This document shows, piece by piece, positions 1-64,000 of a DNA stretch of 64,000 nt (its first letter is position 1; every line of letters starts with the position of its first letter). The stretch spans positions 2,914,001-2,978,000 of the forward strand of contig NZ_CP033896.1 of assembly GCF_003813965.1 (NCBI RefSeq), written 5' to 3'. The translations under genes were made by a program, and so were the position numbers. This DNA comes from Corynebacterium choanae (lineage in GTDB: Bacteria > Actinomycetota > Actinomycetes > Mycobacteriales > Mycobacteriaceae). The notes under the pieces are model-generated. The model made no database searches and had not been told where the DNA came from. It saw only the letters and a program-made list of their open reading frames with translations.

Positions 1-396
1 GACAGGGTGGACGAGTGCATGATTGTGCGGCGCGGGTACAGCAGCAGCGGAGCGGGAATACATGTGGCGTGTTCACCCACTCATGTCATGGATGCGCAGC
101 CTTATTGAGCCAGACTTACTGTGCTATTGAGTACAGGACAGGGGGTGCTGTCTTGGGGCAGGGTAAGCAGCCGTGGTGGTTATCACCGTGGTGGTTATCC
201 GTGGCGCGAAGATCAGTATCTGTGAGATCTCTGCTGGTGCTTTTGCCCCTAGCACCTGCCCGTCGACGTTTCGTCGACCGCATGGGTTACCAAGACTCCC
301 TGGTTTGTGTGATGCACTTTTCCCTGCTTTTTCGTTTGCTACCATGTCTTTCGTCGCGTTCCCAGCCTTCCCACAATCACAGGTAAGTCCCCCACC
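1..396. other. upstream region without a recognised gene
   Basis: No open frame here has a convincing start, coding signal or family resemblance. The last 25 bases hold a weak Shine-Dalgarno-like AGGTAAG before the next gene. The stretch probably carries the promoter of the 716-aa gene, but I could not pick a clear -10/-35 pair. Confidence 0.5.
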
Positions 397-2547
397 ATGA
401 CGCATCACATCAACGACACACCTCCCACCTTCGACTGGGCAACGCTTGCTGACGGCGACTATTGGGATCGCACCTACCAGGGTGCGTCAACATCCTTCCC
501 CACCAGTCGTGAAGCAGCAGCACAGCTCTACACGGCGATCAATAGCACGGGTTTCTACCAGCACATGGGCTATGTCATCGATCTTGCTGCATCCCCGGTG
601 TTTACCCGTGATGCCGACTGGTGTGTGGCCACGTTCTCCCTGGTGTATCCCCTGTTAGCGCCCGGTGACTTTACTGACAAGCAGGCGAGCTTCACGACAG
701 ATTTGGATCTGGAACTGTGGAATTGTGGCCGTTTCAAAGGCTTCGGGGAGATCAGGTTTTCCGCCGATACCTCAGACAGTACGGCTTTAGCATGCAATCC
801 GAAAGCGTTCTATCAGCGGGCTAGTCACCGCTATCCTTCCGACTTCGCTAAGACGTTAAGTACTGCCGAAGTCGAGCAACTGCCTTATCGCACCGTCAAC
901 ACTACAAACAGCACAGCGCACACCAGTCCACAGTCACCGGCCACAGGGAGTAGTACCAGCTCCAGCAGCAGTAACACCAACGACAACTGCCGGGCGTATC
1001 ATCTTCTCGTCCGGGATGAAGCGGGGATTACTGCCTTTGACCTGGCCGAAGACCCCGCAATAGGCAGCAGTGACCCGCATACACCCGCAGGACGCTTACG
1101 GCTCATCGCCGTTGAGCTCGTCGAGCATGCAAAAGCGATCAAAGCCAGCGAGACAACTGCCCATATTGATCGCTTCCTGACCATGCACTTCGTGCTAGAA
1201 GGGCCAAGCAACACCATCTTGGAACGGACTTCTGAAGCGCTGCACCGCCCCCGCAATGAACTGCGGCTTACTCCTTCAGCAGCGCGTGCACATTCGCGGT
1301 TTACCGACCAGGTGCCAGCACTGAAGCAACACACGAACAAGTACGATCACACGACAGTATCCGTGCTGCCCTACTTCGTGGAACTCACCCGCGAACTGCT
1401 CAACCTTCGCGATGGTTGCCCAACACCTCACCAGCACAACACCACAGCGAATACGCACGCTACTCGATCCGCTCCTGCCAGTGGTGATGTTACGCAGCGC
1501 ACCACTGCAACCGGAAGCCTTTCCACTGCTCGTGAGCTGTTTCAGTTTCAGCTTTCCCGCGGCAACAACCTCGAATACAGCCAAATCATTGACGGTTCAC
1601 CGCAAAGCCTCGACCCACCGCACCGGCAACCGATTGCCTATCGGATGGTGTGTGCCGTGCCGAATTGTCTCAACCTGGGGTTGCCACAACTGCTGGCATC
1701 CACTGACGGGAGTACACCGGTGGAATCTTGCGCACCGGAGATTGCGCTGGGGGCTTGGGGGTGGAAGCTTGCAACCGGTGCCGACCAGTATTTTGAGAAC
1801 ATTCCTGACATCACAGATGAAACCGGTTTTGGCCAAGTTGATACCAGATCACGCTTTTGGTCGGTGTACAGCGACCAGGCAGGTATCGCCTTTGTCCGCA
1901 AACCGTTACGCCCCGCAACGTTGCAATCAGGGGAGTGTGCACCACGGTGTAATGTCACCTCAGACCCGAAGAACTATATGCTCGTGGCGACAGTGTTTCT
2001 TGATCTTGCTTTGCTCGCTATCCGCAGCGAAATGGCTATTGCTGTCATGCAGCAGCAACTCGACTGCGATATGCTCACAAGTCACACGCTGACAAAAACT
2101 GTCGACAGCCACGACGTCAATAAGCTCGCAGTTGTGCTCGATAATCTGCAGCTGATTCACCAGAATCATCTCGCATTTCGCCGTGACCTGTGGTTCGAAT
2201 CCATCCCCGGCCATCGCTTCGACTTCCTCGTCATGCAGGCGATGATCCGCAGCCGGGGAGTCAAAGCCGCGTATGAAGATTTCCAAAACGAACTCACCTT
2301 GCACAAAGAGATCCTCGAGACCGCTTTCCAACGCCAAAGTGACTTGCAGCATGCCGAGGAGCAACACACCCGGGAGAAGCAAAACCAGATCCTAGGTGTG
2401 GTGGCCACAGTCCTGGCAGTCCCAGCCTGGATCGAGCTCTCCGGGGCAAATTTCAGTGTCCCCACACTCGTTATCGGTGCACTGATCGCGGCACTCCTTG
2501 CAATGATCACCTGGAAGGGGCTCAATTTCCTCGCCCGAAACAAGTAA
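397..2547 (+). CDS. unknown 716-aa protein with C-terminal membrane hairpin
   Basis: I do not recognise this protein. It is 716 residues long. The first 600 or so are soluble, with a low-complexity Ser/Thr/Asn stretch near residues 165-200 and no signal peptide. A charged, probably coiled segment (about 620-660, rich in Glu, Gln and His) leads into two hydrophobic segments (about 663-683 and 688-708) joined by a short loop, ending in a basic NK tail. That layout, a cytosolic domain plus coiled stalk plus two-helix hairpin at the extreme C-terminus, resembles CorA-like membrane proteins. The GMN metal-selectivity motif of CorA is absent, so ion transport is not claimed. The ATG has AGGTAAG about 10 nt upstream. 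It stands alone, with no same-strand partner close by. The reading frame is intact and long, so it is a real gene; the function is open. Confidence 0.8.
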   Translation: MTHHINDTPPTFDWATLADGDYWDRTYQGASTSFPTSREAAAQLYTAINSTGFYQHMGYVIDLAASPVFTRDADWCVATFSLVYPLLAPGDFTDKQASFTTDLDLELWNCGRFKGFGEIRFSADTSDSTALACNPKAFYQRASHRYPSDFAKTLSTAEVEQLPYRTVNTTNSTAHTSPQSPATGSSTSSSSSNTNDNCRAYHLLVRDEAGITAFDLAEDPAIGSSDPHTPAGRLRLIAVELVEHAKAIKASETTAHIDRFLTMHFVLEGPSNTILERTSEALHRPRNELRLTPSAARAHSRFTDQVPALKQHTNKYDHTTVSVLPYFVELTRELLNLRDGCPTPHQHNTTANTHATRSAPASGDVTQRTTATGSLSTARELFQFQLSRGNNLEYSQIIDGSPQSLDPPHRQPIAYRMVCAVPNCLNLGLPQLLASTDGSTPVESCAPEIALGAWGWKLATGADQYFENIPDITDETGFGQVDTRSRFWSVYSDQAGIAFVRKPLRPATLQSGECAPRCNVTSDPKNYMLVATVFLDLALLAIRSEMAIAVMQQQLDCDMLTSHTLTKTVDSHDVNKLAVVLDNLQLIHQNHLAFRRDLWFESIPGHRFDFLVMQAMIRSRGVKAAYEDFQNELTLHKEILETAFQRQSDLQHAEEQHTREKQNQILGVVATVLAVPAWIELSGANFSVPTLVIGALIAALLAMITWKGLNFLARNK

Positions 2548-2848
2548 CAACAGACGTCTAACCTGCAACCTTCCCAGCTGGTAGAAGCATCCGTCGGCTC
2601 GGCAGCAACGGAGCAAACAGCCCTAGTACATGGCCCGACAAGGCTTGCGTTACAAAGCAAGAAAAGCGGCTACAACCAGTACAAACTTCTGCCCTGCTCG
2701 AGGCCCATTCACCGGGAGTGAGCTTGGTATCCGCCTGTGCACCACGATGCCATCCCCATCTGAGGCACAGTGGTGCGCTGTGCTGTTGGCAGGTGTTTTC
2801 CTACGATGCGCGAACATTATCTCGTTGCGTGAACCTCCATGAAAATGC
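2548..2848. other. gene-free spacer
   Basis: Nothing recognisable lies between the 716-aa gene and the promoter of the small secreted protein gene. There is no clear terminator for the former. Confidence 0.5.
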
Positions 2849-2877
2849 TTGCCGGCACATCAGGAATTTCTTAGTAT
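2849..2877 (+). promoter_or_regulatory. promoter, probably giving a leaderless mRNA
   Basis: TTGCCG (2849-2854) and TAGTAT (2872-2877) are separated by 17 bp. The A of the ATG at 2884 is 7 nt after the -10 box, where transcription should begin, and no good Shine-Dalgarno sequence precedes it. Leaderless transcripts are common in actinobacteria. This is inferred from spacing only. Confidence 0.5.
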
Positions 2878-2883
2878 GTTCCT

Positions 2884-3348
2884 ATGAAAAAATTCAGTTA
2901 CGCCCTACTCGCGGTTGCTACCGCTACTGCCATGTCCACCGCTGCTATCGTTCCTGCTAGTGCAGCAACTAGTAGCAGTGAGAAGAAGGTCACCGTCAAC
3001 GGTAATGAATTCCCGTGCACGCTAGTCACCGATGACCAATCGGACTACGAGATGCTGAAAGAGCTCTCGGCAGGCCGAAAGTATTTCGAGGATGATTATA
3101 AGAACGCAGACGACGAAGAGAAGAAAAAGCTAGCAAAGCAATATCAGGTCGATGCTCGCATTCTGTCTTCCTGTGGCCAGCTTTCTAGCGCAACAGCAGT
3201 GACCTTAAGCAGCCCAGCAGCCTCAAGCGCTGGCAGCAACACCACCACTCTCATCGCGGTACTCGCAGTAGTGGCAGTACTTGGCGCTGGTGCAGTTGCC
3301 TCCAACCCAGCACTTGCTGCACAGCTCAACCTGCCACTGCCGCAGTAA
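2884..3348 (+). CDS. small secreted or membrane-anchored protein
   Basis: A 154-residue exported protein of unknown function. Residues 1-28 form a classic signal peptide (MKK start, hydrophobic core, PASA-AT cleavage region). The mature part is short and charged (Asp/Glu/Lys-rich around 55-85) and has two cysteines (in FPC near residue 44 and SSCG near 98) that could form one disulfide. A Ser/Ala/Thr linker leads to one hydrophobic segment (about 121-142) near the C-terminus that would anchor it in the membrane. This build is common among small conserved corynebacterial envelope proteins. It has its own promoter and a terminator-like hairpin downstream, so it is probably monocistronic. Confidence 0.75.
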   Translation: MKKFSYALLAVATATAMSTAAIVPASAATSSSEKKVTVNGNEFPCTLVTDDQSDYEMLKELSAGRKYFEDDYKNADDEEKKKLAKQYQVDARILSSCGQLSSATAVTLSSPAASSAGSNTTTLIAVLAVVAVLGAGAVASNPALAAQLNLPLPQ

Positions 3349-3394
3349 CATCATCCAGAGTGCATTAGTTGCACTGATCTGTTCTTCCAAAAGC

Positions 3395-3445
3395 AACAGC
3401 GCCTAGTGTGTACCGAGTTCCGCTCGGGTAACACCAGGCGCTGTT
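3395..3445 (+). terminator. stem-loop downstream of the small secreted protein
   Basis: Two 23-nt arms (3395-3417 and 3423-3445) pair with a few mismatches around a 5-nt loop. There is no run of T after it, so termination is likely but not certain. Confidence 0.5.
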
Positions 3446-4145
3446 CGCATCCCACCATCAGCTCACCCTGGGTTATTACGCTGCTTATAACCTAGCGGCG
3501 GTTGCCCTGCGATACGGCTCTTAAACCTGGCTCAGGCCAGTGCGTTCGCACAAATATGTCGCTTCCCAGGGTGTAGTCTTCCCTCGGCTTAGCACCGGGG
3601 AGCCGTATTGCTTGCAGTAAGAAGATTACTACTATCTGTGACGTTCTGGTTAACACACAAGTTGCAATCTCGGCAGCCCTCCTGCCGACAGAGCGAAAGC
3701 GTAGGATTTCTAGGCATTAACGGATTCGGAAGGCTCAACCATTCGCTGCAGGGTTCACCGTTGGCAGGTTCACAGAATCGTCGGATACAGGTGGATACAT
3801 TGCACCGTTCGCGGTGTTGCGCTGTTTCTAGCGGATTCTAGCTGCTGCTGACTCCTTCTAGCTGCTGTTGGTTCTTCGGCCACAACTGGCTGCTTTTGTT
3901 GGCTTTGGCTCCTGTACGTTGCGATTGGCTACTGTTGGCTGCTGTTGATGGTTGTTCAGCAGATCGCACTGGTTGCGGTGGTGTCAGGAATGGTGTTTTT
4001 TTTCGACATCCGTATCTGGTTCAAGTTCTTGTTCTGGTGTTAGTGCTGCACCAGTAACCATTCCTGCCGCAACCATTCCTGCTACTCGCAGCTGTGCCTG
4101 CCACCCGCGGTTGTACGAGCCCTGTCTGCTGTGCGCTTTCACCCG
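3446..4145. other. gene-free region with one structured element
   Basis: About 700 bp between two convergent genes with no credible coding frame. It contains the structured RNA candidate at 3498-3612. Around 3840-3960 it is low-complexity, with repeated CTAGCTGCTG and GCTGCTGTTG words. Nothing else is seen. Confidence 0.5.
3498..3612 (+). ncRNA. possible structured RNA, unassigned
   Basis: Bases 3509-3520 and 3600-3611 pair as a 12-bp closing stem (one G-U) around an 80-nt interior. The interior folds into at least two small hairpins: CTGGC/GCCAG at 3527-3540, and GTGC/GCAC with a GTTC loop at 3540-3551. A third pairing, GGTG (3570-3573) with CACC (3593-3596), is possible. A TATAAC box at 3486-3491 would place the RNA start near 3498. 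I cannot match it to SRP RNA, RNase P, tmRNA, 6C RNA or a riboswitch. It could also be a chance fold. Confidence 0.3.
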
Positions 4146-5315
4146 CTAAAAGCTTCGCGGACCTGGGGGAACTGGGAGACCTTGTTGGTGGAGCGCCCAG
4201 GGCCGTTGCTCTGGTGGGGCAAGCCGTAACGAGCCTGGCAGATCGGTGCGAATAAATACCCGGTCGGCATCGGTAATTGGCGGATAGGCTGCTGGTGGTG
4301 CAACCTGTGCCGGTGCCTGCTGTGGTGTTGGGGTGCACTGGGGCAACAGATTCACTAACAATCCGATATTGATTGCTGCGGCAGGTATGTGTGATGAGCC
4401 TGGTGGCAGACAGTGCAGGCGTGCCTGCACCACGGTCGGATCAACTCGTTCAAACGGGGCATACGCTTGAGCACTACCAAAAGCCGGTGCCTGTGCCGTC
4501 TGCTGTGCCTGCGGCGTCACTGTCCTTGTGCGAGGACGCTGATGTCCGGGCAGGGTATGCGCATTGCCGGGTAGTGCGCCAAGGCTTGCCAGATCATTTG
4601 TGAGTTGTTCTTTACTGCCGGCGGTGCGGGCAGCCACCACAAAATCTGGACCAATAGAGACCGATGCGTTGATACGCCCATCGTCGTCCCAGCCGAACTT
4701 GGTTGCCCAGGTGCCGGGAATCGTGGCTGTGCCATAGTCTTGGGGGTATCCGTCGGCTGCAATGGGTGTAGCTTGCGCCATCGCGTCAATAAGTGGGCGG
4801 GCTATGGGATCGTGTTGGATTGCTGCCACGAATCGAGCGACATCGTTAACACTGGTATTTCCCCACCCCCAGGTTGCACCCGCAGTCGTGTGCCGCAGCT
4901 GATAGCGGCGAATAGTCCACACAATTGCGCCCGGATATTTCCGATCAAGCCGATCGGCAATGGCATCATCACTCGTGCGAATCATCTGTGCGACAGCTGG
5001 CGCATCCGCCGGATCGCCCGCTGCTAGCACCGCATACCCTAAATACAGTTTCGCCAGTGACAAGGATGCCCCGGAAAGATCCCCCAAAGAGTTCGTCATC
5101 ACACCGGTGCTGGTGTCGATCACGCTGACCTGGGTGCGTGCCGGTGGTGCTTGGGTGATTGTCAAAGCTTCCGCCGGAGTAGGGAAGGCACTGATGGAAC
5201 CCACTGCGACAGCGACTGCCACGCCGAATGCGCTCACTGTACGCCGTACCGGCGAAGCATGGTGCTGAACTGTTGGCCGCAGGATCCCCCACCGACCATT
5301 TGAGGTGCTTCTCAT
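4146..5315 (-). CDS. exported serine beta-lactamase-like/penicillin-binding-like protein
   Basis: A 389-residue exported protein with the fold signature of class A beta-lactamases and D-Ala-D-Ala carboxypeptidase-like serine hydrolases. From the chosen start the signal peptide runs to about residue 50 (AEA cleavage site). SLAK at 86-89 is the catalytic Ser-x-x-Lys, SDD at 115-117 sits where SDN is usual, and KFG at 206-208 replaces the usual KTG. The last 130 residues are Pro/Gln/Ala-rich and probably disordered. The start at 5315 is preferred over the longer frame because AGGAAC lies just upstream and the signal peptide then starts normally. The altered third motif makes true beta-lactamase activity doubtful; a cell-wall binding or hydrolytic role is more likely. 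It is transcribed alone. Confidence 0.75.
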   Translation of the reverse strand: MRSTSNGRWGILRPTVQHHASPVRRTVSAFGVAVAVAVGSISAFPTPAEALTITQAPPARTQVSVIDTSTGVMTNSLGDLSGASLSLAKLYLGYAVLAAGDPADAPAVAQMIRTSDDAIADRLDRKYPGAIVWTIRRYQLRHTTAGATWGWGNTSVNDVARFVAAIQHDPIARPLIDAMAQATPIAADGYPQDYGTATIPGTWATKFGWDDDGRINASVSIGPDFVVAARTAGSKEQLTNDLASLGALPGNAHTLPGHQRPRTRTVTPQAQQTAQAPAFGSAQAYAPFERVDPTVVQARLHCLPPGSSHIPAAAINIGLLVNLLPQCTPTPQQAPAQVAPPAAYPPITDADRVFIRTDLPGSLRLAPPEQRPWALHQQGLPVPPGPRSF

Positions 5316-5666
5316 TGTTCCTATTTTAGAGCGTATGACAGTGGCGCCGGGTACTGCCCTCGGCAGCCGCAGCAATCCCCGCCTGCCAGCTGTGCAAGAA
5401 CCGTTCCCATCCTGCGGAGGAACTTGATCCTATTCAGGGAGCAGTCACACGCTGCTACCTGGATACCGCAACTGTTCGTCCGTAACGCAGGACGCTGTCC
5501 ACTTCTGCACATTACGCCAGCCGCAGCTGGTTGCGCCCGGACTGGACTGTACCAAGGTGACATGGCGGCGAGTACATGGAGCACATGCGTTATCACTGGC
5601 GTTTTTCAGTGGTGCCGCTGCAGATGTCTGCAATGACCGTGGTGGCTACAGGGGGAAGAAATGACA
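5316..5666. other. gene-free spacer
   Basis: This lies between the symporter gene (end of the minus-strand unit) and the promoter side of the beta-lactamase-like gene. The short open frames here have no plausible start or family resemblance. The hairpin at 5667-5702 marks its right edge. Confidence 0.45.
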
Positions 5667-5702
5667 CCACCCGCAGCGCCCAGGATGGGCTGCTGCGGGT
5701 GG
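5667..5702 (-). terminator. terminator after the symporter gene
   Basis: An 11-bp perfect stem (5667-5677 with 5692-5702) continues through an inner GCCCA/TGGGC pairing, giving a nearly loop-free 36-nt hairpin. On the minus strand it is followed by a T-rich stretch (TGTCATTTCTTCC). It lies about 90 nt past the symporter stop codon. Confidence 0.65.
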
Positions 5703-5793
5703 ATGGCTGCGGGGGCGCGGAACGTGATTCCGCGGTCAGCGGCTGGATTGTTGCCGCCGGCCACAGCAGTTGTTGTGGTGGAACAAGAATTCG

Positions 5794-7104
5794 CTACCTG
5801 CCGGGGGTGCGGGTCGCGGCACTCTCCGCCGTAGCAGGCGGCACATCAGCGGCCGGATCAACATCTTCTTCGATAAAGGAATCAATCTCGAAACCGGAGC
5901 CTTCAGCAAGTTCCGCCCGGGAGATCCCACCCTTAGCGAAACGATTCACCAGCAGCGCAATCGCCCCGTCACCGGTGACGTTGCACGCAGTACCAAAGGA
6001 GTCGATCGCAATATAGGCGGCGATCATGAGTGCCTGCTGCTCCGGGGAGAATCCGAGCATCGAGTCCAGCAACCCGACAGCAGCCATAATCGCGCCACCC
6101 GGAACACCAGGGGCGGCAACCATCGTCACCCCAAGCATGAGAATAAACCCGAAGGCCAGCGCCGGGGAGAGCGCCATGTTATCCATCGACATGATCGCAA
6201 ACGCAAACAGGCAGATCTTCATCATCGACCCGGCCAGGTGCGTGGTGGCACACAGCGGAATGGTAAACCCGGCAACTGAAGGAGCCACCCCGTTTTTCCG
6301 GGTGCACGCATAGGTCACTGGAATTGTGGCGGCTGATGAACTCGTGCCTAACGCAGTGCCGTAGGCCGGCACCATATTGACGAAGCTGCGCCACGGGTTC
6401 ACCCCGGCGATAAGACCAGCCAACACGAATTGGATAAACAGCAACACGATGGTCATCACCACTGCGAGCAGCAGCACTTTACCGAAGGTGGCTAGGGTGT
6501 CGGTCAGGTTGCCGTTCATCCCCATGCCGAGGAACATGCCGAAGATATAGATCGGCAACAGCGGGATGATGAACTTGGTAATCACCCGCATAATGACCCG
6601 TTCCAGATCACGCACACCCGCATACAGCGTGTCGGATTTCACTGCGGTCATTGCCACGCCGAGCGTAAACGCCAACAGCAACGCGGTCATCACCCCGATT
6701 GGGGCAGGCATGTCGATGGTGAACAGCGGCGACAACGCCCCTTCATCAACATCTTTGGCCGTCTGTGTGGTTTCCCCGGCGAGCAGCCACGGATACACCG
6801 CCCAAGAGGAGACATATGCCAGCGCCCCAGAGAACACCGTCGACGCGTAGGCAATAGCAGTAGTCACGGCAAGCCACTTCCCGGCACCCCGACCAATACC
6901 GGCAATAGCAGGCGTAATCAACGCAAAGATCAACACCGGGATAAAGAAGCCAAGGAAGTTACCGAATAGCCCGTTGAACGTGATGAAAATACGGGCAAAC
7001 CATTCCGGCAGGAAGAAACTCCCGGCAATACCTAAGATGATCGCCACAATGATCTTAAAGAGCAGCGACGAAGTAAATCGTTGTTTCGTTTGAGGAGCAG
7101 CCAT
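5794..7104 (-). CDS. dicarboxylate/amino acid:cation symporter (DAACS family)
   Basis: A 436-residue secondary transporter of the DAACS (GltP/DctA/SstT) family, expected to import a dicarboxylate or acidic/neutral amino acid with Na+ or H+ through the cytoplasmic membrane. The family hallmarks are visible. These are the serine-rich reentrant loop SSSAATIPVT (about residues 255-264), a second loop with PLCATTHLAG where the archetype has PLGATINMDG, and a GDGAIALLVNR segment near residue 382. There are about eight hydrophobic spans. The C-terminal tail is acidic then Ala/Thr-rich. AAGGAGG lies about 11 nt before the ATG, so the start is secure. The divergent second loop (Cys, His and no Asp) suggests a substrate different from glutamate. 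It appears monocistronic with its own terminator. Confidence 0.88.
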   Translation of the reverse strand: MAAPQTKQRFTSSLLFKIIVAIILGIAGSFFLPEWFARIFITFNGLFGNFLGFFIPVLIFALITPAIAGIGRGAGKWLAVTTAIAYASTVFSGALAYVSSWAVYPWLLAGETTQTAKDVDEGALSPLFTIDMPAPIGVMTALLLAFTLGVAMTAVKSDTLYAGVRDLERVIMRVITKFIIPLLPIYIFGMFLGMGMNGNLTDTLATFGKVLLLAVVMTIVLLFIQFVLAGLIAGVNPWRSFVNMVPAYGTALGTSSSAATIPVTYACTRKNGVAPSVAGFTIPLCATTHLAGSMMKICLFAFAIMSMDNMALSPALAFGFILMLGVTMVAAPGVPGGAIMAAVGLLDSMLGFSPEQQALMIAAYIAIDSFGTACNVTGDGAIALLVNRFAKGGISRAELAEGSGFEIDSFIEEDVDPAADVPPATAESAATRTPGR

Positions 7105-7908
7105 CAGGCGTATGCCTCCTTACATACCTTCCCGAAGCAGGAACAGGTGAGAGTGTGGACATATGACACAATCTGCGCCGACCAAGGACACCAGCATCGA
7201 CAGCAGCGCGACCACCCGAGAAGATGGGGCACGTGAATGATCACCCAGCAGACCACCATCAGCTTGGGCACGATCGCCAACAATGGGCACCCTGCTGTGG
7301 GAACTCATCCGCACTGTGAACCGCGCCACGTCCTGGGAAGAGCAGCAGATTAACGCACTCATCTTAAGCCCTCACAGCAAATCTTCAGCAATTTTCGCTG
7401 CGGTTTTCATACTGGGATCGGGGCAACGACCACGCAATCATCGGCTTCATCACATCAGGGCACCGTGTATCGTGTGGCACCCAATCACCCGATAACACTG
7501 CTGCTGACATCAGCGCAGCGCACCATCTTGGTGCAACCCGTGTGATTTTGGTCGTGGCTATTCCACCGGCGGGCGGCTCCCCGGCGGACTGTTGCGATGT
7601 CGATATTGTGGCGTACACCCAGTGCACTGCACTTACTTGACACAGGATGCAAGCTTGGCAATCACTCACTGCTACAGCCCTAACGGTTGGTCAACACCAC
7701 CGGATCGCCCCTGTGTCAGCAGTGACACAGTTGCAGCAGTCCACCGGATAAATCCTGCAGCTATGCACTGCTTCATGGCAGGTCAACGGCAACCGTGCTG
7801 CCAATGGACACGAAAACTGCTCGGCAACCTCGCCACAGGCGGTGTACAAGGACACGGCAAAAGGACAAGTTGAGACCCACTGGCAATGACGCGCTACAGT
7901 AGACAACC
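7105..7908. other. gene-free divergent intergenic region
   Basis: About 800 bp between two divergent genes. Short frames on both strands show no family resemblance or good ribosome binding site. It must hold the promoters of both neighbours. A TACAGT box ends about 8 nt before the ATG at 7909 and could give a leaderless transcript of that gene. Confidence 0.45.
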
Positions 7909-8442
7909 ATGGTCGTCATCGCTTCGATATTGCTCCTTCTTGCTGTTGGTCTCATTGTGCTTGGGGCACTTGCCTGGGCAGGGAAACTGCCCGGCAACGG
8001 GATTGTTGGTATTCGTGTGCCTGCCTCCCGGAAGCGGCAATTCTTGTGGGATGTGGCACATAAGGTTGCAGGTCCGATCTGGGTGGTCGGTGGTGTTGCT
8101 TGGCTCCTCGGCGGACTCGTCGCCCTTCGCGCCGAAGGTTGGCTGTGGATCATCCCTGCACTTGCCGCGATTGCTGGTTTCATCCTGTTTGGCACTGGTT
8201 CGGCAATGGGTGCCAACGCAGCCACCACCGTGGCAAAGAACACTCCTGAACCTGCCCCAAGTGGCTGCTGTTCGGCAGGGGATACCACAGCAGGTGACAA
8301 CGCTGGCGTCAGCGGCACATCGCCGGAGGGTTCGTGTGGCGGTGATTGTTCCGGCGGCGGTTGTGGCAGCACCGCAGCCCCCAATATTGATTTGGCCGCA
8401 GCAAGGAAAGCAGCCGCACAGCGCGACAACGCGGAAGGCTAA
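7909..8442 (+). CDS. SdpI-family membrane protein with cysteine-rich tail
   Basis: A 177-residue membrane protein. Residues 1-25 are a hydrophobic span, followed by GIVGIRVPASRKR and a WDVAHK(V)AG segment that match the SdpI/YhfL C-terminal domain (a G-I-R-x-P loop then W-x-x-x-H). Two more hydrophobic spans follow (about 60-80 and 83-105). SdpI itself is an immunity protein and signal receptor for a toxin in Bacillus; in actinobacteria the family role is unknown. The tail (about 115-155) is unusual: Gly/Ser/Thr-rich with six cysteines arranged as CC, then C-x3-C-x4-C near the end, which could bind a metal or form disulfides. A perfect terminator follows, so the gene stands alone. Confidence 0.7.
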   Translation: MVVIASILLLLAVGLIVLGALAWAGKLPGNGIVGIRVPASRKRQFLWDVAHKVAGPIWVVGGVAWLLGGLVALRAEGWLWIIPALAAIAGFILFGTGSAMGANAATTVAKNTPEPAPSGCCSAGDTTAGDNAGVSGTSPEGSCGGDCSGGGCGSTAAPNIDLAAARKAAAQRDNAEG

Positions 8443-8470
8443 ACACCGTTATCTGCTTGCGGATTCTTAC

Positions 8471-8501
8471 AAGGCCGCCCGGGATATTCCCGGGCGGCCT
8501 T
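8471..8501 (+). terminator. terminator after the SdpI-family gene
   Basis: A perfect GC-rich hairpin (AAGGCCGCCCGGG pairing with CCCGGGCGGCCTT, 5-nt loop) is followed by a T-containing stretch. The next gene converges from the other side, so it may serve both. Confidence 0.75.
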
Positions 8502-8631
8502 GTGCGTTTGTTGCTGGCTGTCATTTTGTGTGTCTTCGGCGGGTGTTCGCTTTTCGCTGTGACACGTCTTGGTTTCCGATTGTGCCGGTCGGAATAGTGC
8601 GGGTCGCTAGGTTTGCCTCAAGGCGTCGCGC

Positions 8632-9228
8632 CTAGCGGGGCAGCATTCCGTTTCCCGGTGGAAGAGCAACCACTGCCGGCGGCAGGTTATAGCGGGCGCC
8701 AATTTCATAGGCGAGGCGAAGGTTGTACTCGTTTAACCGCTGCTGAATGAGTGCCGCATCGATCAGCCACCAAATACCGCAGCCGCCGGCGGTAAGCAGT
8801 TGCGCAGCCCCCACCCCAACATGCCCCAAATAGAAACGGTGTCCACCCATGATCCCAACGAACAGCCACAGCAGCCAGAGAATCAGAGGATTTTTCGACT
8901 GTGTTGCGTATTCCGCCCGCGCAGCATCAATGATCTCCTGCTGGATATTCCGCTGGGCTGGGGGCACCGACCCGACCTGGGCGCGTGCTTGGGCAGACAA
9001 CGCCTGTGCGGCTTGTTCGGGGGTCATCGCCGGCCAACTGGGAACAGCAGTATCAGCTGTCGGCCACGCGGATTGTTGGGGAGTTAGCGGTGATTGTTGC
9101 GGCGGTGGTTGCACACCAGGATTCGGTGCTGCGTCGAATGCGGCAGCGGGATCGAATGTTCCGGAGCGGAAAAAGTCCGGCTCGTCCTCCGCCGAGGGAT
9201 GATTCCCCTGTGCGGGTGGAAAGGTCAT
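8632..9228 (-). CDS. TM2 domain-containing membrane protein
   Basis: A 198-residue protein. The first 100 residues are Pro/Gln/Ala-rich and disordered. A short charged helix (QQEIIDAAR) follows, then the TM2 domain (about 115-165): a hydrophobic span, the conserved GGHRFYLG turn, a second span and a D-AALIQ ending. The TM2 domain has no settled biochemical role; it marks small two-span membrane proteins. AAGGAG sits about 8 nt before the ATG. The photolyase gene lies upstream on the same strand with a 116-bp gap, so co-transcription is possible but not needed. Confidence 0.82.
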   Translation of the reverse strand: MTFPPAQGNHPSAEDEPDFFRSGTFDPAAAFDAAPNPGVQPPPQQSPLTPQQSAWPTADTAVPSWPAMTPEQAAQALSAQARAQVGSVPPAQRNIQQEIIDAARAEYATQSKNPLILWLLWLFVGIMGGHRFYLGHVGVGAAQLLTAGGCGIWWLIDAALIQQRLNEYNLRLAYEIGARYNLPPAVVALPPGNGMLPR

Positions 9229-9344
9229 CGCTACACTCCTTATAGTGCCTCAATAGAATTCCACTGTAGCGCACCATGCAACCGGTCAGGTGCGCAGCGT
9301 GCAGTGATATGCATCCTGTGGTGATACCAGCAACTGCCAGGTGG

Positions 9345-11318
9345 TTACAGCCCTTTGATAGTTTCATAGGCGGCAAGTGCCTGTTTGCGGGATTCACCCA
9401 CAGCAACCATTGGGGTGGCCGGATAGCACGGGGCGGCAACAGCCGCGTTGGCAGGTTGCTCGCTTCTTGGGTGCGCCACCGGGTTGCCATCAGATACCGG
9501 GTCACTGTCCGGAAAACTCAACGGAAGCTCATCCGCTGCGCTCTGTGCGGCCCTTTGCACTGCAGTTTGCCCTGTGCATTGCGCTGCGTCGGGCAGGAAA
9601 TACTGCTGATAGGCACCGGAAGCATCAAACTTTGCGGCTTGGGTGAGGGGATTAAAAATCCGAAAATAGGGTGCGGCATCGTCGCCACACCCAGCAACCC
9701 ACTGCCAGTTAAACGGGTTGGCAGCATGATCAGCATCCACCAGCGTCTCCCAGAACCAGCGTTCCCCGTGCCGCCAGTCGATGAGTAAATTTTTCGTCAA
9801 CCAGCTTCCCACTACCATGCGAATCCGGTTGTGCATGGTGCCAAACAGCCACAACTGTCGCATACCTGCATCAACGAGTGGCACACCGGTCAGACCAGCC
9901 TGCCAACGGCCAAGTTCAATCATCAACTGCTGGCGGGGGCTAACACCCCCGGCCGCATACACATTGGGCAATGTAATGGCGGTGGTGATCGCTTCCCGGG
10001 AGGCAGCAAACGCGGTGTGCGGCTGTTCCACTGCAGGCATCCACGTCCACGGGAAGGAGGAAAATTTCTCCCGGACTGGTGCATCAGCCATCGTTGGATG
10101 TTGCCACAGGCGCGACCAAGCAAAATCACGCCACAACAGTTCCTTGAAAAAGGTTGCCGCCCAACCACTGCCGACGAGTTCATCCGCATCAGCACGGCTA
10201 GTGGTTTCCGCAACGATACGGGCAGGGCTGATCTCCCCGAAGCGTAAATGCGGTGACAATTCACTTGTTGCAGGTTGACTTGGCACATCGCGTTGCGCGG
10301 CATAGTCCCGCATCGCAGCCTGCCGAGCAAGGAAGCGCTCAAGTCGCTGCTGTGCCCCGTGTTCGCCGGGGGTGTGATAGGAGCCAAAGTAGCGCCACCA
10401 GCTGTCCTGGTGCAGCGCAAACGGATGTGGCACAGCAATCTGCGGAAAATGCGGTAGCGGTGACTGTTGCGTCGGAGCAGCGGTGCGCTTTCCTGCATCG
10501 GGTGCATCACATGCAGCAGGTGCAGCACATGCAGCAGCATCGTTCGTACTTATAGCAGCACTCTGCGGTGCAGCAGCATGGTGCAACACTGTCTCCGGGT
10601 CGGCACCAGCAGCATGCCCTCGGGCTGCAATTGTTTGCGGAATCCCAGGGATCTCTTCGCCTGTTCCGGGCAAACCAAGCGCTTCAATAGCCGCGTGGAC
10701 GTTTTCCCGGTCCACCGTGTCCCGGGGTTGGGAACTGCTAGTAAATGGTGGAAACGCGGCTGCCTCCCGCAGCACATGATGCGCCACCCCACAGTCGTCT
10801 AATTGCCGCAACGCCGCCTTGGAATATGGGGTGTAGACCTGAAAACTGCCGCCGTCGGCTTTGGTGATTTCCCACGGCTCGTGCAGCGTAAACCCGGGAA
10901 AGGATTGCACGCTCATCCCGGCAGTGGTGAGATGCTCTTTTATCCACCGGTCAAGCGTTGGCGCATGCGGCATGTAGCGGCGCTGCCAGGCGACATGGGT
11001 TACCTGGTGTTCCTGGCAAAACTGGGGAATCTGCTGGGCTGGATCACCCCGCAGAATGTAGAGGGTGATATTCCGATCAGCGAGTGCTTTAGCGTGTGCA
11101 TGCAGGCTTTGCCGCAACCACCAGCGGCAGGCAGCCCCCATTGCCCGGGGCAGTGGCAACAATGTTCTCCCTGTTGCCGGATCTGCTTCCTCATAGCAGT
11201 ACAACGCAGAGATCCGTGCCGGTGCCATGTCATAGGCATACGCAAGAGGACCGTGATCAGCTATCCGCAGATCATCGCGGTACCACAGCAGCACATGGGG
11301 TTGGTTGTGGTCGGCCAT
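9345..11318 (-). CDS. phrB: deoxyribodipyrimidine photolyase (cryptochrome/photolyase family)
   Basis: A flavoprotein that uses blue light to split UV-induced cyclobutane pyrimidine dimers. The N-terminal antenna domain (about 8-170, with WYRDDLRIADH) and the C-terminal FAD-binding domain are both complete. ELLWRDFAW, PLVDAGMRQLW, MHNRIRMVV, DADHAANPFNWQW and PYFRIFNP are the family's FAD- and DNA-binding blocks. At 657 residues it is longer than the usual 450-480. Extra length lies in an Ala/His/Cys-rich insert between the domains (roughly 235-305, encoded by a GCA-rich repetitive stretch near 10490-10580), and in an Asp/Pro/Ala-rich insert near the C-terminus. The inner start at 11318 is chosen because the antenna domain begins right after it; GGAGAGGAG lies about 14 nt upstream. 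The substrate class (CPD rather than 6-4) is inferred. Confidence 0.9.
   Translation of the reverse strand: MADHNQPHVLLWYRDDLRIADHGPLAYAYDMAPARISALYCYEEADPATGRTLLPLPRAMGAACRWWLRQSLHAHAKALADRNITLYILRGDPAQQIPQFCQEHQVTHVAWQRRYMPHAPTLDRWIKEHLTTAGMSVQSFPGFTLHEPWEITKADGGSFQVYTPYSKAALRQLDDCGVAHHVLREAAAFPPFTSSSQPRDTVDRENVHAAIEALGLPGTGEEIPGIPQTIAARGHAAGADPETVLHHAAAPQSAAISTNDAAACAAPAACDAPDAGKRTAAPTQQSPLPHFPQIAVPHPFALHQDSWWRYFGSYHTPGEHGAQQRLERFLARQAAMRDYAAQRDVPSQPATSELSPHLRFGEISPARIVAETTSRADADELVGSGWAATFFKELLWRDFAWSRLWQHPTMADAPVREKFSSFPWTWMPAVEQPHTAFAASREAITTAITLPNVYAAGGVSPRQQLMIELGRWQAGLTGVPLVDAGMRQLWLFGTMHNRIRMVVGSWLTKNLLIDWRHGERWFWETLVDADHAANPFNWQWVAGCGDDAAPYFRIFNPLTQAAKFDASGAYQQYFLPDAAQCTGQTAVQRAAQSAADELPLSFPDSDPVSDGNPVAHPRSEQPANAAVAAPCYPATPMVAVGESRKQALAAYETIKGL
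10490..10580. repeat. GCA-rich low-complexity stretch inside the photolyase gene
   Basis: Repeated CATGCAGCA and GTGCAGCA words occur here and encode the Ala/His/Cys-rich interdomain insert. The pattern suggests growth by slippage rather than a functional domain. Confidence 0.5.
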
Positions 11319-12158
11319 GCGAAGGCAATGCTCCTCTCCGGGGGTGCTGCGACAACAGGGGAGGGGAACTGTTCCACCCCTCAACGACCCTTAGCTGCGC
11401 CGCGACCACCAGCATAGCGACCCGGTCATTGGCACCACAGCACCTCCAGGCATCCCCGGGAAAGCCTCAACGTGCGTGGCGCCAACGTGGCGCCAATAAC
11501 ACGAAAGGCGGGCAAGGCAGTAAACAGCAACGATAACAACGCAAACTCAACAGGCATACGGCAACAAGCAACAGGACGCTCATCGGCCCCTTGCTCGACT
11601 GTGCGCCGGGCGGCGGCATGCCACAGCCCGGGCGGAAAATGGATGGTGCGCCGCGTCCACCACGAATATGCAATCGCTGTGAGGTCGGCTACCAAGATGG
11701 GCAGCAATCCTTGTTCTGGGGCGTTATGCGGGTACCTATCGTTTTTTGTAGTGGTATTTCCGCTGGTAGCAGCGTTGTGAAAGTGGTGCAATTTGCACCG
11801 ACACGGTTCTAGGTCACACTCGGTGGTGCTTTCCAGCCTTCTGTATGGGCAAGTGCACCGGCCGTATTTATCCCCAGTCTGCACGCAAGTCAGCCATAGA
11901 AACACCAAAGTCCCCCTGGTTGCGCTGTTCGTGGAAAGCGTTCCCTGAAGGATTCATGCAGGGATAGCTGTGTTGGTCACTGCCGATGATCTACCGCCCA
12001 CAACCGGTACGGGCACACACGCAACGTGGCCGCGTTGCTCGTTGACCTTGATCGCGGTGGCGACCTTAAAGCTTGGGGCGGTTGCAATGAAATGTGCGGT
12101 TGACGTGCCCACCCGCCAGGAATGCTGCCCGCCGCCACCTGATTTGCTCGTATTCGAC
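11319..12158. other. gene-free region
   Basis: About 840 bp without a supportable gene. Two head-to-tail copies of GTGGCGCCAA (11476-11485 and 11487-11496), each containing the palindrome TGGCGCCA, are the only notable words and could be a protein binding site. The downstream end of the MgtC-family gene lies at the right edge without a clear terminator. Confidence 0.4.
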
Positions 12159-12878
12159 CTACAGGTCGTCGCTTGGCTGATCGGCCAGCCGAACATCACG
12201 CACACCCTCCAGACTGGCCACCGCTTCCGTAAGGAGATGAATCGGCTGTTTGCCTTTCAACTCAAGGTCGGTGTGCATCACACGCGGCTCTTCATCATCA
12301 TGGGATGCGCGCGCATTGGCAATAGAGACTGTAAACCCACGGTTGGTTGCCAACGTCAGGATCTGTGGCATGATCGCCCGCCCGACTTCATAGTCAATGT
12401 GCAGATTATTGGTGCCGTTACGTTGCGGTAACCGGTGCATAATCGGCCCTACGGCAAAGACAAGCAGATAATGCATGATTGTCACCACCGCAGCAAGCGG
12501 AACCATCGATGCCCCACAGGCCATCCCGACGGCCGCCGCCACCCACACGGTTGCGGCAGTGGTAAGTCCCCGTACCGTGTCGTTATTGACAAAAATCACC
12601 CCGGCGCCCAAGAAACCAATCCCAGAGACTACCTGTGCCGCGATACGGGACGGATCAAACCGGGCGATACTCGACGGATCAGGGTTGAACCCGTAGGCCG
12701 AAACCAAGGTGAATACACAGGCACCCACCCCGACAAGCACATGCGTTTTAATACCCGCATCTTTTAAGTGCATATGGCGCTCCACCCCAAGGAGGAGACA
12801 TAAGACAAATGCACTGCCGACACAGGTAAGTTCGGTGGAGAAGTGAGAGAAGTTAAACAGCGTTTGTAAGGTGTTCAT
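12159..12878 (-). CDS. MgtC/SapB-family membrane protein
   Basis: A 239-residue inner-membrane protein of the MgtC family, which supports growth under magnesium limitation or acid stress and in some pathogens modulates the F-type ATP synthase. The N-terminal membrane domain (1-145) has the family signatures LGVERH, KTHVLVGVGAC, GIGFLGAG and RGLTTAATVWVAAAVGMACG. A C-terminal soluble region (about 160-239) resembles the ACT-like tail of many MgtC proteins. The start at 12878 has only a weak ribosome site; a TACACT box just before the ATG could make the transcript leaderless. It is transcribed alone. The physiological role here is inferred from the family. Confidence 0.88.
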   Translation of the reverse strand: MNTLQTLFNFSHFSTELTCVGSAFVLCLLLGVERHMHLKDAGIKTHVLVGVGACVFTLVSAYGFNPDPSSIARFDPSRIAAQVVSGIGFLGAGVIFVNNDTVRGLTTAATVWVAAAVGMACGASMVPLAAVVTIMHYLLVFAVGPIMHRLPQRNGTNNLHIDYEVGRAIMPQILTLATNRGFTVSIANARASHDDEEPRVMHTDLELKGKQPIHLLTEAVASLEGVRDVRLADQPSDDL

Positions 12879-13413
12879 AGTGTAAGGAATACATCTTTGC
12901 TAAATCATGATTCGGTGTTGTGTTGCCACCTGCACACACCACCAAAAACAAGCGGCACAACAGGGCAGGTGGCCGCGGACTGCTACGTCCTCTACGCCCT
13001 GCTCAGCGGCGGGATACGCCGTTTCGGAGTGGCTATGCAATAGTGTGCAGATAGCTGCTTGCGCAATACCCTGCCACCAAGTGGCAGATACTGGCCTTCT
13101 CCCACCGCATCTCTCCGCTTTCGCAGAGGGGATGGGGTGGGAACTATTCTGGCGAATGAGCGTACTCCTTGTGGTCTGACCACTGAAACAACAGCTGGTC
13201 ACCACCATCGTAAAACGACCACCGCCGGACAGATGCCTGTGTGGCGTTCTTACCTACCTGGTGTCACATTCCCGCGCGGCCGGTGGCCAAGTGGTGCCAT
13301 CCGAACAGCAAGAGGTCGGCCAGCAGCTGGTTGGCACCGGTGGCGCCCATAACCCACATTGCATTGGGCTCTTGACGCACGACATTGCGCCATTGCGCGT
13401 TGTATGAGCCCCG
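12879..13413. other. gene-free region with an imperfect hairpin
   Basis: No gene is seen. Around 13098-13142 a TCCCACC...GGTGGGA hairpin with inner pairing of TCT/AGA could act as a terminator after the LacI-type gene, which ends at 13414 on the minus strand. Confidence 0.4.
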
Positions 13414-14442
13414 TTACGCACTGCATTGAGCCAAGGTGCGGCCCGCGATCAGGGTTCCTTCATAGAGTTCCCGAACAGGTTCGGCAGGAATATTGCCTGC
13501 CAACAGCTGTCCCATAACGGCGACTGCTTGTTTCGCAACAGTGTCAAGCGGATTACGCACCGTGGTTAGCCCACTTAAGGCAACTGCCTGCCCGATCCCA
13601 TCGAAACCGGTAACGGAGCATTCTTCCGGGATGTGTAGCCCCAGCTGCTCAGCCATGATGAGAAAGTCGATCGCCCGCGCATCATTGGTGAACATCAGCG
13701 CCGTCACTCCTGCCGGAATGAGTTTGTCTTTCAGCAGCCGCACCAGGGCAGCATGGTCATGCAACACTACCGGATCGGCAATAGTCGACACTGTCACCCC
13801 AGCAGCCTGCAGGGTTTCGCTCATCGCCTGGGCACGCAGACGTTCGGTGGCACTGACTTCTTTCGCTAACAGAGTGACAGCTACATGCCGATGCCCGGCG
13901 CGCAACACTGCTTCCGCAATAATGCGGCCATCAGCAACTTCGTCATAGCCAATAACATGGAGTTGTTCGCAAGGATCTGGGCGGGGAACAACAATCGTTG
14001 GAATCTGCCGTGCGAGCGGAACAATACTGTCACTTGGCACCAACCCCGAGGAAACAATCAACCCGGCTGGCCGCAGTTGAATGAGCTTGTCGAGTACGGA
14101 GACTTCGCCGAGTTTCACACAAGCCGGATCCATTCGCCCCGTAGAGGCGGTGACCACAAACATGTCGTGGGCGTGTGCCTCCTGCAAGAGGTGATCCTGC
14201 AGGTGGGCATATGCCGGGTTGATAGCGTCGCGCAGCAACAATCCCACCAGGTTTGAGCCGCGCATCGCCAACTGGCTGGCCGCCGCATTGCGCACATAGC
14301 CGAGCTCTTCCACTGCGGCAAGCACTTTCGCTTTTGAGGCAGGTTCGACATAGTCTGCGCCGGAAAGTACTCGTGACACTGTCGCCCGGGATACACCGGC
14401 ATGCTGGGCTACTGTCTGCATAGTGACGCTCAGACGCTGCAT
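13414..14442 (-). CDS. LacI-family transcriptional regulator
   Basis: A 342-residue DNA-binding regulator. The N-terminal helix-turn-helix is textbook LacI family (VAQHAGVSRATVSRVL, about residues 9-24), followed by the hinge helix region (NAAASQLAMRGSNLVGLLL) and a periplasmic-binding-protein-like effector domain (about 58-330) that should bind a small ligand. The inner start at 14442 is chosen because GAGG lies 8 nt upstream and the helix-turn-helix then begins normally; the longer frame would add 25 unusual residues. It lies downstream of the transporter/phosphodiesterase operon on the same strand. LacI-like dyads precede that operon at 19801 and 20048, so it is the best candidate regulator. 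Its ligand is unknown. Confidence 0.85.
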   Translation of the reverse strand: MQRLSVTMQTVAQHAGVSRATVSRVLSGADYVEPASKAKVLAAVEELGYVRNAAASQLAMRGSNLVGLLLRDAINPAYAHLQDHLLQEAHAHDMFVVTASTGRMDPACVKLGEVSVLDKLIQLRPAGLIVSSGLVPSDSIVPLARQIPTIVVPRPDPCEQLHVIGYDEVADGRIIAEAVLRAGHRHVAVTLLAKEVSATERLRAQAMSETLQAAGVTVSTIADPVVLHDHAALVRLLKDKLIPAGVTALMFTNDARAIDFLIMAEQLGLHIPEECSVTGFDGIGQAVALSGLTTVRNPLDTVAKQAVAVMGQLLAGNIPAEPVRELYEGTLIAGRTLAQCSA

Positions 14443-14949
14443 GACGTGATCCTCGTGACGCTGTGAAAAAAAGGGAGTGGTGCTTTCCGTTTGGGCGGTG
14501 GGCACCTGGCGCGGCAAAACGAATGTGCTGTGTAGCTACCGCGCCCCGCACACACCTGACAATAATTGGTTCGACGGGTTTTCACCGATGACTGTTATCG
14601 TACCCGCCACAGTGCCGCCAATTCGGCACGCCCTCCCACCAACCACACTGCCTGTGACCTGCACTACAGCAAACAACGCAGTTGTCTGCATCCCTGTGCT
14701 GAAGGAGTCGGGTCTACACAGCACAGCACGAGACTTTACAACGAGGACACGAACCCTTGAGCAGGTGGTCAATAACCACCAACCCTGCCCCGGTTCCGCC
14801 ACAACCCTGCCCCGGTAGCGTCACAACCCTGCACCGGTAGCGTCACAACCCTGCACCGGATCAACACCTTGGCAATAGTGGGTACACCTTGCCTTCGTGC
14901 CGATATCCAGTGCAGTGCTGTGCGGTAGCTATTTCACACCAGTTGTGCG
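14443..14949. other. gene-free region with a tandem repeat
   Basis: About 500 bp between the LacI-type gene and the phosphodiesterase gene, without a credible frame. It holds the 22-bp tandem repeat at 14778-14865 and presumably the regulator's promoter. Confidence 0.45.
14778..14865. repeat. 22-bp tandem repeat, about four copies
   Basis: The unit is CACAACCCTGCMCCGGTAGCGT. The middle two copies differ at one base; the outer copies diverge towards the ends. It lies just past the 3' end of the phosphodiesterase gene. Function unknown. Confidence 0.8.
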
Positions 14950-15801
14950 TTACGGTGATGAGGTGGATGGCTGCGCGGCAAGATAGTCGGCTAACAGCCG
15001 CGGCCAGTCGGTTTGGATAATATCCGCGCCGTATTCCACCAGTTTGCCCCAGCCGCGTGCCGGATCGTCCAGGATTGACGTGTGATCATCAAACCCACAG
15101 AACAAATCTTTCAAGTTCTCCAGGTTTAACGCGTTCAACCAGATGAGCAGGCCTTGCTCTCGCAGCTCAGCGATCCGTGCAGGATTCGCCAGAGGGCTGT
15201 ACACATCCGCGGCGATAAGCTCCACGCCGATGAGATTGATCGTTGGATACTTCGCCTGCGCGGCGAACACTCTTGCCAGATCGTCCTCGGTGTGCACAAT
15301 CGGCATATAGGGAAGCGCTACGCTCGCCTGCGCCAGTGCGGTTAGCCAACGGTCTTCCGCCGGGGATTTCACAACCAGCCGCTGCGGATTGGTGCACTCG
15401 GCTAATTGCTGTAACAGTCCGTCTTCCCAATAACGCCAGGAGCGGTCAACGTTGATCAGCGTGTCCGGCAGCGTGTTGATCAGCGGAAAGAACTCGTCCA
15501 CGGTAGCCACCCCGGGATGGTGGAAAACCTGCCCGTAGGGGTGGGTTGCCACCTCACTGGCGGTCATCGCACTAATCGGGGTTGCCGTAGCAAGTTCTTT
15601 TTCCTCGTAGCCATCGTGGAAAGAGAAGTACACCCCATCCTTGGAACGCACAACATCAAGCTCAACAATGTCTGCGCCGTGGGCGAGTGCTACTTTCGCC
15701 GCCGCTAACGTGTTGGGGAAAATGCAGCCCCCTGCGGTGCCGCGGTGTGCGGCAATCAATGCTCGCCCAGCTTGCTTTCTGGCTTGTGCAAACAGATTCA
15801 T
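14950..15801 (-). CDS. glycerophosphodiester phosphodiesterase
   Basis: A 283-residue enzyme that hydrolyses glycerophosphodiesters, the deacylated remains of phospholipids, to sn-glycerol 3-phosphate and an alcohol. The TIM-barrel family signatures are visible. AAHRG near residue 19 carries the catalytic His, PNT and VELDVVRSKDG supply the metal-binding Glu and Asp, and FHDG carries the second His. QTDWPRLL closes the barrel. There is no signal peptide, so it acts in the cytoplasm, unlike the periplasmic GlpQ. The ATG at 15801 overlaps the TGA of the permease gene (ATGA), meaning translational coupling; the longer frame start is rejected for this reason. Coupling to the transporter strongly suggests the importer brings in a phosphodiester or related organophosphate that this enzyme cleaves, as UgpQ does beside Ugp. 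Confidence 0.88.
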   Translation of the reverse strand: MNLFAQARKQAGRALIAAHRGTAGGCIFPNTLAAAKVALAHGADIVELDVVRSKDGVYFSFHDGYEEKELATATPISAMTASEVATHPYGQVFHHPGVATVDEFFPLINTLPDTLINVDRSWRYWEDGLLQQLAECTNPQRLVVKSPAEDRWLTALAQASVALPYMPIVHTEDDLARVFAAQAKYPTINLIGVELIAADVYSPLANPARIAELREQGLLIWLNALNLENLKDLFCGFDDHTSILDDPARGWGKLVEYGADIIQTDWPRLLADYLAAQPSTSSP

Positions 15802-17564
15802 AGTTTCCGTCCTCCGCCGCGCAGTGCCGCAATGCGGCTCTTCAACTTTGTGTGATCCCCATAGACTGCCCAAATCGTGATCGAGGCGACGATCATGAGC
15901 AGCACGGTGTAAACGAACACCAATGCGGTGGTATCGCGCTGCACCTCACCTTGGGTGGCCTGTTTAATAAACGGACCCAACGGCTGCAGGAGTGGATGGG
16001 AGACAAACACCGACATGTCGAATTCGGTGAGCAGCGAGTTAAACGACAACGCGCCCACAGCAAGCCCCGTCGGCAGCACCAATGGCAGCAGCACTTTCCG
16101 AGTGGTGTAACTATTCGACGCACCCAGCATCGATGCCGCCTCCTCTAGGGAGGAAGAGATCCCGCTAAACGAGGCTTTCATCAGACGGAATGTAAACGGA
16201 ATACGTTCAGCGATATAGCCAAACAGCAACAGCAACGAGGTGCCGGTCAAAATAATCCCGCCAACCAACGGACTTGGCTTCGAATAGGCAAGCACCATAC
16301 CGAGGGCGATAAGAATACTTGGCAACACCCACGGAATATGCAGCAGATACTCCAACACGACGGTGATCACGTTGTGATATTTGTGCACAATGCGCGCCGC
16401 CAACGTGATCATCACCACCACGGTGACCGATGCCAACGTGGAATACACCAGCGACACCAGCAGTGGCTTATAGCCAGCCGGATTCGTGAGCGCATAGGCA
16501 TAGTTTTCCAGTGTGAAATCGGACAGATGAATCGAGGCGGTTTGAATAGCCTGCGCCCGCGTAAAGGAGAAGATCACAATCATCACTGGCGGAATCATGT
16601 AAATAACAAACAGCGCATAGGCAGCAATGTGGACGAGGACATTGGCAACCGGATTGGTGATTTTCTGCTTTTGAATAGCGCTTGGCACCTTCGACACAGA
16701 GAAATACTGCCCTTTGCGCTCAAGGCGATTAAGCAGCATCACCAGCAGCAACGTGGCAATACCTAGCACCACTGCAAGACCAGCGGCCAAATCCCGTGAC
16801 TGCGGGGATCCGGCGAAGGTCAAAATCATCGGCGCCACTGTTTGGAAGTTCTCCCCACCTAAAATCAGCGGTGCCATCAGCGCATTGAGCCCGCCTAGGA
16901 AGGTGAGGGTGGTGATCGCGAAAATCATCGGCTTTAACGTCGGCAGCACCACCCGGATCAGTGTCGTCCAAGCACTCGCCCCCATCAGCCGGGAGGCTTC
17001 CACTGTCTGATAGTCGAGTTTGGCAATAGAACTCGATAAAAACAGCATGTGATTGCCGGTGGTAGCGAATGTCATCACGAAGACCACCGCGAACATGCCA
17101 GAAAACCAGTTGGGGTCAAGACCAGGGTAGATATTGCTCAACAGCTTGGTGATGTAGCCATTGGAGCCGTAAATCGTTTTATATCCCGCAACCAGCGTCA
17201 CCCCACCGTAGATCAGGGAGGTGGCATACCCGGCCCACAATATTTTGGCACCTTTAATATCGAAGTAGCGGGTGACCAACACAATGAAAATACCGGTGAG
17301 ATTCACCGTCACCGAGAGAATGATCGCCAACATGAAACTGTGTTTCAGCGACGCTACTGCCTTATCCGAGGCGGCGATCCGACCCACCACCCGGGTGGTG
17401 AACTGCCCGTCAGGGAAAAAGGTCTGCTGCAGCAGGGTGAACGTTGGCACGATAAGGAAAGCAAGAATAAACCAGCTTAAGATCGCCAACACCACAAGAT
17501 TGAGCGGGGAGCGCAGCATCGCACCGATGCTGCGGCGTTGTTTTTGCGCCCGTGTAATCGCCAT
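15798..17564 (-). CDS. ABC transporter permease, fused two-domain (FbpB/AfuB type)
   Basis: A 588-residue inner-membrane protein made of two binding-protein-dependent permease domains in tandem (about 60-290 and 345-575), each with about six spans. EAA-loop signatures are visible as EASRLMGASAW (near 190) and EEAASMLGAS (near 478); these contact the ATPase. This fused layout is typical of FbpB/AfuB and 2-aminoethylphosphonate permeases, not of the separate UgpA/UgpE. It forms the channel with two copies of the ATPase encoded just upstream (3-bp gap) and receives substrate from the lipoprotein at 18651. It overlaps the phosphodiesterase start by 4 bp. Confidence 0.88.
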   Translation of the reverse strand: MAITRAQKQRRSIGAMLRSPLNLVVLAILSWFILAFLIVPTFTLLQQTFFPDGQFTTRVVGRIAASDKAVASLKHSFMLAIILSVTVNLTGIFIVLVTRYFDIKGAKILWAGYATSLIYGGVTLVAGYKTIYGSNGYITKLLSNIYPGLDPNWFSGMFAVVFVMTFATTGNHMLFLSSSIAKLDYQTVEASRLMGASAWTTLIRVVLPTLKPMIFAITTLTFLGGLNALMAPLILGGENFQTVAPMILTFAGSPQSRDLAAGLAVVLGIATLLLVMLLNRLERKGQYFSVSKVPSAIQKQKITNPVANVLVHIAAYALFVIYMIPPVMIVIFSFTRAQAIQTASIHLSDFTLENYAYALTNPAGYKPLLVSLVYSTLASVTVVVMITLAARIVHKYHNVITVVLEYLLHIPWVLPSILIALGMVLAYSKPSPLVGGIILTGTSLLLLFGYIAERIPFTFRLMKASFSGISSSLEEAASMLGASNSYTTRKVLLPLVLPTGLAVGALSFNSLLTEFDMSVFVSHPLLQPLGPFIKQATQGEVQRDTTALVFVYTVLLMIVASITIWAVYGDHTKLKSRIAALRGGGRKL

Positions 17565-17567
17565 TGC

Positions 17568-18584
<1,017 letters not shown>

Positions 18585-18611
18585 GGGAGTGTCCCAAACT
18601 GTGTATGCGCC

Positions 18612-18640
18612 ACCGGCGGCCGGATGATCCGACCGCCGGT
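18612..18640 (-). terminator. intercistronic hairpin, partial attenuator
   Basis: An 8-bp GC stem (ACCGGCGG with CCGCCGGT) sits between the binding-protein and ATPase genes, without a T-run. Such hairpins often raise binding-protein mRNA relative to the membrane components. That effect is inferred. Confidence 0.5.
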
Positions 18641-18650
18641 AACAGGTGGC

Positions 18651-19709
18651 TTACTTGACGTAGTTGAGCTGGATTTCTTCGATCCAGCTGTCCAGATTGT
18701 CGGCAACGAACTTCCAATCAAGTTTTTGTTCTTTGAAGGATTCGGTGAAGGCGATTGCTTCCGCGTTGCCGTCAGCGATGGCGTCTTTGTTCATTGGTGC
18801 GGTAGCGAACTGCTTCGACCAGGCAGCCTGCACTTCCGCAGAACCGAACCAGTCGATGAACTTTTTCGCCTGCTCTTCGTGTTTGGTGCCGTTGACCAGT
18901 GCCACCCCTTGGCGCACCATCGGCACCCCGATTGCCGGATGGGCAGCACTCGTGGTGATCTCATATTGCTTTTCGCGGGTTACTTTGCCGGCCTGCCACA
19001 TTTGACCGCAATCAACCTTGCCGGTCTTCATTTGTGCATACAGGTCAGTGCCCTGTTCGGAGCGGACACCGTTGCCATACCATTGGCTAATGGCATTCCA
19101 GCCGTCGTCGCTGATCCCCAGTTTGCCGTTGGGATCCTCGTAGCGGGTCAAAATCCCGGAGATCACCATCTGGACGGTGGCACCGCCAAGGGAAGCTGGT
19201 ACCTCGTAGCGGTTGTGGAATTGTTCTTTTTCCCACAGGTCTGGCCAGTCTTGTGGCATGTCTTCTGGCTTGGCGAAGGCCGCATCGTTGCACACCAGCA
19301 TGATGGGTTCGCGGACGATCGGGTAGTACATTTCGGAGGGGTCGACTGCGTCGGCGTCGATCTTGTCAGCCCAGGCTGGGGTGTACTTTTCCAGCACATC
19401 GTTGTCGACGAGTTTTTGGAAGTACACGTCGTTCATGCCGAAGGTGACGTCAGCGATCGGGTTGGCTTTCTCCGCGAGCAGACGGTTGTACACATCACCG
19501 CCGCCCATGTCGACGATCTGCAGGTCGAAACCTTGCTCGGCGGCTTGTTCTTTCAGCCAGTCGCCGCGCCCGTCGGAGACGGAGTTCGAATAGATGGTGA
19601 GGCTTTCGTCCCCGCCACCGGGGTTCACAACCGAGGAACAGGCAGCAAGGGTTCCTGCGGCAAGCAGGGTAGCGGTGCTGGCGATGAGCAGCTTACGGGG
19701 GTGAGCCAT
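18651..19709 (-). CDS. extracellular solute-binding lipoprotein of the ABC importer
   Basis: A 352-residue lipoprotein that captures substrate outside the membrane and delivers it to the permease. The signal peptide ends in the lipobox LAAC, with the acylated cysteine at residue 24. The mature part has the iron/phosphonate-type (family 13) binding-protein pattern: LTIYSNSV, a DVTFGMNDVYF segment, WPDLW, and KKFIDWF near residue 260. Related proteins bind Fe3+, 2-aminoethylphosphonate or hexose phosphates; the fold does not decide which. The inner start at 19709 has AGGAG 7 nt upstream and begins a proper signal peptide. It heads the four-gene operon ending in the phosphodiesterase, which points to an organophosphate ligand. 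Confidence 0.87.
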   Translation of the reverse strand: MAHPRKLLIASTATLLAAGTLAACSSVVNPGGGDESLTIYSNSVSDGRGDWLKEQAAEQGFDLQIVDMGGGDVYNRLLAEKANPIADVTFGMNDVYFQKLVDNDVLEKYTPAWADKIDADAVDPSEMYYPIVREPIMLVCNDAAFAKPEDMPQDWPDLWEKEQFHNRYEVPASLGGATVQMVISGILTRYEDPNGKLGISDDGWNAISQWYGNGVRSEQGTDLYAQMKTGKVDCGQMWQAGKVTREKQYEITTSAAHPAIGVPMVRQGVALVNGTKHEEQAKKFIDWFGSAEVQAAWSKQFATAPMNKDAIADGNAEAIAFTESFKEQKLDWKFVADNLDSWIEEIQLNYVK

Positions 19710-19800
19710 GATGGGTCTCCTAGGGTTGGGTGGCTGGCCGACAGCAGGTGCCCTGGCGGCAGCCAACGTTGTTGTGGTGCGTTTTGCTGAACAACAGCTG

Positions 19801-19814
19801 TGAACGCGCGTACA
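19801..19814. promoter_or_regulatory. LacI-like operator dyad 1
   Basis: TGAACGCGCGTACA is a 14-bp dyad with 6 of 7 pairs matching and a CG-rich centre, the general form of LacI-family operators. It lies about 90 bp upstream of the lipoprotein start codon, close to the expected promoter. Confidence 0.45.
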
Positions 19815-20047
19815 TGGTTAAAAATAAACCCCTGGAACCGGCTTAGGAAGGGTATTTCCGCATATCAACGCTGCAGTACCCCCGCTAGATCGCAATCACA
19901 CCCCATTCCCGGATTGCTTCCCCAGGAGGGTTTGCTGCCAAATTTTGCCCAATCTGGCGGGTGGCGCCAATCCTTGGAACTCCCCACCAAGGTTCCACTT
20001 TCGCCAGCTCAGCGGCACTTTCTTGGCAAAAGTGTAAGCGCGATGCA

Positions 20048-20061
20048 TGTACGCGCGTTCA
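20048..20061. promoter_or_regulatory. LacI-like operator dyad 2
   Basis: TGTACGCGCGTTCA is the exact reverse complement of the dyad at 19801. The two are 247 bp apart centre to centre, a distance compatible with DNA looping by a tetrameric repressor. Alternatively the pair marks the ends of an old inserted element. Confidence 0.45.
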
Positions 20062-20292
20062 GGCAGGGTGGTGCGCCATGAAGTGGTGCGAATTCCCACA
20101 CCCGCACAGCAAGCAGTGTGGTTTTTATTACGTCTCCCATTGCCTCAAATTACCCCCGCCAATAGCCAATGATTATGCGATAGAGGCTTCCTTATTTATT
20201 TCTGGTGTGCCAAGCCAACACCAAGCGCACTGATCCATGGCACCGAAGACGCAACGATCACTAGAATCCGCCAAGTGCACAGCACACAGCAA

Positions 20293-20329
20293 TGCCCCCA
20301 CCTACCGCCAGTAGCGGTAGGTGGGGGCA
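20293..20329 (-). terminator. terminator after PEP carboxykinase
   Basis: A perfect 16-bp stem (20293-20308 with 20314-20329) with a 5-nt loop lies about 95 nt past the stop codon. The T-run is weak, but the stem is very stable. Confidence 0.7.
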
Positions 20330-20422
20330 GATTGCAGACCCTGCAACGGGAGGGACCGCGTTTTTTACCCGCCTTGCCCCAGCAGCACAGCTGCATGCGG
20401 GACAAGGGAAGCAGTCACTGGA

Positions 20423-22294
20423 CTACTTGTCGTTTTCCAGATCTTCCTTGATACGGTTGTGTGCTTCCCAGATGCGTTCCGGCATATTCGGGAACTGGTT
20501 GAGGTGCTCCTCGCGGGAAGCCATTTCCTGCATCCAGCGATCATGATCGATGGTGAGGATAGCGTCCAGGTCTTCCTTCGAGCCCTTGAAGCCGGTGAGG
20601 TTGAGCTCTTCCGCCTTTGGAATATAACCAACCGGGGTCTTGGTGCCTTCCACTTTGCCGTCTTTAAAGTCGAGCATCCACAGCAGGGCACGCAGGTTAT
20701 CGCGGTAGCCCGGCCACATATAGCGGCCATCCTCACCACGCTGGAACCAGTTGACGTGAGCGAAGATCGGCATCGCCTCGTCGCCGCCCTTTTCCTTCAC
20801 CTGGTCAAGAATGTTCAACCAGTGCTGGCCATACTTGCCTTCCGGATACGCCATGAATGGCCGCATCGACATCGGATCGTAGCGCAGCTGGCCGGCAACC
20901 CCCTCTGCAGCGGCAGTTGCTTCCGCCCCGAGGGTCAGGCCGTCGTAGACACCTTCAGCTGGATCACGGAAGGCGCGGATCAGCGGTTCACGGTCGCGGA
21001 CACGGCCACCAAAGATGATCGCGTCAATCGGCACACCCTGTGGCTCTTCATAGTCAGGGGCAATATTTGGCACATTCGACAAGGTGGTGGTGAAGCGGGA
21101 GTTCGGGTGTGCCCACGCGTCTTCCTTCTTGCCGGACTTTTGCTTCTCGACGGGACGGTCAGCGATACGCTCACCCTTCCAGTCCAACCAGCCGTCAACA
21201 TCCTCAGGGAAGTCTGGGGTGAGGCCTTCCCACCACACGTCGTGGGTCTTTTCGTTGTAGGCCACGTTGGTAAAGATTGCCCCCGTGCCAGGGCCGATTG
21301 CCTCAATAGCGGTCGGGTTGGTGTTGGTGTTGGTGTCTGGTGCCACACCGAATGCACCATACTCGGGGTTCATACCGTAGAGACGGCCATCTTCGCCGAC
21401 CCGCAGCCACACAATGTCGTCACCGTAGAAGTAGACGTTGTAGTCTTCCAAACCTTCTGGTGCCAGGGTCATTGCCAGGTTGGTCTTGCCGGAAGCCGAC
21501 GGGAACCCACCGCAGACATAGCGCTTCTCGCCGGTCTTCTTGTTTTCAATGCCGATGAGCATGAACTGTTCAGCCAAGAATTCACCCGATGCCCAGCCGT
21601 CGTAGCAGGCCTGCCGCAGACCGTGCGCAATCTTGCCGAGCAGAGCATTGCCGCCATAGGAGGAACCAAAGTGAAGGATCGTCCGATCGTCAGCAACGGT
21701 GGCGAAGCAACGCTGATCGTTGTCGGTGCCTTGGCCAAGGTTTTCAATGTCACCGGTGACGTGCACGGATCGTTCGAAGTGTGCTGGATCTTCCAGATCG
21801 GAGAGATAGTCGATACCAACCCGTGCCATGCGGATCATCTGCAGGGCAACAGAGCGGTTGTCGGTGAGCTCGACACCTGCCGCCCACTTGGCAAACGGGG
21901 AGTCCTTCGGGCTCATGAGGTAGGGGAGGACATACATGGTCTTGCCCTTGTATGCGCCCTTCATCTTCTCCAGCTGGGAAGCCTTAATGGTTTCCGCGTC
22001 ACGCCAGTTGTTGTAGGCGCCCTTGTCCTCTTCCGAGTGGGTCGCTACCACCGTGCAGGACTCGTTGCGGGCAGTGTCCTTTGCATAGGAGCGCGAGTAG
22101 TAGAGGTTGTCACCTGCTGGCAGCATTTCGCCATCGGCGAGGCAAGCCTCAAGTAGTCGGTCATTGTCCTCCGCGGTGATGACCTCGATGGCCTCCGGCT
22201 CGAGAATTTCTACCCATTCCTTGACGAAGTCGACAATGTGGGAATTGTCTACCCCTGCTGCGGAAAGGATTTCAGAAACATTTAGATCGGACAC
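20423..22294 (-). CDS. pckG: phosphoenolpyruvate carboxykinase (GTP)
   Basis: A 623-residue enzyme that converts oxaloacetate and GTP to phosphoenolpyruvate, CO2 and GDP, the first step of gluconeogenesis from TCA-cycle acids. The GTP-type family is clear from the P-loop FPSASGKTNLAM (about 262-273), the YFYGDDIVW metal-binding segment (about 284-292), NTNTNPTAIEA, RPFMAYPEGKYGQHW and HVNWFQRGEDG. In the P-loop, Ser-Ala-Ser stands where many homologues have the reactive cysteine (SACGK). The GTG at 22294 (peptide begins VSDLN) is chosen because AGAAGGGA lies about 9 nt upstream; the longer frame adds 19 unlikely residues. Transcribed alone, with a strong terminator. Confidence 0.96.
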   Translation of the reverse strand: MSDLNVSEILSAAGVDNSHIVDFVKEWVEILEPEAIEVITAEDNDRLLEACLADGEMLPAGDNLYYSRSYAKDTARNESCTVVATHSEEDKGAYNNWRDAETIKASQLEKMKGAYKGKTMYVLPYLMSPKDSPFAKWAAGVELTDNRSVALQMIRMARVGIDYLSDLEDPAHFERSVHVTGDIENLGQGTDNDQRCFATVADDRTILHFGSSYGGNALLGKIAHGLRQACYDGWASGEFLAEQFMLIGIENKKTGEKRYVCGGFPSASGKTNLAMTLAPEGLEDYNVYFYGDDIVWLRVGEDGRLYGMNPEYGAFGVAPDTNTNTNPTAIEAIGPGTGAIFTNVAYNEKTHDVWWEGLTPDFPEDVDGWLDWKGERIADRPVEKQKSGKKEDAWAHPNSRFTTTLSNVPNIAPDYEEPQGVPIDAIIFGGRVRDREPLIRAFRDPAEGVYDGLTLGAEATAAAEGVAGQLRYDPMSMRPFMAYPEGKYGQHWLNILDQVKEKGGDEAMPIFAHVNWFQRGEDGRYMWPGYRDNLRALLWMLDFKDGKVEGTKTPVGYIPKAEELNLTGFKGSKEDLDAILTIDHDRWMQEMASREEHLNQFPNMPERIWEAHNRIKEDLENDK

Positions 22295-23224
22295 TGATGT
22301 TTTCCCTTCTCTGGCCGACGGTGAGCTGCAATATGCTGCGCAACCAAACAAGATGTTGGGTGTCTTGGTATCGGTTGTGCCACCAAGGGTTGGTGTGCGG
22401 ATGGTTCACGCCGCAGGTGGTGTGAATGTCGGCCAGCTGTGAAATTTGGTTACCGTGTTCAGAGGTTACCAGAGACACCCCTAGCCTCAGTTGCAAATTG
22501 CAAAACTTTTCCAGCGTTCTACCCAAATAATCGGGGGGAGTTCCCCCACCACCTCCCCCCGCTAACGTCACCGGCGCCCACCCCCTATTGGTGCGACTAT
22601 TTTCGCAGATGACATGCTTATTTCAGGTCACAGGCTTACACCGTTGCGGATTTTGTCAGGTTACGCTCGACGGATGCGGAAGTAGCTGACAGCTTCACAA
22701 CTCCACTCCCCCCATTGACAGCATGTTTCACCCCAGAATGCAAGCTTTCCACATGAATCTCACACTGTTATTTCAACCACAGGATGCGGTGGGTGGTTGG
22801 TACTCATGTCGCCGCTGCACACAGCACCGCCGCGACCCTGTTCTTCTTACGGCTGACGGTGCATAACCCCACTCTGGCATTGCGGGTTGTCTAACCGCAG
22901 TCGACTCCCCGCCATCGACCAGCGGTGTCGACGCACGACCCGCACAGGGCACCTGCTAGTTTTGTTACCAGCATCATGAACCCTGTGCTGTTGGTTCTCT
23001 TCGACTGGTGTTGATGGAATTGGCTTGCTGCCGTTGACCGGGCAGGCACTATAACCACACCAGTGACCACTGCACCTGGGTGCAGCACTGGGCATGTGTA
23101 CTGCCGCAGCGTTGCGCTGCCCAGTGGGGTAGTAGCACCGGGGTTCAAGATCGTGAACATACACGCCGTAGCTGGCAGCAGATGAGTGCGGTGGCTACGT
23201 CTTGCAGAAGGTGATTTTCCTGTT
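22295..23224. other. divergent intergenic region between pckG and trpE
   Basis: About 930 bp with no gene seen. It should hold both promoters. A short GGGGG/CCCCC hairpin lies at 22534-22547. On the trpE side are a TATAAC box at 23050 and two hairpins: CTGCAC/GTGCAG near 23075-23090, and CACTGGGC/GCCCAGTG spanning about 23092-23130. The second could be an attenuator, but no Trp-rich leader peptide was found. Confidence 0.4.
23025..23055 (+). promoter_or_regulatory. possible trpE promoter
   Basis: TTGCTG (23025-23030) and TATAAC (23050-23055) are 19 bp apart. The RNA would start near 23062, giving a leader of about 160 nt that can fold into hairpins. Tentative. Confidence 0.3.
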
Positions 23225-24886
23225 ATGACCGATGATCAGGTAACAATCCAGCCCGTCTTTGCCGCGGCGACCATTGCCCATAGTGCGGATGCGGCCAAGC
23301 TGTTTGCTTGGGTGGGCGGCACGAAGTCCACTGACACGGTTCTGCTGGAAAGCGCCGATATTGCTTCGAAAAACTCCTTGCAATCCTTGCTGGTGGTGAA
23401 GTCTTCCCTGCGAATCACCTGCCGCGGCCAACAGGTCACCGTCACACCGCTGACCCGCTCCGGGGAACACATCGCTGCCTATCTCGACGGGAAGCTGATA
23501 GCTGCTGGTATCAGCAGGAGCACCACCGCCACCGATCTCGCTGGCGGTACAGCACCCTTTGGCCAGGTGTATTGCTACGATTTCCCCGCTGTAGAGGAAG
23601 TCGACGAACGCAAACGGCTCACCGCCACTTCGACGCTGCTGCCGCTGAAACTCCTGCAGCACGACGAGGCGCTGCGTGACGAGCAGCAGCAATGGCCGCT
23701 GATTGCCGGCGGGTTTGCCTTTGACTATCTGGAAACCTTTGAAACCCTGCACGAGGTGCCCCAGCAGGCAAACACCTTCCCCGACTATCAGTTCATGCTC
23801 GCGGAGATCGTGATCGGCATTAACTATGAAACCCAGCAGGCTGTTATCCGTGCCACTGGGGTGGATGCATACGCCGACGAACTCACCGACTCGGTGACCA
23901 CGCTCGCTGCGAAGTGTGCAGAGTTTGCAGCACAACAACCAGCCACCGAAACCGCCCCGGATGCGTCTTCCAGCGCTGCACAGAGCGCTGACGATGCATC
24001 AATACTGGAAGTGTCGGCCACTATGAGTGATGCCACCTTCTGTGACCATGTGCGGCGGCTGAAAGGTCATATTGATGCCGGTGACGTCTATCAGGCGATG
24101 CCTTCCCGCGGATTCGTCACCACCTGCCCGGATGCGTTTGCCGCCTATGGGCAGTTAAAACTCAGCAACCCCAGCCCGTACATGTTTTATGTGCGCGGCA
24201 TCGCCGAAGGGGAAGTGTATGAACTCTTCGGTGCCTCCCCAGAGTCGAGCCTGAAATATTCGGCAGACACCAACCAGGTTGAGCTGTATCCTATTGCGGG
24301 CACGATGCCCCGCGGGCTGGATGCTTCCGGGCAGATCAATCATGAACTTGATATTCGCGCTGAGTTGGCGTTGCGCACCGACGCGAAAGAACTCGCCGAA
24401 CACACCATGCTTGTCGATTTAGCACGCAACGATCTTGCCCGGGTGGCGCGACCTAGAACCCGGCAGGTTGCGGAATTGTTGAAGGTCGACCGCTATTCCC
24501 GGGTGATTCATTTAGTAAGCCGGGTCACTGCCCAATTAAGCGATGATCTTGACGCGCTTGACGCCTATCGGGCATGTATGAACATGGGCACCCTCACCGG
24601 TGCACCGAAAATCATGGCCACCAATTTGTTGCGTGACACCGAACAGCAACGTCGCGGCACCTATGGTGGTGCAGTGGGGTATCTCAAAGGCAATGGCGAT
24701 ATGGACACCTGCATTGTGATCCGCTCCGCGTTTGTCACCGGTGGCCAGGCGTTAGTGCAAGCAGGCGCCGGGGTGGTGCGGGATTCCATTCCGCAGCGGG
24801 AAGCTGATGAGTCACTCCATAAGGCGTGGGCGGTACTTGCAGCGCTTGCTGCCGCGCAAGGCAAAACGCTGCACGTTACCCGTTAA
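23225..24886 (+). CDS. trpE: anthranilate synthase component I
   Basis: A 553-residue subunit that makes anthranilate from chorismate with ammonia supplied by TrpG, the first committed step of tryptophan synthesis. The N-terminal part carries LLESAD near residue 40 and a downstream SLLV strand, the region that binds tryptophan for feedback inhibition. The chorismate-binding domain (about 270-540) has GDVYQAMPSR, GTLTGAPK, RRGTYGGAVGY, DTCIVIRSAF and GAGVVRDSIPQREADE, all complete. The start at 23225 is preceded by AGAAGGTG about 11 nt upstream; the longer frame adds 13 residues of no value. It is followed after 75 bp by the trpGD gene, giving one transcription unit. Confidence 0.96.
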   Translation: MTDDQVTIQPVFAAATIAHSADAAKLFAWVGGTKSTDTVLLESADIASKNSLQSLLVVKSSLRITCRGQQVTVTPLTRSGEHIAAYLDGKLIAAGISRSTTATDLAGGTAPFGQVYCYDFPAVEEVDERKRLTATSTLLPLKLLQHDEALRDEQQQWPLIAGGFAFDYLETFETLHEVPQQANTFPDYQFMLAEIVIGINYETQQAVIRATGVDAYADELTDSVTTLAAKCAEFAAQQPATETAPDASSSAAQSADDASILEVSATMSDATFCDHVRRLKGHIDAGDVYQAMPSRGFVTTCPDAFAAYGQLKLSNPSPYMFYVRGIAEGEVYELFGASPESSLKYSADTNQVELYPIAGTMPRGLDASGQINHELDIRAELALRTDAKELAEHTMLVDLARNDLARVARPRTRQVAELLKVDRYSRVIHLVSRVTAQLSDDLDALDAYRACMNMGTLTGAPKIMATNLLRDTEQQRRGTYGGAVGYLKGNGDMDTCIVIRSAFVTGGQALVQAGAGVVRDSIPQREADESLHKAWAVLAALAAAQGKTLHVTR

Positions 24887-24961
24887 CAGGTCACCGTCCC
24901 GGTTGGAACATCACCTGGCAAGACCAGCGAAATCATCATTGAAGAAAGTTGCGTACACGTC

Positions 24962-26746
24962 ATGAATGACCAATCCACGCCGACCACACTGCCGGATCGG
25001 CCGGTGAAGGTGCTGCTCATCGACAATCAGGACTCGTTTGTTTATAACCTGCTCGACACCTTTGCCGACCAGGGCTTTGAGTGTGTCGTTTACCGCAACA
25101 CGGTTTCCGTGGAGCAGGTGCTGGCGACTGACTGTGACCTGATTTGTTTGTCGCCAGGTCCGGCACATCCACGGGAGGCCGGCAACATGATGGCCATTAT
25201 CGAGGCGTGTATCTCCCGGGTGCCGATATTGGGTATTTGTCTGGGATACCAGGCGCTGCTTGAACATTTCGGCGGCAGGGTGATTCCTTGCGGCCCGGTG
25301 CACGGCACCACCGATTCGATGTTGTTGACCGATGCTGGGGTGGAGTCTGGGCTTTTTGCTGGGTTGGAAGATCAGGTTGATCCTGCTGCCTCCTGCACCA
25401 CCACCCAGCTGGTGCGGGTTGCCCGCTACCATTCGCTCGGCTGCCGCTTCACCCCACCGGGGATTGTGTCACTGGCTGAATGCGATTCCGAGATCGGACC
25501 GGTCACGATGGCTGGAATGACCGTGGATCATATGGCGCTCGGTTTACAATTCCATCCCGAGTCGGTGTTAAGCCCTACAGGTCCGGCGATCCTCAGCCGG
25601 GCAGTGGAGCTGCTGCTCCAGGCAGCGAACACCACTGCTGCTGCGCCGAATAATCAGCCGTCGGTGAGCCAGCCAGCAGCCCACCCGGTCAATCCGGAAT
25701 CGTCAGATGATCCACAACTGGCAGCCCAGCAGGCACAAGCCAGTGCGCTGTTGCGGGAGTATCTCACCATCACCAAACCGACTGTGGCACAGGCACGCAA
25801 TGTGTTTGCACCACTGACGAAGGGCTGGTTCTCCGACGCAGAGATCGCTGCCCTGCTCGTCGCAATTAATACCCGGGGTGCGACTGCGGAAGATATTGCC
25901 GGGGCGGCACAGGCGTTTGTTGCCAAAGCAACCCCGCTGCCCACCAGTGGGGAAGGACTGGTCGACTGTTGCGGCACCGGTGGTGACGGGGCGAAAACCA
26001 TTAATGTTTCCACCACTGCCGGGCTGCTGGCCGCCGCCATGGGTATTGCAATGGTCAAACACGGCAACCGGAGTGTGTCGTCACAATCGGGTTCCGCGGA
26101 CGTGCTGCAAGCCTTAGGCATTCCTCTTGATCTTTCCCCCGAGCAGGCTGCGCAGGCGGTGCGGGAAAACAATTTCGCCTTCCTCTTTGCGCCCCGCTAC
26201 CATCCGGCGATCGCCCATGTAATGCCGGTACGAAAAGCCCTGGCAATCCCTACGATCTTCAATATTTTAGGACCCCTCCTTAACCCTGCAGCACCTTCCC
26301 TGCAGCTCATGGGTATTGCCGATCCGGCACAAGGCCCGGTCATTATTGAAGTGTTACGCCAGCTTGGGCGGAACCGAGCCTTGGTGGTGCACGGCAGTGG
26401 TATCGATGAGATTGCGGTGCATGGAGCAACGACCGTGTGGGAGCTGCACGCTGATGGAACAACCAGCTCCTATGAGCTCACCCCGGAAGCGTTGGGGTTG
26501 GAACGCTACGAACTTAGCGATCTTGTCGGCGGTGACGGGGAAACGAATGCCACCATCACCAAAGCGATTCTGGCCGGTGACGGTACACCTGCGCAACGAG
26601 CTGCTGTCGCCGCCAACACTGGCGCCCTGCTGTATTTAGCTGGTAAAGCCGCCACCCTCGCCGAGGGTGTGCAGCAGGCTGCTGCCTTTTTAGATAGTGG
26701 GCAAGCACTTGCCACCATGGATCTGCTTGCCGGCGCCAACAACTAA
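24962..26746 (+). CDS. trpGD: fused anthranilate synthase component II / anthranilate phosphoribosyltransferase
   Basis: A 594-residue bifunctional protein. Residues 16-222 are the class I glutamine amidotransferase TrpG, which releases ammonia for TrpE: catalytic Cys93 in GICLGYQ, and His198/Glu200 in FHPES. A Pro/Ser/Ala/Gln linker (about 222-262) joins it to TrpD (263-590), which transfers phosphoribose from PRPP to anthranilate; CGTGGDG at 337-343, KHGNRS and NILGPLLNP are its signatures. The frame is continuous and both halves look intact. Such a fusion is known in enterobacteria, whereas Corynebacterium glutamicum has separate trpG and trpD genes. A strong terminator follows 30 bp after the stop. 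Confidence 0.95.
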   Translation: MNDQSTPTTLPDRPVKVLLIDNQDSFVYNLLDTFADQGFECVVYRNTVSVEQVLATDCDLICLSPGPAHPREAGNMMAIIEACISRVPILGICLGYQALLEHFGGRVIPCGPVHGTTDSMLLTDAGVESGLFAGLEDQVDPAASCTTTQLVRVARYHSLGCRFTPPGIVSLAECDSEIGPVTMAGMTVDHMALGLQFHPESVLSPTGPAILSRAVELLLQAANTTAAAPNNQPSVSQPAAHPVNPESSDDPQLAAQQAQASALLREYLTITKPTVAQARNVFAPLTKGWFSDAEIAALLVAINTRGATAEDIAGAAQAFVAKATPLPTSGEGLVDCCGTGGDGAKTINVSTTAGLLAAAMGIAMVKHGNRSVSSQSGSADVLQALGIPLDLSPEQAAQAVRENNFAFLFAPRYHPAIAHVMPVRKALAIPTIFNILGPLLNPAAPSLQLMGIADPAQGPVIIEVLRQLGRNRALVVHGSGIDEIAVHGATTVWELHADGTTSSYELTPEALGLERYELSDLVGGDGETNATITKAILAGDGTPAQRAAVAANTGALLYLAGKAATLAEGVQQAAAFLDSGQALATMDLLAGANN

Positions 26747-27338
26747 CCATTACCGAGGTAATCTCCACTCAGCAACATCCACCGGCTGCCCCGCGAACAA
26801 AGGGGCAGGCGGTGGATCGTTTTCTTCCGCCTTGCTGGGTGTAGCCAACTGGCGTCCCCCGGCACAACCAGGGTTTGCCAAGCGGTCGTGTTCTTGACGG
26901 GCACTGCACTATTTCACCGGTGCAGGATCCCAGCACCTGCACCATCACTTGTTTATCTTCACGTCCACTATCACCTGCACTTTCGCCACAACGAGAAGCG
27001 GCGAAATTTCTGCGCACTTTTATCAGCAACGATATATCTGTCCTTTATCGAATAAAGCAGTAAGGGCGCGACGTGCGTGGCTACTGCTCAGCGGATCTCA
27101 TCCCAGCCCTCGCGAAGCATCCTTGTTTGCCTATCATGTTTGCCATGATCCCCGCCCCAACACTGAGATGCTACTGTCCGATACCTAACGGATGCGTGGG
27201 CTGGTGGTGGTTTCATGCGTACCGGTCAATGTGACCGACAGACCCTCCAAGGTCGGGCACTCAGGCAGGACACTCTTCCCCCTGATGGTTAAGCGCCTGG
27301 CCGTTAGCGGACGTTGGGTGCGTTGCGGATAACGGACG
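26747..27338. other. gap between trpGD and trpCF
   Basis: About 590 bp that interrupt what is usually a tight operon. The left end carries a strong terminator and the right end a promoter. Near 27304-27345 two copies of the word CGGACGTTGGGT occur, the second overlapping the -35 box. No gene is seen. Confidence 0.5.
26777..26826 (+). terminator. strong terminator after trpGD
   Basis: Arms 26777-26792 and 26802-26817 pair over 16 bp with one mismatch around a 9-nt loop. CGTTTTCTTCC follows. This should end the trpE-trpGD transcript before trpCF. Confidence 0.85.
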
Positions 27339-27366
27339 TTGGGTAGCTATTCGAGTCGTTTACAAT
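27339..27366 (+). promoter_or_regulatory. probable trpCF promoter
   Basis: TTGGGT (27339-27344) and TACAAT (27361-27366) are 16 bp apart, about 115 bp before the trpCF start. Together with the upstream terminator it suggests trpCF is transcribed separately. Confidence 0.5.
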
Positions 27367-27480
27367 GAGTGGGTACAAGTCTGCTGGCGGCAATCGTGGA
27401 AATCATCAACACTCCGGAGTTTTCGTTGCTTGCCCTTGCAGCCCTACCGATTGCTCACTGATTGCAAAGGATACCGCTGT

Positions 27481-29052
27481 ATGTCCGGCTCAATGCCAAC
27501 TGTGCTCGAGAATATTGTTGCCGCCCGCCGAGGCCATTTGGCCGGCATTGCGGATCAGCTTCAGGGCGTTGACCTGCAGGCACTCCCACGCAGCACCCGG
27601 TCACTCTACGACTCACTGCGTCAATCAGACCAGCACAGTTTCTTGTCTAGCGAGGGCACAGCAACCGGTGCGCCGCAAGATGCTTCCACCCAATCGGATC
27701 GCCTGCCGCGCGGCAATATGCAATTCATTATGGAATGTAAGTCGGCATCGCCCTCCTTAGGTATGATCCGCGAACATTACCAACCCGGCGATATTGCCCG
27801 TATTTACTCCCGCTATGCGGCAGGTATCTCAGTGCTGTGCGAGCCGGAACGGTTCGGCGGCTCCTATGATCATTTGGCGACCGTTGCCGCATCGACGCAT
27901 CTTCCAGTCTTGTGCAAAGACTTTATTATCGACGAAATCCAGGTTTATGCGGCACGCTACTTTGGTGCGGATGCTATTTTGCTCATGCTTTCCGTGCTCG
28001 ACGACGACACCTACCGTCGGCTCGCTGATCTTGCCGCAACCCTGGGGCTCGATGTGCTCACTGAGGTAGTCGACGAAGCGGAAGTTGCCCGCGCCACCGC
28101 TTTAGGCGCAAAGATTTTCGGTATTAATCATCGCAATTTGCATGACCTGTCGATTGACCTGGGCCGGTCAGCACGGCTCGCCCCACTGTGTCCGCCGGAT
28201 GCGGTAGTGGTGGCCGAGTCTGGTATCCGGAACCATGATCATGTGCAGCAGCTTGCCGCACCGGTGAATGGTTTTCTGGTGGGAAGCCAACTCACCGGCG
28301 AGCCTGATGTGGATCACGCCTGTCGCGCCTTGGTGTTCGGCGAGCACAAAGTGTGTGGTTTGACCAGTGGATCTATGGCGCAAGCTGCTCGCGCCGCGGG
28401 TGCCGTCTACGGGGGGCTCATTGTGGAGCCTGCATCGCCAAGGGCTGTGTCTCGTGACCAAGCAACAGCAATTATGGGTGCGGAACCAAATTTGCACTAT
28501 GTTGCAGTGACTCGTCAGCCCAGTGGTTGGGCTGACGTCCTGCCAGCCGGGGTGCACGCCATCCAAATCCACAGCCCACTTGGGACACCTGCCGAAGAGC
28601 GGGAACTTGTGCAGGCCGCCCGGAAGGAACTCGCCCGTTGCACTGCATCGCAGAATGCTTCCCAATCTGGTGAGGCCACCAATAATCCCGACACCACCAT
28701 TGCTGTGTGGCGGGCGTTACCGATGAATGATCCTGCCGCGGCAGCAATTGCCACCATGCTGGTGGAAGAGTCGTTAGTGGACATGCTGGTGCTGGACTCC
28801 GGGCAGGGTGGTACCGGCACCGCCTTTGACTGGAATACCATTCCGGACTCGGTGAAATCACACTCGCTCTTAGCCGGTGGAATTGGGTTGGAGAATCTTC
28901 GCGAAGCGCTGGCAATTGGGTGCCGGGGTGTCGACTTAAATTCCGGTATGGAATATGGCGCTGCCGCCGGGGAGCATCGCTATGCGAAAGATCCCGGCAA
29001 GCTCCTTAGAGCATTTAGCGTTATTCGCCGGTTCCACCCAAGCGCTCAGTAG
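27481..29052 (+). CDS. trpCF: bifunctional indole-3-glycerol phosphate synthase / phosphoribosylanthranilate isomerase
   Basis: A 523-residue fusion catalysing two consecutive steps of tryptophan synthesis. The TrpC half (about 1-265) has ECKSASPSLGMI near residue 84, LCKDFIIDEIQ, AILLMLSVL and GINHRNLHD. The TrpF half (about 285-520) has KVCGLT near residue 290, LVLDSGQGGTG near 439, LAGGIGLEN and GVDLNSGME. The ATG at 27481 has AAAGG 10 nt upstream; the longer upstream frame is rejected. A fused trpCF is usual for Corynebacterium. It is set apart from trpGD by a terminator and its own promoter, and the trpBA genes that normally follow are inverted 1.5 kb downstream. Confidence 0.95.
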   Translation: MSGSMPTVLENIVAARRGHLAGIADQLQGVDLQALPRSTRSLYDSLRQSDQHSFLSSEGTATGAPQDASTQSDRLPRGNMQFIMECKSASPSLGMIREHYQPGDIARIYSRYAAGISVLCEPERFGGSYDHLATVAASTHLPVLCKDFIIDEIQVYAARYFGADAILLMLSVLDDDTYRRLADLAATLGLDVLTEVVDEAEVARATALGAKIFGINHRNLHDLSIDLGRSARLAPLCPPDAVVVAESGIRNHDHVQQLAAPVNGFLVGSQLTGEPDVDHACRALVFGEHKVCGLTSGSMAQAARAAGAVYGGLIVEPASPRAVSRDQATAIMGAEPNLHYVAVTRQPSGWADVLPAGVHAIQIHSPLGTPAEERELVQAARKELARCTASQNASQSGEATNNPDTTIAVWRALPMNDPAAAAIATMLVEESLVDMLVLDSGQGGTGTAFDWNTIPDSVKSHSLLAGGIGLENLREALAIGCRGVDLNSGMEYGAAAGEHRYAKDPGKLLRAFSVIRRFHPSAQ

Positions 29053-29183
29053 GCTGAACCTTCCCACTCCGCGGGGGAGGGGAGTGGTTGGCCTAGCCCA
29101 CCCGAACCCATAGCGGTTGCTCCACGAACTCCCTTAGCCTGTTCTCCTGAGCTCCCTGTCCGTACGTTCCTAGCCAACCAATC

Positions 29184-29219
29184 CGGGGTGCGATGTTTCA
29201 CGTGAAACATCGCACCCCG
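29184..29219. other. 36-bp perfect palindrome containing parS
   Basis: The exact parS core is extended by 10 perfectly paired bases on each side (CGGGGTGCGA outward from the left). As RNA it would form a long GC-rich hairpin 130 nt past the trpCF stop, so it may also work as a terminator. Confidence 0.75.
29194..29209. other. parS: parS site 1 (exact)
   Basis: Exact TGTTTCACGTGAAACA, the ParB-binding centromere sequence known from Bacillus, Mycobacterium and Corynebacterium. Lies just downstream of trpCF. Confidence 0.93.
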
Positions 29220-29230
29220 CCGTCTTTCGC

Positions 29231-29256
29231 GCCACCTGCCATAGGTGGCAGGTGGC
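29231..29256 (+). terminator. perfect 11-bp hairpin past trpCF
   Basis: GCCACCTGCCA (29231-29241) pairs fully with 29246-29256 around a 4-nt loop. No T-run follows, so termination is uncertain. Confidence 0.4.
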
Positions 29257-29603
29257 AAGAGATGCGGTGGAGGTACAGACGTAGAGTGCAGCCACAGGGC
29301 AGTATTGCGCTGCCGCATTCATCCAGGATTTCGCTTCTTCCATGCTTCGTTGGCTCACAGTGATCCGCACAATTGGCACAATATATGGGGTTTGACGCTG
29401 TTTACCGCAGTGACACTGGTGCGGCGGTATCGGGCACCGATAGGCGACGAAAAAGGCATGACAGTTCTCCTGCCATGCCCATCTTCGCTTGGCCAAGACT
29501 GACGATGCTTCGCCGCCTTACATCGGTGCACTGTGCTCGTTGGCGCCCAGACGATCAACAGTAAAAATCACTCCCGCACAGTGGCGCAGTGCATAGCTTG
29601 GTT

Positions 29604-29684
29604 GATAGTCGGCGATGGTGATGCTTGGTAGATAGTCGGCGATGGTGATGCTTGGTAGATAGTCGGCGATGGTGATGCTTGGAT
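29604..29684. repeat. 27-bp tandem repeat, three copies
   Basis: Three head-to-tail copies of a 27-bp unit starting GATAGTCGGCGATGGTGATG (29604-29630, 29631-29657, 29658-29684), identical except for the last base of the third. It abuts the 5' end of the decayed ABC-F gene. Function unknown. Confidence 0.85.
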
Positions 29685-30299
29685 GAGTGTAGACCTACAC
29701 GGGGTAGCTTTCGGATATGGTCGCAGACAATACTGTCGAAGGTGACGCTGCAAAGCCGGAACTAGTGAGCGGATGTGTCTAGTTGACCCCAATGGCAGTG
29801 GCAAAACCACATTGATACAACTCGTGAGCGGCCAGCTCAACCCGGCAGATGTCGAATTGTTCACCGCTGATCATTTGCTCATTACTGGCGGCAATGATGC
29901 TGGCAAAACCACCCTGGTGGAATGGATTGCGGCGAGCGTCCCACCTAGTACCGACGCCCACGGTGCAATGACTGCGCCCGGCACTGTAGGGTTTTGCCTC
30001 CAATCCCTCCATAACCGGAATTCCCCGGTGACCGATACCGTGCTTGGCGACACAGGGAAAGGGTGGATTTATCCGCGACTGTTTCAGCAACCACTGCGGG
30101 GACTCTCGGACGGCAATCGTCGACGCATGATGCTTGCTGCTGCCTCTGCCAATAATCCGACAATCGTCATCATCGATGCACCGACGAACTACTTGATGTG
30201 GAGACCGATAAGCAACTGGAGGTCGCACTGCGCATTTGGCCAGCACTCTTTATCCTAACGCCCCATGACCAGTGGCTTATCGACCACTGGGAGGGCTAA
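29683..30299 (+). pseudogene. decayed ABC-F type ATPase gene
   Basis: Remnant of a gene for a soluble twin-domain ABC-F ATPase (the ribosome-protection/antibiotic-resistance type). From 29683 a stretch like VDLHGVAFGYG runs into a frameshift near 29715-29750, where TILSKVTL is read in another frame, and an in-frame TGA. Then DPNGSGKTT (Walker A) and a long piece including GLSDGNRRRM (a signature relic) and TIVIIDAPTNYL (Walker B with Glu changed to Ala). A one-base deletion near 30191 throws the rest out of frame; read in the other frame it continues as LDVETDKQLE and TPHDQWLIDHWEG up to the TAA at 30297. At least two frame breaks and a lost catalytic Glu make it non-functional. Only part of the second ATPase domain remains. 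It sits exactly between trpCF (+) and trpBA (-). Confidence 0.75.
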
Positions 30300-30357
30300 A
30301 CATTACACCTCACCGCAGTCGAGCAATCGTCCGCCGACGCAACACTGTGAGATGCTT

Positions 30358-30373
30358 TGTTTCACGTGAAACA
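30358..30373. other. parS: parS site 2 (exact)
   Basis: Exact TGTTTCACGTGAAACA, with further near-palindromic flanks (TGCTT / AAGGCA), in the gap between the decayed ABC-F gene and trpA. Confidence 0.93.
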
Positions 30374-30429
30374 AGGCATGTTCCGGCATTGCCACAGGCT
30401 TCCGCCCGGGAAGTAATGCACAGCACAAA

Positions 30430-30463
30430 GCGGGGCATTGTTTCACGTGAAACAATGCCCCGC
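30430..30463. other. 34-bp perfect palindrome containing parS
   Basis: The parS core is extended by 9 perfectly paired bases on each side (GCGGGGCAT outward from the left). It lies about 110 nt past the trpA stop on the minus strand and would fold into a strong RNA hairpin, so it may also terminate trpBA transcription. Confidence 0.75.
30439..30454. other. parS: parS site 3 (exact)
   Basis: Exact TGTTTCACGTGAAACA, only 81 bp from site 2, centred in a 34-bp palindrome downstream of trpA. Confidence 0.93.
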
Positions 30464-30572
30464 CGATGATGAAATTGAGCAAACGCCTGCAGCAGGATCC
30501 GGATGCTTTCCCGCGAGCAGGATTATCCGATCTGACTTCGAACAAAGCCCGTAACCGCGCTGGACGTTGACC

Positions 30573-31415
30573 CTAATTACGCCGCGTCGCGGCTTTCATC
30601 GCTTGCACGAAGCTGGTGAGTTCATCGGTTAGGGCCTGCGGGTCAGCAACAGTACGAACAGCAGGATGTTCACCGGTGAGATGCTTGCCAATAATCCGCA
30701 CTATTGCCGAACCGCTGATAGCACCTGCAGCACCAGCCTCCACTGCATCGCGCACATGCTGCGGTGTGGAGATACCAAATCCCAACAGCGCCGGTGCACC
30801 CTGGAAACTGTGCAAATAGTCCACTAGTTCCCGCAGACCAGTGGTGGAAGCAGCGGTCTCCGCGCCGGTCACTCCGAGCCGGGATACGGCATAAATATAA
30901 CCGGTGGAATGTGCTGCCACACTGGCAATAGTTGCCTCGCTGGCACTTGGGGGTGCGATGAAGATTTGATCGATTCCGTGTGCATTAGCTGCCTGTTTAA
31001 ATGGAGTACCTTCCCGCACCGGAATATCGGGGATGAGTACCGAGTCCGCGCCAACAGCGGCCAGGTCGGCATAGAACTCGTCCAATCCACGGCTGAACGG
31101 CACGTTGCCATAGATCAACAACCCAATGGGCAGATCAGGGTGGGCATCACGGATACGTTTCACTACGCTGAGTGCACCGCGGAGATCGACACCGGCATCC
31201 AATGCCCGAATGTGCGCCTCCTGAATGGTCGGTCCATCGGCAACCGGATCGGTGAAGGGGACACCGAGCTCTAATGCATCAGCGCCGGCGGCAATAAGAG
31301 TTTCGATAATCTCGAAGCTGGTCTCTAAATCGGGATCACCGATCATGACGAAAGGAACAAATGCCCCTTCATTGCGGGCTTCAAGTTTGGCAAAGAGCGC
31401 GTCGTAACGGGTCAC
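30573..31415 (-). CDS. trpA: tryptophan synthase alpha chain
   Basis: A 280-residue TIM-barrel enzyme that splits indole-3-glycerol phosphate to indole and glyceraldehyde 3-phosphate, passing indole to TrpB through a channel in the alpha2-beta2 complex. Catalytic Glu49 lies in [11 protein letters not shown] and catalytic Asp60 in [21 protein letters not shown]-like LLIYGN and [10 protein letters not shown] match the family. The GTG start overlaps the trpB stop (GTGA), so the two are translationally coupled, as is usual. The unit runs opposite to trpE-GD-CF. Confidence 0.96.
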
Positions 31416-32674
31416 TGGTCTTCCTCCAAGCGGTATTCCGGATGTTCTGCCAAGGTACGTCGAATGTGGTCGACATCCTTATCGCCCCGCCCAGAGAGCG
31501 ACACCAAGATCACTGTTTCCTGCTTCTTACGTTCAGCTTCTTCCGCTTCTTTTAACGCATATGCCAGTGCGTGGGAGGATTCCAACGCCGGTATGATCCC
31601 CTCATGGCGGCTGAGCAACTGGAAGGCTGCAAGCGCCTCACCATCGGTAATACCGACATAACTGGCTCGTCCGGAATCATGCAGATAGGCGTGCTGTGGC
31701 CCCACACCGGGGTAATCCAGACCGGCAGAGATCGAGTAAGATTCTTCAACCTGACCGGCATCGGTGCGCATGAGATAGGAATGTGTGCCGTGCAAAATAC
31801 CGAGTTTACCCGCATAAATAGGGGCACCATGATGGCCTGAATCCAGCCCCTCACCGGCAGGCTCAACACCCACGAGGCGAACATCCTCTTCATCGATGAA
31901 GTCGGCGAACATACCAATGGCATTTGATCCGCCACCGACGCATGCAGTAACCACATCTGGGAGGCGACCAATCCGCTCCAACATTTGCGCTTTCGCCTCC
32001 TCCGAGATCACCCGGTGGAATTCACGCACAATCGTTGGAAATGGATGCGGTCCTGCCGCAGTACCAAGCAAGTAATGGGATTCATGGAACGAAGCAGTCC
32101 AATCTCGAAGCGCTTCGTTAACCGCCTCTTTCAGCGTGCCACGGCCGGCGTGTACCGGAATAACCTTGGCACCCATGAGCTCCATGCGGTACACATTCGG
32201 TTGTTGCCGACGTACGTCCTCCGCACCCATGTACACAACACATTCCAGGCCAAGCAAGGCGCAGGCTAGCGCGGTTGCTGTACCGTGCTGGCCGGCACCA
32301 GTTTCGGCGATAATCCGGGTCTTACCCATTCGCTTCGCCAATAATGCTTGCCCAATGACCTGATTGGTTTTATGGGCGCCACCGTGGACAAGATCTTCAC
32401 GCTTCAGGAAAATTCGCGCATAGCCGCGTCCCTTGCCCGGCAATGGAAGATTTGAGCATTCGGTTAGGGGAGTGGGACGTCCAAGATAGTCCTGCAAATA
32501 ACGGCGAAGTTCTGCCTTGAACTCCTCGTCGGCCATTGCCTCGACAAAGGCGCGCTCGAGCTGGTCAAGTGCCGGAATAAGAAGCTCTGGGACATATTGT
32601 CCGCCAAACTTGCCAAAATACGCCGGCAACAGCGTCGACCCGCCACTGGTATCAGGTGTGTTGTTGTCGTTCAT
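31412..32674 (-). CDS. trpB: tryptophan synthase beta chain
   Basis: A 420-residue PLP enzyme that condenses indole with L-serine to tryptophan. [11 protein letters not shown] near the N-terminus, the PLP-binding Lys102 in GGAHKTN, the glycine-rich phosphate cup [12 protein letters not shown] and the GRGDKD segment near the C-terminus are all present. The inner start at 32674 (peptide begins MNDNNTP) gives the family's usual length; the longer frame would add 82 residues of non-coding character. The ribosome site is weak (GAGAAAA). It heads the inverted trpBA unit; the promoter lies in the AT-richer region to its right and was not resolved. Confidence 0.96.
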
Positions 32675-33941
32675 CACAATTTTTCTCGTGTTGTTTTTTT
32701 CGTGCCGTGCACGCACACAGTCCAGCTTATGAGATTGAATGCCATGCACATCGGTGCGTACCAGCCTACAGCACCCTGCAACCACCCCAATGCATCCCCA
32801 GCATGCAACATTGCCCTCACACGCCACCGTCCCAGCATCCGGACAACTGTATCTTTCCGAAAGAAACAGTGAACAGGAATAGAAACGGTGGATACGCAAA
32901 CCTACAAGCGGTTCCAGCATTACACAAATATACCCAACCCCATCCGCACTAGAAGGTCACAGTGACATATTTAGCTTTCCTATGAGGTGGGCAAAAATTC
33001 GGCCGAAAGTCGGCTGTTGCCGTGTATGAGCGCAAGCATCGCCAAACCTGCCCACTCTCTACACGCGCCGGAAGCCGAGTCTTGGCGTCGCGACAAAATA
33101 CAGCGAACCACTAAAGCAGCGTGGGGAGCCAGCCCTCGGTTCACCTTTTCGCGTTTAACGGTAACCAATAGCTATAAATTGCAGGGTAAAATAACCCACT
33201 CAACAAAGTGCGCGCGATACATTTTCACAAAAGCGAAGCGCGGTGAACCTCTGCCGAACCTCAACACGCAATGCAGTATTGCGAACTGCTATCACCCTTC
33301 GACGGAAGGCTCATCACACGTTTTGCAATAGGTACCCATGAAAACCTTTCAACAATCCGCACCGCCCCTTCAGTGGAACACTCCACACCCCTTCTTGGGA
33401 AAGCTAGCGGTCATTGCAAATGACATCACATGTGCCAAAAAAATCAAGACATGCCGTGCCCGCAATGTGGCTAGCTACAGTCACAAGTTGGTTCGTTACC
33501 GCCAATCCAACCACCGAAAAGCCGGACAACCATCGCCGCGGCTACCTTCATCCCGCAAACCGCAAATTGATTCCTCCTGACTTGCTCAATGAGAGTTCTG
33601 TGTCGCAGGCATTGCTGATACGACAGTCTCCCATCTCTTCAAAGCCCATAACCGATCAACTCCTAACATCCCTTACGTGAAAACAGTTGGCAGGCAATTA
33701 CGGCGGAAGCGAGTTTTCTCACCCAATTGTCGTTGGATGCCTGTAAAGGACAGGCGCTCCCGCGCGCTCCTGTCCCAGGCTGGTTTACTCAATCCGCGGC
33801 TGCAAAATGGTTGATCTATGCCGCAAGAATTGATTATCCAACCTAATTCGTTGCAGCACAGCGTTCGCACGCACCTGATCGGATTCGCGTCTAGATTCCG
33901 CCAGCTGCTGCTCTACTCGTCAGTCACATACTGTCCACCGC

Positions 33942-33958
33942 TGGGGTAGGGGAGCGGT
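33942..33958. repeat. 17-bp dispersed repeat, copy 1
   Basis: TGGGGTAGGGGAGCGGT, 34 bp before parS 4. It differs at one base from the copy at 38973. The core GGGTAGGG equals the E. coli FtsK-orienting KOPS form, which may be chance. Confidence 0.5.
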
Positions 33959-33991
33959 TTAACGGCGCAATAACGCGGCAAAAGTGGGTTG

Positions 33992-34007
33992 TGTTTCACG
34001 TGAAACA
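33992..34007. other. parS: parS site 4 (exact)
   Basis: Exact TGTTTCACGTGAAACA in gene desert 1, without extended palindromic flanks. Confidence 0.93.
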
Positions 34008-34312
34008 ATCACCGGTTCGCGTCAAGTAAGCCCAACGACCCGCACCATTCCTTGATTGGCGAAGCGGTAAAACAATCGCTAAAGTCTCTTCAATTCAAGG
34101 GTAAGTCCTCGGTAGCGTCAGATTATTCGTGCGAGGTATTCACCGCCTTGTGGACTCCGATGGGCGCAAGGTGATGGAGTGATTGGGGGTTGCATCGCAA
34201 CACCATTGGACAACTCGGGACGATGCGTCGACGACCAGCGTGCGACGCAACAGCCGGAAGGTCTGCAGTCCGCCGCTTCAATACAGTGCTTCCAGCGCCC
34301 TTACCGCCACAA

Positions 34313-34328
34313 TGTTTCACGTGGAACA
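34313..34328. other. parS: parS site 5 (one mismatch)
   Basis: TGTTTCACGTGGAACA: the right half carries GGAAC, as in the common Bacillus form. 321 bp from site 4. Confidence 0.85.
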
Positions 34329-35316
34329 AGCAACAATCACTGTTCTACGAAGCGAACACAACAGGTGTGAAGCATTATCGTTGCTGGAGAATCAGACCCG
34401 ATGTTCTCAGTGCTCTTCATCGCAAGAATGCCTGTGGGCAAGGTGAGTCCACGATTCCCATCGAAAGTCACCGGACACAGCTACAACAGGAAAATGACCC
34501 ATCGACTCCAGGCTCTGAATCGGCTCCCACCGCAGCAGCACATCCTTCAAGCAGCGCCTGCCTTGGTAGTCGTTTTGCGCTAAGAGGCTGGCCAAATTGC
34601 AACCGATTTGGCAACCTTCCAACCTTGTTCATCACTCCCAACTGCGTGGATTAGTCGCAGTTGGTCGCTGCCTCAAACCGACACATGACTGGAAACCACT
34701 ATCCTTGGCAACCGGGTGCACAGTCGTAAGCCCTCATTGCCACAGCCCACCCTGACCTCATACTGTCAGGGATTGATTCCCCAGGGGACTTTAGCCGCGT
34801 TAAGCCAAGTCCCCTCAGCCCTTATCCCACCGCCACGCATCGCTCTTATCGCAGCTGACATCCCTTCTAATGTCCCAAATACAGCTCCCGTAGCCCCGAT
34901 TACTACCAGGAGGGCTCGTGAGCGTTTCAGAGCGTTGTAGAGCGCCTATCTCGGTCTTTGAACGAGCTTTTGGTGCCAACCCAGGACAAGCTACTGCAGC
35001 ATCTCCATCCAGCTGCTGCGTCGCGATATGACGTTCTGCCAAACCGTGTTGCAATCGATGAATTCACCAAGCGATGTAGCTTGCTGCTCGAAGCATTCCT
35101 ATTGGCATCGGAAGGTTGAGATCCCTGCCTGTATGTGAGTGGTGACTAGACACCATATCCAGGCGAAGCCAGGGAGGAACGTCAGACACCGCTACGCCAA
35201 GCCCACTGTGCGTTTATCAAAGTCGGTCAATCAACCATTCTTGTGGCGGCCAAGATGCCTCGTTCTTCAACTCACGTCCCGCAAATGCACTTGTGCGGAC
35301 TTCGTTTGGCCGGATG

Positions 35317-35332
35317 TGTTTCACGTGAAACA
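35317..35332. other. parS: parS site 6 (exact)
   Basis: Exact TGTTTCACGTGAAACA, about 180 bp past the 3' end of the MMPL gene. Confidence 0.93.
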
Positions 35333-35419
35333 TCCTTCCCGGTGGGGTGAGCGGGCTGCCTGATCACCACCGAAAAGTAGGTCGCTGCAAACAGCGGGAG
35401 TATAGGCCGCGAAATAGAA

Positions 35420-35448
35420 AACCCCCAGTTCGTGAAGAACTGGGGGTT
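35420..35448 (-). terminator. terminator after the MMPL gene
   Basis: A perfect 12-bp stem (AACCCCCAGTTC with GAACTGGGGGTT, 5-nt loop) is followed on the minus strand by TTCTATTTC, 50 nt past the stop codon. A standard Rho-independent terminator. Confidence 0.88.
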
Positions 35449-35498
35449 GCAGTCATCCATCGTACAAACATGACGTCATCATGTGAGCGATTTGTTGG

Positions 35499-37649
35499 TT
35501 AGGTGTTTGCTGGAGCGTTTCCTGCGGGCGCTTTACCCGGCTTCCACATCGTGTCACCGAGTAGCTCAAATAACGCGGGAACAACCAATGTCCTAACCAG
35601 GAATGTGTCAAGCAAAATACCAATACCAACGATGATGCCAACCTGCGTCAAAGTGATGAGCGGGAGCACACCGAGAACAACAAATACCGCGGCAAGCACG
35701 ATACCGGCACTGGTAATCACGCCGCCGGTAAGACCGACGGCACGAACCATCCCATATTTCGTTCCATGGGTATCGGCTTCCTCTCGGGCACGCAACACAA
35801 GGAACACTGTGTAGTCGATACCAAGAGCAATGAGGAACAGCACCGCATACAGTGGCGCTTCGTAGGCTAGACCGGGGAAATCGAAGACGTACTTGGAAGC
35901 GAGCGCACCAACACCGAGCGCTGCCGCAGTCGACAACGCTGCCGCGCCTAGCAGGAGCACCGGTGCCACCAGCGCCCGCAGGATCATCACAAGGATGAGG
36001 AACACTGCAAGGAAGATCAGCGGAATGACAACCTTCATATCGCGAATCGTCGCATCGCGGGAATCCAAGGTTTGTGCCGGTTCGCCGCCGACAATCGCGG
36101 ACGGTGCATTCGCCTCAAGATCGGCACGCAACGCGGCAACTTTATCTAGTTGTTCTTGACTTCCCGGATCCCCTGGAATCGCCACCACTAGCTTGGTGAG
36201 GTTACCGTCGACGGACTGCGTCGGAGGACCGAGGGGCCGCAGCTGGTTTGCTTCGACTACCGTTGAGGCGGCGTCGAGCTCTGAAGAGTCGACAACAATC
36301 TGTGCCGGCCCGGAAGCAGACATTCCGGTTCGTTCCGCCAGCAATGTTTGACCATCTACAGCCTCAGACTGGGTACGGAATTGTTGCGTGGTCGACAAGC
36401 CGAATCGGGGCGCTGCAATACCGAATGACAAAGCACCCAACAGCACAACCATAATTGCCAACACCGCGGCAGGCTTCTTCGCTACAGTTTTCGCAACTCG
36501 GTAGAACGCGCCATCAGCATCGTTCTCAACAGCATCTGTGTGGCGTGGGATCTTCGGCCAGAACAAGAAGCGCCCGGTGACGGCCAACAGCGCGGGCAAC
36601 AGCAATAGGCCAAAGCTTAACGCAAATAGCAATCCGATAGCGCTAGAGAGGCCGAGGCTGCGATAGGAAGGAATCGTGGCCGCCAGCAACGTCAACAACG
36701 CAATAACCACTGTCAGATTGGAGGAGACAATGGCCGGCACGGTTCCCTTCAGCGAGGCAGCTAACGCTTCACGATGATCTTCATAGCGGCGAAGCTCCTC
36801 GCGATAGCGGGACACTAGCAATAGGGCATAGTTAGTGCCGGCACCGAACACCAACACCGAGGTAATCCCCGCGGTGGAACCATCCGCTTGGAACCAGCCG
36901 GTGGTTTCGGCCAGCCAACTGGTAAACGAGCTTGCGGCACGATCAGCTAGCCCAATTCCCAACAGGGGCACGAGCCACAGGGTAGGGGATCGGTAGGTCA
37001 AGATAAGCAATACCGCAACAACTAATGCAGTTACTGCAAGCAGAGTGAAGTTCGCACCCTTGAATGCTGCTGCCGAGTCGGCGGCGAATCCTGCCGGACC
37101 TGATACATAGGCTGTGTCGCCTTCTGGTAGTCGGGTACGGAGTTCCTCCCGCACTTGCTCAACAGCATCGGTGAGGTCGGTGCCGTCAATGTCGCCAGGA
37201 AGTTGCACTGCAGCCTGGCCGAGGTTGTCTGCCACCGGAATAAATTGCACCGGGGCGTCACTTGCTGCCAACCCGGTCACATCCAGCGTTTCGGTGACGG
37301 CAGCAGCCAAAGTATCCAATTGTGGTGCTACAGGGTTGTCTCCGGTGTCGACGATAATCGTGGCAGCGAGTGTGTCGCTGCCCGGGAATTCGTCACTGAG
37401 ACTTGCAACAGTTGCAGAATCACTATTGTCTGGCAAGGTTTGCGGCGCGCTACTTGAGTCGTCGGCTTTCAATCCGACGATAAGACCCAACGCGATAGCA
37501 ACGAACCCGACAATGACTGCCCAAGAAATTGACTTCTTTAAGACAATAGGGGCGAAGAGGGACGGTTTTCGTTTGACAGATGTTTCACGTGAAACATCTG
37601 TTGGAGGCACCGCCGTGTCGTGTGGCGGTGAATGATGCGTAGTATGCAT
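35499..37649 (-). CDS. MMPL/RND-family membrane transporter
   Basis: A 716-residue membrane protein of the MMPL branch of the RND superfamily, which exports lipids or drugs with proton motive force. It shows the duplicated plan: one span (about 40-60), an extracellular domain, a block of spans, a second extracellular domain and a second block. FGAGTNYALLLVSRYREEL in the first half and ALGIDYTVFLVLRAREE in the second are the paired family signatures. Being short (mycobacterial MmpL3 is over 900), it lacks the long C-terminal tail; the substrate is unknown. The start at 37649 is favoured over 37682 but neither has a strong ribosome site. A parS site (37581-37596) lies inside the coding sequence and encodes residues 18-23 (DVSRET), in the cytoplasmic N-terminal tail. 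Confidence 0.88.
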   Translation of the reverse strand: MHTTHHSPPHDTAVPPTDVSRETSVKRKPSLFAPIVLKKSISWAVIVGFVAIALGLIVGLKADDSSSAPQTLPDNSDSATVASLSDEFPGSDTLAATIIVDTGDNPVAPQLDTLAAAVTETLDVTGLAASDAPVQFIPVADNLGQAAVQLPGDIDGTDLTDAVEQVREELRTRLPEGDTAYVSGPAGFAADSAAAFKGANFTLLAVTALVVAVLLILTYRSPTLWLVPLLGIGLADRAASSFTSWLAETTGWFQADGSTAGITSVLVFGAGTNYALLLVSRYREELRRYEDHREALAASLKGTVPAIVSSNLTVVIALLTLLAATIPSYRSLGLSSAIGLLFALSFGLLLLPALLAVTGRFLFWPKIPRHTDAVENDADGAFYRVAKTVAKKPAAVLAIMVVLLGALSFGIAAPRFGLSTTQQFRTQSEAVDGQTLLAERTGMSASGPAQIVVDSSELDAASTVVEANQLRPLGPPTQSVDGNLTKLVVAIPGDPGSQEQLDKVAALRADLEANAPSAIVGGEPAQTLDSRDATIRDMKVVIPLIFLAVFLILVMILRALVAPVLLLGAAALSTAAALGVGALASKYVFDFPGLAYEAPLYAVLFLIALGIDYTVFLVLRAREEADTHGTKYGMVRAVGLTGGVITSAGIVLAAVFVVLGVLPLITLTQVGIIVGIGILLDTFLVRTLVVPALFELLGDTMWKPGKAPAGNAPANT
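37576..37601. other. parS: parS site 7 (exact), inside the MMPL coding sequence
   Basis: Exact TGTTTCACGTGAAACA at 37581-37596, extended to a 26-bp perfect palindrome. It falls within codons 18-23 of the MMPL gene, in a disordered N-terminal tail where the sequence is tolerated. Confidence 0.92.
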
Positions 37650-37701
37650 GTCCACCAGTGTGCCACAAATTGATACGACCATTCACTTAGGGATTTGCCT
37701 C

Positions 37702-37707
37702 TATGAT
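37702..37707 (+). promoter_or_regulatory. -10 box for the SBF-like transporter gene, leaderless
   Basis: TATGAT ends 6 nt before the ATG at 37714, so transcription should begin at the start codon. The -35 region is poor. No Shine-Dalgarno sequence is present. Confidence 0.5.
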
Positions 37708-37713
37708 CGTGGT

Positions 37714-38688
37714 ATGCACGTTCGTTCCATCCCCTGGCTTCGGCGACCCCGGGATCCGCTCATAGCCCTGATACTTGGCGCAGTCGTTGTTGCGATAATT
37801 TTCCCGATACACGGTGCTGCGGCCGACTGGTTCTCCATTGCCACGAAGATCGCTATCGCTCTGCTGTTCTTCCTCTACGGCGCACGACTCTCGCCACAGG
37901 AAGCACTCAAAGGGTTAACCCACTGGCGACTGCACCTCACGATCCTCGGCTTTACCTATGTAGCCTTTCCACTCATCGGGCTCGGCTTCATGTTGCTGGA
38001 GGGACATTGGGCGCAACCGCTCCTTCCCGGACTCGTGTATCTCACCTTGGTGCCATCGACGGTTCAATCATCTGTCGCATTCACTTCCATTGCCCGGGGC
38101 AATGTTGCCGGCGCAATTGTCAGCGCATCACTTTCCAACCTTCTAGGCGTAGTGTTCACACCGCTATTGGTCATGCTGTTCATGTCACGGGGTGGGGTGC
38201 ATATCGATGGAAGCGTTTTTGTCGACATCGCCATCCAACTGCTTCTGCCCTTCGTCCTTGGACAGCTTGCCCGACCTTGGGTGAAAACCTTTGCGGCAAA
38301 CAAGGGCACCAAGATTGTGGATCGCGGTTCCATCACGATGGTGGTGTATTCCGCATTCTCCGCAGGCATGGTGAACGGAATTTGGAGTAGCGTCTCAGTC
38401 TCATCAATTCTGGCGTTAGTGATCTTCTCCATTGTCCTTGTTGCTTTCATGCTGTGGTTAACACGAACAGTCGCTAACCTTTTAGGGTTCCCACGGGAAG
38501 ATATGCTTGCGATCCAATTCTGCGGAACGAAGAAGTCACTCGCCACCGGCTTACCGATGGCTGCCGTGATCTTCGCCGGACAATCCGTGAGTCTTCTCAT
38601 CTTGCCGTTAATGGTGTTCCATCAAGTACAACTGATGATGTGCTCGGCACTAGCAAGCCGCTATGCCGCACAAGGCTCGAAGCTATAA
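37714..38688 (+). CDS. SBF-like (bile acid:sodium symporter-related, YfeH-type) transporter
   Basis: A 324-residue membrane protein with about ten hydrophobic spans, of the SBF-like family related to bile acid:Na+ symporters. FFLYGARLSPQEAL, LTLVPSTVQSSVAFTSIARGNVAGA, and QFCGTKKSLATGLPMA are the family's conserved blocks; the last two contain the discontinuous helices that bind Na+ and solute in this fold. Natural substrates of the bacterial branch are mostly unknown. The start at 37714 is chosen because a -10 box lies 6 nt upstream and the first span then begins after a short basic tail. It is divergent from the MMPL gene and has its own strong terminator. It lies in the middle of the parS cluster. 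Confidence 0.87.
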   Translation: MHVRSIPWLRRPRDPLIALILGAVVVAIIFPIHGAAADWFSIATKIAIALLFFLYGARLSPQEALKGLTHWRLHLTILGFTYVAFPLIGLGFMLLEGHWAQPLLPGLVYLTLVPSTVQSSVAFTSIARGNVAGAIVSASLSNLLGVVFTPLLVMLFMSRGGVHIDGSVFVDIAIQLLLPFVLGQLARPWVKTFAANKGTKIVDRGSITMVVYSAFSAGMVNGIWSSVSVSSILALVIFSIVLVAFMLWLTRTVANLLGFPREDMLAIQFCGTKKSLATGLPMAAVIFAGQSVSLLILPLMVFHQVQLMMCSALASRYAAQGSKL

Positions 38689-38719
38689 AACCTGCGCCCC
38701 AATGCAACACCAACACAGA

Positions 38720-38750
38720 ACGCCACCGGATAACCCGGTGGCGATTCTTT
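38720..38750 (+). terminator. terminator after the SBF-like gene
   Basis: A perfect 9-bp stem CGCCACCGG / CCGGTGGCG with a 5-nt loop, followed by ATTCTTTT. Rho-independent. Confidence 0.9.
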
Positions 38751-38776
38751 TGATCCGGCTATCCGCTACCACACCT

Positions 38777-38792
38777 CGTTTCACGCGAAACA
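38777..38792. other. degenerate parS (two mismatches)
   Basis: CGTTTCACGCGAAACA; the central CACGTG is broken to CACGCG, so binding is likely weak. Possibly a decaying site. Confidence 0.45.
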
Positions 38793-38972
38793 TTCCAGGG
38801 ATACCGACACCACCCCAGCTAGTGATCCAACGCCAAACCCTTCGAGCAAACTTCGCGTAGTTGACTGGGATGGCTTACTGGCAACCATCAATCCGCCCAT
38901 ACAAAATCTTCAACGTTGTGGCACTGTGAACACCGTTAGAGCCCAGCAGCATTCTCCCCACTTAAGATTCTG

Positions 38973-38989
38973 TGGGGTAGGGGAGTGGT
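38973..38989. repeat. 17-bp dispersed repeat, copy 2
   Basis: TGGGGTAGGGGAGTGGT, one base different from the copy at 33942, also in gene-free DNA near parS sites. Confidence 0.5.
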
Positions 38990-39306
38990 CAGTAGTCGAC
39001 CGGAACCAAGACACTGCACATTGGCATCACCAAGTCGCCCAGCAATGCCAGCACACCATAACGGGAATATTGGCCTCTGCTCGCAGCCGCAAGCTCAAGC
39101 GGTTACAACAACTGGCGATACTGCTGCCGTCGCCAGGTACCGCCGCTCGGGTTCCTCCAGTGTTGCCCTTCACCGCATCGAAAACCACTCATTCGCAGAG
39201 TGGCAAAAATTCTTCCGGCCACGCCAAGCGTGGACAGGTGCGCTAAGCCGGGAGCCCGGTTGCCGGTGGGACAAATATGGAAGTTAGCCATCGGGGAAGA
39301 CTGAAA

Positions 39307-39322
39307 AGTTTCACGTGAAACA
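39307..39322. other. parS: parS site 8 (one mismatch)
   Basis: AGTTTCACGTGAAACA, differing only at the outermost base. Confidence 0.87.
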
Positions 39323-39802
39323 CGACCTGGGTACTTCACTCATTTCGCCCCTCACCCATCCCGTTAATAGCTTCATCTCTAGCCGGACACCTCATTGTTT
39401 AGCGGGTTGCTGCCGCCACTTCCATCCGCATAAACAACAAAAAACCCGCTCACTACGCTTTGCGACCGCAATTCGGACAAGCAATGCTATGGATCGCAGG
39501 TGCGCCGCATCCCCACATACGACTTACAAATCGAAGTCCACGGTTCTATACGGGTGCCTGCGAACTCCGGTAGTTGGCCATGATGCAAAGCACTTTCAAG
39601 GAAGTTGCTCAGTCTTTCCAATTCCGGGACACCACATATCGGATTCCGAAAATTGGTAGGAGCCCACAGGATGCGTCCTCTCCGTTTTGGAGTTGCTCCT
39701 GTATCGCCTCAGATCGGTGCGGCTTAAAAGAGTGGGACTTAAGAATTTTTCTGCCTGTTCAACATGCAGAGGACATGCCGGCAACCGTGCGCATCCGTTG
39801 AA

Positions 39803-39818
39803 TGTTTCACGTGAAACA
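39803..39818. other. parS: parS site 9 (exact)
   Basis: Exact TGTTTCACGTGAAACA in gene desert 2. Confidence 0.93.
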
Positions 39819-40086
39819 CAGGTATGGGGAAAACAAAACATCACGGATGAGTTAATCTCAGCCATTATCGAGCACAGACTTGTGTCGACCCTCGTGCTTA
39901 GTCGGTCAGCATGAAATACGGATTGAAGGTTCAGCGACGACTGAGTGATCCAATTGTCGCACCTGGTCTTGCGAAACTATGTAGCGAACCAAGTGACCGT
40001 CAAACAATGGGAATGGTGAAGGAGGAATGCACACCTTGGGGGAACATCATCCTTCAATCTTCACGCTCGTCCAGGCCACCCAATGA

Positions 40087-40102
40087 CGTTTCACGTGAAA
40101 CA
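40087..40102. other. parS: parS site 10 (one mismatch)
   Basis: CGTTTCACGTGAAACA, differing only at the outermost base; 284 bp from site 9. Confidence 0.87.
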
Positions 40103-40397
40103 CTATCCGACAAGTCCCAATGCGCCCCCGGTTGCACGTTCAATCTCAATAGTTTCTTTTAAGGGTTTCATTGTTCATAGCCGCTTCACTGATGAAGCGA
40201 AGTTGTGTTTGGGCACGCCAGGCGAGAGCAGTCTTAGCCGCCAAGAGAGCACAGCATCGGAGGGGCCTGCACATTACAGACCTGAACGACTGTCAGTAAA
40301 CTTTCGGCGCGGATGGTGTGGACATTGAATGTTAGTGTGCTGATTGTGCCTGCAAGCGCTGTATGGTCACGAGGTTGGACGTTGTGGCGAGCCGGAA

Positions 40398-40413
40398 TGT
40401 TTCACGTGAAACG
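40398..40413. other. parS: parS site 11 (one mismatch)
   Basis: TGTTTCACGTGAAACG, differing only at the last base; 311 bp from site 10. Confidence 0.87.
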
Positions 40414-40725
40414 ATTGGAAACTCGAAAGGTTCACCGTTGCGCTCGGAAAGGGGAGCCAGTCGGGTCAACCGCAGGAGGCTATCGATGTGGCGATGTAGG
40501 CTTCCGCACACGGCTGCTTAATCATTGTTTCCGTTCCATGTTGCTCGACAGGCATACGTGCACAGGTGCTTCGAGCGCTATCAGCCGTCGCGAGAGTTGG
40601 GGAGCTCGGTATCAATGTGGACTAGCAGTCTGATGCAAACATTTTGGAAGTTGTAACTCAGGGAATGGTCTCTTACTTTCGGGCTGTCTATCGTTGCTGC
40701 GACCTGTCGTTTGGGGATGTCCGAT

Positions 40726-40741
40726 TGTTTCACGTGAAACA
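40726..40741. other. parS: parS site 12 (exact)
   Basis: Exact TGTTTCACGTGAAACA; 328 bp from site 11. Confidence 0.93.
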
Positions 40742-41088
40742 AGGGGAGTGCAGCGGCTCGTGGGGGTTGCGCTTTCAATCAATACCGGTGAGGAGATTGG
40801 CCACACCCTTTGAATAACGACTCGGTGTGTGAGCCATGGTGGTGCCGATAAAGGACGAAGACGAACTCTTTCGCGGTTTCCTGAAGTCTGTGTTTGGAGA
40901 AAGACACCGTTTTCCACCCGAACCAGTTTCAACCCCTCGCAACAGACAAATGTAGCGGGAAGGGATCGCTAGACACTCGGCAGGAAAACCTTAGTAGAAA
41001 CCAGAACGGATAAACCGCATTGGATACCGCCATGCGTGGTGTCAGCACCCTGGTACGGCGTGTTGGTCGGTTTGCTGTGGCCGGGCAT

Positions 41089-41104
41089 TGTTTCACGTGA
41101 AACC
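41089..41104. other. parS: parS site 13 (one mismatch)
   Basis: TGTTTCACGTGAAACC, differing only at the last base; 363 bp from site 12. It is the last site in the window. Confidence 0.87.
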
Positions 41105-41331
41105 ATCGATCCGGAACCGGACGTACGCTACACAAAGTCTCCCGTTCAAGCCGCGGCCACAGTACACAATGAGAAGAACCAGTCGGCGCCTTATGTGTAT
41201 GCGGGTGGGCGAAAGGTGGCTGTGCACCGGCCAACAACCTTGGCACGATGAGCAACTCAGATTCTTCATGATTTTTCTCGCAACCGACCCATAGGTTCGC
41301 AAACAGAGCGACAGTGGGGAACAATGGTGCC

Positions 41332-41655
41332 ATGACTGAAATGATCTACACCAAACTCACCATGGAGATTCCGGAACTGGGAACTGTCGCCCATGTCGCC
41401 GAGCTTCAGCCAATGGCAGAGAACACTGGCATGTGCCGGATGGTTCGGCTGATTGAACTCAGCGATGGGGAAGTGCCATCAGGTGGATGGGTTGGGGGAA
41501 AGAGTCGTAACCTTGCGACCCCGCCTCAAGAAGTGGTGCCACACCCCGATACGTTTGATGATTTCCCTGAGGTGCAATCCGAGATATTGACGGGTGTCGC
41601 CTTCGACGAGTTGTGGGAGCAGATTGTAGCAACTTACCCTGATCTGGCGGACTAG
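41332..41655 (+). CDS. conserved-looking small protein of unknown function
   Basis: A 107-residue acidic soluble protein that I do not recognise. It has no signal peptide or membrane span. Visible features are an alternating strand pattern at the start, a GGWVGGK turn near residue 50 and an acidic C-terminal helix (FDELWEQIV). The start at 41332 is one of two choices; a GTG at 41314 is in frame, and GGGGA lies between them about 11 nt before the ATG. It is the first gene after the parS array and precedes trhO by 176 bp on the same strand. Regular codon use and an intact frame support it as real. Confidence 0.65.
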   Translation: MTEMIYTKLTMEIPELGTVAHVAELQPMAENTGMCRMVRLIELSDGEVPSGGWVGGKSRNLATPPQEVVPHPDTFDDFPEVQSEILTGVAFDELWEQIVATYPDLAD

Positions 41656-41817
41656 AGACTAATTTGGCCGATTTTTGGTTCACTTCTGACCATGGGACAT
41701 ATTGAGCACCTTTTCGTCACTTGACATATTCATGTTATGTCACTTTGGGTTAGAGCATCGACTCGTTGGCCAAAGGTGAGTGGTTTACCCCACTACATTG
41801 CTCAACGAGAATCGGCC

Positions 41818-41823
41818 TATAAT
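41818..41823 (+). promoter_or_regulatory. -10 box of trhO, probably leaderless
   Basis: A consensus TATAAT ends 8 nt before the GTG start codon at 41832; there is no Shine-Dalgarno sequence. The -35 region is weak. Confidence 0.55.
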
Positions 41824-41831
41824 GATCAACC

Positions 41832-42746
41832 GTGGATAGCGCACGCGAAAAAGGCCAAACTCGAATTCTCCTTTACTACTGCTTCGCTCCAGTAGATGAC
41901 CCACAAGCTGTCATGCTGTGGCAGAAAACGCTCTGCGAGATGTTGGGACTCAAGGGAAGAATCATCATCTCCAAACATGGCATTAACGGAACGGTCGGTG
42001 GTTCGCTCACCGCATGCAAGATGTACACTCGCCGCACCCGCGAATTTGCCCCATTTAAAAACATGGAATTTAAATGGTCACAAGGATCGGCCGACGACTT
42101 CCCACGGTTGTCGGTAAAGGCGCGTGACGAGATCGTGGCTTTCGGCGCCCCAGATGAGATCAAGGTTGACGAGCAAGGCATTATCGGCGGCGGTGTCCAC
42201 CTCAAGCCGGAGGAGCTCCACAAGTTAGTGGAAGAACGAGGCGACGAGCTCGTATTCTTCGATGGACGCAATGCCATGGAAGCAGAGATCGGCAAATTCA
42301 AGGACGCTATCGTTCCTGATGTCACTACCACGCATGACTTCATTGCGGAACTTGAGTCTGGAAAATACGATCACCTGAAAGATAAGCCGGTGGTCACCTA
42401 TTGCACCGGCGGTATCCGCTGTGAAGTGCTCACCCCCCTGATGAAGAATCGGGGCTTTCAGGAGGTTTACCAGCTAGATGGCGGTATTGTCCGCTATGGT
42501 GAACGCTTTGGCGACAGTGGCCTGTGGGAAGGCTCTCTCTATGTGTTTGACCGTCGCATGCACATGGAGTTTTCTGATGAAGCCAAGCAGCTCGGCCAAT
42601 GCGTGCACTGCGAAACGCCGACCAATGACTTCGTGAACTGCCACAATGAAGCGTGCCGGAAACAGACGTTGATGTGTGCATCGTGTGCCGCAGACGAGAA
42701 AAAAGCCTATTGCGAACGTTGTGTAGGCACGGCCGCAAATCAGTAA
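41832..42746 (+). CDS. trhO: tRNA uridine(34) hydroxylase (rhodanese-like)
   Basis: A 304-residue enzyme of the TrhO (formerly UPF0176/YceA) family, which hydroxylates uridine 34 in the wobble position of some tRNAs using oxygen, as a step towards 5-methoxyuridine-type modification. The N-terminal domain (about 10-100, with [17 protein letters not shown]) is followed by a rhodanese domain (about 125-225) with the active-site Cys191 in YCTGGIRCE. The C-terminus (about 258-300) has a cluster of seven or more cysteines in C-x2-C pairs, a likely zinc site seen in the longer family members. GTG start with a -10 box close upstream; a strong terminator follows. Confidence 0.92.
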
Positions 42747-42772
42747 AGCGGCTCACTGCTGCACCGCTTACC

Positions 42773-42808
42773 ATAGGGCGCGACATGCAGATGTGGCGCC
42801 CTATTTTT
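42773..42808 (+). terminator. terminator after trhO
   Basis: ATAGGGCGC pairs with GCGCCCTAT, with an inner ACAT/ATGT pairing, followed by TTTT. A strong Rho-independent terminator. Confidence 0.9.
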
Positions 42809-42955
42809 GCAGGCAACAATTTTCGATAATGATTAGCTTTCGGTTCTCTCTTTTCTCTTTCAACCGGTGTCTCATGGCGGCGCGGCACAGTCGGGTGCAC
42901 TATGACAACGTGTCGCTCCCTCAAGCTTCGTCACACGCGGGTCATACTGGGAATC

Positions 42956-44380
42956 ATGCCGGACTTGCCAGCACCACTCGAGGAGCAATCAGACACAGCC
43001 GCAGCACTGCTGCATGTTTTAGCCTCGCATGCACCCGCCGAGTTACGAAATGACCGCGGCGAAGTCGACCCTGAAGCGCTGTGCTGTGCACTCGAGATCC
43101 TCGCTGAGCAACAATCCCCCACCGGCGAAGGCTATAGTTTTAGCTGGCCGGGAAAACAGCAGGCACAACAAATCGCTTCACCTGCACAGTTACAGCAGCA
43201 ATCACGGCTGTGTCGTGCCGACGGTGCCGCGTTCCAGCCTGCGACACCACTGGATCATCATGCGCTCATTGTTGGCGATAACCTCTTTGGGCTTGCCCAC
43301 TATGAACACTTGACCAGCGAGCAGCCGGAAGTTATCTATATTGATCCGCCATATAACACCGGTGGCAGCATGGTGTATGCAGACTCATTCCACGATAAGC
43401 GCCGTGCCCGCGGCACCGAACCGGTTGGGAAACATGCTTCGTGGCTGAGCTTGATGCTGCCGCGGCTCCGCCTTGCCCGGGATATTCTTGCCGATAATGG
43501 AGTGATCTATGTCAGCATTGACGATACGGAAGTAGCGCAACTGCGCCTAGTGATGGATGAGCTATTCGGGGTACGGAATCATCTTGCAACCTTCGTCTGG
43601 GAGACGAAACGTGCCGCCCGAGGTGTCCCACCAAAACACCTGGTGATGACGAATCACGAATATGTGTTGGCCTATGCCAAACATGCTTCCCACTTCCAGT
43701 TTCGGGGGGTGGAACGTGAGATTGACGGCTTTCACAATCCGGATGAGGATCCCCGCGGGCCGTGGCGCTCTGAATCGATGAAAGCAACAGATCGGCGCAG
43801 CAATGTTTTCACCATCACCGATCCGGTCACGGGACGCCGCTATACGGGGAATTGGGCATTTACGCAAGAGACCCTCACGGCAATGATCGCGGACAATCGG
43901 GTGGTGTTCCCTGCTGATCCGCAGGGCACGCCACGGCAAAAGAAGTTCTTTGATTCTTATCGAAATCCCCGCAAAGCCTTTGTTACCCAACTTGGCTGGT
44001 ACTCGACAGAAGCTGCTACGAAAGCGCTACAGCGTCAATTCGATGGTGTGCGGGTGTTTGACTTCCCTAAGCCGCAGGCATTGCTGCAATTTTTGCTCAA
44101 GCAGGCGACGGATAATGGCATTGTGCTGGATTTTTTCGCCGGCTCCGGATCCACCGCCGAGGCTGTGGTGGCGTGTAATGCTGCCGATGGCGGGAATCGT
44201 CGAGCAGTGTTGATGCAACAACCGGAAATATTGCCGGCCGATGCTGCCGCCCGCCAGCTGGGGCTAGAAACCATCAGCGATATCACCCGTGCCCGTTTTG
44301 AACGATGTCTTGCGGTCTCGAATTCTGACCGCTCCGGAACCGGTGCGTGGCCGTTGCAAGTATATGAGATAACCTACTAA
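42956..44380 (+). CDS. site-specific DNA adenine methyltransferase (type III Mod-like), solitary
   Basis: A 474-residue N6-adenine DNA methyltransferase of the beta class: catalytic motif IV DPPYNTG (about residue 129) precedes the AdoMet-binding motif I DFFAGSGSTAEA (about residue 391). Between them lie VSIDDTE and WETKRAARG-type segments typical of type III modification subunits and Dam-like enzymes. The protein is complete but shorter than most Mod subunits. No restriction (Res) gene is next to it: trhO lies upstream and a truncated DUF2200 gene downstream. It therefore looks like a solitary enzyme that marks DNA, either for regulation or as a survivor of a lost restriction system. The start at 42956 is preferred because a CATACT box ends 7 nt upstream; an in-frame ATG at 42902 is possible. 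Its target sequence cannot be read from the gene. Confidence 0.87.
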   Translation: MPDLPAPLEEQSDTAAALLHVLASHAPAELRNDRGEVDPEALCCALEILAEQQSPTGEGYSFSWPGKQQAQQIASPAQLQQQSRLCRADGAAFQPATPLDHHALIVGDNLFGLAHYEHLTSEQPEVIYIDPPYNTGGSMVYADSFHDKRRARGTEPVGKHASWLSLMLPRLRLARDILADNGVIYVSIDDTEVAQLRLVMDELFGVRNHLATFVWETKRAARGVPPKHLVMTNHEYVLAYAKHASHFQFRGVEREIDGFHNPDEDPRGPWRSESMKATDRRSNVFTITDPVTGRRYTGNWAFTQETLTAMIADNRVVFPADPQGTPRQKKFFDSYRNPRKAFVTQLGWYSTEAATKALQRQFDGVRVFDFPKPQALLQFLLKQATDNGIVLDFFAGSGSTAEAVVACNAADGGNRRAVLMQQPEILPADAAARQLGLETISDITRARFERCLAVSNSDRSGTGAWPLQVYEITY

Positions 44381-44634
44381 CACAGCTTTAGCCGACAGGT
44401 TATCCTTCGCCCTGGGCGGACGATCGGTGTTGCAGTGCATGGTTTACGGTGCTGTTGTGTGCCTGATGGCGCTGGTAGCGTTGCTGCCACCACATCCCAG
44501 CTGGTTGCGCACGGCACCCTGGAGTGCGGCTACACTGGGCTGTTCAGCTTACCGAGTGTGTTTCCGCCTATACTTCAACGAGTGTTCCTTACCCGGTGCG
44601 CTGGCTGTTGTCGAAGAACAAGGAATGGTGTGTT

Positions 44635-44916
44635 ATGGCCTATGACGTTACTGCTGCCCCGTTTGTCGATATCTATCGGTTGTATCTCGCCAAAATCGAG
44701 CGGAAGGGACGCACTGAGGCGGCGCTACGGGCAGCGCTGTGCTGGGTGACTGGTCTGACTGATAAGTCCCTGCAGGAACTTCTCGATGAGGGTGTCTCTG
44801 TGCGTGACTTTTTTGCGACTGCACCGATGCCAGAGGAAGCAACCGAGCTGATCACTGGCACTGTGTGTGGTGTGAAACTTGCCGAGGTCACCGACCCGTT
44901 GATGTTGGATATTTGA
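44635..44916 (+). CDS. DUF2200 protein, C-terminally truncated by in-frame TGA
   Basis: A 93-residue protein matching the DUF2200 family: VDIYRLYLAKIERKGRT at the start, WVTGLTD, DFFATAP and CGVKLAEVTDPLMLDI are the family's blocks in order. The family normally continues with I-R-Y-L-D-K-L-V-D-E-L-A-K-G. Here the codon for that Arg is TGA (44914-44916). The same frame then goes on as RVDKVVDDLAKG and runs to a TAG at 44980-44982. So a CGA-to-TGA change has removed the last 21 codons, or the stop is read through. AAGGAAT lies 9 nt before the ATG. The family has no known function. Confidence 0.82.
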   Translation: MAYDVTAAPFVDIYRLYLAKIERKGRTEAALRAALCWVTGLTDKSLQELLDEGVSVRDFFATAPMPEEATELITGTVCGVKLAEVTDPLMLDI

Positions 44917-44982
44917 CGTGTCGACAAGGTGGTGGACGATTTAGCGAAAGGCCGTGACCTGCCTGCCTGGTATCAGCGCTAG
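44917..44982 (+). other. in-frame continuation of DUF2200 past the TGA
   Basis: Twenty-one sense codons in the same frame as the preceding gene, beginning RVDKVVDDLAKG, which matches the conserved end of the family. It is well preserved, so the stop is recent, suppressed or read through. Confidence 0.7.
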
Positions 44983-45026
44983 GTGCACGGCTGTGCCTGC
45001 TCTGTCTGAGATTACTTGCGGTAAGT

Positions 45027-45065
45027 AAGCGCCCCGGAGCTGGCTCGGTTCAGTCTGGGGCGCTT
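45027..45065 (+). terminator. terminator between DUF2200 and cca
   Basis: AAGCGCCCC pairs with GGGGCGCTT around a 21-nt loop, followed by GCTTT. It lies between convergent genes and may serve both. Confidence 0.65.
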
Positions 45066-45186
45066 GCTTTCCCCATCCAAATTCCCTTATCTGTCGGATA
45101 CAAGACGCGTCAGATTCCCGACTGGTGAAAACATTGTCTCATTATCTGTATCCTTGGGAATATAACTGATTCGGTTGAGGGGTTGG

Positions 45187-46689
45187 CTACTGCTGCCGCT
45201 GTTCCCACCACTGCAGTAGCCGGGCCGTTGCTTCCTCCGGCTCCATCGGACCTTCTTCAAGGCGCAATTCCTTCAAAAATGCCCACGCTTGACCAACCTC
45301 TGGACCTGGGCGCAGATCAAGCAGCTTCATAATGGCATTACCATCCAGCGCCGGACGTACCTGCGCCAGCGATTCTTGTTCTTGAAGCTCAGCGATCCGC
45401 TGCTCCAAATTGTCATAGGCACGCGCCAGCCGGGCTGCTTTGCGCTGATTACGGGTTGTCACATCGGCACGCACAAGTTTGTGCAGTTTCGGCAACAAGT
45501 CACCGGCGTCGGCCACATAGCGGCGCACCGCCGAATCAGTCCATTCACTTTCCCCATAGCCATGGAAGCGCATGTGCAAGAACACCAAATCGTTGATGTC
45601 GGAGATCATCCGTTTGGAATACTTCAACGCCCGAAAGCGCCGCCGGGCAAGTTTCGCCCCCACACTTTCATGCTGGTAGAACGTCACCCCACCGCCGGGT
45701 TTCGCCGCCCGCGTATCCGGCTTGCCAATGTCGTGGATCAGCGCCGCCCAACGCAGCACCAGATCAGGGCCGTCCTCTTCCTGATCGATTGCCTGCTGCA
45801 GCACCTGCAAGGAATGGCGGTACACATCCTTGTGGCGCATATGTTCATCCGGGGTGAGCTGGAGCGCGGGAATCTCCGGGAAAAAGTAGTCACACAATCC
45901 GGTAGACACCATGACGTCGACACCCTTGACCGGGTTAAGGCCAAGCATCAACCGGTCGAGTTCATGGGCGATCCGCTCCACGGAGATCCGGGTGATCTCC
46001 CCGGCCATCGCCGTCATCGCAGTAGCAACCCGATCGCTTAAATCCATGTCAAGCTGGCTGACAAACCGCGCCCCACGCAGCATTCGCAGCGGATCATCCC
46101 CAAAGGAAATCTCTGGCGAATCAGGGGTGTCGATCAGCCCCGCAGCAAGATCCTCCAAACCTCCTAATGGGTCGTGGAATGTGTAGCTGCCATCAGCATG
46201 CACCTCACAGGCCATCGCATTAATGCGGAAGTCACGGCGAATCAGGTCACCGCTGAGCGTGTCGCCGAATTGCACCTCCGGGTTGCGGGAGTTGCCATCA
46301 TAGGTGTCCGACCGGAAGGTAGTGATCTCTAGCTGGTTGTGGTCATGCTCCCCAGAGACGGTGCCATAGGCAATACCGGTATCCCAGATACTGTCGGTCA
46401 ATGTGCCTAGCGCGGCAAGAATGGCGTCTGGGCGCGCATCTGTTGTGAAGTCCAGATCATGACCAAGTCGGTCAAGCAGCGCGTCACGCACCGAACCACC
46501 GACGAGATACAGCTTGTGTCCACGGGCAGCAAACGAGGCGGCAAGCGGCTGCAGCGTCTGTTGGACAGGGCGAAGCGCATCATCAAGTCGGCGAAGCACA
46601 GCGGCTTCGTCGAGTACGGACAGGGTATTGTCGGCTGTTGTTTCCTCGGACACGGGTGTAAGTCTAGCGAGCATCGGTGATAAAACCAT
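45187..46689 (-). CDS. cca: CCA tRNA nucleotidyltransferase
   Basis: A 500-residue enzyme that adds or repairs the 3' CCA of tRNAs without a template (annotated pcnA at the same place in related genomes). The nucleotidyltransferase head has GGSVRDALL (64-72) and the catalytic DLD (78-80), followed by RRDFRINAMA and the GxxDPLRMLRGARF neck block. An HD domain follows (IHDIGKP near residue 315) and is typical of this bacterial branch; it can give phosphatase or phosphodiesterase activity. The inner start at 46689 is preceded by GGTGAG at suitable spacing; the longer frame adds 34 implausible residues. It is divergent from the LRR lipoprotein gene. In mycobacteria the next gene would be the mutT4-like NUDIX gene, so the lipoprotein is an insertion. 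Confidence 0.95.
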   Translation of the reverse strand: MVLSPMLARLTPVSEETTADNTLSVLDEAAVLRRLDDALRPVQQTLQPLAASFAARGHKLYLVGGSVRDALLDRLGHDLDFTTDARPDAILAALGTLTDSIWDTGIAYGTVSGEHDHNQLEITTFRSDTYDGNSRNPEVQFGDTLSGDLIRRDFRINAMACEVHADGSYTFHDPLGGLEDLAAGLIDTPDSPEISFGDDPLRMLRGARFVSQLDMDLSDRVATAMTAMAGEITRISVERIAHELDRLMLGLNPVKGVDVMVSTGLCDYFFPEIPALQLTPDEHMRHKDVYRHSLQVLQQAIDQEEDGPDLVLRWAALIHDIGKPDTRAAKPGGGVTFYQHESVGAKLARRRFRALKYSKRMISDINDLVFLHMRFHGYGESEWTDSAVRRYVADAGDLLPKLHKLVRADVTTRNQRKAARLARAYDNLEQRIAELQEQESLAQVRPALDGNAIMKLLDLRPGPEVGQAWAFLKELRLEEGPMEPEEATARLLQWWEQRQQ

Positions 46690-46931
46690 GTTGCTCACCC
46701 GGACGTTGGTTCGTTGGTCGCACACCGCACCACCGGGCGGGTCGCACCACAGCTGCGACCAGCACTGCCCCAGGTGCGGCCACGTTCGCAATCCTTAGCA
46801 CTGAAGGTTTCGGCTCTTGGTGCGTGTATCTGCCACAATGAACGGTCAGGGCAGAGGTTCACAACGCTCTTGCTCTTGCTTGTTTCAAGTCCGCAAGCAG
46901 TCCCTCCAATCATTTCCCATAAGGAGAACCT

Positions 46932-48329
46932 GTGCAGCAGCATTCCACCGGTGCAGGCAGGCTTGCAGTCTGCGGTGCGATAGCACTGCTCACACTCAGT
47001 GGTTGTCAGGTCGCCTCCTCATCCAGTCCCAATCCGGGAGCAGCTTCCCCGACACCGTCAACCGGTGCCACATCGCACCCGCAAGGGCTCACGAATCGGG
47101 AAGTGTGGGAAGCAACAGCATTTGCCTATCAGCCATCTTCCAGCGGTGATGGGGTAGCAATTCGTGGTTTCCGCAACGACACCAACCCGCATCCAGGGCA
47201 GCCGGTGGTGTTTCCCGACACTGATCCCACCGGCCAGCCCATCACCGAGATCGCCCCATTGGCGTTTTGCTATACGGTGTGTGGTGATTTCATCACCGAT
47301 GACACACAAACCGAGATGCCATTAGCAACCCCAATACATGAACAGCGTATGATACTGGCAATTGATCGCTGGCCTGCCCAGTTGCGGCGAATCGGAGATG
47401 GGGCATTTACCTATAACCAACTGCAGCATATTCCGAACCACTGGGGAACCATTACTCATATTGGTGCCGCCGCCTTTGAAGGCAACCATCTGCAATCCCT
47501 ACCACAGTCGTGGGAAGGTGTAGTTGACCTCGGGGAATCCGCATTCGCCGCAAATAAGCTAACCGCAATTCCGGCCTCTTTTGGGGTGTTGACCACCCTG
47601 CCCGCATGGGTGTTTAGCGGCAACCAGCTGCAGGCTATTGCAGGCGATTTTGGCAATGTTACTCAGATTGGGGCGGGCGCTTTCAGCCATAACCAATTGC
47701 AGCGTCTGCCGAGGAATTGGGGCAGCATTAAAACTCTTGCGGATGGCGCGTTTGCCGATAATGCGCTGGAAACCCTCGCCCCGGCATGGGATGGGGTGAC
47801 AAGCATTGGCCAGTCGGCGTTTGCAGGTAATGCTCTTCGCGCACTTCCTCAGCAGTGGGGGCAAGTGCGCTCCTTGGGTGCTGGTGCCTTCGCCGACAAT
47901 GCGCTGCAAACCCTGCCTTCTCACTGGGGTGAGCTGCAAGAAATTCCGGCTGAAGCATTTGCCCGCAACACCATTACTGCACTGCCGGCCACGTTTGGTG
48001 CGGTCACCCACATTGGCGTGGGTGCCTTCCAAGGCAATCAGATCATCGAAGTTCCGGCGGCACCGGCGCTTGCTGTTGATGACTATGCATTCGCTGACAA
48101 TCGTCTCCTCACCGTGCCGTCATCATGGGAACAGGTTCTAGCGCACAGCGAAGGAAGCATCGCCGGCAATCCGCTGTGCGGGCAACAGCCCACCGACACC
48201 CCAATTATGACTGCCGACGGGGCCCGCATTGCCCCTATCGCCTGCGGCTACTATCCGGAGCCGGCTGTGCTACCAGATGATGAACTTGAGCCCGAACCGA
48301 CCAACGCCGATCTTGCACAAACCAGATAG
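46932..48329 (+). CDS. leucine-rich-repeat lipoprotein (BspA-like repeats)
   Basis: A 465-residue surface lipoprotein. The signal peptide ends in the lipobox LSGC (acylated Cys at about residue 25), followed by a Ser/Pro/Thr linker. Residues about 153-400 are eleven or so tandem repeats of 23 residues with the pattern I-G-x-x-A-F-x-x-N-x-L-x-x-L-P-x-x-W-G, one turn of an LRR_5/BspA-type solenoid each, with an unusual conserved Trp. A Pro/Glu-rich tail follows. Proteins of this type bind host proteins, other bacteria or glycans; which applies here is unknown. The GTG at 46932 has AAGGAG 5 nt upstream. It interrupts the otherwise conserved cca-NUDIX neighbourhood, so it was probably gained. Confidence 0.85.
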   Translation: MQQHSTGAGRLAVCGAIALLTLSGCQVASSSSPNPGAASPTPSTGATSHPQGLTNREVWEATAFAYQPSSSGDGVAIRGFRNDTNPHPGQPVVFPDTDPTGQPITEIAPLAFCYTVCGDFITDDTQTEMPLATPIHEQRMILAIDRWPAQLRRIGDGAFTYNQLQHIPNHWGTITHIGAAAFEGNHLQSLPQSWEGVVDLGESAFAANKLTAIPASFGVLTTLPAWVFSGNQLQAIAGDFGNVTQIGAGAFSHNQLQRLPRNWGSIKTLADGAFADNALETLAPAWDGVTSIGQSAFAGNALRALPQQWGQVRSLGAGAFADNALQTLPSHWGELQEIPAEAFARNTITALPATFGAVTHIGVGAFQGNQIIEVPAAPALAVDDYAFADNRLLTVPSSWEQVLAHSEGSIAGNPLCGQQPTDTPIMTADGARIAPIACGYYPEPAVLPDDELEPEPTNADLAQTR

Positions 48330-48492
48330 ATGGCAGCAGCCATGCAACGGCGCTGTGTTCGCTGGAGCGCTAGAGTAAAATAGTTGCACTTGCCCAACAT
48401 TGGGCAGTGCTGCTGTTGGTTTTTTAGCGTTTTGCTGCTGTCCTTCTTTGCTTCCTTGTCACTAGTCGTACCTCGAATAAAGTTTTGCTGCT

Positions 48493-49968
48493 ATGTCTCA
48501 CTCACCGCATCGTCGCCGTCGCCGACGTGGATCACGCTCCCGTGGCCACGGCGGTCACGGTGCTGTCGCACGTGAGCCGCAGGCAGACTCGTCACAACCA
48601 GGATCAACGACTGCCCCAACTGGTGCTGCATCTGCTGGTAAAACCGGCGAAAAGCCGGCGGCGCAGGCAACCGGCAATACTGCCCGGTCGGGACGAGCAT
48701 CGTCTCGTCGCCGGCAACGCGACGCAACCGGAACGACACGGCAACAGCAGACAGCGACGAAACCATCATCCGGTCACGGCACCGGGCAGCGTCGCAGTAG
48801 CACCGCCAGCGGGGTTGCACAGCCGACACAACAATTCGATAGCAGCGCAGCTACACCATCCTCCCGCCGCTCCTCCCGGCGCCGCAGCAGCAGTGACCGT
48901 AGCCGTCCCGGTACTGCCCCCACCCCAGCTAGCAGCTCCACCAGTCAATCATCATCCCAAGGAGATCATCCGCAGCGGCACACCGCTGCTAGCGGCAATC
49001 CTGCCCGGCGGCAACGCCGCCGCGGTGCCGACTCCCGGCGGTCACCGCGCCCAGCCCGCCAGCAGCGCAAAGGGCAACCCTCGGCGGCACTTCCCCCCGA
49101 GATAAATGTGTCACAACCCGACACCAACACCGCTACCGCAACCACAACCAACCCGGTACCGGCAACCGGTAGCGCCGTGCAGTCCACCCCGCCGCGGGAA
49201 CGGCGCCGCGGCCGACGTGTCCGCAACCGGCGCAACCAACGACCCCATCGCAGCAGCAACAGCCACACCACCGGTGACGACCACAGTCAGCCCTCGCGCG
49301 AATCCCGCAGCAACAATCGTCCCGGACGCAACCGAAACCGGCACACCACCACCGGCAGTCGGACACCCCGCGGCAACACCAGAAGACGACAACCAGCCCG
49401 GCACACCACCACCAGCCGGGGCAATACGCGCAGCCTCACCCGGGAAGACCCCCAACAGCTGCGGCTACCAACCGTGGCCGAAACCAGCGCCGGCGGCCTG
49501 GTGCTTTCCGGACTCGCCGAAGCAGTAGGACCAAATGGGGAAGTAAACATGGACAAAATCTATGTTGCCCTCATCGGCCGTCTTGACCGGCGTGGACGTC
49601 TGTTGTGGTCAATGCCCAAAGGACATGTAGAAAACAATGATTCGCTGCGGGCAACCGCTGAACGCGAAGTTTGGGAAGAAACCGGACTCACCGCCACCAT
49701 CATCGACACCCTCGGGGTGATTGACTATTGGTTCGTCTCCGGGGGTAAACGCATCCACAAAACCGTGCATCATCATCTCCTGCGCTATGTGGATGGTGAC
49801 TTCAACGATGAAGACCCGGAAGTCACCGAAGTTGGCTGGTTCCCCGCATCCCAACTCGCCGAAAAACTCACCTACGCCGACGAACGCTATCTGGCGCATC
49901 GCGCCGAAGAACTGTTGCCCGACTGTGCCCGTCGGGAAAAAGCTGCAGGACGGGTGACGCCCCGATGA
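48493..49968 (+). CDS. NUDIX hydrolase with long basic disordered N-terminus (MutT4-like locus)
   Basis: A 491-residue protein. Residues 1-330 are almost wholly Arg, Ser, Thr, Pro, Gln and Gly, strongly basic and disordered (opening HRRRRRRGSRSRG). The C-terminal NUDIX domain (about 340-490) is complete, with the box G-x5-E-x7-REVWEETGL at about 376-398, and should hydrolyse a nucleoside diphosphate linked to another group. The position, between cca and the DUF6049-type gene followed by murJ, equals mutT4 in Mycobacterium tuberculosis (Rv3908), itself of uncertain substrate. The basic tail suggests binding to RNA, DNA or the membrane surface. Its stop overlaps the start of the next gene by 4 bp (ATGA). 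Confidence 0.88.
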   Translation: MSHSPHRRRRRRGSRSRGHGGHGAVAREPQADSSQPGSTTAPTGAASAGKTGEKPAAQATGNTARSGRASSRRRQRDATGTTRQQQTATKPSSGHGTGQRRSSTASGVAQPTQQFDSSAATPSSRRSSRRRSSSDRSRPGTAPTPASSSTSQSSSQGDHPQRHTAASGNPARRQRRRGADSRRSPRPARQQRKGQPSAALPPEINVSQPDTNTATATTTNPVPATGSAVQSTPPRERRRGRRVRNRRNQRPHRSSNSHTTGDDHSQPSRESRSNNRPGRNRNRHTTTGSRTPRGNTRRRQPARHTTTSRGNTRSLTREDPQQLRLPTVAETSAGGLVLSGLAEAVGPNGEVNMDKIYVALIGRLDRRGRLLWSMPKGHVENNDSLRATAEREVWEETGLTATIIDTLGVIDYWFVSGGKRIHKTVHHHLLRYVDGDFNDEDPEVTEVGWFPASQLAEKLTYADERYLAHRAEELLPDCARREKAAGRVTPR

Positions 49969-52526
49969 CAAACACCAGGCTTAGGTGGCGGCGTCTACTC
50001 GGATGCTGCGCCGCCACCGCCCTGCTCAGTTGGAGCAGCCCGGCAGCAGCCACCCCTGCCGTTTTACCATTCCCACAAACCGAAACGAACCTGCCAGCCG
50101 CCGAACAGTGGCTCAACAACACGCTGCGACCTGTCGAAACCACCAGCGATATCCGGCTGCACATTGAACAAATCACCACCCTGGAATCCCCCAAGACCGA
50201 TGACAGAGGGGTCCTCGAACAGCCACTGGGGCTTACCGTCACCATAGAAAACCACAGCAGTCAACCCGTCAGTGATCTCACCGTTCGACTGCAGCACGCC
50301 GGCGAAGTCACCACTGCTGCCGCTGGACTGTCTGCCCTTGGACAAGACCACAACTCCTATGGTTGGGCAACCGACTTTGTTGATATTCCCGGCACTATCA
50401 AACCCGGTGATCGGCGCACCTTCCTGCTGCACACCACCACGCAGGTAGCCACCGAAACCCCCGCAGCTTCCACCGCGACACCAACTGGCCGCGCCACACA
50501 ATCAGGCAACCCGACACCCAGCGAACCGTTAACCAACACCGCACAGCGCAGCGACAAACTAACCACTACACCGCTGAGCTTTCCCAATCCTGGCACCTAT
50601 CCGCTGCTGATCAATCTCAACGGTCGCATCGGGGATGAGGCGATCCGCTATCTCGACTCGGATCGGTGGCTGACCATCGTTGGCACACCACCGGCGCAAA
50701 CTCCCCGCCAAGTTGGTGTGATGTGGCCACTCACCGGCGACACCGGCCTGCTGCCGGGGGCTACCGGCCAGGCACCAGATACTGCACCGCTGTATCTCGT
50801 CGACGATCATCTCGCCACAGAACTCGCCGAAGGTGGACGAATCTGGACGTGGCTGCAAACGTTCACCGCCGCAATCAGCGGCCCCGGCGGCGAGCAGCTC
50901 CAACAATCGACCTGTTTAGCAATCGATCCCGCACTGCTTGATGTCATTGATCGGATGCGTGGCGAATATTTCATCGCACAGCAACGCCCCTCCCCGGTTG
51001 CCCCCAGCCCCCAGCTGCGGGACTTATTCCACAGCACCTCCAAGCAGCTTCCCCCCACCACCCCGGGCAGCGGCCAAGACGCCGCCACCGCATTTATCGC
51101 CGCATTAAGCGACGTGGCGCAACACACCTGTGTGGTGGCGCTGCCCTACGGGAATGCGGATATTAACGCAATTAGTGCGATTGGTGATCTTGACTTGTTG
51201 CGGCTTGCCACCGCCGGTGGGGCTGCCCGCATCGAATCAATTCTGCACGTCCCTGTAGCACCACTGACCACCAGCCCAACCGGCTGGATCGCCCCGAATA
51301 CCGCTAAAACCTTCGGATTTTTAGAACAATTTGCGGCCGCCTCCACCACCTGGCCGGCGTTGCGTTCAGCAACCTCCAACACCCCCGAAGGTCTGCTTGT
51401 GGCCAGCGGGGAGCAGGAAGTCGAAGGGGTATCAACCATCACCTATGATGCGGCGCTGGCACAGCTGCTGGCCGCGGTAAACACCCAGCCGTTGTCGCTG
51501 GCAACTACCCAGCCGGATGGCCGCTTCGATCCAACCTTTGATTCCCCCACCGCGCGACGGATCACCGCTGCGGCGGCGGTAGCCACTGCGGTAACAGCCG
51601 ACCCGTCCACCCCACTGGTGGTGCTACCACCAGCAGAAATCGACGATCCAGCCGCGCAACCCTTGCGCACTATTGCGGAACTATTTGCCACCGGGGCAGC
51701 GCTTCCTGCCTCCCCGGCAACACTCTTACAACAAACCCGCGCCCAGCAGCCCCCAAACCCAATCGATTGGGCGGCCACCACACCGACTAATAGTGACAAT
51801 CATGGTGCCACCACCGCTGGGGACAGCATCGACGTTACCGCCCCCACCGAGTTGGAGATTCGCCGCGCCGCCCAGCAGGCAACCTACACCATCGATCTTG
51901 CGCGGCTGATGGTGCGGGATCCGAAAATCGCCCTCACCCCGGAAGGATTTATCAGCCCCCTGCTCAGTGACCTGTTTCTGGCGTTAACCATGAATGGTCG
52001 ACAAAATCCGGTCACCTATCAGCAGGCGGTAGCTGCCGCTGACTGGCGGCTCACAGAAAACCGGGCAATGGTGCAACGACTGCGAGCAAGTGTCACGTTG
52101 CTGCCGCCGGGTGCCGTCTATACCCGGATTAGTGACGAATCACCGCTGCTTATTGTTGGCCGTAACGGGCTGCCCTTACCGGCACGGGCAACAATCGGCT
52201 GGCAGGCACCACCAGGCACAGTGCTTGATGTGCCCGCCTCGACGATCATTCCCGCCAAAGGATCGCTAACCATCCAATTTACAGCGACCGTCCCCCAGCA
52301 GCAGACCACCACCCGACGGGGTGCTATCAGCATGTGGCTAGCCAACGTCGACGGGGTGGCGATTAGTGATCCGGTGAAAATCACGGTGGAAACCCGTGCC
52401 GGGATTACCGGCTATGCACCCTCCACGCTGCTGCTGGTGTTGATTGCGACAGTCTTCGGTTATCGCCTGGTGCGTTTCTTCCGTCGCAAACACAACGATG
52501 GCACACTGCTGAAACATCAACCCTAA
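49965..52526 (+). CDS. secreted membrane-anchored protein of the DUF6049 type
   Basis: An 853-residue envelope protein. A signal peptide (to about residue 30, SPAAA) is followed by a very large extracellular part rich in Ala, Thr and Pro, and one C-terminal span (about 820-840) with a basic cytoplasmic tail. The stretch near residues 75-150 (TVTIENHSSQPVSDLTVRLQ region) and one near 730-790 look like immunoglobulin-like beta domains. This layout and position match the conserved protein between mutT4 and murJ (Rv3909-like, DUF6049) in mycobacteria and corynebacteria. Its role is unknown but its constant place beside the lipid II flippase suggests cell-wall work. The start overlaps the NUDIX stop, so translation is coupled. 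Confidence 0.83.
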   Translation: MTNTRLRWRRLLGCCAATALLSWSSPAAATPAVLPFPQTETNLPAAEQWLNNTLRPVETTSDIRLHIEQITTLESPKTDDRGVLEQPLGLTVTIENHSSQPVSDLTVRLQHAGEVTTAAAGLSALGQDHNSYGWATDFVDIPGTIKPGDRRTFLLHTTTQVATETPAASTATPTGRATQSGNPTPSEPLTNTAQRSDKLTTTPLSFPNPGTYPLLINLNGRIGDEAIRYLDSDRWLTIVGTPPAQTPRQVGVMWPLTGDTGLLPGATGQAPDTAPLYLVDDHLATELAEGGRIWTWLQTFTAAISGPGGEQLQQSTCLAIDPALLDVIDRMRGEYFIAQQRPSPVAPSPQLRDLFHSTSKQLPPTTPGSGQDAATAFIAALSDVAQHTCVVALPYGNADINAISAIGDLDLLRLATAGGAARIESILHVPVAPLTTSPTGWIAPNTAKTFGFLEQFAAASTTWPALRSATSNTPEGLLVASGEQEVEGVSTITYDAALAQLLAAVNTQPLSLATTQPDGRFDPTFDSPTARRITAAAAVATAVTADPSTPLVVLPPAEIDDPAAQPLRTIAELFATGAALPASPATLLQQTRAQQPPNPIDWAATTPTNSDNHGATTAGDSIDVTAPTELEIRRAAQQATYTIDLARLMVRDPKIALTPEGFISPLLSDLFLALTMNGRQNPVTYQQAVAAADWRLTENRAMVQRLRASVTLLPPGAVYTRISDESPLLIVGRNGLPLPARATIGWQAPPGTVLDVPASTIIPAKGSLTIQFTATVPQQQTTTRRGAISMWLANVDGVAISDPVKITVETRAGITGYAPSTLLLVLIATVFGYRLVRFFRRKHNDGTLLKHQP

Positions 52527-53199
52527 CCTCCGCCCCGAACCGGGCGTATGCCCACGCATCGAACACGCAGCTAAACAGACCGCCGGAATACTGACCCGAC
52601 ACTTAGCTTGCCGGATAACCCGCCCAACTCCAGTAAGCGATGCGTTTCGTGTGGAAGGTGCAAAAAAACATCATTGCCTCCTCCCGCGAGCAGACGCCCC
52701 ACGTTGCGTAGTGGCTATTGCCCCGGGTAGATCACCGGGTAGGCAAGTGTGACCCATATTTTCCCGCCAGCTTCAGGCGGCAAATTTCACCCGTCTAAAC
52801 ATGGTGAAACAGGAAAAAACCCCTGCTGAGCGCATATGTTGAGGCTGTTGAGTGCAGGCTAAGCTAGTGCTGAGCGCAGCAATGTGACCATGTGGTATTT
52901 AGCTGTGCCCGGCGCTAAAGTGATCCGAAAAAGCAGCAAGCCCGTCACCTGCATCTGTGATGATGCATTTTCGGTGGCGGCTTCCTGCTGTTGTATGCGC
53001 TGTGTAGCGCTGCTGCAGTGGGTCAAAGATACCGGCACCGGCAGGTGTGGGAATTCTTTATGCACACCCGGCACACCGAGATGATGCGACAGGTCATCTG
53101 GATGGTGTGGTGTTGCTGCAAATTTTTTCTACGTTTCTTATCCCTTTTTCGTTGACGTGTGCTGTCAACAATGACCGAGGACAGCGGTTTATCACACAT
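52527..53199. other. gene-free region before murJ
   Basis: About 670 bp without a recognised gene. It separates murJ from the NUDIX-DUF6049 unit, so murJ probably has its own promoter here, but I could not assign one with confidence. Confidence 0.4.
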
Positions 53200-56100
53200 A
53201 TGCATGCTGCAGATGGTTCATCCAATTCCCCGGATCGTGGGCTTCGACATCGGATTCGTCCCGCTGCCGATCCTGCACCGGTTCCTCAACCTCGTGCCCG
53301 CACAGTAGCGCACCCTACTGGTGGGATTATTCGTGTTCCTAACCAGCCGCAGACCGGTGGTGAGGCAACAGCTGCGGCGGCAGCAACTGCCACCGAATTG
53401 TTGCCAGGTCCCCAGGCGACAGTCACAGAGGTCGCTAGTGAACACGACTCGCATGAGCAAGGCTCGCCGCAACACGATACTTCTGATGCACAGGTGGTGC
53501 GCTCCACCGGGTCGATGGCACTTGCGACGCTCGTGTCGCGAATCACCGGTTTTCTGCGCACTGTTGTCTTAGGTGCGTCGCTCGGTCCTGCGGTTGGTTC
53601 GGCGTTTAATACTGCCAACACGCTACCGAACCTCATCACCGAGATTGTGTTGGGGGCGGTGCTCACCTCGCTGGTGGTGCCGGTGTTGGTGCGCGCCGAG
53701 GCAGAGGATCCCGATCAGGGGGCGGCGTTTATTCGCCGATTAATGACTTTGTCGCTGGCACTGTTGGCTGGGGTGACGGTGTTGGCGGTGATCGGGGCGC
53801 CGTGGCTGGTGTCCATCACGCTCGGCTCGGATGGCAAAGTCAATGTGGTGCAGGCAGAACAGTTCGCCTATCTGTTGCTGCCACAAATTTTGTTCTATGG
53901 GATGTTTTCCCTGTTTATGGCGGTGTTGAACGTCAAAGGGGTGTTCAAACCGGGGGCGTGGGCACCGGTTGTCAACAATATTGTGGTGCTGGTGGTGTTT
54001 GGCGCCTACTGGCTCACCCCTGGGGTGCTGTTGCCGGATGATCAGCCGGGAATCCTCGATCAGCATGTGCTGCTGTTGGGGTTGGGGACAACCGCCGGTG
54101 TGGTGATTCAAACCCTGATTTTGCTGCCGTATATCAAGTCGGCAGGCATCGATATCCGTCCCCTATGGGGGATTGATGATCGGTTGAAACAGTTTGGTGG
54201 CATGGCACTGGCAATTGTGGTGTATGTGGCCATCAGCCAGGCCGGTTATGTGATCACCACCCGGATTGCGGCCGCAGCTGATGCGCGGGCGCCGCTGATT
54301 TATCAGCAGGCATGGCTGCTGCTGCAGGTGCCGTACGGCATCATCGGGGTGACGATGCTCACCGCGATTATGCCGCGCCTGTCCCGGAATGCGGCGATGG
54401 GTGACGACAAAGCGGTGGTGAAGGATTTGACGCTGGCCACCAAGTTGACGCTGGTGTCGCTGGTGCCGATTATTGTGTTTTTCTCGGCGTTTGGCGTCGA
54501 GATCGCCACCGCCCTGTTTGCCTATTCGCGTTTTACTGCTGCTGATGCCCGAATTTTGGGTTGGACATTGTCGTTTTCAGCGTTCACGCTGGTGCCGTAT
54601 GCGATTGTGCTGCTGCATTTGCGGGTGTACTACGCCCGCGAGGAGGCGTGGACTCCGACGTTTATTATTGCCGGTATTACGTCGACGAAAATTGTGTTGT
54701 CGCTGTTAGCACCGCTGCTTGCCGCATCCCCGTCGAAGGTGGTGATTTTGCTGGGGGCAGCAAACGGCTGCGGGTTTATTGCTGGTGCGGTGATCGGGGC
54801 GTTGTTGCTGCGCCGCAAACTCGGGCCGTTGGGGCTGGCAGCAATGAGTCGTACACTGCTGATGACTGTGGGGGTGTCCGCGGTGGCGGCAGCAATCGCC
54901 CATGGGGGTTTGTTTGTTGTTGATCGTTTGTTCTTTGCCCCAGATCATGTGCCGTCGAGTATGGGCTATTTGCTGCGTACCGCGGTTGCCGGGGTGGTGT
55001 TTTTAGGTTTGACCGTGCTCGGGCTGGTGCTGGTTCGTCTTGAGGAGATGAGCTATGTAACTGGCATGTTGGCACGTATTCCGGTGGTGGGTTCCCGCAT
55101 TGCGGCTGTTCACCAACCTACAAGTGCGCAAAATGAGGTGCAGGCTGATCCGTTAGCGGCGGCGCTTCCCGCCGTAGAGGCGAATGTGAATTCGCAGGCG
55201 ATCTCGGTGGAGGCGTTTGCAGCCTCCCCGGTGCCGCCGCCGCTGTCGGCTGGGGTGGTGCGCGGCCCGAAGCTGGTCCCTGGTGCCCCGGTCGCCGACG
55301 GCGCCTATCGGCTGCTGGCCGATCATGGCAGTGTGCCTGGTGCCCGGTTCTGGCAGGCGAAAGCGACTGCCACCGGTGAACTGGTGGCGTTGACCTTTGT
55401 CGACACGACTGGTTCGTCGCCGCAGGCGCCGTTGCAGCCGGCGGCGGCAGCCGCCGCAGCCCAGCAGGTGTTAACTCGCACACAGGCGTTAGCCGAGCTC
55501 CATGAGCCGGCGATCCCTGAGATTATCTTGATGCGGGCCTACCGGTCGGGATGTTTAATTGTTGCCCGCTGGCAGGATGGTTCACCGCTGAAAACAGTGG
55601 CTAGCCAGCCAGTTGATCCGCGGGGTGCGGCGTGGGCACTCACCGATTTGGCGAAAGCTACCGCCACCGCACATCAGGCTGGTCTTGCTGTCGGTATTGA
55701 TCATGCCGCCCGGATTCGGATCACCCCCGCCGGGCAGGCGGTGCTTGCATTCCCGGCGGTGCTTGCAACAGCATCACAAACCCAAGATGTGCGCGCTATT
55801 GGTTCGGCACTGGCGCTACTGTGCGCCCAGGCGCCGGATGTTCCCGCCCCGGTTGCGGATCTTGCCGCCACCGCCAGCCGGGCAACCACAGTTACTGACA
55901 GCAGTGCATCGGCAACTGATGTGCAAACAGCGGCGAAACCGGGGTCGGGTATGTCAGCGGCCACCTTGTACCACCAGCTGGTGGATAAGTCTTTTGCTGG
56001 CACAGTACCGCCAGCCGACGACGATCGGGAGCCGCTGCCGGTGGAAACCCAACCAACCCCCCATCCGGAGCAAACCTCTGGCGGATTCGGTTCTGCCGGC

Positions 56101-56832
56101 TACACCCGCAAGGGCACCGCGATTCTCTTTGCCCTGTCGGTTGCCCTGGTTTTGCTTGCTGCCGCGCTTGCTCTCTACGTGTTTGGACTGCTCAACGGCG
56201 ACGAACCTGACGCGCCAGTGAAACAAAACCCGATCGCGAATGTCACCGGAAGCAGCGATTACACCGGGGACAGCAAACCGGTGGGGCAAACCGTTACCGG
56301 CCCGGTGGCAATTACCGGGGTGACGGAGTGGCAGCCGCAACCTATTGCGCCCGGATTCACCGACAACCCAGAGCTTGCCCCGCTGGCGGTCGACAATGAT
56401 CCTGCCACCGGCTGGACCACCGATGTTTACGCCAACCAATTCGGTGCAACCCCACCGGCCACCAAACCAGGCATTGGGCTACTGCTCACCTTGGCTGAAC
56501 CGGTGCCAGTAACCGCGGTAAGTATCACCAGTCCAACACCGGGGGCGGCCGTCCAACTCTACGAGGTGGGACCTGCCACCCCCGCTGACGGGTTCACTAC
56601 CCTCAATCAGGCACTCCTGATCGGGGGCGGTGTGCTGGAAGAAGGCACCACCGAAGTGGACACCACAAGCAGACCAGTCGTGAATCGGATACTGGTGTGG
56701 GTCAATGTGCTGCCGGATTCACGCCAGGCAGCCATCAACGAGATCACCGTCACCGGTTTACTGCCGGTCGCCGACGATAATCCACCAGTTGATGCGAATC
56801 CCCGCACCCCGGCGGCAGCAGCTGTCGAATAG
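53200..56832 (+). CDS. murJ: lipid II flippase MurJ with pseudokinase and extracellular domains
   Basis: A 1210-residue membrane protein essential for peptidoglycan synthesis in related bacteria: it flips lipid II across the membrane. After a disordered Pro/Gln/Ala-rich tail (1-95) comes the MurJ core (about 99-630, around 14 spans; LVSRITGFLRTVVLG and NTLPNLITEIVLG at its start are signatures). A cytoplasmic pseudokinase domain follows (about 687-880); no HRD or DFG motif is visible and the usual beta-3 Lys is absent. In Mycobacterium this domain is phosphorylated and recruits FhaA. One more span (about 970-995) leads to an extracellular discoidin-like beta domain (about 1040-1205). The start at 53200 is the best of several; the upstream frame is not convincing. 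Together with cwlM downstream it forms a wall-synthesis control block. Confidence 0.93.
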   Translation: MHAADGSSNSPDRGLRHRIRPAADPAPVPQPRARTVAHPTGGIIRVPNQPQTGGEATAAAAATATELLPGPQATVTEVASEHDSHEQGSPQHDTSDAQVVRSTGSMALATLVSRITGFLRTVVLGASLGPAVGSAFNTANTLPNLITEIVLGAVLTSLVVPVLVRAEAEDPDQGAAFIRRLMTLSLALLAGVTVLAVIGAPWLVSITLGSDGKVNVVQAEQFAYLLLPQILFYGMFSLFMAVLNVKGVFKPGAWAPVVNNIVVLVVFGAYWLTPGVLLPDDQPGILDQHVLLLGLGTTAGVVIQTLILLPYIKSAGIDIRPLWGIDDRLKQFGGMALAIVVYVAISQAGYVITTRIAAAADARAPLIYQQAWLLLQVPYGIIGVTMLTAIMPRLSRNAAMGDDKAVVKDLTLATKLTLVSLVPIIVFFSAFGVEIATALFAYSRFTAADARILGWTLSFSAFTLVPYAIVLLHLRVYYAREEAWTPTFIIAGITSTKIVLSLLAPLLAASPSKVVILLGAANGCGFIAGAVIGALLLRRKLGPLGLAAMSRTLLMTVGVSAVAAAIAHGGLFVVDRLFFAPDHVPSSMGYLLRTAVAGVVFLGLTVLGLVLVRLEEMSYVTGMLARIPVVGSRIAAVHQPTSAQNEVQADPLAAALPAVEANVNSQAISVEAFAASPVPPPLSAGVVRGPKLVPGAPVADGAYRLLADHGSVPGARFWQAKATATGELVALTFVDTTGSSPQAPLQPAAAAAAAQQVLTRTQALAELHEPAIPEIILMRAYRSGCLIVARWQDGSPLKTVASQPVDPRGAAWALTDLAKATATAHQAGLAVGIDHAARIRITPAGQAVLAFPAVLATASQTQDVRAIGSALALLCAQAPDVPAPVADLAATASRATTVTDSSASATDVQTAAKPGSGMSAATLYHQLVDKSFAGTVPPADDDREPLPVETQPTPHPEQTSGGFGSAGYTRKGTAILFALSVALVLLAAALALYVFGLLNGDEPDAPVKQNPIANVTGSSDYTGDSKPVGQTVTGPVAITGVTEWQPQPIAPGFTDNPELAPLAVDNDPATGWTTDVYANQFGATPPATKPGIGLLLTLAEPVPVTAVSITSPTPGAAVQLYEVGPATPADGFTTLNQALLIGGGVLEEGTTEVDTTSRPVVNRILVWVNVLPDSRQAAINEITVTGLLPVADDNPPVDANPRTPAAAAVE

Positions 56833-57209
56833 TCGACACGCGGCAACAACTTCACCTTCATACACCCGCGATTACCACGAGCGCCCTTCCCAGCGCCGGT
56901 TCAATCGCGGGTGTTTGTGGTGCAGTGCCGGTGCCAGCCACGCACCAGCCAGATAACCAATGACCGCCATCGGATCTGCAACCCCCACCTGTCATCCGTT
57001 GACGAGGAATCAGCTGGAACGGTTCCCATCACATTTCCCATATACCTATAGCAGTCATAGGTATCGACGGCATGGGGGTGTTTCAGTGACACTAGAGCGG
57101 AATCTTGTAGACACACTCAGGGGGAAGGAACCGCCCACCACACCGGCCACACCACCACACTGGACACGGGGGTGCCAGCAGTGGCCACACCACAATTGGG
57201 CAAACCACC
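56833..57209. other. gap between murJ and sigM
   Basis: No gene is seen. It contains a short GGAACGGTTCC palindrome near 57017 and, from about 57125, the C/A-rich low-complexity DNA that continues into the 5' part of sigM. The sigM promoter should lie here. Confidence 0.45.
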
Positions 57210-57995
57210 ATGACACAGCACACCAACACCACCACCAGCGTCACACGACCAGCCTGCAGCAACCATCCACCAACAACCACCCGCACCGCCCAAGGATTCC
57301 CGGTAGCAAAACGCCACCACGCCAGCGCACCCAAAACAGCCACCGGCCACTGCCGAACCACCACCCAACAGCCAGTCACTCACCCACCCACCACAACCCC
57401 ACCAACACCCCACCGCCCCACCACAACAAGCGGCAGCCACCACCACGACCCCGACACCCACCTGGTGCACCGTTACTGCGAAGGCGAAACCTCCGCCTTT
57501 CGTGACATTGTGGCCCGGCACGAAGAACACCTGCGCTGGGTGGCGCGCAGATACGCCAAATGTGAACAAGACGCCGAAGACATCATGCAAGATGCGTTGT
57601 TCTCTGCATCCCGAGGGCTGGCAAAATTCCGGCAAGACGCAAAACTGTCCACCTGGCTCTACCGGATTGTCGCCAATGCTGGCTACGACCATGCACACAA
57701 AAACTGGCGCGGCGAACAACTCATTCTCGACGACGACAGCAGCGGCCGCACCCTGCTCGAAGTGTTAGAAAGCACTGAACCCACCAGCGATCAAGCCCTG
57801 TCGATCACCATGCAAGCAGCATTGCAAAAACTCTCCCAAGAACAACGGGAAGCCATTGTGCTCATCGACATTATTGGACACACCGTCAACCAGGTAGCCG
57901 CCTATCAAGGTGTTCGCCCAGGAACAGTGAAAAGCCGCCGATCGCGGGCGAAAGAGATCCTACGCAGCGAACTTACCCCCATCTTCGACGACTAG
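57210..57995 (+). CDS. sigM: ECF sigma factor SigM
   Basis: An extracytoplasmic-function sigma factor that in Corynebacterium and Mycobacterium switches on thiol-redox and envelope stress genes, including the thioredoxin genes. Region 2 (YCEGETSAFRDIVARHEEHL to DIMQDALFSASRGLAKFR, about residues 90-150) and region 4 (LSQEQREAIVLIDIIGH to GTVKSRRSRAKEIL) are both complete. The first 80-85 residues of the long frame are a Thr/Pro/His-rich low-complexity stretch of doubtful status. A GTG at 57465 would give a normal-length sigma factor, so the true start is open; the outer ATG is kept because the frame is intact. In mycobacteria an anti-sigma gene (Rv3912) follows; here trxB comes next with no such gene. 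Confidence 0.88.
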   Translation: MTQHTNTTTSVTRPACSNHPPTTTRTAQGFPVAKRHHASAPKTATGHCRTTTQQPVTHPPTTTPPTPHRPTTTSGSHHHDPDTHLVHRYCEGETSAFRDIVARHEEHLRWVARRYAKCEQDAEDIMQDALFSASRGLAKFRQDAKLSTWLYRIVANAGYDHAHKNWRGEQLILDDDSSGRTLLEVLESTEPTSDQALSITMQAALQKLSQEQREAIVLIDIIGHTVNQVAAYQGVRPGTVKSRRSRAKEILRSELTPIFDD

Positions 57996-58253
57996 GAGCC
58001 GCCGCGCGACCGGCAAACCACCGGCTACACCAACCAGGCCACAGGAGCGCGCCGGGAATACTGCGCGCACCCAGTGAAGTTATACCGATGGCAGCAGCAC
58101 ACCGGCGACCGCACTACCCCGGCCACACACCAGCGGCGCAACGTCGCCTATGCTTAAACCTTCGTAACCCCCTTGTGCTGCAGGGCGAATCCCGGTGCTC
58201 ATCGCGGTTCGCCGAAGCAGCTCATACCCTTCACGCAAAGGATTGTTCACCCC

Positions 58254-59189
58254 ATGGCTGACATTCACGATCTCATCATTATCGGCTCCGGCCCGGCCGG
58301 CTACACTGCAGCGATCTACGCTGCCCGGGCACAGATGAACCTCGTGATGTTTGAGGGCATCGAATACGGCGGCTCCCTGATGACCACCACCGAGGTGGAA
58401 AACTATCCTGGTTTCGCGGAGGGGATTATGGGTCCTGCGCTCATGGAAGAGATGCGGAACCAGGCGCTGCGTTTCGGCGCTGATCTTCGGCAAGAACTCG
58501 TCGACGAAGTTGCACTATCCGGTGATGTGAAAACTGTGCACGCCGGCGGCGAAGTATTCCATGCCAAGACCGTGATCTTGGGCATGGGTGCAGCCCCCCG
58601 CTATCTGGGTGTTCCCGGTGAACAAGAACTCCTCGGCCGCGGTATTTCGGCCTGTGCTACCTGCGATGGTTTCTTCTTCCGCGACCATGATATTGCGGTG
58701 ATCGGTGGCGGCGACTCCGCGATGGAAGAAGCACTCTTTTTAACGCGTGTCGCCAAGTCTGTCACTATTGTGCATCGCCGTGATGAATTCCGCGCCTCGG
58801 CAATCATGTTGCAGCGCGCCCAGGACAACGAAAAAATCCGTTTCCTCACCAACACTGTGGTCACCCAGGTCAATGGGCAAGACAAAGTAGAAAACTTACA
58901 CGTGAAAAACACGGTCACCGGGGAAGAGTCCACCCTCGATGTCACGGCAATGTTCGTTGCCATCGGCCACGATCCTCGTTCGCAGATTGTCGCCGGACAG
59001 GTTGATCTTGACCCGGCCGGCTATGTCCAGGTGCAGCATCCCTCTACGGCCACCAATATCCCTGGGGTATTTGCTGTCGGCGATCTTGTCGATTCGCACT
59101 ACCAGCAGGCGATTACTGCTGCAGGATCCGGCTGCCGGGCAGCAATCGACGCGGAACAATATCTCATGGCGCAAGAAGCCGCACAGTAA
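58254..59189 (+). CDS. trxB: thioredoxin reductase
   Basis: A 311-residue flavoenzyme that reduces thioredoxin with NADPH. FAD-binding [15 protein letters not shown] (from about residue 11), the redox pair CATC at about 134-137, NADPH-binding [13 protein letters not shown] and the C-terminal [10 protein letters not shown] block are all present. The ATG at 58254 has AAAGGA about 11 nt upstream; the longer frame is rejected because its extra 27 residues precede the dinucleotide fold. It follows sigM by 258 bp and precedes trxA by about 400 bp, the usual order, though both gaps are wider than in C. glutamicum. Confidence 0.96.
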
Positions 59190-59597
59190 ACCATGGGTGG
59201 CTGACACAAAGCATAGAATCTTCGTCGCTGACAGCCGACTACTAATGTGTACTGGCCGCATTACTTATTCACCGATCGTGTGCCGCAACCAGCCGTGTAG
59301 CAGCGATGCGTCCCCGGCAATGCGGTGACCAGTAGTGGATTTGCGGTCTGCACGAGCGAAGCAATCGTGACTAAGATAGATGGTCACACCAAATATTGTG
59401 ACTGTGGTGGCAGCAGGTAGCTTGCATGGCAGCGTCCAATTCTGCGGCGACATAACCCATGCCAGGTCACCTTTTCATTGCCATAGTCATAAACCTCTCC
59501 GTGCTGCATGCTGTCACGTTCCATGTGCTGTGTGCAGCCGCCTTTCGACAGCCCCTGTCGAAAGAACCCCGCAACCGCAAGGATTGATGAAACACAA
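59190..59597. other. gap between trxB and trxA
   Basis: About 400 bp without a gene. A GTCACA/TGTGAC inverted repeat lies near 59382-59402; its half-sites face the wrong way for a Crp/GlxR site. The trxA ORF could be extended upstream to 59508 but the added residues do not resemble thioredoxin. Confidence 0.45.
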
Positions 59598-59921
59598 ATG
59601 ACCGCACCTGTGACTATCACCGCCGAGAACTGGTCGACCACTGTCCTTAACGCCGACAAACCAGTGCTCGTGGACTTTTGGGCCGAATGGTGTGGCCCGT
59701 GCCGTCGCATCGGACCGGTGCTGGAAGAGATCGCCTCTGAATATGGTGACAAGTTCGTCATCGGCAAAGTCAATGTTGACGAGCAGCGGAGCCTCGCCGC
59801 CATGTGGCAGGTCATGAGCATTCCGGCGTTGATGTTTTTCTCCAACGGCAACAAAGCCGGGGAGCTCATTGGTGTCCACACCAAGGAAGACATTGTCGCC
59901 AAATTGCAGTCGCTGGCCTAA
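59598..59921 (+). CDS. trxA: thioredoxin
   Basis: A 107-residue thioredoxin, the usual length. The redox site WCGPC has its cysteines at positions 32 and 35, preceded by LVDFWAEW; the cis-proline turn SIPAL and the GNKAGE segment are in place. It reduces protein disulfides and is recharged by TrxB. AAGGA lies some 15 nt upstream of the ATG, a wide spacing. Called trxC at this locus in mycobacteria and corynebacteria. It precedes cwlM on the same strand. Confidence 0.95.
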   Translation: MTAPVTITAENWSTTVLNADKPVLVDFWAEWCGPCRRIGPVLEEIASEYGDKFVIGKVNVDEQRSLAAMWQVMSIPALMFFSNGNKAGELIGVHTKEDIVAKLQSLA

Positions 59922-60248
59922 CACCACCACCGCTGGGTTTGCTTCGCGAAGCCACTGCAACCGGTTACGTCGGCAACAGGTGGGGATCCGTGGGTTGCCC
60001 GCACATCGCTGGTTGAGTTGTACTATCACACCAGGGGCGATCCGCTGCCTTGCACGGTGATAATTCCATCACCTGCTCACACCTACTGCAGTTTTCCCTG
60101 GCACATCTCACACCAACAACACAGAGGATGCCCGGGAACTGCGGTAAAGGGTGAAAAACCCTGGTCGTGGTTCGGCGCCCTTCGCAATACAAAACCGGCG
60201 ACTGCTATTGTTTTTCTGATCGTTGTTATTCCTCCAAGGAGCGTTTTC
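59922..60248. other. gap between trxA and cwlM
   Basis: No gene is seen. A perfect 12-bp palindrome GCTTCGCGAAGC lies at 59941-59952. The last bases hold the AAGGAG ribosome site of cwlM. Confidence 0.45.
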
Positions 60249-61436
60249 GTGCACGAAGTTTTACGCGTTGGCGACCGGTCTCCTCGGATTGCCGAGGTCC
60301 GAGCCACCTTGGCCCGGCTCGGGCTGTTGGACGGCTATGCCGCCGACGTCACCGGCAACGGTCAAATGACCTACAGTGATGCCGACACTATCTATGACGA
60401 TCAGCTGGCTACAGCAGTGCAAGCCTTCCAGCAGTCCCGCGGTATTGTTGCCAACGGCTATATTGGCGAAGCAACATTAACCGTGCTGCGGGAAGCGTCG
60501 TACACGCTGGGTGCCCGGGTGTTGAGTTTCCAACCCAATAATGTGCTCGTCGGCGACGATGTGGCGCAGCTCCAACAGCATCTGCTCGAGCTCGGGTTTT
60601 ATGCTGGCCGCTTGGATGGCCACTATGGTGCCGACACCCATAATGCGGTGCGCACCTATCAGCTCAACAGTGGTTTGACTGACGATGGTATTTGCGGGCC
60701 GAAAACGATCCGTTCGCTGAAATATTTGGGGCGCCGGATCACCGGCGGTAATCCGCATGCAATCCGGGAACGGGAACAGGTACGCCAGGCAGGTCCACAG
60801 CTTGCCGGCAAACGGGTGGTTATTGATCCTGCCCTGGGTGGCACCGATTCTGGGCGCATGGTGCAGGGACGATTCGGCGAAATCAGCGAGGAAGAAATCC
60901 TGTGGGATTTAGCGACCCGGTTAGAAGGTCGCATGATTGCCGCAGGGATGGAAACCATCAAGTCCCGTCCCCGATTTGATAACCCTTCCCATACGCAACG
61001 GGCTGATATTGCCAATGCTTTCGGCGCCGATGTGATGCTGTGTCTGCGATGTGACAGCTATCAGAATGAGAAAGCTAATGGCTGTGCCACGTTTTTCTTC
61101 GGCTCTGAGCATGGTTCAACCTCGCTGTCGGGGGAGCATTTATCTGGGTTGATCCAGCGGGAGATTACTGCCCGAACCGGTTTGAATAACTGCGGGAATC
61201 ATGCCCGCACCTGGGACATGCTGCGGTTGACGCAAATGCCCACCATTGAGATTGTCACCGGCTATGTGACCAGCCCTGACGATGTGGCATTACTGACCGA
61301 CCCGCAGGTGCGTGACGCGATTGCCGAATCGGTGGTCGTGGCAGTGAAACGGTTTTATCTATTGGATTCCGACACGTTGGAAACTGGCACCTATAAATTC
61401 GCTGATTTGCTCGCGGAAGAAGAACTACTCGACTAG
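60249..61436 (+). CDS. cwlM: CwlM, amidase-fold regulator of peptidoglycan synthesis
   Basis: A 395-residue cytoplasmic protein with two peptidoglycan-binding-like domains (about 5-80 and 95-165, each with a YD/D..T..AV..FQ pattern) and an N-acetylmuramoyl-L-alanine amidase (Amidase_3) fold (about 183-370). It lacks a signal peptide. The amidase domain appears inactive: the zinc-binding GHGG is ALGG (in IDPALGGTDSG, near residue 188) and the second zinc His is Arg (in LCLRCDSY). In mycobacteria CwlM is phosphorylated and stimulates MurA rather than cutting wall; the lost ligands agree with that. The GTG at 60249 has AAGGAG 8 nt upstream, much better than the longer frame. It is followed by a convergent GNAT gene, as in related genomes. 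Confidence 0.92.
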   Translation: MHEVLRVGDRSPRIAEVRATLARLGLLDGYAADVTGNGQMTYSDADTIYDDQLATAVQAFQQSRGIVANGYIGEATLTVLREASYTLGARVLSFQPNNVLVGDDVAQLQQHLLELGFYAGRLDGHYGADTHNAVRTYQLNSGLTDDGICGPKTIRSLKYLGRRITGGNPHAIREREQVRQAGPQLAGKRVVIDPALGGTDSGRMVQGRFGEISEEEILWDLATRLEGRMIAAGMETIKSRPRFDNPSHTQRADIANAFGADVMLCLRCDSYQNEKANGCATFFFGSEHGSTSLSGEHLSGLIQREITARTGLNNCGNHARTWDMLRLTQMPTIEIVTGYVTSPDDVALLTDPQVRDAIAESVVVAVKRFYLLDSDTLETGTYKFADLLAEEELLD

Positions 61437-61501
61437 CTTGTCGTGCTGCCGCACCGCGCCGGATTTCACCCGCCGATGGCCGATACTGGATGTGCTGGCG
61501 G

Positions 61502-62236
61502 CTAGCTGATGGGGAATTCGTTGTCGGCAAGTAGTGTTGTCGAGGCTGCCTCGTATAGCAATCCTTGGGTGGGGGGTAGCTCGAGGCGCATCCGCGGCAC
61601 AATCGGATGGTCTTGCGCAATGTGAAAGCCTGCCTCAAGCAGAATCTGAAAGTCCAGAAGCCCGATTTTTCCGGGATGCAGCAGCGCGTCAGCGACTTCT
61701 TTCCGCAATGGCTGCGACATCGTCTCCGGGGCGCTGTGGGTGGCTGTATCGTCTGTGCAGAGCTGACCGCGGCGGCGAGTACCGGAAAGATTCCGAAATG
61801 CGAACATCTCCATTGCAACAACCCCGCGCTGGGTTAACTCGTCGGCGACAGCAGCAAGCAGAAGCAGTGCTTGGCGTTGCCCTTCCGAACTGTCAGGATA
61901 GGCGCAAAACAGGCTGGTGACGAGTTCCGCATCGTCGCTCACCGGGGCAGTGGGCATTAATGCGGCACCGGGTGCGAGTTCCGCGGGACAGTACAACACT
62001 GTGCCGATTGCTTGGTCACTGTCCCCATCGCGGTCAGCGGAAACCAGATTGAAACCGCAACATCCCCTGGTTGATAGCATGCGCGCGATCCATGCCTCTT
62101 TTTCCAGCACAACATCATGCTGTTCAGCAATAGCAGCAGCACAAGCGGTGTCTGCTTCCCAAAACACGGTGTGTAATGCCAGCGGAATAACACTGCTGGT
62201 GTTGGCTGGTGAAAGCGGTAATGCGAAAGCAGTCAT
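61502..62236 (-). CDS. GNAT-like acetyltransferase of the cwlM-parB interval
   Basis: A 244-residue soluble protein corresponding by place and orientation to Rv3916c of M. tuberculosis and the GNAT-type gene before parB in Corynebacterium. The most conserved-looking block is LHPGKIGLLDFQILLEAGFHIA near residue 187, followed by PRMRLELPP. The acyl-CoA pyrophosphate loop is not obvious, so the acetyltransferase label is weak. It is convergent with cwlM (65-bp gap). Its usual neighbour parB is not next: a helicase gene follows instead. Confidence 0.75.
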   Translation of the reverse strand: MTAFALPLSPANTSSVIPLALHTVFWEADTACAAAIAEQHDVVLEKEAWIARMLSTRGCCGFNLVSADRDGDSDQAIGTVLYCPAELAPGAALMPTAPVSDDAELVTSLFCAYPDSSEGQRQALLLLAAVADELTQRGVVAMEMFAFRNLSGTRRRGQLCTDDTATHSAPETMSQPLRKEVADALLHPGKIGLLDFQILLEAGFHIAQDHPIVPRMRLELPPTQGLLYEAASTTLLADNEFPIS

Positions 62237-62414
62237 AGCGGAAAAGGTTTTCTTCGGCGCGGACGACAGGATTACAACAGTACTTGCGACAATACCGATT
62301 TCTTGGCGGCCGTGAGGGCGCCCTGCGCGGTGCAGATGACCGTCGGCAGGGTGATACTTGCAAAAATATCGGCGCAGCGGAACAAGCGCTGCTTTGACGC
62401 CGATCGGGCCGGCT

Positions 62415-64000
62415 TTAATCCAAGGGGATGAGGCTGGTGGGTTCGCCGACTACGGTGATAGCCAGCTCGTCGCGGGCACGGGACGCCGCCACATAGAGCA
62501 GGGCACGTTCCCGTTGCAAGGATTCGTTTTGTTCCGCCGGCGGACAGCCCTCATAGAGGCCGAGTTTTGACATGGAATCTTCCGACATGTCGGCGAGCAG
62601 TACGTGGGTAAATTCCATTCCTTTGGCATGGTGCATGGTGTGCGCCGACACTTGCCCATCCCAGGGGGTTTTCCCGGATCGTTTGGTGACACAGTCAATG
62701 CCGTGATCGGCTAACGTGGCCACGATTTCACTGATTTGGTCACGGGTACGGGCAAGGATCCCGATATGCGTATTGGGTTCATTACGGGATAACCAGTGGC
62801 GTACCTTGTCGACGATCGCCTGCTGCTCATCGGTTTTTGAGGCTGCCCGCAGCATTTGGGGATGCGGCCCGTGTCGCAGTGACCGGTAGCCTAATGTGGT
62901 GTCGGCGAAACCGGTGGAGTCGAAAAATGTTTCTTCCGCCAGGATTGCTGCGGCAAAGTCGAGGGTTTCTTTCGTGGTGCGATAGTTGTGCCGGAGCCGG
63001 TGGCTGGCTTGCCCCCGGGTTTCGATGCCGAATCGGGCAAGTGACAAACGGTTACCGTAGATCCGCTGATGGGAGTCTTCGGCGAAGAAAATATCGTTCG
63101 GTCCTGGTTGGACGGCGGCCCGAATAAATCGCCAGTGGCCGGCGTGGAAATCTTGCGCTTCATCAACGATGATGTGGTCGAGCAGTGGTTCTTGGCGTGC
63201 CTCAAGGATGGCTGCCGCAAGCACCGCATGGGCCGCAAATGGTAGCGCCGCAAGCTGCCCGCAGCGGCGCAGGAACTCTTGTGTGATCGTGAAGATGATG
63301 GCGCGTTCCCGTTTCGACAGCTGGGTGCCGCGACCGATACGGGCAGTGGTGAGATAGTCCTGCTGATTGTTGAGATCAGTGTGCAGGAGTACTTCGGTGA
63401 ATTCTGCCCGCAGGAACAGCGGATGCTGCTTCGTTGCCGGCAGATCAGCGCCATAGACGGCGGCAGCTTCCCGCCACAGCTGGTCGGCGGTGCGGTCATT
63501 CATCACTGTTGGTCGATAGTCGCCGCTGTGCCCAAATAGTTGACTGCGGCACCGGTTGACTTCCGCGGCCGGGGCGTGCCGCAGAAAACTACTCACGGTT
63601 GCATCGATACCGCTCACTGCTAAACCGGGCAACCCCGGATAGTTGGCTTCCGGAAGGTGCGGGTTGAGTTCGTTGAGTTGCGTTTTCAACTGTTGGGCGA
63701 GCGGCCGGGTGAAACTGGTGAGCAATACCCGGGGTGGCTGGGCGGCTACCGGATTGTGCAACAGCCGGTTGGTGCGATGCAGCAGCACCACGGTTTTCCC
63801 GGTGCCGGCACCGCCAACAACCCGAGCCGATCCGGAATGGTCACAGTCAACTGCGTGCTGTTGTGACGGGTGGAGGAACAACCGCCATGCGGCGAAGCTG
63901 CCGTGTTCAAGCATCGCCTGCAGGGTGTGTTCATCAGGTTCGCAATAATAGTTCGAGGCCTGCAACCGGTCGACAAGACCCCTGTCGGTGGTTGGATCAG
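62415..64000 (-). CDS. UvrD/Rep-like superfamily 1 helicase, 5' end beyond the window
   Basis: At least 528 residues of an SF1 DNA helicase; the open frame continues past the right edge, so the N-terminus is missing. Motif I is GGAGTGKT, motif II IIVDEAQD, then HNYRTTKE (motif IV region) and HHAKGMEFTHVLL (motif V) and LYVAASRARDEL (motif VI), all in order. The segment before motif I (GSFAAWRLFLHPSQ) matches a group of actinobacterial helicases whose N-terminus often carries a RelE-like domain; that part would lie outside. No nuclease motif is visible. It sits where parB would be expected after the GNAT gene, so it is probably an insertion or a shift of parAB further right. Confidence 0.85.
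   Translation of the reverse strand, partial: DPTTDRGLVDRLQASNYYCEPDEHTLQAMLEHGSFAAWRLFLHPSQQHAVDCDHSGSARVVGGAGTGKTVVLLHRTNRLLHNPVAAQPPRVLLTSFTRPLAQQLKTQLNELNPHLPEANYPGLPGLAVSGIDATVSSFLRHAPAAEVNRCRSQLFGHSGDYRPTVMNDRTADQLWREAAAVYGADLPATKQHPLFLRAEFTEVLLHTDLNNQQDYLTTARIGRGTQLSKRERAIIFTITQEFLRRCGQLAALPFAAHAVLAAAILEARQEPLLDHIIVDEAQDFHAGHWRFIRAAVQPGPNDIFFAEDSHQRIYGNRLSLARFGIETRGQASHRLRHNYRTTKETLDFAAAILAEETFFDSTGFADTTLGYRSLRHGPHPQMLRAASKTDEQQAIVDKVRHWLSRNEPNTHIGILARTRDQISEIVATLADHGIDCVTKRSGKTPWDGQVSAHTMHHAKGMEFTHVLLADMSEDSMSKLGLYEGCPPAEQNESLQRERALLYVAASRARDELAITVVGEPTSLIPLD

Follow-up and report, generated by a model that had tools for sequence, protein, structure and literature searches.

A dense parS cluster close to dnaA, with two sites in possible terminator-type hairpins

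The window, the 64-kb stretch of DNA analyzed here, carries clustered copies of TGTTTCACGTGAAACA, which we take, following an earlier sequence-only reading, to be the parS 16-mer. The copies lie among trp and transporter genes (Table 1). Compared with six relatives, the trpCF-like gene (named by recognition) was 51-64% identical to its counterpart within the same trp order. In these six relatives, the sites were likewise bordered by trp genes and an SBF-like gene, and in three of them by a pcnA-like gene. The small ORFs at 34190, 39315, 40612, and 41314 had no Pfam match; for the ORF at 41314, four of the six stretches used for comparison yielded relatives with 33-40% identity. No called gene covers 56% of the cluster region, and therefore most of the sites lie outside genes. 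The seven sites in the second gene-free stretch are rather evenly spaced (coefficient of variation 0.24, chance about 0.003 in a test chosen after the fact). A tandem-repeat origin of this sub-array (38.8-41.1 kb) was rejected, as no array was detected and the likeness of the flanks was short and weak.

Table 1. parS-like sites, genes, and gene-free stretches of the cluster region (window coordinates).
Feature	Position	Strand	Remark
trpCF-like gene	27430..29052	+	upstream of site 29194
parS exact 16-mer	29194..29209		inside 36-nt perfect palindrome 29184-29219; 149 nt beyond trpCF stop
parS exact 16-mer	30358..30373		arm 9
parS exact 16-mer	30439..30454		inside 34-nt perfect palindrome 30430-30463; 126 nt beyond trpA stop, - strand
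trpA-like gene	30573..31415	-	convergent with trpCF
trpB-like gene	31412..32749	-	
Stretch without called gene	32921..35498		2.6 kb; 3 sites
parS exact 16-mer	33992..34007		
parS variant TGTTTCACGTGGAACA	34313..34328		one mismatch
parS exact 16-mer	35317..35332		arm 8; 174 nt beyond MMPL stop
MMPL-family transporter	35499..37682	-	Pfam PF03176
parS exact 16-mer	37581..37596		arm 13; first ~100 nt of MMPL ORF as called
SBF-like transporter	37648..38688	+	close to parS arrays here and in relative G191
Stretch without called gene	38689..41313		2.6 kb; 7 sites including doubtful 38777; spacing 284-530 bp
Degenerate parS-like site, doubtful	38777..38792		two mismatches (one central); 96 nt beyond SBF-like stop
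parS, outer-base mismatch	39307..39322		14-mer core intact
parS exact 16-mer	39803..39818		
parS, outer-base mismatch	40087..40102		core intact
parS, outer-base mismatch	40398..40413		core intact
parS exact 16-mer	40726..40741		
parS, outer-base mismatch	41089..41104		core intact

A scan of the window recovered eight exact copies of the 16-mer, five with one mismatch and one with two, every one of the 14 at the position listed in the sequence-only reading. The statement made there that such a 16-mer is not expected by chance was borne out by 100 dinucleotide shuffles of the window, which yielded on average 0.33 matches at three or fewer mismatches, a maximum of 5, and never 14, so that a chance origin was rejected. 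The inner 14-mer GTTTCACGTGAAAC is unbroken in 12 of the 14 sites. At 34313, a single inner base differs (the fifth on the - strand, T to C), and the site at 38777 is a doubtful member with an altered center. The same reading had proposed a whole-genome scan, with an even scatter of the 16-mer as the outcome that would speak against a centromere. Over the 2,986,773 bp of the single contig, no even scatter was seen, because all 13 copies with at most one mismatch were confined to the cluster at 2,943,194-2,955,104. Outside it, just two matches were found (1.91 and 2.03 Mb), both non-palindromic and with two mismatches.

The start of dnaA is base 1 of the contig, and the cluster lies 31.7-43.6 kb from the contig end. 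Genes at the origin are ordered DnaA, DnaN, RNase P protein, YidC-like, GidB, ParA-type ATPase, and ParB, with parA/parB at 2.979-2.981 Mb. The only ParB_N match in the genome is in a protein that also contains HTH_ParB and ParB_C, adjoins the ParA-type ATPase, and matches solved Spo0J/ParB chains with E-values down to 2e-49. GERRxR is the CTP-binding motif of ParB; it was recognized by eye in locus L005, where ggtgaacggcggctccgt encodes GERRLR. An SMC gene is present, with a frame of 1192 aa that includes both parts of SMC_N. As expected of a parS centromere, the 16-bp copies cluster near oriC, parA and parB are also near oriC, and SMC is encoded. The ParB/parS centromere claimed from the sequence is thus supported by this clustering, the proximity to dnaA, the single ParB_N protein, the ParA-type ATPase, and SMC. 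The sequence-only reading further predicted that the cluster would be a very strong platform for ParB/SMC loading.

Noc, a paralogue of ParB, has a related palindrome, and Noc chains also matched the ParB of this organism. It is nevertheless very improbable that the 16-mers serve a Noc-like palindrome-binding protein or a mobile element instead of the chromosomal ParB: the genome encodes no second ParB_N protein, the motif is the parS 16-mer, no tRNA was found within the 64-kb window, and conserved chromosomal genes surround the sites. The cluster is also placed like the one described in PMC7083940. The centromere of a mobile element or plasmid was rejected on the basis of the one ParB_N match and the dnaA/parAB order.

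The sites at 29194 and 30439 are embedded in stable hairpins beyond gene 3' ends. The 66-nt stretch at 29194 folds at -32 kcal/mol (z -5.5), and the hairpin at 30439 has a fold z of -5.6. Their tails are weak or ambiguous: on the facing strand, T occupies four of the eight bases after the stem at 29194 (a weak tail) and five of eight at 30439, where the tail is TTTGTGCT. The terminator scan listed neither hairpin, and their distances from the stop exceed the genus median of 32 nt for long-arm sites. We regard 29194 as a possible, and 30439 as a candidate, composite of parS and terminator. The sites at 35317 and 38777 (the latter with a broken core) are also near stops and have no long hairpin. 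Judged from sequence, the cluster is very probably the chromosomal parS centromere of a ParABS-SMC system in a Corynebacterium-like genus, in which the sites at 29194 and 30439 would also be terminator-type hairpins.

The arms of parS sites were surveyed in 97 loci from 96 genomes of the genus (G032 was used twice), comprising 468 exact sites in 466 distinct contexts; one site was counted twice because L061 and L062 share 4 kb, and one locus had no exact site. The loci, of up to 20 kb (24 kb for the window piece) and mostly around trpA, were selected rather than sampled at random from the 242 genus genomes: they stem from the highest-ranking entries of the trpA table and from many-site genomes. 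Genes were called with a simple codon-usage script, so that "coding" labels and stop distances are approximate. Perfect palindromes with arms of at least 12 around the exact core were found at only 72 sites, 55 of which lie within 100 nt beyond a stop codon; both cut-offs (arm 12 and 100 nt) were picked post hoc, after inspection of the data. Such long arms occurred at 55 of 146 sites up to 100 nt past a facing stop, compared to 5 of 186 sites in coding sequence and 12 of the 136 remaining non-coding ones. With one site per flank cluster, the proportions were 49/131, 4/78, and 12/126 (Fisher 5e-8 and 1.5e-7). The remaining 91 of the 146 sites past stops had arms below 12, and window site 37581 has a long arm without lying at a 3' end. 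A chance expectation of about 0.5 long-arm sites, calculated with plain 1/4 odds, is too low because the bases adjoining the core are biased, and the coding sites are the better yardstick.

At the 30 co-directional long-arm sites, the eight bases after the stem contained on average 4.07 T on the sense strand compared to 1.70 on the antisense strand; of the 64 long-arm sites that face a stop, 26 had two T or fewer in the tail. Stems after trpA co-vary: at the 36 sites examined (31 once duplicates were removed), the pairing at positions 10-12 was never attained in sets of 2000 and 5000 shuffles; parS was found within 260 nt past the trpA stop in just 36 of the 92 loci with trpA. Because of this co-variation and the T-rich sense-strand tail, parS seems to be built into transcription terminators at gene ends in the genus. 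In the literature searched, no description of parS as part of a terminator was found among the best matches listed, nor in the available parts of PMC12779278, PMC4351075, PMC7414963, and PMC10954446.

That parS arose inside terminators by accident, because these were already palindromic, and that the two have no joint function, is a reading with a real but less than even chance. It fits the small share of long-arm sites and the sufficiency of one parS in C. glutamicum (PMC7083940, available part). However, the core lies within 72 of the 77 loopless palindromes with arms of at least 12 in 1.92 Mb, and 39 of the 96 loci that have exact sites contain composite ones. As the way in which the sites arose is distinct from what they do now, the reading keeps some probability. 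The same 72 palindromes could also mean that the extended arms exist for ParB and not for RNA, through better ParB binding or through cruciform extrusion that aids loading. Site 37581, which lies upstream of the SBF-like ORF and not at a 3' end, is consistent with such a role, as is the effect of core flanks on binding by a plasmid ParB reported in the available part of PMC10954446. In contrast, long arms are associated with the 3' ends of genes, and their T tail is confined to the sense strand at co-directional sites. In addition, arms are 7-9 (with a broken core in one case) at the eight window sites that no called gene covers and that are separated from every facing stop by more than 600 nt, and no arm exceeds 11 in the array of G191. 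Arms that exist for ParB only are accordingly considered improbable.

The 14-bp core was found in 241 of 242 genus genomes, at 1 to 45 exact copies each, and was absent from one genome that is 53% complete. The genus therefore offers natural variation in parS number. The comparison with other Corynebacterium genomes, likewise suggested by the sequence-only reading, placed the 12 cores found here in a tied third position against a median of 6. The relative G191 has 58 parS-like sites within 9.4 kb, and the inner variant of site 34313 is the commonest one in this array (10 of 13 variant copies). Core and spacer differences in G191 were 3.1% and 21.1%, a biased comparison, as the co-aligned sites were already restricted to at most one mismatch; with the cores masked in the alignment, mismatches amounted to 1 of 56 core and 452 of 2085 spacer positions. 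The array thus appears satellite-like, with spacers ~21% diverged and parS cores nearly unchanged. Helical phasing of the array was rejected (phase concentration 0.16), and the ends of its contig had no dnaA or parAB match. No array of this kind was found in the literature searched, among the best matches listed.

The terminator-like extended hairpins and the 58-site array go beyond the earlier reading. On balance, we lean slightly towards many Corynebacterium parS sites being two-in-one elements, in which the parS palindrome forms the top of an intrinsic terminator and the ParB loading site thus doubles as a transcription barrier at a gene end, with arrays freed from gene ends growing satellite-like in non-coding DNA. 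As in other species, ParB-CTP clamps would load at parS, slide, and bridge across the region, ParA would move the ParB complex, and SMC would be loaded at the cluster. Between the converging trpCF and trpA, the hairpins at 29194 and 30439, whose terminator-like anatomy is proposed from relatives, could each be one element with two roles, loading ParB as DNA and terminating transcription as RNA. The terminator role would keep RNA polymerase off the loading sites; parS at gene ends could, in addition, stop transcription there and thereby prevent clashes of RNA polymerase with ParB clamps or SMC. Such composites offer a testable reason for the retention of parS at gene ends. Why parS number varies and what drives clustering are open questions according to the available part of a review (PMC7333895).

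The parS cluster described here is of a known kind, in an unusually dense version. The long-arm sites of the genus resemble Rho-independent terminators in their post-stop hairpin, the T-rich tail on the sense strand, and the co-varying stems. They differ in that the fixed parS core forms the top of the stem, in a palindrome without a spacer; we know of no described class with a parS core atop a spacer-less terminator stem. G177, which we take to be C. glutamicum, carries its ten exact cores within 33.7 kb; one of them is inside a trpCF-like gene, and seven of the ten have arms of at least 12. Its parA/parB lie at the contig end and dnaA at the start. In Myxococcus xanthus, a single region roughly 30 kb away from ori holds 24 parS sequences (PMC3778016, available part); the likeness is one of placement alone, as these sites are directly upstream of parAB, unlike the window cluster. 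On Streptomyces chromosomes, parS sites are likewise numerous and skewed towards one side of oriC, with a mean of 22.8 predicted sites (range 11-65) in 20 genomes. On average, 45% of these lie in an origin island of ~50 kb (PMC8743542, available part), whereas the window sites are fewer and lie within 12 kb. The closest resemblance in the parts of PMC7083940 available is to parS1-10 of C. glutamicum, which are B. subtilis-like 16-bp sites in a single cluster on one side of oriC, with one in trpCF. The main text of that paper, as far as available, contains neither "terminator" nor "palindrom". The sequence-only reading had cited about ten reported C. glutamicum sites near trpCF and judged the present cluster denser, which agrees with 10 sites per 35 kb in PMC7083940 compared to 13 (at most one mismatch) per 11.9 kb here, the latter known from sequence alone. 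In C. glutamicum, ParB was shown to bind its sites and spread from them in vivo, and all ten gave a ParB ChIP signal (PMC7083940); the composite idea is thus directly testable in that species.

The 16-mer TGTTTCACGTGAAACA, in which the sequence-only reading had recognized the ParB target parS and a chromosomal centromere, was recovered in the window as eight perfect, five one-mismatch and one two-mismatch copies, all 14 at the positions and in the mismatch classes first reported (span 29194-41104). Shuffled window sequence gave 0.33 matches at ≤3 mismatches and never attained 14. The genome is a single contig of 2,986,773 bp, of which the window covers 2,914,001-2,978,000; no copy with ≤1 mismatch was found in it outside the cluster, and the 14-mer core with ≤1 mismatch was not found in the final 20 kb of the contig. 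The contig starts with dnaA from base 1, followed by dnaN; at the opposite end, in order toward the window, are the genes for the RNase P protein, a YidC-like protein, GidB, a ParA-type ATPase and ParB. ParB has the domains ParB_N, HTH_ParB and ParB_C and is the only ParB_N match in the genome. Its DNA translates (read by eye) to GERRLR, which we take to be the CTP-box motif. An SMC gene is located at 1.884-1.887 Mb. The cluster lies on one side, 31.7-43.6 kb from the contig end and dnaA. The interpretation as a parS centromere is supported.

The cluster is surrounded by trpE, trpGD and trpCF (+), trpA and trpB (-), genes for an MMPL transporter and an SBF-like transporter, and a pcnA-like gene; the trp names were assigned by recognition and are presumptive. 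Of the 12,261 bases from trpCF to the ORF at 41314, 56% are without a called gene, with the ABC fragment at 29773 taken as non-coding. This fragment, which looks like a gene remnant, lies between the converging trp genes, and the same intergenic stretch contains a tandem repeat. In six relatives (G192, G191, G177, G153, G213 and G090), those trp genes that were seen all share a single direction. The inverted trpB-trpA piece has parS sites close to either end (29194 and 33992), so its inversion between parS palindromes is possible.

Features of the C. choanae window and compact parS clusters of relatives
Feature	Position	Detail
Perfect 16-mer	29194, 30358, 30439, 33992, 35317, 37581, 39803, 40726	
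One-mismatch 16-mer	34313, 39307, 40087, 40398, 41089	
Two-mismatch 16-mer	38777	
Palindrome centered on site	29194	36 nt, perfect; 149 nt past trpCF; tail CCGTCTTT
Palindrome centered on site	30439	34 nt, perfect; first parS after trpA, 126 nt past stop; tail TTTGTGCT on trpA strand
Palindrome centered on site	37581	26 nt, perfect
trp region	29053-32920	trpB-trpA inverted relative to trpE-GD-CF
Tandem repeat	29596-29682	27 bp, 3.2 copies, 98% matches
ABC transporter ATPase fragment	29773-30258	161 aa; PF00005, E 3e-16
ORF	42902-44380	DPPYNTG in translation; putative DNA methyltransferase
Leucine-rich repeat protein	46932-48329	BspA-type (PF13306)
Relative G191, two arrays	2,706,322-2,715,723	58 parS-like sites in 9.4 kb
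Relative G236, contig C4	42956-44029	5 exact cores in 1.1 kb
Relative G156, contig C1	2588653-2594884	8 exact cores in 6.2 kb

The 14-mer core was counted in 242 genomes of the genus (batches of 151, 80 and 11), with a median of 6 per genome. At least 12 cores were present in five genomes (45, 18, 12, 12 and 12, with C. choanae among the 12s), and all others had ≤11 in total. The best 11.9-kb stretch among 97 loci of the genus held 45 cores in G191, 12 in the window, 12 in G192 and then 9 (median 4). In G032 and G229, the other genomes with at least 12 cores in total, the sites are scattered, with nine of those in G229 on one contig across 36 kb. Judged by the 14-mer core, the window cluster thus ranks in the top three of the genus for density, yet it is of no new kind.

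The density of G191 (2,866,540 bp, one contig) is far above that of every other of the 97 loci examined. All its sites (45 exact and 13 one-mismatch cores) form two non-coding arrays of 27 and 31, which flank an SBF-like gene and a neighboring gene in the interval that separates the pcnA side from trpA. Both arrays have in common direct and inverted repeats that have diverged. Spacers between repeat copies differ by ~21% and core positions by 3% in a biased measure; with a masked measure, core mismatches occurred at 1 of 56 positions. No dnaA or parAB match was found at the contig ends. The literature search gave no report of such density among the matches listed. The count by itself is no record, since a Streptomyces with 65 predicted parS sites is described (PMC8743542).

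Hairpins around parS were surveyed at 468 exact cores in the 97 loci (96 genomes; L038-L056, L059 and L061-L138 without L077 and L098, plus window piece 20001-44000). The perfect palindrome around the core had an arm (half-length) of ≥12 at 72 cores and ≥16 at 40. Arms of ≥12 (long arms) were present at 55 of the 146 sites lying up to 100 nt beyond a facing stop, at 5 of the 186 sites in coding sequence and at 12 of the 136 remaining non-coding sites; with one site per flank cluster, the counts were 49/131, 4/78 and 12/126, respectively. The median distance to the facing stop was 32 nt for long-arm sites versus 132 nt for arms of ≤9. In the 8 bases after the stem, the 30 co-directional long-arm sites had 4.07 T on the sense strand versus 1.70 on the other (p 0.0004), with no clear difference at 93 short-arm sites (1.74 versus 2.02, p 0.08). 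The tail held ≤2 T at 26 of the 64 long-arm sites facing a stop. Among loopless perfect palindromes of long-arm size in 1.92 Mb, 72 contained parS and 5 did not.

A parS site follows trpA within 260 nt in 36 of the 92 loci where trpA was found. At stem positions 10-15 of these first sites, Watson-Crick pairs were present in 20-28 of 36, versus shuffle means of 9.6-17.8, a level never attained in 2000 shuffles, and all four pair types occurred at positions 11, 12 and 14-17. After thinning at ≥65% flank identity (31 left), pairing at positions 10-12 was never attained in 5000 shuffles, positions 13-17 gave p 0.001-0.019 and position 8 p 0.017, and position 9 was not significant (0.07). When the partners were shifted by one base, fewer pairs formed at each position 8-17, narrowly at 16 (13 versus 15).

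Window sites 29194 and 30439 both fold strongly, and the remaining exact cores besides these and 37581 have arms of 7-9. The site 174 nt beyond the stop of the MMPL gene (35317) and the one 96 nt beyond that of the SBF-like gene (38777) have no such long hairpin. Because the stop distances of 29194 and 30439 are long, their tails modest and neither is among the sites of a consensus terminator scan of the window, we call them candidate composite terminators, i.e., parS cores that may be built into terminator-type hairpins. This putative terminator role rests on the genus comparison and not on the window. Other genera of the order were sampled at 29 loci of 3 kb, each taken around a single site per genome, and arms of ≥12 occurred at 3 of 61 sites; within this sampling, the composite is thus chiefly a trait of this genus. 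Further work should focus on the composite hairpins and the G191 array.

Among the matches listed, literature on ParB and Corynebacterium gave no joint mention of parS and a Rho-independent terminator, and literature on parS, ParB and intrinsic terminators or transcription termination was off subject by title and abstract start. G177, which we take to be C. glutamicum ATCC 13032, has parA/parB near the contig end, dnaA near the start and 10 exact cores across 33.7 kb, with arms of 12, 13, 9, 19, 20, 14, 10, 18, 11 and 17. The site with the arm of 12 lies within the trpCF-like gene and is therefore not a gene-end terminator. If G177 is C. glutamicum, parS sites proved by ChIP lie in such hairpins; "terminator" and "palindrom" are absent from the main text of PMC7083940. 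Ten cores, one of them in the trpCF-like gene, liken G177 to the C. glutamicum cluster described in that paper, and the C. choanae cluster is a dense member of this known kind.
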